Source: Mobilitalea sp.
Lineage (GTDB): Bacteria > Bacillota_A > Clostridia > Lachnospirales > Lachnospiraceae
Direction: 5' to 3'
Length of the DNA: 32,898 nucleotides
NCBI GenBank assembly: GCA_029974875.1
Contig: JARKQP010000057.1
Span: forward strand, 1-32,898
Shown here piece after piece: positions 1-32,898 of the stretch; the first letter of the stretch is position 1; each line of letters opens with the position of its first letter. The notes below the pieces were generated by a model that saw only the letters and a list, made by a program, of their open reading frames with translations, was not told where the DNA came from and searched no databases. A program made the translations under genes and the position numbers.

Positions 1-10
1 TAAGAGTGTG

Positions 11-25
11 TACATACTACATGTA
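11..25. promoter_or_regulatory. Weak operator-like inverted repeat upstream of the sulfatase
   Basis: TACAT and ATGTA arms are separated by five bases, about 90 bases upstream of the sulfatase start. The spacing would suit a dimeric repressor such as a GntR-type protein, but the arms are only 5 bp and no regulator is visible nearby. The rest of 1-115 shows no clear promoter or gene end that I can identify; the window may start inside an operon. Confidence 0.2.
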
Positions 26-115
26 TTTTGATTAGTGAAAGAAATTTATTGGTTCATATTTGAGATAAAGGTATTTGTGAATGGACAACACTATTTATAA
101 AGGGAGGAATTTTAA

Positions 116-1498
116 ATGAATGTTTTGTACCTTCATACGCATGATACAGGGAGAGTAATAAGTCCCTATGGATATAAAGTTCCTACACCGAATTATGAGA
201 GCTTTTGTCAGGAAAATCTGCTTTTCCAGAATGCATTCTGTGTAGCACCTACTTGCTCGCCGAGCCGTGCAGGATTGTTGACAGGATGTTATCCACATCA
301 GAATGGTATGCTGGGGCTGGCTCAGAGAGGATTTGAATTGGACAAGGAGAAACATCTTGCAAATTTTCTTAAAGATAGAGGATTTCAAACCGTTCTTTGT
401 GGGGTTCAGCATGAATACGCATATTATCTGGATCATGACCTGGCAAAAGAACCTTTAGGATATCTGGAGGATATTTCTTGCGATTGTAAGAAGTATGAGG
501 AATCAGATCTAATTTATTGGGATCAAGAGAATGCAGATGGGGTATGCAATTGGTTGGAGAGTTATAACGGTGAAAAGCCATTTTTCCTTTCTTATGGTAT
601 GCACTGTACCCATAGAGAATTTCCAAAGGAAATACATGAAACGATCAAGGTAGATTTTAGCCAACCGCCCATTAATATATTTAACAATAAAATAACGAGG
701 GAAGACTTTGCCAGATATAAAACCAGTCTTCGGATAGCAGACGGGAATATTGGTAAAATTGTTAGGAAGATGAAGGATATAAACCTTTATGACCAAACAA
801 TTATTATTATAACTACGGATCATGGAATTGCTTATCCTTTTAGTAAATGTACATTAAATGATACTGGTATTGGTGTCCTTATGGCAATGAGATATCCGGA
901 TGCAAAACTTAAAAGTAACAGTTACGATGGACTAATATCACATATTGATATTTTCCCGACAATATGCGATCTTTTAGGACTAGAAAAGCCCGATTATCTT
1001 GTAGGTAAGAGTTTTGCCGGCATTTTCAAAGGTGAAGATTATGAAGGAGATGATTTGATATTTGCTGAGATAAACTTTCACACTTCATATGAGCCGGCAA
1101 GGTGTGTTAGGACAAAGCGTTATAAATATATCCGGTTTTTTGATGAAGAGTATAACAAATTGAATTATTCAAATATTGATAGTTCTCCAATAAAGAATTT
1201 TCTGAAGGATTATCAGTTAATGGAAGTGACAAAGGATTATGAGGCACTTTATGATTTGTATTATGACCCGGTGGAACAGAAAAATATTATTCAGAACGAA
1301 CGTTATCAGGAAGTTGCGGAAGAACTTAGGAAAAGCATGAGGCTGCTGATGGAAAAAACAAAAGATCCACTATTACATGGACCTATACGTATTAAACCGG
1401 AATGGAAAGTTAATAAAAAAGAGTGTTTTTTACCAGGATCTAAAAATGAGGAAGATTACGAATCGTTAGGTGATAATCAATACAGCAGTTATCATTAG
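116..1498 (+). CDS. Cytoplasmic Cys-type sulfatase (N-sulfoglucosamine sulfohydrolase-like)
   Basis: Alkaline-phosphatase-superfamily sulfatase of 460 aa that hydrolyses sulfate esters or N-sulfates. The signature CSPSRAGLLTG begins at Cys47, which must be oxidised to formylglycine by a maturase not present in this window. The metal-binding N-terminus reads THDTGR (residues 8-13) instead of the usual TDDxG, as in heparan N-sulfatase-like members. A later TTDHG motif supplies further metal ligands. There is no signal peptide, so the enzyme should act in the cytoplasm. It starts at ATG with a GGGAGG ribosome site and is followed after 14 bases by a mannose-type PTS, suggesting that a sulfated sugar is imported and phosphorylated and then desulfated inside the cell. 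The exact substrate cannot be read from sequence; heparan- or chondroitin-derived sugars are an inference from known glycosaminoglycan PTS operons. Confidence 0.88.
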   Translation: MNVLYLHTHDTGRVISPYGYKVPTPNYESFCQENLLFQNAFCVAPTCSPSRAGLLTGCYPHQNGMLGLAQRGFELDKEKHLANFLKDRGFQTVLCGVQHEYAYYLDHDLAKEPLGYLEDISCDCKKYEESDLIYWDQENADGVCNWLESYNGEKPFFLSYGMHCTHREFPKEIHETIKVDFSQPPINIFNNKITREDFARYKTSLRIADGNIGKIVRKMKDINLYDQTIIIITTDHGIAYPFSKCTLNDTGIGVLMAMRYPDAKLKSNSYDGLISHIDIFPTICDLLGLEKPDYLVGKSFAGIFKGEDYEGDDLIFAEINFHTSYEPARCVRTKRYKYIRFFDEEYNKLNYSNIDSSPIKNFLKDYQLMEVTKDYEALYDLYYDPVEQKNIIQNERYQEVAEELRKSMRLLMEKTKDPLLHGPIRIKPEWKVNKKECFLPGSKNEEDYESLGDNQYSSYH

Positions 1499-1512
1499 AA
1501 GGAGGAAAGAAT

Positions 1513-1920
1513 TTGAGGGGATATATTTTGGTAAGTCATGGGGATTATGCGAAGGAACTTAAAAATTCTCTAAAGATGATTGTAGGTGATGTTTCTAATG
1601 TTTTTGAGGCGTGTCTTCAACCAGAGGAAGGACTTGAACAATTTAAGGAAAAGCTTGTAGCATTAAAAGGTGATATGGAAAAATATGATGAAGTGATTGT
1701 TTTTGCCGATCTTATGGGAGGAACGCCATGTAATGCAGCAGCTTCAGTTTATTTGGAGGAGAATCATGTAACAATAATTGGAGGCATGAATTTTCCAATG
1801 TTGTTAACAGCGTTATTGTCTGAAGAACTGTCAGTTGAAAATTTGATTTCTGTTGGAAAAGATGGAGTTGTCAATGTCAAGGCCAAGATGAATGCTATGA
1901 AATTTATTGATGAGGAATAG
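1513..1920 (+). CDS. PTS mannose-family EIIA component
   Basis: Cytoplasmic EIIA of 135 aa that takes phosphate from HPr and passes it to EIIB. His9 in the N-terminal LVSHG motif is the predicted phosphorylation site, and the FADLMGGTPCNAA segment (about residues 65-77) is typical of the family. It starts with TTG preceded by AAGGAGG at the end of the sulfatase gene; no better ATG exists near the conserved N-terminus. It is the first of four consecutive EII genes, ending 11 bases before EIIB. Confidence 0.93.
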   Translation: MRGYILVSHGDYAKELKNSLKMIVGDVSNVFEACLQPEEGLEQFKEKLVALKGDMEKYDEVIVFADLMGGTPCNAAASVYLEENHVTIIGGMNFPMLLTALLSEELSVENLISVGKDGVVNVKAKMNAMKFIDEE

Positions 1921-1931
1921 GAGGAAATAAA

Positions 1932-2411
1932 ATGGAAATCAAAAATGTAAGAATTGATGCAAGGGGAATCCATGGGCAGGTGGCTACATCATGGACCCGC
2001 CATTTAGGTATTAACAGAATTATGGTTATTGATGATAGCATCATAAAAAATGATATGCAAAAATTAGCGTTAAAAATGGCATGCCCGGAAGAAGTCAAAT
2101 TATCCATTTTTTCTTGTGAAAAAGCGGTGGAAAGACTAAATGATCCAGAAGCTTATGTTGGTGAAATGCTCATGATTATTCTAATTAATGTAGATACTTT
2201 AGCGAGGCTAAAGGCACTTAACTACCATTTCAAAGAAGTTAATATAGGAAATCTTCCCTCAAGGCCTAATACGGAAGCGGTCAGAAAAACAGTTTACATT
2301 ACCGAAGAGGAAAAGAAGATTATATTCGATGTCGAAAAAACAGGTACCCATTTCATTGCACAGATGGTACCAAGGGACAGTCCTGTTGATTTTATTTCTT
2401 TGCTGAAATAG
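1932..2411 (+). CDS. PTS mannose/fructose/sorbose-family EIIB component
   Basis: Cytoplasmic EIIB of 159 aa, which phosphorylates the sugar as it is carried through EIIC-EIID. The motif DARGIHGQVATSW places the phospho-histidine at His14. The length matches the family. An AGGAGG site lies 7 bases before the ATG. It sits between EIIA and EIIC in the same operon, so the four subunits should form one transporter. Specificity within the mannose superfamily cannot be assigned from sequence alone. Confidence 0.93.
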   Translation: MEIKNVRIDARGIHGQVATSWTRHLGINRIMVIDDSIIKNDMQKLALKMACPEEVKLSIFSCEKAVERLNDPEAYVGEMLMIILINVDTLARLKALNYHFKEVNIGNLPSRPNTEAVRKTVYITEEEKKIIFDVEKTGTHFIAQMVPRDSPVDFISLLK

Positions 2412-2457
2412 AAGCCGAGAATGTAAATAAATTTTATGAATTGAAAGGAGAAGGTAT

Positions 2458-3258
2458 ATGGAATTATGGCAAGCAGTACTTATTGGATTATTTGCTTACT
2501 TGGGGCGTAATCAGGTACCATGGTTATTTGGAACAACGGGTGGATGGTACGGTATCGGAAGACCTTTGGTAGCAGGGGCTATCATTGGTCTGATCCTGGG
2601 AGATGTAAAAACTGGAGTATTATGTGGTGTAGCAGTACAGGCAATTTTTATCGGACAGATTACACCAGGAGGGGCAGTTCCTTCTGATCTTAACCTGGCG
2701 GCATATATTGGTATTCCTCTGGCAATGGTTTCAGGAGGAACACCTGAAACGGCGGTGGCATTGGCAGTTCCGCTTGGTGCATTGGGAGTGGGGTTACATA
2801 ATTTTACAATGACAACTCAGTCTGCATTTGCTCACAGAGCGGATAAGTTTGCCGCAAATGGGAACGCAAGAGGGATTCGCATGGCAAATATTACAGGAAC
2901 ATCCATTTCTTTTGTAGAACGTTTCTTTATTGTAACCTTAACTTGTTATTTTGGGGCTTCTTTTGCAGAAAATATATTAAATTCATTGCCGGCAGTTGTT
3001 TTGAGCTTTCTTGCAGTCGGAGGAAAAATGCTTCCTGCGCTTGGGTTTGCAATATTATTAAATCAAATTACAAGCGAAAAATGGATGATTGCCCTTTTTA
3101 TATTAGGATGGACACTTACAAGCTCATTAACAATTACAACAACGACACTCGTATTCATTGCAGTAGCTATAGCGCTGGTTTATGTTATGGCGAAATATAG
3201 CGGCAATAAGGCTCAAGCTTTAGCCGCATCTATGAAAGGAGATGAATATGATGAGTAA
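2458..3258 (+). CDS. PTS mannose-family EIIC membrane component
   Basis: Integral membrane EIIC of 266 aa with many hydrophobic segments and the glycine-rich family stretches around residues 20-75 (GGWYGIGRPL, LGDVKTG, GGAVPSDLN). With EIID it forms the sugar channel. The ribosome site AAAGGAGAAGG precedes the ATG. The 3' end overlaps the start region of EIID, indicating translational coupling. The mannose-family EII with an upstream sulfatase resembles glycosaminoglycan PTS loci of other Firmicutes. Confidence 0.92.
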   Translation: MELWQAVLIGLFAYLGRNQVPWLFGTTGGWYGIGRPLVAGAIIGLILGDVKTGVLCGVAVQAIFIGQITPGGAVPSDLNLAAYIGIPLAMVSGGTPETAVALAVPLGALGVGLHNFTMTTQSAFAHRADKFAANGNARGIRMANITGTSISFVERFFIVTLTCYFGASFAENILNSLPAVVLSFLAVGGKMLPALGFAILLNQITSEKWMIALFILGWTLTSSLTITTTTLVFIAVAIALVYVMAKYSGNKAQALAASMKGDEYDE

Positions 3259-4069
3259 TAAAAAGCTTACAAAAAAGGATGTGTCTAAGGCTTCATGGAG
3301 ATGGCTATTCTTTCATCAAAGCTCGCATAATTACGAGAGAATGATGGGAACCGGCTTCTGCCATAGTCTCTCGGGCTCACTAGAAAAGCTCTATGAAGAT
3401 GATAAGGAAGGTTTATCAGAAGCATTAACTCGCAACATGGCATTTTTCAATACGGAGCCACAGTTAGGCTCCATTATTCCGGGAGTAGCTTTGGCGCTGG
3501 AAGAATCCTACGCTAATGACAAGGAAAATTTTGATCCAGAAATAATACCGAGTACAAAGAATGCTCTTATGGGGCCTTTAGCAGGTATTGGCGATTCCAT
3601 CCTAGTAGGAACACTTAACCCAATTCTTCTCAGTATAGGAATTGGACTATCGAAAGATGGTTCACCACTTGGGGCTATCTTTTTCATGATTGTATGGGTA
3701 GCCTTAGTTGTTGCTTTGAAATATTCGTTATTCATCAAGGGATATCAGTTGGGTTTGGATACCATTAAGATTTTAATGAACAACGAACTTAAGATGAAGA
3801 TCACGACAGCTTTAACAATGATTGGCCTGATTGTTATCGGTGGAGTTGCTTCTACAACTGTAAAAGCGCCAATCATAGTGCAATTTACATCCGGGGATAT
3901 GGCTATAACAATACAGAGTATTTTTGACAAAATCACACCCAATTTACCCGCATTACTTATTACCCTTGCATCTTACTATCTTGTTGCAAAAAAAGGATGG
4001 AACAGTAATAAATTACTCATTGGTATCTTAGGTTTTGCGTTCATCATGGTATTGTTCAAAATCATGTAG
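3248..4069 (+). CDS. PTS mannose-family EIID membrane component
   Basis: EIID subunit of about 273 aa, unique to the mannose PTS family, pairing with EIIC in the membrane. Family landmarks are the N-terminal SWRWLFFHQSSHNYERM segment, MAFFNTEP at about residues 65-72 and MGPLAGIGDSI near residue 107; the C-terminal half is strongly hydrophobic. Three ATGs lie at 3242, 3248 and 3251. The AAAGGAG at 3235-3241 fits the second or third better, so 3248 is chosen; 3242 is possible. The start lies inside the EIIC gene. A strong terminator follows, so EIID is the last gene of the operon. Confidence 0.92.
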   Translation: MMSNKKLTKKDVSKASWRWLFFHQSSHNYERMMGTGFCHSLSGSLEKLYEDDKEGLSEALTRNMAFFNTEPQLGSIIPGVALALEESYANDKENFDPEIIPSTKNALMGPLAGIGDSILVGTLNPILLSIGIGLSKDGSPLGAIFFMIVWVALVVALKYSLFIKGYQLGLDTIKILMNNELKMKITTALTMIGLIVIGGVASTTVKAPIIVQFTSGDMAITIQSIFDKITPNLPALLITLASYYLVAKKGWNSNKLLIGILGFAFIMVLFKIM

Positions 4070-4080
4070 AAATTGTGAAT

Positions 4081-4122
4081 GCGGATATAAAATGGAGTGC
4101 TTCATTTTATATCTGCATTTTA
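4081..4122 (+). terminator. Intrinsic terminator of the sulfatase-PTS operon
   Basis: A 14-bp stem (4081-4094 with 4103-4116, one G-T wobble) and an 8-base loop are followed by ATTTTAT. It begins 11 bases after the EIID stop codon. Confidence 0.8.
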
Positions 4123-4125
4123 TAA

Positions 4126-4248
4126 AATCAGTTAGTCAAGCTGGAAGTTGATAGTGATGACGCTGGTCAGGTAGGAAAAAAGATTATTGAATTTATGAAT
4201 AATAAAATCTATAGAATAATAAATTCTATTGATAATTTGTTGACATAA
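4126..4248 (+). pseudogene. Possible 3' remnant of a decayed gene
   Basis: A 40-codon open stretch directly after the PTS terminator reads as a plausible protein tail (KLEVDSDDAGQVGKK then IIEFMNNK), with no start codon at its head and a stop codon before it. It could be what is left of a gene lost from the end of the PTS operon. It may equally be chance; I cannot name a family. Confidence 0.2.
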
Positions 4249-4268
4249 GATATATTTTTTAGTATGAT
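4240..4268 (+). promoter_or_regulatory. Sigma-A promoter of the cobalamin riboswitch/cbi operon
   Basis: A perfect TTGACA at 4240-4245 is spaced 17 bases from TATGAT at 4263-4268. Predicted transcription start is about 4275. A 9-bp hairpin (4296-4304 with 4311-4319) lies between the start and the riboswitch aptamer. Confidence 0.75.
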
Positions 4269-4327
4269 TTAAATGAATAATGAACAGATGCAATGTGCCT
4301 ATTCTTTATGGAATAGGCATTAATATA

Positions 4328-4535
4328 CAGAATGTTTTTGTGGCCATGCTCCGTTTAGTGAGTGTGGATGAACAAGGGAATTGGGTGAGAATCCCAGACG
4401 GTACCGCCGCTGTATACGCTGAGTGCATGCTCGTTGATGAAAATCAGTCAGTGGGGAAACCTGAGAAGGCAGAGTATGGATGCAGAAGCAATAAGCTTCG
4501 AACGCGTGAGTCAGAAGACCTACAAGAATGGAGCT
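4328..4535 (+). promoter_or_regulatory. Cobalamin (AdoCbl) riboswitch
   Basis: The conserved core is present in order: GGGAA at 4376, GGTGAGAATCCC, then GACGGTACCGCCGCTGT (about 4397-4413), and the B12-box-like GAGTCAGAAGACCTAC at 4508-4523. This is the Rfam cobalamin riboswitch family. It lies between a strong promoter and cbiM, with a terminator hairpin 50 bases downstream, so it should shut off cobalt uptake when cobalamin is plentiful. The outer boundaries are approximate. A long open frame across this stretch is not a gene. Confidence 0.93.
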
Positions 4536-4581
4536 TGACTTAAATCTAAGAATTTAGGTCGGCCAGTGTGCACAGAAAAAC

Positions 4582-4617
4582 GGCTGTGGCAATATTTTAT
4601 TGCCCCAGCTATTTTTT
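4582..4617 (+). terminator. Riboswitch expression-platform terminator
   Basis: Stem 4582-4593 with 4599-4610 (one mismatch and one G-T pair), loop of five bases, then ATTTTTTAT. It lies just downstream of the B12 box and is the likely OFF structure. Confidence 0.7.
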
Positions 4618-4728
4618 ATGCCATTTTACAGGCCCGTCCGGTAACCGGAAAATTATTTGAAGTGGTGGGGGAGGTACTTTAGGTTCAATATGCCAAGAGC
4701 ATATGGAATAAAGAATGTTAAAGAACAA

Positions 4729-4834
4729 TAGGAGGGACATCCTCCTAACAAAAAAATGTATTAGGGGGGAATCCCCCTAACAAAAAAACGTATTAGGAGG
4801 GAAATCCTCCTAATAAAAAAACATAATAGGAGGA
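4729..4834 (+). repeat. Three tandem Shine-Dalgarno-bearing hairpins before cbiM
   Basis: The unit TAGGAGG-loop-CCTCCTA plus an A-rich linker recurs with starts at 4729, 4762 and 4794 (32-33-base period). A fourth half copy at 4827 is the actual cbiM ribosome site. Stems are 7, 8 and 9 bp. In the second unit the A of one arm and the T of the other are both changed (TTAGGGGG with CCCCCTAA), which preserves pairing. The third unit's CCTCCTA arm could also pair with the cbiM SD. See findings. Confidence 0.85.
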
Positions 4835-4841
4835 GTGGGAA

Positions 4842-5600
4842 ATGTTTAAGTGGACTAAAAAGGAAAAAAGAATCATGACGTTTTCAGTAATGATCGCCGC
4901 ATTACTCGCAACGTCGCAAACTGTCTATGCAATGCATATTATGGAAGGCTATTTGTCGGCCGCCTATTGCATCGCCTGGGGAGCAGTCAGTATTCCTTTC
5001 CTGGTAGCCGGGGTTATCAGTATACGCCATACGGTGCAGAAGAAACGGAGGGCATTAATTTTATTGGCAATGGCAGGTGCCTACATCTTTGTATTATCGT
5101 CCCTTAAGATACCGTCGGTTACAGGGAGCTGCAGCCATATGACAGGTACCGGGCTGTCGGCAATTCTTTTCGGACCTATGGCTACCAGCGTGCTGGGTAT
5201 TATTGTATTACTGTTCCAGGCAATTTTGCTCGCACATGGCGGTCTTACAACGCTGGGTGCCAATACCTTCAGTATGGCAATAGCCGGGCCGATTTTTTCC
5301 TTCCTGCTTTATAAGGCAGGCATTAAATTCAAGCTGAACCGTAAAGTGAATGTATTTATCGCTGTTGCCCTCGGGGATTTGTTTACATATTGTGTGACCA
5401 GCATGCAGCTGGCCATGGCTTATCCAAGTGAATCCGGCGGTGTTGCAGCAAGTGCATTAAAGTTCCTGGCTGTATTTGCACCGACCCAGGTACCGTTAGC
5501 TGTTATCGAGGGTATCCTGACAGTTATCATCGTTATGGGTATGGAAAGCTTTGCAGCACCTGAATTAAAAGAGGTAGGCTTTATAAAGGAGGGCAACTAA
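4842..5600 (+). CDS. cbiM: Cobalt ECF transporter substrate-specificity component CbiM
   Basis: Membrane S-component of 252 aa that binds Co2+ for corrinoid synthesis. A signal-like N-terminus (about residues 1-30, ending TVYA) precedes MHIMEGYL. Cleavage after Ala30 would expose Met-His, the N-terminal metal ligands known in the CbiM/NikM family. Several hydrophobic helices follow, including the SCSHMTGTGL segment near residue 100 that supplies another conserved histidine. SD AGGAGG lies 8 bases before the ATG. It is the first gene of cbiMNQO downstream of the cobalamin riboswitch, which supports cobalt rather than nickel as substrate. Confidence 0.95.
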   Translation: MFKWTKKEKRIMTFSVMIAALLATSQTVYAMHIMEGYLSAAYCIAWGAVSIPFLVAGVISIRHTVQKKRRALILLAMAGAYIFVLSSLKIPSVTGSCSHMTGTGLSAILFGPMATSVLGIIVLLFQAILLAHGGLTTLGANTFSMAIAGPIFSFLLYKAGIKFKLNRKVNVFIAVALGDLFTYCVTSMQLAMAYPSESGGVAASALKFLAVFAPTQVPLAVIEGILTVIIVMGMESFAAPELKEVGFIKEGN

Positions 5601-5601
5601 T

Positions 5602-5919
5602 ATGTCAAAGGACAAGAAAATAGTAATTGGTTTATTAATCATTGTATTGCTTATGGTGGTTGTTCCTCTGTTTGCTTTAAAGGGAGCTGAATTTGGAGGA
5701 AGTGACGATGCCGGCAGCCAGGTGGTTGCAGAGATAGCCGGAGATGATTACGAGCCCTGGTTTACCCCAATTTTTGAATCAGCCCTTGGCGGGGAGATTC
5801 CGGGAGAAATCGAAAGCTTGCTTTTCTGCGTGCAGACAGGAATCGGAGTTGGAATTATCGCATATGCCTTTGGATATCTGGTAGCCCGCAAAAAATATTC
5901 CCTGAAGGAAGAGAAATAA
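5602..5919 (+). CDS. cbiN: Cobalt transport auxiliary protein CbiN
   Basis: Small protein of 105 aa with two membrane helices (about residues 7-26 and 78-95) and an extracytoplasmic loop containing YEPWFTPIFE, the family hallmark. CbiN helps load cobalt into CbiM. It starts one base after the cbiM stop, so the genes are coupled. Its 3' end runs into a purine-rich tandem repeat. Confidence 0.93.
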   Translation: MSKDKKIVIGLLIIVLLMVVVPLFALKGAEFGGSDDAGSQVVAEIAGDDYEPWFTPIFESALGGEIPGEIESLLFCVQTGIGVGIIAYAFGYLVARKKYSLKEEK

Positions 5920-5931
5920 AGAAGAAAAACA

Positions 5932-5997
5932 AAAGAAGTGAAGCAAGGAAGAGAAGTAAAGAAGTGAAGTGAGGAAGAGAAGCAAAGAAGAGAGAGT
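5932..5997 (+). repeat. 26-bp purine-only tandem repeat between cbiN and cbiQ
   Basis: Two full units (5932-5957 and 5958-5983, consensus AAAGAAGTGAAG then GGAAGAGAAG) and a partial third unit (5984-5997). The sequence resembles the last codons of cbiN (GAAGGAAGAGAAATAAAG), so the array may have grown from the cbiN 3' end. The strand is almost pure purine. Confidence 0.75.
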
Positions 5998-6073
5998 AAA
6001 AAGCAAACAAGAAAGAACAGAGCACCCGGTTTCTGTGATGGGCAGGTTACCGGGGGCTCTTTGGGAGCGGTAT

Positions 6074-6979
6074 ATGATAATAACAGCAATATTAACAATG
6101 CTCGTGATCTGGTGCCTGTTTTATGGAGCAGTTCCCGGCGCAGCCCTGGTTTGTCTTTGCCTGGTTATGGGAGGCTTTTTGGCTGTGGTGGGCCGTCATA
6201 AGCATGAAGGGTTTTTGGTAATAGATATCATAGCGCAGCGTTCACAGTTAAATAAGATAAATTCGCCACTGAAATTTTGGACAGTGCTGATACTCCTGTT
6301 TTTATGTGTTGCATCCAGATCTGTGGTGGTCGGCTTGGTTTTAATGGCAGTGATGCTTTTTTTGACTGTAGCTGTCGGAGGGTTGGAATTGCACGACTAT
6401 CTTTCCTTGCTTTCCCTGCCCGTATCCTTTGTTCTCATCAGTGCCCTGGCACTGTTGGTTGATTATGGGAGTTCACCTTTTGGGGTCATCAACCTGCCGG
6501 TATCCCAGGGCTATCTTGTCGTCAGCCAGGCAGCACAGCTGCGGACGGCCCTGGTCCTGTCAAAGGCATTGGGAGCATTGAGCTGCTTATATTTACTCAG
6601 CTTATCAACCCCCATGCCGGAAATCATCTCCGTCTTAAGAAAAGCGCATGTACCGGACATTGTTATTGAGCTGATGTATTTAATATACCGTTATACCTTT
6701 GTACTGTTTGAAATGTACCGTTCCATGAAGGACGCAGCAAAGAGCCGGCTTGGGTTCGTCAATTTCTCCACCAGTGTAAAGACAACGGGAAAGATATACA
6801 CGAATCTGCTGGCAAGAAGCTATCAGAAGTCCATGAATAATTTTGATGCCATGGAAAGCCGCTGCTATATAGGGGAGATACGGTTTTTGGAGAATAAGAA
6901 AGAGCTTTCACGGCTGCATGCCATAGTAGCTGCTTTGTTAGTTGTCATTATTTCTGGATTGACCATTACATTGCATTAA
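6074..6979 (+). CDS. cbiQ: Cobalt ECF transporter T component CbiQ, with extra N-terminal membrane segment
   Basis: Membrane coupling protein linking CbiM/N to the ATPase. The recognisable CbiQ domain begins near IDIIAQRSQLNKINSP and includes the C-terminal coupling helix region with AAKSRLGF. Upstream in the same frame lies a hydrophobic segment of about 40 residues that I would not expect in a canonical CbiQ. The frame is open back to a GTG at 5969 (336 aa), but that start lies inside the purine repeat. ATG 6074 has GGGAG six bases upstream and keeps the hydrophobic extension (301 aa), so it is chosen. A GTG at 6185 or 6188 behind GGGAGG would give a family-length protein. The true start is undecided. 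Confidence 0.88.
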   Translation: MIITAILTMLVIWCLFYGAVPGAALVCLCLVMGGFLAVVGRHKHEGFLVIDIIAQRSQLNKINSPLKFWTVLILLFLCVASRSVVVGLVLMAVMLFLTVAVGGLELHDYLSLLSLPVSFVLISALALLVDYGSSPFGVINLPVSQGYLVVSQAAQLRTALVLSKALGALSCLYLLSLSTPMPEIISVLRKAHVPDIVIELMYLIYRYTFVLFEMYRSMKDAAKSRLGFVNFSTSVKTTGKIYTNLLARSYQKSMNNFDAMESRCYIGEIRFLENKKELSRLHAIVAALLVVIISGLTITLH

Positions 6980-7037
6980 TAACCGTTGCTAAATAACTAT
7001 GTATTTCTGGCCTGATTTTACTGATGCCACGGTTATT
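6978..7037 (+). other. Intercistronic inverted repeat between cbiQ and cbiO
   Basis: Perfect 9-bp arms (AATAACCGT at 6978-6986 and ACGGTTATT at 7029-7037) enclose 42 bases and include the cbiQ stop codon. No T-tract follows. It may stabilise or process the mRNA between the two genes. Confidence 0.4.
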
Positions 7038-7073
7038 TGGTAAACAATGTACCAGATGGGAGGAAGATAGAGC

Positions 7074-7874
7074 TTGGAAGAAATCCTGCGTTTTGAAGGA
7101 ATTAATTTTAGCTATGAGGAAGACCGGGTTGCCTTAAAAAATATATCTGTTTCCTTATACAAAGCCCAGAAGGTGGCGGTTCTTGGTAATAATGGAGCCG
7201 GAAAAAGTACCTTCTTTTTATGCTGCAACGGGGTCGTAAAGCCGCAAAAAGGCCGGATGTTTTTAAGGGATAAGGAGATAGGCGCCACCAGGAAGGAAAG
7301 TGTTTACCTGCGCCAAACCGTCGGAATCGTATTCCAGGATCCGGACAGCCAGATTATTGCGGGAACCGTAGAGGCTGAAATCAGCTTTGGCCCCATGAAT
7401 CTAAAATTACCTGAAGCCGTGGTACGAAGCCAGGTGGAGGATGCGATTGAGAAAATGCGCCTGGAAAGCATGCGCACGCGGGCACCCCACTATTTATCGG
7501 GAGGGGAGAAAAAACGTGTCAGTATTGCGGATGTCCTTGCAATGAATCCCCAGCTGCTCCTTTTTGATGAGCCGGGAGCCAGCCTGGATCCGGAAAATAC
7601 GCTTCTGCTGGAAAGAAACCTGGAGATGCTGAGCGAAAAGGGCCTGGGGCTGGTCATTGCGACCCATGACGTTGATTTTGCCTGGCGCTGGGCGGACAGG
7701 GTTCTGGTATTCCATGCCGGTGAGCTGGTGGCAGACGCTGACCCGGAGGCCGTGTTTTCGGATGAAGAGCTCCTAAGGAGGTGTGGATTAGTACAGCTTA
7801 CCCTGTTCCAGGTGGGTAAGCTATATAATATCAATCCTCTCCCCAGGGCTATTTCGGATCTGAAAGGAAGGTAG
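7074..7874 (+). CDS. cbiO: Cobalt ECF transporter ATPase CbiO
   Basis: Cytoplasmic ABC ATPase of 266 aa that powers CbiMNQ. Walker A is GNNGAGKST (residues 38-46), the Q-loop is VFQDPDSQI, the signature is LSGGEKKR, Walker B is LLLFDEPGASLD, and the switch histidine is in ATHD. It starts with TTG behind GGGAGG. The 94-base gap from cbiQ holds an inverted repeat. It is the last gene of the operon; no clear forward T-tract terminator was found after it. Confidence 0.94.
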   Translation: MEEILRFEGINFSYEEDRVALKNISVSLYKAQKVAVLGNNGAGKSTFFLCCNGVVKPQKGRMFLRDKEIGATRKESVYLRQTVGIVFQDPDSQIIAGTVEAEISFGPMNLKLPEAVVRSQVEDAIEKMRLESMRTRAPHYLSGGEKKRVSIADVLAMNPQLLLFDEPGASLDPENTLLLERNLEMLSEKGLGLVIATHDVDFAWRWADRVLVFHAGELVADADPEAVFSDEELLRRCGLVQLTLFQVGKLYNINPLPRAISDLKGR

Positions 7875-7941
7875 GGGCTTAGGCTGTAAGTGGGAACCCC
7901 CAAACCGTACCTATGTAATAAGCTAATTCTTCCAGAAAAGA

Positions 7942-7971
7942 GGAAAGTTAAATTTCTACATTTAACTTTCC
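7942..7971. terminator. Perfect 12-bp hairpin between convergent cbiO and the LacI-type regulator
   Basis: GGAAAGTTAAAT (7942-7953) pairs perfectly with 7960-7971 around a 6-base loop. There is no T-tract on the plus side. On the minus strand it is followed by CTCTTTTCT, so it is more likely a terminator for the regulator gene, some 200 bases past its stop codon. Confidence 0.5.
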
Positions 7972-7980
7972 CCTAAGGGT

Positions 7981-8108
7981 GGAATCAATATGGCTTTGCA
8001 TAGAAGCTATTTGGAATCAATATGGCTTTGCATGGAAGCTATTTGGAATCAATATGGCTTTGCATGGAAGCTATTTGGAATCAATATGGCTTTGTGTAGA
8101 AGCTATTT
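7981..8108. repeat. 32-bp tandem repeat, four copies
   Basis: Four contiguous units at 7981, 8013, 8045 and 8077, each starting GGAATCAATATGGCTTTG, with only a few base differences. No spacers separate the copies. The array lies between convergent genes. The 73-codon open frame running through it is a by-product of the repeat. Confidence 0.93.
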
Positions 8109-8166
8109 TGAAATTAGTTTTCGTAAAATTTGTTGATATCAATGTCATTTTAGTTTTGCTGTTAAC

Positions 8167-10467
8167 CTATATGAAGTGTAATGGCTTCGGATATCCATAA
8201 TAATTGAATAATGTAACCATCTGCTTCTGGCCAATATCTAAAGCTGCTTGGATCGATAATCCCTGGGTGAGGATCAGGCGTAATACATTACAAAGGATTG
8301 TCTCAATCTTATTCTGCGGAATTACCAAAGCCTTGCTGCGGTAGGGGCCGTTCCGCTTTCTGGCATACTCAAAGCTTTTTTCGGTTATCTCCATCCAAGG
8401 GTACAATTTTAAAAGTTCATGGCTGTGATAAGGGGCAATCACCGGTGATTGACCATCTAATATCGTCATATAATAGCTGGTATCATGCTTGCATAGCCAA
8501 TTAAAATATAAATATGCCATTTCTGTTTTCGTGGAAAATGGATTTAACCCAAAATTCCAACCGATACTTACAGGAGTTTTTCCTGGTAAAGGTTCATAAC
8601 CAACCCGTCCAATAATCTTTTTGTGGATACTTTCGCTGATCTGTGCAGCATATTCCGTATAAGTAATCAGCATAGCAGTTTTTCCATGGCAGAAATCGGA
8701 TACTGTCTGCTGGATTGAAACCTCAAAAGGGCTTTGCCCAGTATATTTTAAAGTCCGTAATATACTGTGGAATGCTTTCGCGTTTTCAGGGGAATTTAAG
8801 CAGGCGCGATTATACTTATCCCATATCTTCCCTCCATAAGACCACAATCTAATTAATATTTCAGGAGCCAGCTCCTCATCAATGATACCGGCAAAGGAGG
8901 TACCATACTCTGTGGGAGATTTGAGGTTATAGCTTCTGGTGAAAAATTCAGCGGTGCCATTAAATTCAGTCCATGTTTTTGGGGGACGGAGGGATATTTT
9001 ATATTTATTCTTAAAGGTCTTAATAATATCCCTGTTTTCAAATAAATCTTTACGGTAAAACATAATCTGTGAACCACCGATTATGGGAACACCATAGAAT
9101 TTATCTTCGCATCTGCAATTATCCATATTTTCTTTAAACAAAAGATCTTTGTTAAAATCATTGCTGTCCACAAACTCTGATATATCACTGACGAAAGAGT
9201 TCTGGACCATATATTCAAGCCATGGTACGTCATACATATAGATATCATAGGCATCCTTGCTAGAGATCATATCTTGTATCGTTTTCAGTACTTTGTTCTG
9301 GGGAACAAAATCAAAAGAAATAGGAATTCCGGTTCTTCTTGTAAAATTACTTGATAAAAGCATGGTTGAATGGGAGGTGGCTAAATCCACCATTAAAACA
9401 CGCAGCCCGGAGGGATTCACTTGAACATTATCCTTTGGGGGCTTCAGGGCATCTACCATGGGGACATCTAACGGATAATTAATAATATCATCGGAAAAAG
9501 TGATGGTTTCCTCTTCAAATAAAAGCGGGGATTTGATATTACGCAGCAACAAATTAGACGCTGCAGTACCAAGTGTAAAGGCTGTCCGGGAGCTGTGGAC
9601 TACACCTGGGATTTTTGCTGTGGTGTTCCAGCACTCTTCACTGAAGGTAATTAATTGTACGTTCTCCGGAACCTTTAATCCCTTTATGTGGAATGCCTCT
9701 AATACGCCCTCTGCAATATTTTGGGATGTAGTTATGACCGCTTCTATATTTTTAGTGTCAATGGAAGTCATAGTATACTTAAATGCACCTTCCTTTGACA
9801 TATTTGTATTTCCGACCATATTATCATCATATGCCAAATTCTGGTTTGTAAAAGCATCCTTATAACCGGATATACATTCACGCTCAGAAGAAAAATGCTC
9901 TGAACCTGTACTAAGCGCTATCTTTCGGTAGCCTTTTCTTAAAAGCTCATAGGTAATATAATATGTAGTCTGGTAATTATCAAAGGAAATAAAGCTTACA
10001 AAAATATCATCAGGGCAGCGCTCAATAAAGACAGTGGGTATATTGTAATTTTTAATTCTGTTTTTAAAGAAATCAGTATTATTCGGCTGACAGGTAATAA
10101 TGATTAAGCCTGATACATTCTGGCTGATAAAATCATCAATCCTTTCACATTCAATATCAGGAGAGTTATTGGAAAAAGCGACGCTTACCGTATAACTTTT
10201 GTCCTGTAAAAAAGAAGATATCCCCTTAAATATTTCTGCATGGTACAGATTGTCTATATCCGTTAATACGACACCAATTCTATTGGAGGAAGAGGATTTA
10301 AGATTCCGGGCGGAAGCATTTGGAATATATTTTAATTTTTCTATGGAGTCCATAACCCTCATCTTGGTTTCCGGCTTTACTGTTTTGCTTCCGCTAAGGC
10401 AGCAGGATACAGTTGCAATGGAAACACCGGCATCTTTTGCAACATCTTTTAAAGTAGCCATATTCAT
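8167..10467 (-). CDS. LacI-family regulator fused to a family-1 extracellular-type solute-binding domain
   Basis: A 766-aa protein. Residues 4-60 form a LacI DNA-binding head (TLKDVAKDAGVSIATVS helix-turn-helix, then the hinge IPNASARNL). Residues about 62-340 are a LacI/periplasmic type I effector domain. After a short proline-containing linker, residues about 354-766 form a complete bacterial family-1 solute-binding domain (GVPIIGGSQIMFYRKDLF, PPKTWTEF, RLWSYGGKIW, WNFGLNPFS are typical). There is no signal peptide or lipobox, so the second domain must sense a ligand in the cytoplasm. It is divergent from rhaM and the methyltransferase-ABC operon and shares a palindromic site with them. The first ATG is used, although its SD is weak; a second ATG lies two codons on. 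About twice the usual LacI length. Confidence 0.9.
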   Translation of the reverse strand: MNMATLKDVAKDAGVSIATVSCCLSGSKTVKPETKMRVMDSIEKLKYIPNASARNLKSSSSNRIGVVLTDIDNLYHAEIFKGISSFLQDKSYTVSVAFSNNSPDIECERIDDFISQNVSGLIIITCQPNNTDFFKNRIKNYNIPTVFIERCPDDIFVSFISFDNYQTTYYITYELLRKGYRKIALSTGSEHFSSERECISGYKDAFTNQNLAYDDNMVGNTNMSKEGAFKYTMTSIDTKNIEAVITTSQNIAEGVLEAFHIKGLKVPENVQLITFSEECWNTTAKIPGVVHSSRTAFTLGTAASNLLLRNIKSPLLFEEETITFSDDIINYPLDVPMVDALKPPKDNVQVNPSGLRVLMVDLATSHSTMLLSSNFTRRTGIPISFDFVPQNKVLKTIQDMISSKDAYDIYMYDVPWLEYMVQNSFVSDISEFVDSNDFNKDLLFKENMDNCRCEDKFYGVPIIGGSQIMFYRKDLFENRDIIKTFKNKYKISLRPPKTWTEFNGTAEFFTRSYNLKSPTEYGTSFAGIIDEELAPEILIRLWSYGGKIWDKYNRACLNSPENAKAFHSILRTLKYTGQSPFEVSIQQTVSDFCHGKTAMLITYTEYAAQISESIHKKIIGRVGYEPLPGKTPVSIGWNFGLNPFSTKTEMAYLYFNWLCKHDTSYYMTILDGQSPVIAPYHSHELLKLYPWMEITEKSFEYARKRNGPYRSKALVIPQNKIETILCNVLRLILTQGLSIQAALDIGQKQMVTLFNYYGYPKPLHFI

Positions 10468-10507
10468 TCTCGCTTTCTCATCTGTTTCAGTAAATCATAT
10501 TAGGATA

Positions 10508-10536
10508 AGATTACCATACAAAATTTCCTAAGTCAA
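10508..10536 (-). promoter_or_regulatory. Promoter of the LacI-type fusion regulator
   Basis: On the minus strand TTGACT (10536-10531), a 17-base spacer and TAATCT (10513-10508), preceded by an extended TGG. The upstream edge of the -35 is 4 bp from the palindromic operator at 10541-10554, so autoregulation is likely. Confidence 0.5.
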
Positions 10537-10540
10537 ATTA

Positions 10541-10554
10541 TCTAAACGTTTAGA
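10541..10554. promoter_or_regulatory. LacI-type operator, copy 1
   Basis: Perfect 14-bp palindrome TCTAAACGTTTAGA with the central CG typical of LacI-family sites. It is centred 49.5 bases upstream of the first base of the rhaM -10 box and abuts the regulator's own -35. An identical copy lies at 10959-10972. Confidence 0.85.
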
Positions 10555-10574
10555 AAATTATTTTAGAAATAACC

Positions 10575-10602
10575 GTGAAATTAGCCTCAAATAATATATA
10601 AT
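10575..10602 (+). promoter_or_regulatory. Probable rhaM promoter
   Basis: GTGAAA at 10575-10580, a 16-base spacer, and a perfect TATAAT at 10597-10602 in a very AT-rich stretch. Other AT-rich hexamers nearby make the exact -10 less certain. Confidence 0.5.
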
Positions 10603-10632
10603 ATATAAAAAATTGCCGGAGGGATAGTTTAT

Positions 10633-10956
10633 ATGAAAAGATATGGACAAATAATTAAAGTGAAACCAGAATACTTAGAAAAGTACAAAGCGTTACATGC
10701 GAATCCATGGCCCCAGATTAATGAAAAAATCAAAGAATGCAAGATACAAAATTACTCTATTTACTATAGGGATGGCTTCCTGTTCAGCTACTTTGAATAT
10801 GTCGGGGATAATTTTGAAGAGGATATGAAGAGGATGTCAGAGGATGAATGGACACAGAGCTGGTGGAAGGAAACCGACCCCTGCCAAGAGCCGGTTGCTT
10901 CTGCAAAAGAGGGGGAATGGTGGGCTGGTATGGAAGAGGTCTATCACCTGGATTGA
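10633..10956 (+). CDS. rhaM: L-rhamnose mutarotase family protein
   Basis: A 107-aa protein of the RhaM/YiiL family, which interconverts alpha and beta anomers of L-rhamnose and related 6-deoxy sugars. Family features include the N-terminal RYGQIIKVKPE, IYYRDGFLFSYFEY in the middle, and the C-terminal WWKETDPCQEP. SD GGAGGG lies 9 bases before the ATG. It is flanked on both sides by identical palindromic operators, so it can be expressed apart from the following operon while sharing its regulator. Its presence is the best clue that the linked ABC importer carries a rhamnose-like sugar; no rhamnose isomerase, kinase or aldolase is in this window. Confidence 0.88.
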   Translation: MKRYGQIIKVKPEYLEKYKALHANPWPQINEKIKECKIQNYSIYYRDGFLFSYFEYVGDNFEEDMKRMSEDEWTQSWWKETDPCQEPVASAKEGEWWAGMEEVYHLD

Positions 10957-10958
10957 AA

Positions 10959-10972
10959 TCTAAACGTTTAGA
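10959..10972. promoter_or_regulatory. LacI-type operator, copy 2
   Basis: Exact copy of TCTAAACGTTTAGA, starting two bases after the rhaM stop codon. It is centred 49.5 bases upstream of the first base of the next -10 box, the same offset as copy 1. The two centres are 418 bp apart. Confidence 0.85.
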
Positions 10973-10992
10973 ATTATATTTTAACATCTATA

Positions 10993-11020
10993 TTGAATCG
11001 GAGGCTTTAGTTGATATAAT
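10993..11020 (+). promoter_or_regulatory. Promoter of the methyltransferase-ABC operon
   Basis: TTGAAT at 10993-10998, 16-base spacer, and TATAAT at 11015-11020 preceded by TGA (extended -10). It lies between rhaM and the URO-D gene and should serve the four following genes. Confidence 0.65.
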
Positions 11021-11081
11021 AAGAATTGCAAAGTGACCGGTCCTTAAATAGCAAATAATACATGGAAACAAGGAGGAAGCT

Positions 11082-12323
11082 ATGACTTCTAGAGAGAGAA
11101 TTTTGGCGGCAATTAATCATAAACAGCCTGATTATGTGCCACTTGACTTGGGAGCGACACCGAGTTCAGGAATTTCCGCCATTGCGTACAATAATTTAAA
11201 GAAGCATTTAAATATGGAAGGCGGACATACACGTATTTACGACGTGGTCCAGCAGGTGGTACAGCCGGAGGATGAAATATTAGATAGGTTTGGAGTAGAT
11301 GTTATAGATATTGGGAGAGTATTCAATCGGAAGGATGAGGATTGGTATGATGTTACCTTAGCAGATGGCTCGACCGGACAGTATCCAATATGGTTTAAGC
11401 CGGAAAAGCTTAGTAATGGAGCTTATGTTGTAATTGATAAGGAAGGGACACAGATAGCAAAGATGCCGGTTGGAGCAACCTTCTTTGACCAGACCTATTT
11501 CCCATATCTGGAGGATTATCCAGAGGATTATTCTGATTTGGACCATCAGATGGGTAAAGTGCTATGGAGTGCAATGGTACATAGCCCCTGGGATCATGCA
11601 GGAGAAAAAGATTTTTATAAGGTGCTGAGGGAAAGAACCATTGAACTTAGAAACTCAACAGATAAAGCATTAATGATAACCTGCGGATGTAACCTGTTTG
11701 AATGGGGGACTTTCTTAAGAAGAATGGATAATTTCTTAATGGATACCTATGCCGATGAAGAAAATGTTGAGCTATTAATAGGGCAGCTTATGGAAAGACA
11801 TCTGGCGACGCTGGAAAAGGTTTGTGATGCGGTTGGAGATGTGGTTGATGTCTTAAGATTTGGCGATGATCTTGGTATGGATACCGGAATGTTCATGTCC
11901 CGTGAAAAATACCAAAAGCTATTTAAGCCGTATCATACACAATTAAATGCTTATGTACATAAGCACAGTAAGATGAAGACATTTTTACACTCCTGCGGTT
12001 CTATCTATCCGATTATTGGTGACTTAATCGATGCCGGATATGATATACTAAATCCGGTTCAGACAACTGCTTATCAAATGGATCCGGTGATTCTTAAAAA
12101 GGAGTTTGGAAAGGACATTACATTCTGGGGCGGAGGATGCAATACGAGAACGGTCCTTAATAGGGCAACACCGGATGAGGTATATGAATATTCACGCCGC
12201 ATGATTGATATTTTTTCAGATAATGGCGGCTTTGTATTTAACACAGAGCATAATATTATGCCGGATGTTCCGCCGGAAAATATTATTGCAATGTATCGTG
12301 CAGTTGCGGATGCCAGAAAATAA
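11082..12323 (+). CDS. URO-D superfamily methyltransferase (MtaA/MtbA or O-demethylase-like)
   Basis: A 413-aa protein of the uroporphyrinogen decarboxylase fold. Heme decarboxylation is unlikely: the setting is sugar uptake, and the C-terminal half has FLHSCGSI (His303, Cys305) and GGGCNT (Cys353), matching the H-x-C...C zinc site of corrinoid:CoM-type and O-demethylation methyltransferases. The N-terminus MTSRERILAAINHKQPDYVPLD is typical of this branch. It starts at ATG behind AAGGAGG and is followed by the three ABC importer genes. No corrinoid carrier protein or reductive activase is in the window, so a methyl-transfer role is inferred. The substrate may be an O-methylated sugar brought in by the neighbouring importer. 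Confidence 0.82.
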   Translation: MTSRERILAAINHKQPDYVPLDLGATPSSGISAIAYNNLKKHLNMEGGHTRIYDVVQQVVQPEDEILDRFGVDVIDIGRVFNRKDEDWYDVTLADGSTGQYPIWFKPEKLSNGAYVVIDKEGTQIAKMPVGATFFDQTYFPYLEDYPEDYSDLDHQMGKVLWSAMVHSPWDHAGEKDFYKVLRERTIELRNSTDKALMITCGCNLFEWGTFLRRMDNFLMDTYADEENVELLIGQLMERHLATLEKVCDAVGDVVDVLRFGDDLGMDTGMFMSREKYQKLFKPYHTQLNAYVHKHSKMKTFLHSCGSIYPIIGDLIDAGYDILNPVQTTAYQMDPVILKKEFGKDITFWGGGCNTRTVLNRATPDEVYEYSRRMIDIFSDNGGFVFNTEHNIMPDVPPENIIAMYRAVADARK

Positions 12324-12352
12324 ACAGTTTGACAAATAGTAAGGAGACGGAT

Positions 12353-13366
12353 ATGAAAGCCGGAAATATATTAAGAGAAAATAATTGGAAGAAAATATTT
12401 GGAAGAGGAGAGGTAACGGTTATCCTTGCAGTCCTGACATTAGGAATTATATTTACTGTTTTTTCGGAGAGCTTCTTAACCTCCTATAATATGTTTAATA
12501 TGGGAAGAACAGCTGCAATCTACATATTCATAGCAATCGGACAGGCGCTGGTTGTTATTGTCGGCGGCATGAATTTATCTCTGGGACAAATTGGAGGAAT
12601 GACCGTAGTCGGAGCCGGTTACTGTATGGAGATATTGCATATGCCTCCATTAGTAGCCGTTATCGTAGGATTATTGGTCGGCGTTTTAGCAGGTTTATTA
12701 AATGGCTTTATTATAACGGCCTTAAAGCTGAATTCTTTTGTTGTAACCTTAGCAACCTCATTTATATTTACCGGCCTGATTAACGGAGTATCCCAGGGGT
12801 ATCCATATAATGATATTCCGGAAGGGTTTACCTTTATAGGCAGGGAGGGCTTTTTGGGAATCCCCTTTTTATTATGGTTAGCAGCATTTGCCCTAATCCT
12901 GTTAGGTTATTTCTTTAAGTATACAGTAACAGGAAGAAGGATCCTGGCTACAGGCGGTAACATTGAAGCAGCTAAAATGTCAGGTGTTAATACAAATAAA
13001 ATGATCATCTTAGCTAATATTGGTTCGGGTGTGTTTGCGGCAATGGCAGGACTACTTTGGATTTCAAGGACTGGCTCGGCACAGCCCTCCACCGGAGTTG
13101 ATTGGATGGTTATTTCATTTGCGGTAGCAGTAATTGGAGGGACGGTACTAAAAGGCGGTGTGTTTAATCCCATCGGTGTATTCTTTGCAGGGTTCTTAAT
13201 TGTAATGGTGAAAAATGGGCTGGTTATGTTAAATGCAAATATCTATTTTGAACAAGCATATTTAGGTCTGATTTTACTATTAGCTGTTTCGTTGGATAGC
13301 ATTAAAAATATTATTAATGCAAGGAAATTAAAAGAAAGTTTAAAAAGGGAAACTATAAAACAATAA
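12353..13366 (+). CDS. Ribose/rhamnose-type ABC sugar transporter permease
   Basis: RbsC-family inner-membrane permease of about 337 aa with multiple hydrophobic helices and the family segments IGQALVVIVGGMNLSLG (near residue 65) and FAVAVIGGTVLKGG near the C-terminus, where the ATPase docks. The frame opens at a TTG at 12329, but ATG 12353 has AAGGAG six bases upstream and is chosen. It is the second gene of the operon, with a binding lipoprotein and ATPase following. Substrate is unproven; a deoxyhexose is suggested by the linked mutarotase. Confidence 0.92.
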   Translation: MKAGNILRENNWKKIFGRGEVTVILAVLTLGIIFTVFSESFLTSYNMFNMGRTAAIYIFIAIGQALVVIVGGMNLSLGQIGGMTVVGAGYCMEILHMPPLVAVIVGLLVGVLAGLLNGFIITALKLNSFVVTLATSFIFTGLINGVSQGYPYNDIPEGFTFIGREGFLGIPFLLWLAAFALILLGYFFKYTVTGRRILATGGNIEAAKMSGVNTNKMIILANIGSGVFAAMAGLLWISRTGSAQPSTGVDWMVISFAVAVIGGTVLKGGVFNPIGVFFAGFLIVMVKNGLVMLNANIYFEQAYLGLILLLAVSLDSIKNIINARKLKESLKRETIKQ

Positions 13367-13388
13367 AATATTAAGGGAGGAAATAGTT

Positions 13389-14471
13389 ATGAAAAGAAAG
13401 ACCATTTCAGCTTTATTATGTGCAGCAATGATATTTGGATTAGTAGGCTGCAGTACGCCTTCTGCTCCGACAAAGGGTAACGGGAGTGAAAAAATATCAG
13501 GGGCTGCAGACGGATCAGCCACGGAAGGCACAGAATCAAATTTAAAAATGGCCTGGTATGCACCGGCGCCGCATCCTTATTTTGAAGAGGTGCAAAAGGG
13601 CGTTGAACAATTTAAATCCGAGCAGAATGTAGACGTTATTATCCAAATCGGGCCTGATTGGACGCAAGCCAGTGAAAATGAAAAGGTGGAAGCCTTGATT
13701 GCACAGGGGGTAAATGCATTATCTATCTATCCATGTGATGCATCCGGTGCAAATGGATTATATCAGGAAATTTCTGAAAAAATGGGTGTAGACGTAATTA
13801 ACTTCGGTACGGATACTGCAAAGCCCACGACTGCAGCTTTTGCAGTGGCAACTGATGTAAAGCAGGCAGCCTTTGATGCAACGGAAGCTGTAATAAAAAT
13901 GATGGGCGAAAAAGGTAATATTTTAAATGTTCTTGAGGTTTTAGAGGATCCGAATACTGCACTCAGAAAAACAGGCGTGGAGGAAGCGGTCGCAAAGTAC
14001 CCGGATGTCAAAATAATTCAAGAAATTGCAGGAATCAAAACACAAGAAGAAGCGGTAAACAAAATAGAAAGCGCATTATCGGCCAATATAGGTAAAATAG
14101 ATGGAATTGTATGTACAGGCTTTGTTACAAGTGTCGGTATGACCCAAACCTTATCTGATTATTATGAAAAGCAGGGAAGCGATAAGCATATTTTCACCGT
14201 AGCAATCGATACGGATCCCGGTGTTTTAAAGGGAATTGAGAACGGCATCGTAGATGCGACAGTTGCACAGAATCCGGTTGGCCACGGATATATATCCTGT
14301 ATGCTATTGAAATATCTGAGTGAAGGCTATAAGGTAAGGGAAGGCGAATATTTTGTTAATGCAGGTAATACTTTAGTGACAAAAGATAATATGGACTCTT
14401 ATGAAAAGGATTTACAGGCTGTTACAAAGGATATATTAGACTCGTTAACAACAAAATATTTGACAAAATAA
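13389..14471 (+). CDS. Sugar ABC transporter substrate-binding lipoprotein (type I periplasmic fold)
   Basis: A 360-aa secreted lipoprotein. The signal peptide ends in a lipobox LVGC with lipidated Cys21. A low-complexity Ser/Gly/Thr linker (to about residue 50) leads to the RbsB-like domain beginning KMAWYAPAPHPYF. It captures the sugar outside the cell for the adjacent permease. Aromatic residues just after the domain start (W, Y, F) fit sugar stacking. SD GGGAGG precedes the ATG. The effector domain of the divergent LacI-type regulator has the same fold class but is not a close copy. Confidence 0.93.
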   Translation: MKRKTISALLCAAMIFGLVGCSTPSAPTKGNGSEKISGAADGSATEGTESNLKMAWYAPAPHPYFEEVQKGVEQFKSEQNVDVIIQIGPDWTQASENEKVEALIAQGVNALSIYPCDASGANGLYQEISEKMGVDVINFGTDTAKPTTAAFAVATDVKQAAFDATEAVIKMMGEKGNILNVLEVLEDPNTALRKTGVEEAVAKYPDVKIIQEIAGIKTQEEAVNKIESALSANIGKIDGIVCTGFVTSVGMTQTLSDYYEKQGSDKHIFTVAIDTDPGVLKGIENGIVDATVAQNPVGHGYISCMLLKYLSEGYKVREGEYFVNAGNTLVTKDNMDSYEKDLQAVTKDILDSLTTKYLTK

Positions 14472-14504
14472 TTTCTAGGGCGGGTTGATTATGGAGGTTA
14501 AGCA

Positions 14505-16007
14505 ATGTTAGCGTTAAAAAATATAAGTAAGATTTTCCCCGGTGTAAAGGCCTTAGATGACGTTTCCATTTCCTTTGCACCAGGTGAAATACATGCATTG
14601 ATGGGTGAAAATGGTGCAGGAAAATCCACATTAATGAAGATTATCACCGGAATCTACCAACCGGACATGGGACAGATATATTTAGATGGAAAACAAGTAG
14701 AAATGAAGAATTTCCGTGATGCGGTAGCCCATGATATTAATATGGTAAGCCAGGAAATCCAGGTTATCCCGGATGCTACTGTAGCAGAAAATATCGTATT
14801 AGACAGACTTGATAAATTTAAAAAAGGCCCTGTAGTTGACTGGAGTGCAATCAATGAAACAGCGGAGCAATATTTAGCTATGGTAGGCTTGGAAATTAAT
14901 CCTGCCGATAAAATAGAACGGTTAACAGCAGCACAAAAGCAATTAATCCAAATTGCGAAGGCATTATCCTCCAATGCAAAATACATCCTGCTAGATGAGC
15001 CCACATCTTCTTTAACTACCTTTGAAAGTAATAATTTAATTAAGATTGTAAGAAAGCTAAAAGAACGCAATGTTGCAGTAATCTTTGTCTCCCACAAAAT
15101 CGAGGAAGTGTTAGAGTTATGTGATAAAGTGTCCGTGCTCCGGGATGGTAAATATGTGGGCAGTAAGAGCTGCCAGGGAATTGGACGCCAGGATATTGTA
15201 AAGATGATGATTGGGCGTGAAGAAACCGATGAGTATTTAGGAACCCTGGACATAAGGGATGAAAAGGTCTTAGAGGTAAAGGATGTTACTGCTTATGGAC
15301 AATTTGACCATATCAGCTTCCATTTAAATAGAGGTGAAATCCTTGGTTTCTATGGTCTGGTAGGTTCGGGAAGGACGGAACTTGCCAGGTTGGTTATCGG
15401 TGCAGATAAGATGGACGAGGGTACGGTTTATGTAAATGGGACAAGGGCAAGGATTAAATCCCTCCAAGACTGTATTGAAAGATATGGGATTGGATATGTT
15501 ACGGAAAACCGGAAAGAGGAAGGCCTGATGTTAGACTTGGCGGTTTCCACTAATATCAGCATTACTATTTGGTCAAAAATCATTAATAAGCTCCGTAAAA
15601 TTTCTGTTAAAAAAGAAGTGGATTCGGTTAACTCCATGATAGAAAAGATGAAAATAAAGACACCGACAATAAAAACGAAGGTTGGAAATCTATCAGGCGG
15701 TAACCAGCAAAAAGTAAGTATCGGAAAATGGCTTGCGGCCAATTGTGATATTTTAATTATTGATGAGCCCAGTGTCGGTGTAGACGTAGGTGCCAAAAAG
15801 TATATCCACGATTTGATCTGGAGCTTGGCGAAGGATGAAGGAAAATCCATTATTGTAATTTCATCCGATATGCCGGAGCTTATAACATTATCCAGGCGAA
15901 TCATGGTATTTAAAGACCAGAAAATAACCGGTGAAATTACAGGACTTAATGAGCAGGAAAGAAGCTATGAAGAAGTGAGTGAGCATATTGGAAGGCTCAT
16001 GGCATAA
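14505..16007 (+). CDS. Sugar ABC transporter ATPase, two nucleotide-binding domains (RbsA type)
   Basis: A 500-aa tandem ABC ATPase that drives the importer. Domain 1 has Walker A GENGAGKST (34-42), the variant signature LTAAQKQ and Walker B ILLDEPTSSL. Domain 2 has the degenerate Walker A VGSGRTEL usual in RbsA proteins, the signature LSGGNQQK and IIDEPSVGVDVG. ATG follows GGAGG by about 8 bases. It is the last gene of the operon and is followed by a strong hairpin. Confidence 0.94.
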   Translation: MLALKNISKIFPGVKALDDVSISFAPGEIHALMGENGAGKSTLMKIITGIYQPDMGQIYLDGKQVEMKNFRDAVAHDINMVSQEIQVIPDATVAENIVLDRLDKFKKGPVVDWSAINETAEQYLAMVGLEINPADKIERLTAAQKQLIQIAKALSSNAKYILLDEPTSSLTTFESNNLIKIVRKLKERNVAVIFVSHKIEEVLELCDKVSVLRDGKYVGSKSCQGIGRQDIVKMMIGREETDEYLGTLDIRDEKVLEVKDVTAYGQFDHISFHLNRGEILGFYGLVGSGRTELARLVIGADKMDEGTVYVNGTRARIKSLQDCIERYGIGYVTENRKEEGLMLDLAVSTNISITIWSKIINKLRKISVKKEVDSVNSMIEKMKIKTPTIKTKVGNLSGGNQQKVSIGKWLAANCDILIIDEPSVGVDVGAKKYIHDLIWSLAKDEGKSIIVISSDMPELITLSRRIMVFKDQKITGEITGLNEQERSYEEVSEHIGRLMA

Positions 16008-16057
16008 AGCCTATAGTACAGTATCAAACATTTCTAAGAATGCAGATTGAAAAAAAC

Positions 16058-16105
16058 AAAAAAGAATTCCGTATAGTACATGGGTACTCTGGCGGAATTC
16101 TTTTT
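16058..16105. terminator. Intrinsic terminator after the ABC operon (bidirectional)
   Basis: An A-tract plus GAATTCC (16064-16070) pairs with GGAATTC (16094-16100) plus TTTTT. An inner AGTAC/GTACT stem closes a 4-base loop. The A-tract on the left lets it also serve the minus-strand carbamate kinase gene. Confidence 0.85.
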
Positions 16106-16236
16106 ATATGCATTCTGTTTGGATCATTTTCTACAGCTAAAGGATATACAATATCCCAGATAAATCAGAGAAGCTGATCTGGCAGCTCTGGCAGCATATG
16201 AATGCCAAAGGGTAAAAGGTAAAGACCAGGGGAAAC

Positions 16237-17169
16237 CTAGGCTGTAATGACGGTACCGTTCAATCCCTTCAGGCTTTGTCGTGCCTTATCCAGATGGCTG
16301 ATGATAGCCTTGCGGCCTTCCTTTTTTGTTACGAAGCTGACGCTGGCCTCAATCTTCGGGAGCATAGAGGTAACAGGGAACTGTCCCTCTGCAATATATT
16401 TTTGTGCATCGGCTGCAGTTAATGCATCCAAGGCTTGTGCTTTGTCCGTTCCAAAATTCAGGAAAACCTTATCCACACCGGTTAAGAATAGTAAAATATC
16501 CGCATCCAGCATATCAGCCAGCTTTTCGCTTACTAAATCCTTCTCAATTACGGCACTGGCACCCCGGAGGACTGTGCCCTGCTCCAAGACCGGTATACCG
16601 CCGCCGCCGCAGGCAATGACAAGCTGGTCTGCCTGGACAAGAGCCTTGATGGCATCAATTTCGTAGATATCAATTGGCTTTGGAGTTGCGATGATACGGC
16701 GGTAGCCTTCTTCTTCCTCTACCACATAATTTCCTTTTTTGATTTCCTCCTCAGCGTCTTCCTTAGTCATATGGCGGCCGATAGTCTTGGTCGGCTTCTG
16801 GAAGGCCGGGTCAAAGGGATCAACACGGACCTGGGTAATAATAGTAGATACGGGTTTAAAAATACCCCGATCTAAAAGCTCGGTACGTACCGCGTTCTGT
16901 AAATCATATCCGATATAGCCCTGGCTTAAAGCACCGCAGACCGACATGGGAGCCACGGTGAAGGTATTGTCTAAACGGCTGAACTCTGTCATTGCCCTGT
17001 GGAGCATGCCAACCTGAGGGCCGTTACTATGTGTGATAATGACCTCATATTTATCCTCTACTAAATCGGCAATTGCATTTGCCGCATGGATGATGGATTT
17101 CTTCTGTTCCGGAAGGTTGACTCCGAAGGCGTTTCTTCCTAAAGCGACTACGATTGTTTTTTTCTTCAT
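16237..17169 (-). CDS. arcC: Carbamate kinase
   Basis: Cytoplasmic kinase of 310 aa that makes ATP from carbamoyl phosphate and ADP, releasing carbamate. Motifs include THSNGPQVGML, LTQVRVDPFDPAFQ, the substrate and nucleotide region CGGGGIPV, and SMLPKIEA near the C-terminus. The N-terminal motif reads ALGRNAFG, with Arg12 where well-studied ArcC enzymes have Gly (ALGGNAL). I recall the same variant in other Clostridia homologues, so it may mark a subfamily. No arginine deiminase, ornithine carbamoyltransferase, antiporter or other carbamoyl-transferase is next to it, so the source of carbamoyl phosphate is unknown. It has its own promoter at 17225-17254. Confidence 0.95.
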   Translation of the reverse strand: MKKKTIVVALGRNAFGVNLPEQKKSIIHAANAIADLVEDKYEVIITHSNGPQVGMLHRAMTEFSRLDNTFTVAPMSVCGALSQGYIGYDLQNAVRTELLDRGIFKPVSTIITQVRVDPFDPAFQKPTKTIGRHMTKEDAEEEIKKGNYVVEEEEGYRRIIATPKPIDIYEIDAIKALVQADQLVIACGGGGIPVLEQGTVLRGASAVIEKDLVSEKLADMLDADILLFLTGVDKVFLNFGTDKAQALDALTAADAQKYIAEGQFPVTSMLPKIEASVSFVTKKEGRKAIISHLDKARQSLKGLNGTVITA

Positions 17170-17224
17170 ACTTTATTCCCCATTTCATCTTACTGATATG
17201 ATAAATAGCTCATTTATATGTTCT

Positions 17225-17254
17225 AATATACCATATCGCGGCTTTTGCTGTCAA
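17225..17254 (-). promoter_or_regulatory. Promoter of carbamate kinase
   Basis: On the minus strand a perfect TTGACA (17254-17249), 18-base spacer with TGG before the -10, and TATATT (17230-17225). The leader to the ATG is about 50 bases. Confidence 0.65.
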
Positions 17255-17270
17255 AAAACTTCTTGTCCGA

Positions 17271-17410
17271 ATGTATTTGTTTTTCTTATTCTGATGTAGC
17301 TTGTTTTTCTTGATTCTAATGTATTTGTTTTTCTTGTTCTAATGTATTTGTTTTTCTTATCTAATGTATCTTGTTTTTCTTATTCTAATGTATCTTGTTT
17401 TCTTGTTCCA
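17271..17410. repeat. Six-copy 22-25 bp T-rich tandem repeat
   Basis: Units begin with ATGTA at 17271, 17294, 17319, 17342, 17364 and 17388. Each continues with a TTTTTCTT-rich run and ends in TTCTA or a variant. Copies differ by small indels. It lies between the arcC promoter and the 3' end of the lyxose isomerase gene. Confidence 0.85.
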
Positions 17411-17463
17411 ATGTAGTTTATAAATATGAATTTTTTAATGTTTTTTATCGCTTCCAGGCCGGA

Positions 17464-18150
17464 TTACTGGGGACAGTATTTTGGGTACTCGCTGCAAAGC
17501 AGACGGTAAGGAGCCTCGTCCTCCTCAATCGTGGGGAAGCGTCCCATCGGCTCATAGAACCGGTTATCCCTGTTATCATCATTACACATGGAAACCTCAC
17601 CAATAAGCACATCCCCGGTGCCTGGCTTTACGTCAAAATCATGGTATTGATGGGGCCAGAGGGTAATGCTTTCCCCGGGTTTTAGCTCAATTCCCGTACC
17701 GGCAGGGACATAATAGGAGCGGCCGTCGGCATTTACCAACACATCGGCAGTGTCAAAGGAGCCATCCCCTTTATCATTATAGAGATGGATAATCAAGGTT
17801 CCGCCGCCGCGGTTGATAATATCCTCACTCTTGTTCCAATGGAAATGCATGGGGGAATGCTGTCCCTCTTTAAGCATTAACAGCTTTTCGGCATAGGTCT
17901 TCTTATATTTTGGATCATTCTGGTTACCGTTGCGGAGGGTAATCAGCGCAAAGCCTACCTTTTCAAAATCTCCAAGGCCATAATCAGTAATATCCCAGCC
18001 CAGCATATTGTCACGGATTTCATCATATTCTTCATTTTTGCTGCTCCAGTCCTCGGGAGTCCAGTGGCAGAAGGGCGGAAGCTCAAAGCGGTGCTTGCGG
18101 ACCAGCTCTTCCATATCCCGGATCGCATTGTTAATTTCTGAACGTTTCAT
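17464..18150 (-). CDS. D-lyxose isomerase family protein
   Basis: Cupin-fold ketol-isomerase of 228 aa, interconverting D-lyxose/D-xylulose and often D-mannose/D-fructose. The predicted divalent-metal site is in PMHFHWNKSED (His102, His104, Glu109), with a further histidine in LWPHQYHDF (His167 or His170). The frame is open 15 codons further upstream into the nitroreductase gene. ATG 18150 is chosen because GGAGG sits 7 bases before it and the conserved MKRSEIN starts there. It lies 4 bases after the nitroreductase gene, so the two are co-transcribed. Other YdaE-like sugar isomerase activities are possible. Confidence 0.87.
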   Translation of the reverse strand: MKRSEINNAIRDMEELVRKHRFELPPFCHWTPEDWSSKNEEYDEIRDNMLGWDITDYGLGDFEKVGFALITLRNGNQNDPKYKKTYAEKLLMLKEGQHSPMHFHWNKSEDIINRGGGTLIIHLYNDKGDGSFDTADVLVNADGRSYYVPAGTGIELKPGESITLWPHQYHDFDVKPGTGDVLIGEVSMCNDDNRDNRFYEPMGRFPTIEEDEAPYRLLCSEYPKYCPQ

Positions 18151-18154
18151 ATTA

Positions 18155-18817
18155 CTACCTCCATTTAAAATTATCCAGCCCGGCGCCCAGCTCAAAGTGG
18201 TATTTCACGATTCCCAGGTCAACCTTGGAATAAAAGCCTCCGGTAGCCTCTGCTGTTACGGTATCGCCTGCCAGCGTGAACAGGAATTTCTGCTGGTTCG
18301 TTGCCGTGGGCGCCAGCATGGCGGCCTTCATTCCGGAGCGGAACCAGTCAGGCTTATTAGCTGCCTTGCAAAGTGCTTCCATGGGCTTGCTCTTATGGGG
18401 CATGCCATGGTTTTTTCCATAGCCCAGGGCGATTACACAGCGAAGGGACTCATCCTTGGCAACCTTACAGGCGCATTTACCTTTACTGTAGGTAAGGGCA
18501 ACCCAGCAGGAGTCCAGCCCCAGCTGTGTGGCTCTTAGAACCAGCTTTTCCCCATAATAGCCTATTTTTTCGTCCAGTCCCGAACCCTTTTTTCCCACAA
18601 GGGCGATGTAATTCCTAACATTAATAAATTTTCCGTAATGAGCCATGATTCCGCTAAAAGCATTTGGCTCATTTGCCACGAGCTGTATGTTCAGACCGCT
18701 TTGCTGGTTGCAAGCTTCAATGTCAGCCTGAAGCTCCAGGATCAGGTCATCAGGAAGCTTCTGCTCGGTGTAGCTGCGTACGGAATGCCGTTCTGTCATT
18801 GCTTCTAATAGATCCAT
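18155..18817 (-). CDS. Nitroreductase-family protein (TM1586-type, PF14512-like)
   Basis: FMN-dependent-type reductase of 220 aa with a duplicated small nitroreductase half. It has the N-terminal RHSVRSYTEQ, the middle GYYGEKLVLRATQLGLDSCWVALTYSKGK (split here around G-Y-Y-G and LGLDSCW), and the C-terminal APTATNQQKFLF flavin/nucleotide segment. ATG 18817 follows GAGGGA by 7 bases; an ATG at 18847 lacks a ribosome site. The physiological substrate is unknown. It is upstream of, and coupled to, the lyxose isomerase gene; no functional link between the two is obvious. Confidence 0.88.
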   Translation of the reverse strand: MDLLEAMTERHSVRSYTEQKLPDDLILELQADIEACNQQSGLNIQLVANEPNAFSGIMAHYGKFINVRNYIALVGKKGSGLDEKIGYYGEKLVLRATQLGLDSCWVALTYSKGKCACKVAKDESLRCVIALGYGKNHGMPHKSKPMEALCKAANKPDWFRSGMKAAMLAPTATNQQKFLFTLAGDTVTAEATGGFYSKVDLGIVKYHFELGAGLDNFKWR

Positions 18818-18897
18818 TATGTTTTCCCTCTTTCTTAATCCTTCCATAGAAATTGTCTGTTCCTAATTTTTTAGTTTATCTGTATTATGCCGTATCT

Positions 18898-19013
18898 GCA
18901 GATTAGGTGCCCATAGACTTCGTCTGCCCGTTCATGTTGCACTTATCCATGGATGTCATGGCATCTGCTTGAACAAGCCCGGCAAATGTCATGATATTCA
19001 TGGACTAATCTGC
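18898..19013 (-). ncRNA. Candidate structured leader RNA upstream of the nitroreductase gene
   Basis: Perfect 9-bp arms (GCAGATTAG and CTAATCTGC, at 19013-19005 and 18906-18898 on the minus strand) close a 98-base interior. Inside are small hairpins GCTT-gttc-AAGC and AGAC-gaa-GTCT, and a repeated CATGACAT. A separate 9-bp inverted repeat (18994-19002 with 19018-19026) overlaps one arm and would compete with it. I recognise no known riboswitch. The remaining part of 18818-19241 shows no gene. Confidence 0.35.
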
Positions 19014-19024
19014 CCATCATGAAT

Positions 19025-19033
19025 ATTATACCA
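19025..19033 (-). promoter_or_regulatory. Possible extended -10 promoter for the nitroreductase operon
   Basis: TGGTATAAT on the minus strand with no good -35. It would give a leader of about 200 bases containing the inverted repeats at 18898-19026. Confidence 0.4.
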
Positions 19034-19171
19034 TATTATTCTTGATATGGCTCATAAAGAAAGAAAAAATAAGATAAATATATGGCATTAACCGCCAGCT
19101 TTCCTGAAGCCCTTACGGACATTGCAGGAGCAAAAGAAAATACGTGCAGCCATGGAAAGCATAAGGCGGCA

Positions 19172-19216
19172 GCCTGCATATTATGCTTATTATAAGCCTA
19201 ATTTATTGCAGGCTTA
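19172..19216 (+). other. Overlapping hairpins upstream of the amidase gene
   Basis: GCCTGCA (19172-19178) pairs with TGCAGGC (19207-19213), while TAAGCCT (19193-19199) pairs with AGGCTTA (19210-19216). The two folds exclude each other. They lie 26 bases before the amidase ATG and could affect its translation. Confidence 0.3.
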
Positions 19217-19241
19217 ATACTATGGAAAGTGAGGGAAAGCT

Positions 19242-20147
19242 ATGATACGAATCAATGTAGACGCAGGTCATGGAAGCAATACTTCGGGGAAGAGGACGCC
19301 TCCCTTGCCGGTAAACGTGGATTTTGACGGGGACGGAGTAGCGGATGTCTTAAAGGGAAATACGATCAAGGAGCATTTTGCCAATGTCCAGATTGCGGTT
19401 TTATTAGTTGCAGAGCTGAAGAGGTGTGGCTTTGAAGTGTCTAAAACCGGCTTTGATGATGCCAATGCAGGTAATGATGCGGATGTGTCAATCAGCGGCA
19501 GGCAAAAGGCCATTAAGGCTGCTGGCTGCGATTATTCTGTTTCTATACATTTTAATGCATATGGGAATGGAAAGACCTTTAATTCGGCGGAGGGTGTCAG
19601 TGTCTATATCCACAGCAGTTATCCGAAGGATAGCAGGAAAATGGCGGGTAAGATCCTGAACCAGCTGGTAATGGGGACAAAACAGAAGAACAGGGGAGTG
19701 CAATCTGCTAATCTTGGTATTTGCAACTGTAAGGTCATGAATACAAAAGCCGCTATCTTAGTGGAAAGTGCCTTTATGACTAATTTAAATGAAGCAGTTA
19801 ACATGATGGGTAAGAAGAAGTATTGGGAGGAAACTGCGGTTGAGATTGCAAAGGGCATCTGTGAATATACGGGTGTTACCTATGTGAAAAAACCAACAGG
19901 ATCGAAAGCGGCTGTCATTTATAAGGTTCAGGCAGGCAGCTATGGGAGCAAGACAGAAGCGAATAAGGCGGCAGAGCAGCTAAAGAAAAAAGGATTTAAG
20001 GAAATGTATGTGCACTCAGCCAAGGTCAGTGGCAAGACCGTGTATAGGGTGCAGCTGGGGATCTTCTCTACAAAAGAAAATGCGGATAAAATGCTGGCCC
20101 GGGCTAAGGCGGCAGGCTTTAGTAAGGCATTCATACAAAAAGCATAA
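19242..20147 (+). CDS. N-acetylmuramoyl-L-alanine amidase with C-terminal SPOR domain
   Basis: Zinc amidase (Amidase_3 type) of 301 aa cutting the lactyl-alanine bond of peptidoglycan. Zinc ligands are His10 (DAGHG), Glu44 and His103 (SIHFNA), and the catalytic Glu175 is in VESAFM. Residues about 225-301 form a SPOR domain (YKVQAGSYGSKTEA, then VQLGIFSTKENA), which binds denuded glycan strands. There is no signal peptide, as in the mother-cell lysis amidase CwlC of Bacillus, so release through lysis or a non-classical route is likely. Unusually, residues 27-35 (DFDGDGVAD) look like an EF-hand-type calcium loop inserted in the catalytic domain. The ATG follows GAGGGAAAGC. Confidence 0.9.
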   Translation: MIRINVDAGHGSNTSGKRTPPLPVNVDFDGDGVADVLKGNTIKEHFANVQIAVLLVAELKRCGFEVSKTGFDDANAGNDADVSISGRQKAIKAAGCDYSVSIHFNAYGNGKTFNSAEGVSVYIHSSYPKDSRKMAGKILNQLVMGTKQKNRGVQSANLGICNCKVMNTKAAILVESAFMTNLNEAVNMMGKKKYWEETAVEIAKGICEYTGVTYVKKPTGSKAAVIYKVQAGSYGSKTEANKAAEQLKKKGFKEMYVHSAKVSGKTVYRVQLGIFSTKENADKMLARAKAAGFSKAFIQKA

Positions 20148-20278
20148 GAAGTATTAAGGAGCGCGCCCTCTAAAAATGTTTATATTAAATGTTTATATTA
20201 ATAGTAATAAAGAAAGGAAATGGTCTATAGAATTAGATAGAGGAACCATATAATTTCTATAATTACGGAGGGACCGGC

Positions 20279-20437
20279 ATGATGGACGATATGGATTTTT
20301 ACGAAAGGCAGGAGCTAAATGATGTTGAATTCCAGGAGGAAGATGAAAAGGATATTAAAATCTTTCAAGAAATAGAGGACAGCGCAGCCGAAGATGAGTT
20401 TGACGACCAGCTGGCATATGATGAGACGCAGGAGTAG
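20279..20437 (+). CDS. Small acidic protein of unknown function
   Basis: A 52-aa open frame beginning MMDDMDFYERQEL and ending AYDETQE. More than a third of residues are Asp or Glu, with few basic ones, and there is no membrane segment. GGAGGG lies 6 bases before the first ATG, and a strong terminator starts about 50 bases after the stop, so it looks like a real gene. It may be co-transcribed with the amidase 131 bases upstream. I do not recognise a family. Confidence 0.6.
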   Translation: MMDDMDFYERQELNDVEFQEEDEKDIKIFQEIEDSAAEDEFDDQLAYDETQE

Positions 20438-20484
20438 TTAGATAGATAAAATAATTATACTTCCAACTTGAAAATAATTAAATT

Positions 20485-20523
20485 GAAAAGAAGCAATCCC
20501 AGTAGGCGGGACTGCTTCTTTTT
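20485..20523. terminator. Intrinsic terminator after the small acidic gene
   Basis: AAAAGAAGCAATCCC pairs with GGGACTGCTTCTTTTT (one mismatch) around a 7-base loop. The A-tract on the left makes it bidirectional, so it may also end the minus-strand MFS transcript. Confidence 0.85.
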
Positions 20524-20529
20524 AGGATA

Positions 20530-20703
20530 AATTACTGTTGCTAATTTATTGTTGTTATTTTATTGCTGTTATTTTTATTGCTATTAAATTATTGTTGCTA
20601 TTTTATTGCTGTTATTTTTATTGCTATCATTTTATTGCCGCTATTTTATTGCCGCTATCTTATTGCTGTTATCTTATTGCTGTTATCTTATTATTGTTGC
20701 TAT
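20530..20703. repeat. Degenerate tandem repeat of about 14 bp (TTATTGCTGTTAT-like)
   Basis: About a dozen imperfect units of the form TTATTGC(T/C)G(T/C)TAT or TTATTGCTAT, including a longer sub-block that recurs about 51 bases apart. It lies just past the stop of the MFS gene, in its 3' untranslated region on the minus strand. Open frames rich in Leu, Tyr and Cys across it are artefacts. Confidence 0.8.
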
Positions 20704-20726
20704 CAAGCGGTATTATCAGGCAAGTA

Positions 20727-22007
20727 TTACAGATCCTTTCCAACCAGGGTATCATCAACGAAGAACATAACAATGGTAGCAACTGCCGCCAGGCATGCAA
20801 GGAAGATATAGGCCGCCGTATAGGATACACTATGGCCGATAACACCAACCACCGCTACACCTAAGGCTCCTAAAGCAGCAACGATGGGCTTGATAACCTT
20901 GTAAGACATAGGGAAATCATAGCGTCCCCAGATTGTATTACAGATGGATACCAGATAATTAGCGGATCCGCCCAACAGTACGCCCAGGAACGGAAGGGAC
21001 AGATAAACAGTTACAGGGTTAGGTATCAGGTTTAAAATGATAGAGGCAATTCCAAAGAAGTATGTAATAATTGTTGCCTTCTTAGGACCTACATGGGCAT
21101 CCAATACGCCGCAAAGATAACTTCCCACACAGGCAACCGCGCCTGTAATGGTAAGCATAACGATAATCTGGGGCATCTGGTAGCCGGCCTGCATAAAGCG
21201 GGGTACGAAGTTGGTCATAATACCAAGGGCAAATAATTCCATAACACCAAGGGAGAAACCAATCAGCCAGGTTGTCTTGGTAGCAAACAGCTTCTTTACG
21301 GTCCAAGGGGAGGTTTTCATGTAAGCTAAGCCTTCCTGTAACTGACGGTCAGCAGCAGCCTTGTCAAAGCTCTTGTCATTATCCGGGAAGGCACCGGCCT
21401 GCTCCGGGAAATCACGGATGAATACGATACAGATGATGCACAGGATCAGGGTTGCAATACCGTAAAAGTTGTAGATAGTAGTTAAGCCGCCCATTGCCAG
21501 CAGGTTGCTCGTAAGGGGAAGGGAGATCATGGCGGATACCGGGAAGCCTATGGTAACCCAGCCCATTGCCAGACCTTTTTTCCTTGGGAACCAGTTAGAG
21601 ATAACATTAAGGTTTGCTATGTAAGCGAAGCCCATTCCGCCAACGCTTGCAGCTGCAAGGCAGATAAAGTATACAATAGGGCTTGAAGCGTGCCCCCATA
21701 AGAAGCAGGCTGCGGAGCAGATACCTAAGGAAAGAGCCCAGGCAAAACGGATGGATATCTTGTGGGATATGATTCCCCACATAGCTGCACCGACCACGGC
21801 GATCCAGGCTGTTATGGTTGAAAAAATGTAAAGCAGGCTGATGTTCCACTCCTTTATCTCCGCAAAGGCTCCAATGGTAACATTCAGGGAGTCGTTAATG
21901 ATGGAGCTGTCAAACAAAATGCAAACAAAAGAAAACAGAATGACAAGCCAACCCTTACCTCCAAAGCTGCTACTGGTTTTTGAAAATTCATAATTTTTTG
22001 TTCCCAT
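20727..22007 (-). CDS. MFS transporter, first of a tandem pair
   Basis: Major facilitator of 426 aa with about 12 hydrophobic helices in two halves and a central charged loop (around FPEQAGAFPDNDKSFD). The segment NWFPRKKGLAMGW between helices 4 and 5 resembles the oxalate/formate-antiporter-like group. ATG 22007 has AAAGGA 10 bases upstream. A TTG three codons earlier is possible. It lies 57 bases downstream of another MFS gene with which it is probably co-transcribed. The substrate is unknown. Confidence 0.88.
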   Translation of the reverse strand: MGTKNYEFSKTSSSFGGKGWLVILFSFVCILFDSSIINDSLNVTIGAFAEIKEWNISLLYIFSTITAWIAVVGAAMWGIISHKISIRFAWALSLGICSAACFLWGHASSPIVYFICLAAASVGGMGFAYIANLNVISNWFPRKKGLAMGWVTIGFPVSAMISLPLTSNLLAMGGLTTIYNFYGIATLILCIICIVFIRDFPEQAGAFPDNDKSFDKAAADRQLQEGLAYMKTSPWTVKKLFATKTTWLIGFSLGVMELFALGIMTNFVPRFMQAGYQMPQIIVMLTITGAVACVGSYLCGVLDAHVGPKKATIITYFFGIASIILNLIPNPVTVYLSLPFLGVLLGGSANYLVSICNTIWGRYDFPMSYKVIKPIVAALGALGVAVVGVIGHSVSYTAAYIFLACLAAVATIVMFFVDDTLVGKDL

Positions 22008-22064
22008 GTCCCTCAATTCCTTTCATGTTTTATCATTTTGATTTTTTGTTATTTCTATCATTAT

Positions 22065-23225
22065 TCATTCCTGGGCAGCAGCGCTTGTGCTCTTGCTGGT
22101 CAGGGCTAAGATAATAGCGATCACAGTTCCGGCAACCAGCAGGATGGAGGACACAAACCATACGAACTGGCCATCATCCTTTCTGCCGAACATCGCACCA
22201 ATCAGAGCTAAGATCGCAGGTGCAACCGCGGTTCCCACATTAACAAAGGTCATATACATACCGCTCGCAAAGGAACCTGCAGATTTAGGGGCAGCCTCAA
22301 TAACCCTCATCATACCGTATGGCAGGAGCAGACCGAAGCCTAAGCCCACAAAGCAGGAGCCTACAACAACGATGCCAAAGCTGGGAGCCTGGGATAGGAT
22401 AAAGAACCCGAGTACGTTGATGAGTAACAGGATTGGAAGGGTCGCCTTCTTGAGGATATGTAATACACCCGCATATATAATACCGGCGATCAATGAAAGC
22501 AGGGTCATTGCCATACTTGCTAATCCGGACTGAGCTGCATTTCCGCCTAATTCAGCAACTACATAGGAAATGAAGCCGAAGAAACCAAAGTAAATAACTG
22601 CATAGATCAGGATTGCGATGCAGATAAAGGACATCCTGCCATTGAACTTGGCACCTTCCTCTTTTCTTTTCTCCGCCTTTGGAGGCTCAGGAAGAAATGC
22701 TGCCACTAAAATAAAGGTAACGGCGGCAAAGGCATAAATTAAGAAGGAAAGTCTCCAGTTGATTGAGGCAAGAATACCTGCAAGGGCAGAAGTAACAATA
22801 TTACCGATCGCAACAGCAGCACTCTGCCAGCCGATCATGGTCTTGAATTCATCCCCTTTGTAGAAATCTGCAATTAATCCCGCGCAATATGGTAGGAATA
22901 AACCGGTACCGGCGCCAAGTAATGCCCTACATACGATCATGAAGGTGAAATTTGGAACCAGCATGGGAGCCATACCACCGATCAGGTATAAGATCAAACC
23001 GATATACAGAATCGTCTTGGTCTTAATTTTTCCTGCGAGTAAGCCGGATACGAAGCCGAAGGGAATCGCCACTGCTGATGCTACTACCACCATGATCTGC
23101 ATCTGTGTTGCATCCCTGTTGACTGCCTCACCAATCGCAGCAAGTGCCGGTGAAATTGTCAACCTGAGCATTGTTAAAAAAGAAAGCGATAAAATTGATA
23201 CTTTGAGAATGTTGTTTCCTTTCAT
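22065..23225 (-). CDS. MFS transporter, second of a tandem pair
   Basis: Major facilitator of 386 aa with about 12 helices. The conserved CRALLGAGTGLFLPY follows helix 3, and the basic central loop contains PEPPKAEKRKEEG. It shares little direct sequence with the neighbouring MFS, so this is not a recent duplication. GGAGAG precedes the ATG. It is transcribed divergently from a LysR gene 311 bases away, the usual arrangement for a LysR-controlled transporter. The substrate cannot be told from sequence. Confidence 0.88.
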   Translation of the reverse strand: MKGNNILKVSILSLSFLTMLRLTISPALAAIGEAVNRDATQMQIMVVVASAVAIPFGFVSGLLAGKIKTKTILYIGLILYLIGGMAPMLVPNFTFMIVCRALLGAGTGLFLPYCAGLIADFYKGDEFKTMIGWQSAAVAIGNIVTSALAGILASINWRLSFLIYAFAAVTFILVAAFLPEPPKAEKRKEEGAKFNGRMSFICIAILIYAVIYFGFFGFISYVVAELGGNAAQSGLASMAMTLLSLIAGIIYAGVLHILKKATLPILLLINVLGFFILSQAPSFGIVVVGSCFVGLGFGLLLPYGMMRVIEAAPKSAGSFASGMYMTFVNVGTAVAPAILALIGAMFGRKDDGQFVWFVSSILLVAGTVIAIILALTSKSTSAAAQE

Positions 23226-23466
23226 TATATCTCTCCTTTGGTTATATGTACTGGTACTATTTTTTTAACAAAAGTTTGTCAAAAAATTAGCAGACTTCTA
23301 CTACTAATTATAGAATTTCGCTAAAGATTTGTATAATAACTATTTCGTCATAATATATAGTGAAAAAGTTATTTGACTAAGTAAATTATGCAATAAGACG
23401 AAGACTAAAAAACAGGGAAAAATTTGTGAAAAAGCTGAAAAAAGCCTTATTTTTCAACGGATTTGG

Positions 23467-23496
23467 CTTGTCGACAAGTTGATAATGTAATATAAT
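23467..23496 (+). promoter_or_regulatory. LysR-gene promoter with overlapping palindrome
   Basis: TTGTCG (23468-23473), 17-base spacer, TATAAT (23491-23496). A perfect 12-bp palindrome CTTGTCGACAAG (23467-23478) covers the -35, a good place for autorepression. In the rest of the 311-base gap (23226-23536) the minus strand holds a TTGACA near 23281 but no convincing -10; nothing else is clear. Confidence 0.55.
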
Positions 23497-23536
23497 AGGC
23501 TTGTAGGATAGTAAAAGCGTTTTATGGGGGACAAGT

Positions 23537-24418
23537 ATGAACTTATTAAGATTAAAATATTTTGTAGAGGCGGCGAAATGTGAGAATTTTACAGAAGCTT
23601 CGAAAAATTTATATACTACTCAGCCAAATTTAAGCAAACAAATAGCCGTCATGGAGGATGAGCTGGGAGTGCTCCTGTTCCATAGGGCCAAGCAAAATGT
23701 ATTTTTGACAAAGGCAGGACGTTACCTGTATGACCAGTTAAAGGATATCCCGGAGAAAACAGAGGATGCCTTCGAATACGCGAAGGCGTTAAACAGGGGA
23801 GAGCAGGGGACAATTTCAATCGGTATTTTAGAGGGACAGGACGTAAACCTGGTCCTGTCAGACCGTATTCACCGCCTGAGCGGTGAGTTTCCGGCGATTG
23901 ACTTCACCCTGGAAAGGGATACTTTCAGTAAGCTGCGGAAGGGGCTGGACAGCTTCCGTTATGATGTAATCATTACCCTGTCCTTTGAATTGGGCGTGCT
24001 TCAGCATCATAATTATGAGACGTTAATAAGCCAAAAGGGAGCACTGGCGGTGAGCCGTAAAAATCCCAAGGCAGAGCTGCCAATTCCTACACTGATGGAT
24101 TTCAGGAGCGAAAAGTTTGTATCAATTTCACCGGAGGAATCCCTGGGCGGTTACCGGGGATTAAAGGAGCAATGCAGGGTCTATGGCTTCGAGCCGAAGA
24201 TCGTCCGTTATACGGACAACCTGGAGAATCTTTTGCTTTGTGTGGAGACAGGGGTGGGTGTGGCAGTCCTTGACCGCAATACCCGTTTGGAGAAAAATCC
24301 AAATGTCCGGATGATCTCCCTGCCGGACAGCGCAAATGCGGATACGATTGCCGTATGGAAAAAGAATAACAACAATCCTTTGTTAGGACAGATTATAGAT
24401 TGCCTAAAGGTAAGCTGA
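23537..24418 (+). CDS. LysR-family transcriptional regulator
   Basis: A 293-aa protein with the LysR helix-turn-helix at residues about 1-60 (LLRLKYFVEAAKCENFTEAS, then QPNLSKQIAVMEDELG) and a substrate-binding domain from about residue 90 (GTISIGILEG onward). It is divergent from the two MFS genes and is probably their regulator. The ATG is preceded by GGGGGA. A perfect hairpin terminator follows immediately. Confidence 0.92.
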   Translation: MNLLRLKYFVEAAKCENFTEASKNLYTTQPNLSKQIAVMEDELGVLLFHRAKQNVFLTKAGRYLYDQLKDIPEKTEDAFEYAKALNRGEQGTISIGILEGQDVNLVLSDRIHRLSGEFPAIDFTLERDTFSKLRKGLDSFRYDVIITLSFELGVLQHHNYETLISQKGALAVSRKNPKAELPIPTLMDFRSEKFVSISPEESLGGYRGLKEQCRVYGFEPKIVRYTDNLENLLLCVETGVGVAVLDRNTRLEKNPNVRMISLPDSANADTIAVWKKNNNNPLLGQIIDCLKVS

Positions 24419-24421
24419 GAG

Positions 24422-24464
24422 AAATCCCAGATACATTCAGAATATTGATGTATCTGGGATTTTT
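24422..24464. terminator. Bidirectional terminator between LysR and the isoprenoid-type gene
   Basis: Perfect 15-bp stem (24422-24436 with 24448-24462), 11-base loop, then TT. It ends 7 bases before the 3' end of the convergent gene and probably serves both. Confidence 0.85.
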
Positions 24465-24470
24465 CAGTGG

Positions 24471-25715
24471 CTAGGGAGCGATAAGCTCATCCAGCAGCTT
24501 CATATATTTATCCTGGTTTTCCAAGCCTAAATTTGCAGCCATTTCCTTGCGGAAGCTATCATAATAGTTTTTGGTAACCGGGAGCAGCCCTTCAATCCTT
24601 TCGAGATATTCTGCTGAGAAGAAGGCCTTGCTGCGGAGTACGGAGGTATAGACCAGCTGGTAGCAGTTTAAGAGGACAAAATCCTTAAAACGGTTATTCT
24701 CGGCTTGATAGGAGCTCATAATATTATGTATGAAATGTAATGCCCGGTTCACCAGCTCCTCCTCATGGCTTGGATTCAAATTTAAGGTAAACAAGGTCTG
24801 GTAACCGCGTTCACTATCCTCCTGGATATCCTGTAAATCATCTGCCAGCTGCAGGAAGAAGCCCATTCCGATATAGAAAAGGATATCCTCCTCTGTCAGC
24901 TCCTTGCGGACAAAATACCGGTCAATTAATACGGAGATGCCACCCTTATATAGGGAAATGTCTAAACGGCTTTCAGGAGATAACACAGTTGTATTCTCCT
25001 GCTGCAGAAGGCTTAATTCCTGGGCATCCAGCATCATAAGTAGAAGCTGGGAGGCCATGGGACAGGTCTCCCTGGGAAAATCAGCTTCGATAGCCTTCAA
25101 TAAGTCGCAGGTCTTTTTATGGTGGATTGTTTTCTGGGATACCGCCCTGCCCTGGAGCTTATTACGGATCATACGGTTATATTTGGCTTTTTCCTGGGAG
25201 GAGGCAGCCACATTGTCAATAAAATTGTCCGTAAAGGGATAAAGCATGCTGTATCCAAAACCGGCCCTGCTAAAGCCGGAATTATCCTGGTGTATTTTCT
25301 TAAACATGACATAGACAATATAGTTACGGAGAGCCTGCCCGATTTCTTCAAAGGAAAGCTCCGGTGAGAAGCTTCTGGCCTGCCGCATAAATTCCATTAG
25401 CTCTTCCTGGAAGGCAGCAAGCTCTTCACGCTCCAGGAAGGAGTGGAGGTTAATTATCGTTTCCTGGTACAATATCTCCCCGACAAGCTTTAACAGGTCC
25501 CCTTTCCAACGCTTCCTTCTCCAGGGGATCTTGGGAACACCCTTTAAGGGTTCCTGGAGCCTGGTTCTGCTGTGGCTGATAAATGCTTCATTTGCCAGCT
25601 TCCTTTCCGTTGGAATCCCACATAAGAAGGCAGGAAAGGAGGCCTCGGCAGTAAGCCAGGCTTTTTTGACTGCTGTGAGATACTGTTCCTTGATAATATC
25701 GGCATCAAATGTCAT
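24471..25715 (-). CDS. Class I isoprenoid-synthase-like protein
   Basis: A 414-aa, largely alpha-helical protein. Two acid-rich motifs fit the class I prenyltransferase/terpene synthase fold: DNFID at residues 163-167 (a D-x3-D first motif, as in squalene/phytoene-type synthases) and ADDLQDIQED at about 291-300 (second motif DDxxD). Their spacing of about 130 residues is right for the fold. The N-terminal 120 residues are basic and unlike anything I recognise. GTG 25730 is possible, but ATG 25715 with GGGGGA 7 bases upstream is preferred. It lies 146 bases downstream of the OadB-like gene on the same strand with no terminator between. No polyprenyl or carotenoid genes are nearby. Substrate unknown. 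Confidence 0.7.
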   Translation of the reverse strand: MTFDADIIKEQYLTAVKKAWLTAEASFPAFLCGIPTERKLANEAFISHSRTRLQEPLKGVPKIPWRRKRWKGDLLKLVGEILYQETIINLHSFLEREELAAFQEELMEFMRQARSFSPELSFEEIGQALRNYIVYVMFKKIHQDNSGFSRAGFGYSMLYPFTDNFIDNVAASSQEKAKYNRMIRNKLQGRAVSQKTIHHKKTCDLLKAIEADFPRETCPMASQLLLMMLDAQELSLLQQENTTVLSPESRLDISLYKGGISVLIDRYFVRKELTEEDILFYIGMGFFLQLADDLQDIQEDSERGYQTLFTLNLNPSHEEELVNRALHFIHNIMSSYQAENNRFKDFVLLNCYQLVYTSVLRSKAFFSAEYLERIEGLLPVTKNYYDSFRKEMAANLGLENQDKYMKLLDELIAP

Positions 25716-25861
25716 GCTTTTATCCCCCACTCATGGTAATTTTCCCTGTGGACACTATATGTGAAATGCAATCCTTATAAGAACCGGGTTTTTATAACTG
25801 CTGATATAATCTATGGTACGTTGTTTTCCCTATAAATTCAAGAAAAATATTGCTCCGCCCA

Positions 25862-26998
25862 TTATCCGAATAAGGACAGCAGGACGCCGGCCGCAACTGC
25901 GGAGCCGATGACACCGGCCACATTCGGACCCATAGCAAACATAAGGAGATAGTTGCCGGGATTTGCCTTCTGGCCTTCAACCTGTGAGACACGGGCAGCC
26001 ATCGGAACAGCGGAAACACCGGCAGAGCCAATCAGCGGGTTTATCTTTCCCTTTGTTACGAAGCACATGAATTTTCCGATTAGCAGGCCTCCAACGGTGC
26101 TGAACATAAAAGCGACTAAACCAAGTACAATAATTCCAAGGGTTTCGGGTTGTAGAAACTTCGCGCCTACGGCAGTTGCCCCAACCGTTACACCCAAAAA
26201 TATAGTTACGATATTAATCAGGGCGTTCTGGACGGTATCGGAAAGGCGTTCCACGACGCCGGATTCCCGGAACAGGTTACCGAGCATCAGCATACCGATG
26301 AGGGGAGCGACGGAGGGTAAGAGTAAAATACAGAGTACCGAAACTGCAACCGGGAAGCATATTTTTTCTAATTTGGATACGGTACGGAGCTGCTCCATCT
26401 TGATATTACGTTCCCTTTTGGTGGTAAGCAGCCTCATGAGAGGCGGCTGGATAAGCGGGATCAAGGCCATATAGGAGTAGGCGGCTATGGCTATTGAGGC
26501 CAGCAGATGGGGTGCAAGCCTAGTAGTGAGATAAATGGCTGTCGGACCATCAGCACCACCTATAATTCCTATGGAAGCAGCTTCTTCCGGCTTAAAGCCC
26601 AGTAAAGTAGCAATGATAAAGGCGACAACAATACCAAATTGTGAGCCGGCTCCAATCAATAAACTGCTTGGCCGGGCAATGAGAGGACCGAAATCAGTCA
26701 TGGCCCCGATTCCAAGGAAGATAAGGGAAGGATAGATTCCCTTTTTAACTCCTAAGTAGAGGTAGTATAAGAGACCCCCCACTTCCTCCTGGCTGGCCGG
26801 TTCGCTCATCAGGCCTGTTAATGGCAGGTTAGCTAAGAGCATGCCAAAGGCAATGGGCAGTAGCAGCAGGGGTTCGAATTTTTTACCAATTGCAAGATAA
26901 ATCAATACAAAGGAAATAAGGATCATCAGCAAGGATTGCCATGTCAACGCGGCAAAACCGGAATCCTTCCATAAATTAACCAATGAATCAATAAACAC
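25862..26998 (-). CDS. Sodium-ion-translocating decarboxylase beta subunit (OadB/GcdB/MmdB family)
   Basis: Integral membrane protein of 378 aa that couples carboxybiotin decarboxylation to Na+ export. The hallmark [10 protein letters not shown] is present, with Asp150 corresponding to the Na+-site aspartate of OadB. Family segments [19 protein letters not shown] and the C-terminal [14 protein letters not shown] are also present. The frame is open to an ATG at 27043, but a GTG at 26998 seven bases after AGGAGG gives the family N-terminus and is chosen. It follows a small gamma-like gene. No alpha (carboxyltransferase) or biotin-carrier subunit is in the window, so oxaloacetate, malonate, glutaconyl-CoA and methylmalonyl-CoA pumps cannot be told apart. 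Confidence 0.92.
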
Positions 26999-27048
26999 AA
27001 TGAATCCTCCTTTAAGCATGTAGTTATATTCCATGATTGCCATGGATA

Positions 27049-27201
27049 TTAAGTATGAAGATTTGAGGCCTTGTTTGTCCTCTTCTCAATAGCGGCAATG
27101 GCTATCGAAAATAAACGTATCATTGCCCATAACAGTCCAAGAACAATAAAAACAACGGACATACAGAAAATAGCAACAAGCACACTGTCGAAAAATGACA
27201 T
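27049..27201 (-). CDS. Small OadG-like gamma subunit of a decarboxylase sodium pump
   Basis: A 50-aa protein beginning [18 protein letters not shown] with one membrane helix (about residues 6-28) and a short basic/polar tail ([12 protein letters not shown]). The size, single N-terminal helix and position directly before the beta subunit fit the gamma-type anchor that joins the soluble and membrane parts. It is shorter than typical OadG and lacks the Pro-rich zinc-binding tail. A very strong AGGAGGTGAG ribosome site lies before the ATG. The gap to the beta-subunit start is 50 bases. Confidence 0.7.
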
Positions 27202-27240
27202 AATCTCACCTCCTGTCATTGCGCTCCAAGGTTTCGTATT

Positions 27241-27306
27241 AGCCTATGAAGGTGGAGGGCAATAAAAAAAGAGAGCTTTAATAAAAAGCTCTCCACCCTA
27301 TAAGCC
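27241..27306 (-). terminator. Terminator within the leader of the sodium-pump operon (candidate attenuator)
   Basis: On the minus strand GAGAGCTTT (27293-27285) pairs perfectly with AAAGCTCTC (27279-27271), followed by T7. It lies after a strong promoter and 70 bases before the gamma-subunit start. A second pairing, GGTGGAG (27297-27291) with CTCCACC (27257-27251) extended by a 7-bp helix (27306-27300 with 27247-27241), shares three bases with the terminator stem, so the two can compete. Confidence 0.7.
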
Positions 27307-27361
27307 AAAACTTGAAACAGTTATTCACTGCCAACCGGAAAAGTAAAACATATTTTTTTAT

Positions 27362-27390
27362 AATATATCACATTAGGATACAATTGTCAA
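27362..27390 (-). promoter_or_regulatory. Promoter of the sodium-pump operon
   Basis: On the minus strand TTGACA (27390-27385), 17-base spacer, extended TGA-TATATT (27367-27362). Predicted start about 27355, giving a leader of about 150 bases that contains the terminator at 27261-27293. Confidence 0.75.
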
Positions 27391-27451
27391 TAATTTAACA
27401 AAATGTGGGCAGAAGTCGGCAGAAGTAATTAAAGGGGTCAGACTTTAGTAA

Positions 27452-27479
27452 TTGACAGCCAATATATTTTTTTGATAAC
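27452..27479 (+). promoter_or_regulatory. Possible promoter of the uridine kinase gene
   Basis: TTGACA (27452-27457), 16-base spacer, GATAAC (27474-27479, weak -10). It is the best forward candidate in the 357-base gap 27202-27558. Confidence 0.35.
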
Positions 27480-27558
27480 ATGGTGTGGTGCAGAAAGAGC
27501 TTACAGGGAAAATGTATGGGAGTAACGGTGCAGTTTAATGCAGCGTAAGGGAGGCTAT

Positions 27559-28179
27559 ATGGAAAGTGTCATCATTATAGGCGTATCGGGTGGTTCTGCA
27601 TCCGGCAAAACCACGGTCGCAAACCGGATTAAGGAAGCGTGCAAGGACAGCGTGGCATTGTTAAGCCATGATTTTTATTACAAGCAGTATGATAATCTGA
27701 CCTTTGAAGAAAGGACAAAGCTAAATTATGACCATCCGTCGGCATTTGACACGGAGCTTCTGGTCAATGATATCAGGCAGCTAAAGCAGCAAAAACCGAT
27801 CAACAGACCCGTATATTCCTTTACGGAGAATAACAGGTTAAAGGAAACGGTGCGGGTAAACCCGGCAAAGGTGATTGTGGTTGAGGGCTTCATGATATTT
27901 GAGAATGCGGAGCTCAGGGAGCTGATGGATATTAAGATATTTGTGGATACGGATGCGGACGAGAGGCTCATACGCCGTATCATACGGGATGTAAATGAAC
28001 GGGGAAGAAGCCTGGAATCAGTTATTGCCCAGTATACGAATACGGTTAAGCCGATGCATGAGCTGTTCGTGGAGCCCTATAAGAAATATGCGGATATTAT
28101 AATTCCAAGAGGCGGAATGAATGAAATTGCGATGGATATGCTGATCCATAGGATTAGGGCAATCTCCCAGGAGGATTGA
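27559..28179 (+). CDS. udk: Uridine kinase
   Basis: P-loop kinase of 206 aa that phosphorylates uridine and cytidine in pyrimidine salvage. Walker A is GGSASGKT (residues 11-18). The LLSHDFYYK and NYDHPSAFD segments bind the nucleoside, and the lid region has RRIIRDVNERGRS. ATG 27559 is chosen because GGGAGG lies 5 bases before it and the conserved N-terminus starts there; the upstream ATG 27538 has no ribosome site. It is a single-gene unit followed by a terminator. A phosphoribulokinase/uridine-kinase-family relative is less likely. Confidence 0.92.
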   Translation: MESVIIIGVSGGSASGKTTVANRIKEACKDSVALLSHDFYYKQYDNLTFEERTKLNYDHPSAFDTELLVNDIRQLKQQKPINRPVYSFTENNRLKETVRVNPAKVIVVEGFMIFENAELRELMDIKIFVDTDADERLIRRIIRDVNERGRSLESVIAQYTNTVKPMHELFVEPYKKYADIIIPRGGMNEIAMDMLIHRIRAISQED

Positions 28180-28216
28180 TAGTAAAAAATTTATTAGATG
28201 AAAAAAATTTTTGTAA

Positions 28217-28267
28217 AAAGACTGCAGGCTCACAAAAACATAATGTTTCTGTGGGCTTGCAGTCTTT
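28217..28267 (+). terminator. Intrinsic terminator after udk
   Basis: AAAGACTGCA (28217-28226) pairs with TGCAGTCTTT (28258-28267), extended inward by a GGCTCACA/TGTGGGCT helix with few mismatches. The long stem lies 38 bases past the stop. Confidence 0.8.
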
Positions 28268-28279
28268 CATGGTTCGACC

Positions 28280-28430
28280 GGTATATGTCATAAACCTGTA
28301 GGCCGTTACGCGACATAAATCTATAGGCGGTATATGGTATAAGCCTGTAGGATGACATGTGGCATAAACCTTGTAGGACGTTACGTGATATAAATCTATA
28401 GGCCGGTATGTGGTATAAACCTGTAAAGCC
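28280..28430. repeat. Six-copy tandem repeat of about 25 bp
   Basis: Units start at 28280, 28305, 28329, 28353, 28380 and 28405. They alternate loosely between two types, one containing ATAAACCTGTAGG and one containing ATAAATCTATAGG (units 2 and 5), so the array may have grown partly as multi-unit blocks. A short GCCGG hairpin (28427-28441) overlaps its right end. It lies between convergent udk and the ABC-2 permease gene. Confidence 0.85.
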
Positions 28431-28467
28431 GGTGTCCGGCTAAAAGTATCTTTGATAGGGGAAAAGC

Positions 28468-29805
28468 TTATTTATCTGCTTTTATTATATTTCCGATCAG
28501 CTTCAGGCTGATCTTCTCACCAGTATACAGGATCAGGCCTTTGTATATTCTTGCGGACAGTATAATGACAAGCAAGGAGCCGGCGGCTAGGATCAGTAAG
28601 GATACAAGTCCCTGCACATATCCGATGGTTCCCGTAATCATTTCGGAGGGAATGCAGAAGGGTATGGTGAAGGGAATATACCTGATCACCGCTGTTAATG
28701 TTTCATTTCCCATCACCGGTGCCAGATAGCAGACGAGCCAGCTGATCAGGATGGGGAAGATAAACAGGGTCTGCATCGTAGAGGTATCCTCAGGCTTTGA
28801 TACCATACAGCCGGCCATACCTGAGATGACACAGTAGAACAGGAAGCCGATGCAGAACACGATAATGGCAAGGATAACGGAGGGTATGGTCATGGCAGTT
28901 TCACCGATATTATCACGTAAAAATTGGACAATGGTAATCACGGAATTCTTGTACTCCGGATAAAGCTGCTGGGCTGCGAGGCTTCCGCCATACAGGCCTA
29001 TTATGCCGGAGGCAATCCATATTACAAACTGCAGGACCGCCATGGTAGTAGCTGCCAGAACCTTGCCTGTGATCAAGGCGTAAGGGTGGATGGAGGTGAG
29101 CAGGGTTTCTACCAGCTTTGAGGTCTTCTCGATGGAAACGGATTTGCTTACGGTCTGCCCATATAGGATGAGCATCATGTAAAGCACAAGTCCAAATACC
29201 ATGGGGGCAATCATCTGGACAATAAAGGCAATTACACTCTGGGTCTCACCAATATCGGAATAGCTTGTGGCAACCGGCTTTAAGACGGTGGTCAATTGTT
29301 CCCCCGAAAGACCCGACTGCATAAGCTTGCTGGATTCAAAGCTGATCTTCATAGGGGCAAGTACAGCCTGTGCCTGCTCCTTTGTTATGCTGGAGCCGGA
29401 AGGAATGACTGCCTCTAATTCATAGCCCTCTGAGGTGGCTGTTATTATGACGGCAATAGATTCCGCTCCATCAGCTGCTGCTTTTTGGATAACCTCTAAG
29501 CGGTTCATACCTGTTACGTTGGCAAAGGTAATATTTTGAAAGCGTTCTCCGGACAATTCCGGGTTGTAGGCTTTAAAGTCCGTTGGCTGCAGGCCGCTGT
29601 CATCCAGGACGAATATGGTCTTGACCGGCGAGGCCTGAGCTGCGTCCTTTTCCTCCGGCTTGGCAATGATGATATTAAGGACAACGAAGGCTCCCATGAT
29701 CAGGATAGATATGAGGATGGTTACCAGCTTAAAGGAAATGCCCTTCGTAGCCTGACGGAAGGTAAAGCCGAATACGGCATCCCAGCCTCTGAAATTATTA
29801 TTCAT
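28468..29805 (-). CDS. ABC-2 type exporter permease (NatB-like), second
   Basis: A 445-aa membrane protein. One N-terminal helix (about residues 25-48) is followed by an extracytoplasmic domain of about 150 residues and then six or so C-terminal helices (from about residue 190), the layout of NatB/YhaP-type ABC-2 permeases. It overlaps the preceding permease gene by 8 bases (ATGAATAA), so translation is coupled. With its partner it likely forms a heterodimeric exporter; Na+ extrusion or drug/peptide export are the usual roles. The two permeases share the same architecture, pointing to an old duplication. Confidence 0.88.
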   Translation of the reverse strand: MNNNFRGWDAVFGFTFRQATKGISFKLVTILISILIMGAFVVLNIIIAKPEEKDAAQASPVKTIFVLDDSGLQPTDFKAYNPELSGERFQNITFANVTGMNRLEVIQKAAADGAESIAVIITATSEGYELEAVIPSGSSITKEQAQAVLAPMKISFESSKLMQSGLSGEQLTTVLKPVATSYSDIGETQSVIAFIVQMIAPMVFGLVLYMMLILYGQTVSKSVSIEKTSKLVETLLTSIHPYALITGKVLAATTMAVLQFVIWIASGIIGLYGGSLAAQQLYPEYKNSVITIVQFLRDNIGETAMTIPSVILAIIVFCIGFLFYCVISGMAGCMVSKPEDTSTMQTLFIFPILISWLVCYLAPVMGNETLTAVIRYIPFTIPFCIPSEMITGTIGYVQGLVSLLILAAGSLLVIILSARIYKGLILYTGEKISLKLIGNIIKADK

Positions 29806-31153
29806 TTACTTTTCCTCCCTTCTGGATTAGCTTGGAGATCCTCATTAGCTCCTTTAGCTTGATGGTATTGCCGGTATGGAGAATCAGGGTTTCGTATATG
29901 GCTGCTACAAATTTAAATAATAGCAGGATGAAAATAATCTGCAATACGATAGCTGCGGCCACAATGGGGATGGTAGCCTTTCCAATTAAAATTGCACCGG
30001 GCAGGATAAATGGTGAGGACAGGGGAAAGAGCAGGGTGAAGGTCACAAATGTATTGGTTCCGGAGCCGATGAGGGTACCCAGGGCGCCGATGGCAATGTA
30101 TGCGCCAATAATATTAGTGAAGGTGAATAGGGTAAGCCCTTCGTTAAGCTCTTCCAGCTTGCTCACAGTGGCACCTGCCAGTCCTGCCAGGGTCGCATAG
30201 AAGATGAAGCCGAGGATGATGAGGAGGAAGCAGAAGAGGATATTCACAAGGTTCATGTTTTCGAATATATTCTTCGGCAGGTACGTAGATAACAGGCTGG
30301 TTCCATTTCCTTCAGATAAGCCGGCAGATATCCGGTTGGAGATGAATACCATGACCACCATGGAGACCATCTGGACCAGCACAGCGATCAGGGTTGCAAG
30401 GATCTTACCCACCATTAGGGCAAGGGGCTTCACGGAGATTAATAAATATTCCACGACACGGGTGGATTTCTCCGTAACGATGGAGGTAGCGATCTGGGTG
30501 GAACCCATGGTATTCACCATTAGTACTACAAATAATATGCCATACATCAGCCAGTACTCATTAAAGGAAATGGAGGTATCCTCTTTTTCTATGGCATTAC
30601 CCTCCGTATCAGTTAAGGATACGGCAGTGGTGACAGGCGCCTGGAGCAGGGTTACCTGTTCATCGCTAATTCCAAGAGCCTGGATCCGGAAGGCCTCAAA
30701 CTGTTCCATGGTGGCACTGCCGAGCTGTTCCAAGCTTCTATCTTTGACTGGGCCGCTGCCTGCCTTTACAAAAGCCAGGGAATAGGCAGAGTCCTCCTCT
30801 GAAATAGTCAGCAGCACGGAGGTCTGTTCCTCTGCGTCAATACGATCCTCCACTGCTTTATAATCCTCTTCCAGGGCTACAAAGGATATATCCTGAAAGG
30901 CCTCCTGGTTTGTCAGTACCGAAAAGTCCATGTCCGGCAGAGTGGTCTTGTTCTCCACATATACCTTTTCGATGAGGCTGGGTGCATTGGGGTCTTCCGT
31001 GCCCCTATTCGTCAGCATAGTAACCAATGGCATGGATATTAATATCAGTACGAGGAGGATAGCGTAAGTGACAAGAAAGGCTTTACTTTTCAGGGTCTGG
31101 GTCAGGGTGAAAATAAATACGTCCTTCCAGCCGGCGAGATTACTTTTCTTCAT
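29798..31153 (-). CDS. ABC-2 type exporter permease (NatB-like), first
   Basis: A 451-aa membrane protein with the same layout as its neighbour: an N-terminal helix (about residues 25-45), a large outside domain, and a C-terminal helical bundle. The segment TEKSTRVVEYLLISVKP matches EKTSKLVETLLTSIHP in the other permease; this is the conserved cytoplasmic ATPase-coupling region. The gene overlaps the ATPase gene by 14 bases and the next permease gene by 8. The substrate is unknown. Confidence 0.88.
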   Translation of the reverse strand: MKKSNLAGWKDVFIFTLTQTLKSKAFLVTYAILLVLILISMPLVTMLTNRGTEDPNAPSLIEKVYVENKTTLPDMDFSVLTNQEAFQDISFVALEEDYKAVEDRIDAEEQTSVLLTISEEDSAYSLAFVKAGSGPVKDRSLEQLGSATMEQFEAFRIQALGISDEQVTLLQAPVTTAVSLTDTEGNAIEKEDTSISFNEYWLMYGILFVVLMVNTMGSTQIATSIVTEKSTRVVEYLLISVKPLALMVGKILATLIAVLVQMVSMVVMVFISNRISAGLSEGNGTSLLSTYLPKNIFENMNLVNILFCFLLIILGFIFYATLAGLAGATVSKLEELNEGLTLFTFTNIIGAYIAIGALGTLIGSGTNTFVTFTLLFPLSSPFILPGAILIGKATIPIVAAAIVLQIIFILLLFKFVAAIYETLILHTGNTIKLKELMRISKLIQKGGKVNE

Positions 31154-32081
31154 TGTTATCCCCTACCTTTTCAATGAATATTTCATGCAGTGACGGTTCA
31201 CGCAGCTCAAATTTTATAATTGGGACATTGTCCCCGATGAGCTTTGTTAAGAATTCCATAGCCTGTTTTTCATCCCTGACCTTTAAGTGGTATTCACTTG
31301 GGATCTTATTTGCGATTGGCAGGCCGAAGGCGGAGATATAGGAGGCAATGTCCACATCACTTTTTACAAACAGGTTAACGCGGCCATAGCCCTTTTTTAT
31401 CTGGTTTAAATCACCCTGAAGGACAGTCTTGCCCCGGTTCAGGATGGTGATGTCCGAGCAGAATTCCTCGATGGTGGGCATCTGGTGGCTGGACAAGATT
31501 AAATATTTTTCCTTCTGGATCTCATCCTTGATGATGGCTTTAAACAAATCCGTGTTCACAGGGTCAAGGCCGCTGAGCGGTTCGTCCAGTATAATTAATT
31601 CCGGGTCGGAGATCAGTGCAGCCATCAGCTGGACCTTCTGTTGGTTTCCCTTGGACAGCTGGTCTGCGCGGTTAGCCTTGGAAGCGGTTCTTTTCTTGGT
31701 CTTTGGAGGAAAGATATATTCATCCACCATAAGGCGGTCAGACCAATGCTTGATACGGTCCATTGCGGCATGCCTTGGCACATTCCTAAGGGTTGCGAAA
31801 TAAAGCAGCTGATCCAGTAAGGAGTACTTAGGGTACAGACCGCGCTCCTCCGCCAGATAGCCCACATTGGTGCGGACGGGATCCAGCGGCTTTCCCTTCC
31901 AAAGCACATCTCCTTCATTTTTTGCAAGCATTCCAAGGATGATACGTAAGGAGGTGGTTTTGCCTGCTCCGTTTGTTCCAAGTAGGGCGTAGACACCCGG
32001 TTCACTGATTTCAAAGCTAAGATTATCAAGGACTAATTTTTCTCCATAGCTTTTTGATAGGTTTTTAACGCTTAAAGACAT
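31140..32081 (-). CDS. ABC exporter ATPase (NatA-like)
   Basis: A 313-aa ATPase with Walker A GTNGAGKT (residues 35-42), the signature LSKGNQQK, Walker B LIILDEPLSGLD and the switch histidine in SSHQ. A lysine-rich insertion (FPPKTKKRTASKANRAD) stands just before the signature. The C-terminal 80 residues form an accessory domain common in Na+/drug exporter ATPases. GAGGGG precedes the ATG. It heads the three-gene exporter operon, downstream of PadR and DUF2812 genes. Confidence 0.92.
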   Translation of the reverse strand: MSLSVKNLSKSYGEKLVLDNLSFEISEPGVYALLGTNGAGKTTSLRIILGMLAKNEGDVLWKGKPLDPVRTNVGYLAEERGLYPKYSLLDQLLYFATLRNVPRHAAMDRIKHWSDRLMVDEYIFPPKTKKRTASKANRADQLSKGNQQKVQLMAALISDPELIILDEPLSGLDPVNTDLFKAIIKDEIQKEKYLILSSHQMPTIEEFCSDITILNRGKTVLQGDLNQIKKGYGRVNLFVKSDVDIASYISAFGLPIANKIPSEYHLKVRDEKQAMEFLTKLIGDNVPIIKFELREPSLHEIFIEKVGDNNEEK

Positions 32082-32207
32082 GATACCCCTCTTTCCTGCG
32101 CAGCCCGGAGGGTGTCCGGGCCGTGCGATTTGTATTTATTCTTTGTCTGTATAGCTTATTGCCTTGGTATTATGAGAAAAAAAGCAAGAATTTCCTCAAT
32201 TAGGTAG

Positions 32208-32216
32208 ATTATACCA
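32208..32216 (-). promoter_or_regulatory. Possible extended -10 promoter of the ABC exporter operon
   Basis: TGGTATAAT on the minus strand, 127 bases before the ATPase start, with no good -35. It lies between the ATPase gene and the broken DUF2812 gene, so the exporter could be transcribed independently of PadR. Confidence 0.4.
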
Positions 32217-32289
32217 TGAGTTTGTTAAGGATAAAACAGGACTCCTTTAATTTTAATAGAAATCTAATGTACTTCTGAGATGTTTCCCT

Positions 32290-32808
32290 TCATCTGGACG
32301 GAAAATTCTTTAGCTGCTGTATTTTCCGGTTGCATTTCACTATCATACGAAGAAATACGAGAAGCATCAATGCGACCAACAGGGTAAGGAGCCAGTAGGG
32401 AGGAGCCATCAGCTCCATGGCAGCAGTAAATTCCAACCATAGGCACCAGGTTTCCACAAGAGCTCCGGCGATATAAAAGTGCATCAACCGCCGGTATTGC
32501 CTGATCTTAGATTCTGGATCCGTATACATCTCAAACGCCCCTTCGGAGGCCTTTTTCCTGAGATAGACCCAACGGTACCACTGGGACACAACCTCGATAT
32601 CCAGCTCCTCCATAAAGTTAGAGAAGTAGTCCCTGTCGCCGGCCCAGCTCTCTAATAAATCGATCTGGTAAAGATATTCTCCGGGCTTGCAGGGAACGAA
32701 GGTGTAGAAGCCTAAAAAGAATTATTCGAAGGCCCAGCCCTTCTGGGACATTTCGTAGATCCACGCTTCCTCGGCATCCTTATCAAAATAAAGCTTAAAT
32801 ATCGTCAT
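32290..32808 (-). pseudogene. DUF2812 membrane protein gene interrupted by an in-frame stop
   Basis: Reading from ATG 32808, the frame gives MTIFKLYFDKDAEEAW, then EMSQKGWAFE, a TAA at codon 29 (32724-32722), then FFLGFYTFVPCKPGEY and a full family-like remainder ending with two hydrophobic helices (172 codons in all). Before and after the stop the match to DUF2812 is continuous and in frame. Family proteins usually have a Lys or similar at that place, so a single AAA-to-TAA change would explain it. The ATG overlaps the TGA of the upstream PadR gene. Only the part after an internal ATG at 32613 could still be made, without the conserved N-terminus. A sequencing error is possible. Confidence 0.8.
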
Positions 32809-32898
32809 ATAGTTTCTTCCATTAATTTAGCATTGTGAAGGAGCTCGCTTAAACGGTCTACTTCCTTTTGGAAAATCTCTTTTCCGGCATCCGTGATC
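32805..32898 (-). CDS. PadR-family transcriptional regulator, C-terminal fragment cut by the window edge
   Basis: The last 30 codons are visible: ITDAGKEIFQKEVDRLSELL and then HNAKLMEETI. The ITDAGKEIFQKE segment is the end of the winged-helix domain typical of PadR proteins, followed by the dimerisation helix. Its TGA overlaps the ATG of the DUF2812 gene (ATGA), the usual PadR-DUF2812 arrangement. The start lies outside the window. Confidence 0.75.
   Translation of the reverse strand, partial: ITDAGKEIFQKEVDRLSELLHNAKLMEETI

What the first reader, a model, noticed from the sequence alone, without database searches (positions are those of the whole stretch)
8167..16007. Candidate O-methyl-deoxysugar uptake and demethylation locus
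Mutarotase of the RhaM family, a URO-D-fold methyltransferase with an H-x-C...C zinc site, and a complete RbsABC-type importer lie behind shared operators. An MtaA/MtbA-like methyltransferase inside a sugar import operon is odd. One reading is that the importer brings in an O-methylated rhamnose-like sugar (from plant or bacterial glycans) and the methyltransferase removes the methyl group to a corrinoid protein. A cobalt importer under a cobalamin riboswitch lies directly upstream, which is suggestive only. No corrinoid protein or activase is visible here, the main weakness.
Basis: partly seen in the sequence, partly recalled or inferred. Interest (0 to 1): 0.8.

Follow-up and report, generated by a model that had tools for sequence, protein, structure and literature searches.

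The report
Bacterial O-methyl-fucose uptake and demethylation operon
An anaerobic bacterium carries a switchable set of genes that probably imports a methyl-capped, fucose-like sugar and pulls the methyl group off with a vitamin-B12-dependent enzyme, which would be an oxygen-free way to use methylated sugars.

Summary
The operon is real: a LacI/solute-binding-protein fusion regulator, a mutarotase, a URO-D-fold protein and a complete RbsABC-type importer, with two identical 14-bp palindromes that are the only such sites (up to 1 mismatch) in a near-identical 6.4-Mb genome. The corrinoid reading is supported. Carrier and activase genes exist in that genome. All 28 family genomes found with this URO-D class have the activase (205 of 369 others). 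In 6 of 32 orthologous loci, corrinoid-system genes lie alongside.

Three details change. The putative metal site is His-x-Cys plus His390, not Cys. The sugar is probably fucose-type, not rhamnose: the mutarotase matches solved L-fucose mutarotases (109 bits) and barely E. coli YiiL (28 bits); alpha-L-fucosidase or L-fucose isomerase genes sit in 5 of 32 loci, rhamnose isomerase in none. The cobalt importer recurs in only 1 of 32 loci, the same-species one.

Best reading: the URO-D protein is the substrate:corrinoid methyltransferase (MT1) of an anaerobic O-demethylase for an O-methyl-L-fucose-like sugar. Catalysis, metal and substrate are inferred; nothing was assayed. New variant of a known kind (UroD-superfamily methyltransferase systems for methoxy-aromatics and haloalkanes).

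The parts
8167..10467 (-). Fusion regulator: LacI DNA-binding domain, LacI-type sugar-binding domain and a C-terminal extracellular-type solute-binding domain (766 aa)
   Evidence: Pfam LacI 5-50, Peripla_BP_1 63-277, SBP_bac_1 375-658; a relative lies in 20 of 32 orthologous loci
10541..10554 (.). Operator 1, TCTAAACGTTTAGA, in the divergent promoter region
10633..10956 (+). Mutarotase of PF05336, closest to solved L-fucose mutarotases
10959..10972 (.). Operator 2, identical copy between mutarotase and URO-D genes, 418 bp from operator 1
11082..12323 (+). URO-D-fold protein, proposed O-methyl-sugar:corrinoid methyltransferase (MT1); putative metal site H303-x-C305 ... H390
12329..13366 (+). 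RbsC-type (CUT2) sugar permease
13389..14471 (+). RbsB-type sugar-binding protein (lipoprotein-like start)
14505..16007 (+). RbsA/AraG-type twin ATPase

Best explanation
The operon is a dedicated uptake and first-step module for an O-methylated 6-deoxyhexose, most likely an O-methyl-L-fucose. The LacI-SBP regulator represses from two identical operators until the sugar binds. The RbsABC importer brings the sugar in, the FucM-like mutarotase equilibrates its anomers, and the URO-D protein (MT1), with the ether oxygen activated by a zinc held by H303, C305 and H390, passes the methyl to the Co(I) of a corrinoid protein encoded elsewhere in the genome. A RACo-type activase keeps that corrinoid reduced. 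A second methyltransferase then takes the methyl: a methyl-THF enzyme in one relative (L104), or an MtaA-like His-Cys-Cys URO-D protein in others including the near-identical genome G001. The freed L-fucose enters the FucI pathway. Shown: genes, operators, predicted fold, conserved residues, co-occurrence and gene neighbourhoods. Inferred: repression, the reaction, the zinc, the substrate and the partner pairing.
For: (1) Fold: AlphaFold model mean pLDDT 96; best Foldseek PDB hit is 4ay7, the M. mazei methyltransferase named methylcobalamin:CoM methyltransferase. (2) H303 and C305 in 49 of 49, H390 in 48 of 48 aligned sequences with a residue there. (3) All 28 genomes with this class (E<=1e-30) among 397 family genomes have RACo against 205 of 369 others, Fisher p 2e-7; genomes with a PF05336 mutarotase but not this class are at background, 42 of 77. 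(4) In 32 orthologous loci, within the fetched flanks: corrinoid protein in 5, RACo in 4 (one only a 212-aa piece at a contig end), MtaA-like partner in 3, methyl-THF:corrinoid methyltransferase in 1. (5) Mutarotase within the flanks in 24 of 32, immediately adjacent in 16. (6) Fucose: mutarotase 108.9 bits to L-fucose mutarotase 7byu against 28.1 to YiiL; alpha-L-fucosidase in the same gene run in 4 of 32 loci and L-fucose isomerase nearby in 1; full-length FucI in 12 of 13 genomes with a >=60%-identical copy against 16 of 67.
Confidence: 0.6

Rival explanations
1. Same mechanism, but the sugar is an O-methyl-rhamnose.
For: The mutarotase family is PF05336 'rhaM'; RhaA is enriched in carrier genomes; a RhaT-type transporter overlaps the gene in one Bacteroidales locus.
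Against: The mutarotase scores 38.2 bits on the L-rhamnose mutarotase model against a cut-off of 99.6 and is far closer to solved L-fucose mutarotases. No RhaA homologue was found in the 32 loci, while GH29 was in 4 and FucI in 1. Rhamnosidases were tested only with one weak GH106-like reference (25.4 bits, below its Pfam cut-off), so their absence is not established. The RhaT locus also has FucI and GH95.
Confidence: 0.12
2. Same machinery, but the substrate is a methyl glycoside (anomeric O-methyl) of a deoxysugar; the enzyme frees one anomer and the mutarotase then equilibrates it.
For: Would explain why a mutarotase is often adjacent (16 of 32 loci).
Against: Alpha-L-fucosidases in the gene run of 4 of 32 loci suggest that sugars are first released as free reducing sugars. 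Free methyl glycosides are rare in nature (recalled).
Confidence: 0.08
3. The URO-D-fold protein does something other than methyl transfer to a corrinoid, for example a lyase or decarboxylase step on the sugar.
For: The fold also matches UROD and MetE structures; a His at the H390 position is shared with UROD; 26 of 32 loci lack adjacent corrinoid-system genes.
Against: RACo in 28 of 28 carrier genomes; adjacency to corrinoid protein, RACo or methyl-THF methyltransferase in several genera including Treponema; fixed H-x-C.
Confidence: 0.1
4. The importer carries a non-sugar methylated compound (for example a methylated polyol or an aromatic glycoside) and the mutarotase is incidental.
For: No catabolic enzyme in the window operon.
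Against: PF05336 mutarotase in 13 of 13 genomes with a >=60%-identical copy against 82 of 384 others; CUT2 importer and LacI-type regulator; glycosidases in several loci.
Confidence: 0.1

Closest known systems
Anaerobic O-demethylases of the UroD superfamily (OdmB, VdmB, MtvB, MtoB) and the chloromethane system CdmB/CdmC/CdmA (PMC13222342, passages read)
   Same: UroD-fold MT1 working with a separate corrinoid protein, an activating enzyme and an MT2; corrinoid protein and methyl-THF methyltransferase lie beside the gene in relative L104
   Different: Sits in a sugar-import operon with a mutarotase; proposed substrate is a sugar ether, not a methoxy-aromatic or haloalkane; carrier not in the window's operon; proposed His-Cys-His site. 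Not compared by sequence: their sequences were not to hand
Soluble coenzyme M methyltransferases MtaA/MtbA and bacterial Mlp proteins (PMC10418091, passages read)
   Same: Fold and first two ligands H-x-C
   Different: Third position His, not Cys; 42.7 bits against the MtaA/CmuA cut-off of 235.4
L-fucose mutarotase, PDB 7byu/7byw
   Same: Aligns with the window mutarotase over residues 2-107, 108.9 bits
   Different: Linked here to a methyltransferase and importer; FucM is described for non-phosphorylating fucose pathways (PMC11199699, passages read)
Oxidative demethylation of 6-O-methyl-D-galactose from porphyran by a P450 (PMC10033563, start of abstract seen)
   Same: Removes a sugar O-methyl group before catabolism
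   Different: Oxidative, releases formaldehyde; no corrinoid

Membership tests
UroD-superfamily corrinoid MT1 (O-demethylase type) | URO-D fold | tested here: met
   PF01208 74 bits; Foldseek top hit 4ay7, E 2.3e-13
UroD-superfamily corrinoid MT1 (O-demethylase type) | H-x-C metal motif with a non-Cys third position | tested here: met
   H303, C305, H390. Metal itself not tested; by PMC13222342 some family members lack zinc
UroD-superfamily corrinoid MT1 (O-demethylase type) | Corrinoid protein and reductive activase available | tested here: met
   G001, near-identical genome: two stand-alone corrinoid proteins and one RACo; alongside in some relatives
UroD-superfamily corrinoid MT1 (O-demethylase type) | MT1, corrinoid protein and MT2 in one cluster | tested here: inconclusive
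   Absent in the window; MT1, carrier and MT2 together in L104, single or several components in 5 further loci of 32
UroD-superfamily corrinoid MT1 (O-demethylase type) | Methyl transfer from an ether to Co(I) | not testable with these tools
   needs an assay
MtaA/MtbA CoM methyltransferase | Curated model score and His-Cys-Cys site | tested here: not met
   42.7 of 235.4 bits; His at the third position
Uroporphyrinogen decarboxylase HemE | Curated model score | tested here: not met
   22.0 of 302.95 bits
L-rhamnose mutarotase RhaM (TIGR02625) | Curated model score | tested here: not met
   38.2 of 99.6 bits
L-fucose mutarotase FucM | Full-length similarity to the solved enzyme | tested here: met
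   residues 2-107, 108.9 bits, E 1.6e-30 to 7byu; activity not tested
CUT2 (Rbs-type) sugar importer | Twin ATPase, BPD_transp_2 permease, Peripla_BP_4 binding protein | tested here: met

The most novel reading that the evidence does not exclude
Anaerobes of gut and digester have a whole class of corrinoid-dependent sugar O-demethylases: many UroD-fold MT1 enzymes, each placed in its own sugar-uptake or glycan-degradation locus (this one for O-methyl-L-fucose, a paralogue beside glucuronate genes perhaps for 4-O-methyl-glucuronate), sharing a few corrinoid carriers and one activase per cell. The near-identical genome G001 has 15 URO-D matches, 2 stand-alone carriers and 1 activase.
Probability: 0.45. 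Interest if true: 0.88.

Novelty: new variant of a known kind. Interest (0 to 1): 0.72.

Why it matters
Methyl ethers protect many plant, algal, bacterial and invertebrate glycans (recalled). How anaerobes, which cannot use P450s, remove them did not complete in the papers that my searches listed. A B12-dependent route would tie glycan use to cobamide supply and one-carbon flow in gut and digester communities, give a function to a URO-D clade whose members carry names such as 'uroporphyrinogen decarboxylase family protein' (7,986 proteins at E<=0.001 in a capped search, of which I saw the best 120, all at least 81% identical), and provide enzymes for trimming methylated sugars.

Tried and rejected
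Cobalt importer as part of the system: rejected; cbiM and cbiQ were found only in the same-species locus L033 among 32 orthologous loci, cbiO elsewhere only as 24-28%-identical ABC ATPases. Carbamate kinase and lyxose isomerase downstream: likewise only L033. A regulon beyond the operon: none at up to 1 mismatch in G001. PF00809 hits in G001 as MT2: one is dihydropteroate synthase (331.4 bits, cut-off 162.6), the other lies in a 908-aa frame that also carries PF02607 and is MetH-like; so no MtgA-type MT2 was found there, nor a CdhC-type acetyl-CoA synthase match (genome 97% complete). Corrinoid-protein search as a discriminating test: failed, because most genomes match, many through MetH. GH106 as a rhamnose control: the only reference is below its Pfam cut-off. 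RACo in L059: a 212-aa piece at a contig end with no Pfam or NCBIfam match, labelled by similarity only. PHROGs: no match. PDB single-sequence search for the URO-D protein: no match at E<=0.1. Paper searches for prior reports of anaerobic sugar O-demethylation: none seen in the listings, which were capped; the library is open-access papers only.
Full report
What is there. The window carries a divergent pair of transcription units. On the minus strand 8167-10467 is a 766-aa regulator with a LacI DNA-binding domain, a LacI-type sugar-binding domain and a C-terminal solute-binding domain. On the plus strand are a PF05336 mutarotase, a 413-aa URO-D-fold protein, and permease, binding protein and twin ATPase of an RbsABC-type importer. 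The palindrome TCTAAACGTTTAGA stands at 10541 and again at 10959, 418 bp apart. By shuffling, 0.17 such sites at up to 2 mismatches are expected in the window. G001, the nearest genome held, shares 74% of the window's sampled 31-letter words and has a 99%-identical URO-D gene, which I take as the same species. In all of G001 the only sites at up to 1 mismatch are these two; the reversed control pattern hits one place. A site at up to 2 mismatches lies within 1.5 kb of the URO-D gene in 20 of 32 orthologous loci, two sites in 10; in 20 base-shuffles of those regions 0 to 2 of 32 loci have one. Two more sites in these loci lie further off.

Is corrinoid machinery available? In G001 there are 15 URO-D matches, two stand-alone corrinoid proteins plus a third domain within a 908-aa frame, and one RACo activase. 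One corrinoid protein stands in a row with an MtaB-type methanol methyltransferase gene and the activase gene; the other is 1.7 kb from an MtaA-like URO-D gene on contig C75. Across 397 genomes of the family, 28 have this URO-D class at E<=1e-30 and all 28 have RACo, against 205 of 369 others (Fisher 2.3e-7). For the 13 with a copy of at least 60% identity it is 13 of 13 against 220 of 384 (p 0.001). As a control, mutarotase-bearing genomes without the class are at background, 42 of 77. A search with a G001 corrinoid protein does not discriminate: 27 of 28 carriers and 323 of 369 others match, many through MetH; carrier G029 has no match at that threshold. One search scored at most 4 candidates per genome, so the 28 may be an undercount. 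None of these tests is corrected for phylogeny or genome size.

Neighbourhoods. I compared 32 orthologous loci (59-99% identical): 27 of the 28 loci (L060, 35% identical, dropped) and 5 (L100, L102-L105). L033 is the same-species locus. Within the fetched flanks (up to 10 kb, some contigs shorter) a corrinoid protein occurs in 5 (L035, L040, L052, L059, L104); RACo in 4 (L035, L040, L052 and, as a 212-aa piece at a contig end without a family match, L059); an MtaA-like partner in 3 (L035, L038, L040); and a methyl-THF:corrinoid methyltransferase in 1 (L104, 335.5 bits, cut-off 259). Any of these occurs in 6 of 32; at an assumed chance of 0.02 per locus, set by hand, p is 4e-5. The mutarotase is in 24 of 32, adjacent in 16; the fusion-type regulator in 20; an Rbs-type ATPase in 19. 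L104 holds two URO-D genes, the methyl-THF methyltransferase and the corrinoid protein together, which is the MT1/carrier/MT2 set of known O-demethylase systems (PMC13222342, passages read). The Treponema locus L052 shows that the link is not confined to Lachnospiraceae. The loci are related to each other, so p-values are only indicative.

Which sugar? The window mutarotase aligns over its length with solved L-fucose mutarotases (7byu, 108.9 bits) and weakly with E. coli YiiL (28.1) and an L-rhamnose mutarotase (21.5). A paper on a novel L-fucose mutarotase of the non-phosphorylating pathway is in the reference list of PMC11199699 (passages read). Alpha-L-fucosidase genes lie in the same gene run in L041, L043 (scanned as L098, the same contig), L053 and L054; L056 has L-fucose isomerase, an MFS transporter, a RhaT-type transporter and a GH95 gene. 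L036 has a 103-residue partial match to that GH95 protein about 9 kb away. No RhaA homologue was found in the 32 loci; rhamnosidases were not properly tested, since my only GH106 reference scores below its Pfam cut-off and GH78 was not tried. Of 13 carrier genomes 12 have a full-length FucI (my criterion: frame 577-649 aa, E<1e-41) against 16 of 67 others (p 5e-6). By any PF02952 match it is 13 of 13 against 43 of 67. RhaA is in 9 of 13 against 16 of 67 (p 0.0025). The 67 were taken in handle order, URO-D-positive genomes left out. G001 has both a FucI and a RhaA gene, each beside an FGGY kinase. So both deoxysugar pathways are enriched, fucose more. 2-O-methyl-L-fucose, a residue of rhamnogalacturonan II and other glycans (recalled), is a natural candidate, but the methyl position is unknown.

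Where does the methyl go? G001 has no CdhC-type acetyl-CoA synthase match, and its two PF00809 matches are dihydropteroate synthase and a MetH-like frame. It has an MtaA-like URO-D protein near a corrinoid protein with His-Cys-Cys at the positions where the window protein has His-Cys-His. I propose that this is the acceptor-side enzyme in such genomes, while L104 uses methyl-THF. The acceptor in G001 is unknown.

Novelty. Nine literature searches in an open-access library listed no report of corrinoid-dependent sugar O-demethylation; the listings were capped and I read passages of three papers only. What they show are methoxy-aromatics, methylated amines, haloalkanes and an oxidative P450 route for a porphyran sugar. 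I file this as a new variant of a known kind.

Noticed in passing
window 8167-10467: LacI regulator fused to a complete extracellular-type solute-binding domain, giving two possible sugar sensors in one protein; a relative lies in 20 of 32 orthologous loci and another with the same domains beside a paralogous URO-D gene (L024)
   Followed up: partly
L024 (G001 C55:391000-410000): A URO-D paralogue (46% identical over 169 residues) with UxaC, UxuA and a short-chain dehydrogenase 5-8 kb away on the same strand, suggesting 4-O-methyl-glucuronate from xylan as substrate
   Followed up: partly
G001, 15 places: Many of the URO-D family genes lie, by eye, near sugar importers or glycosidase-like genes, with only two stand-alone corrinoid proteins and one activase
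   Followed up: partly
L028 (G001 C17:30000-49000): A second mutarotase (62% identical) with a second URO-D type and its own Rbs-type importer; the same URO-D type also occurs near the window-type gene in L037, L044, L058 and L104
   Followed up: partly
L021:6895-7926, L035:2327-3334, L038:9642-10664, L040:6015-7025: MtaA-like URO-D proteins with a His-Cys-Cys site near corrinoid or window-type genes in non-methanogens; methyl acceptor unknown
   Followed up: partly
L112 (G311 C10:54000-73990): A 34%-identical URO-D paralogue with a methyl-THF:corrinoid methyltransferase (319.8 bits) and two corrinoid proteins beside three genes that by eye look like a TRAP-type importer, so another substrate class
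   Followed up: partly
window 4321-7874: Cobalamin riboswitch and cobalt importer, not conserved beside this operon elsewhere
   Followed up: yes
window 27287-27336 and 25862-27043: Na+ riboswitch upstream of an oxaloacetate decarboxylase beta-subunit (sodium pump) gene
   Followed up: no
window 116-4069: Sulfatase gene followed by the four parts of a mannose-family PTS, perhaps uptake of a desulfated amino sugar or uronide
   Followed up: no
L022 (G001 C12:212000-230000): MtaB, corrinoid protein and RACo activase: a methanol methyltransferase set in a genome without a CdhC-type acetyl-CoA synthase match
   Followed up: partly
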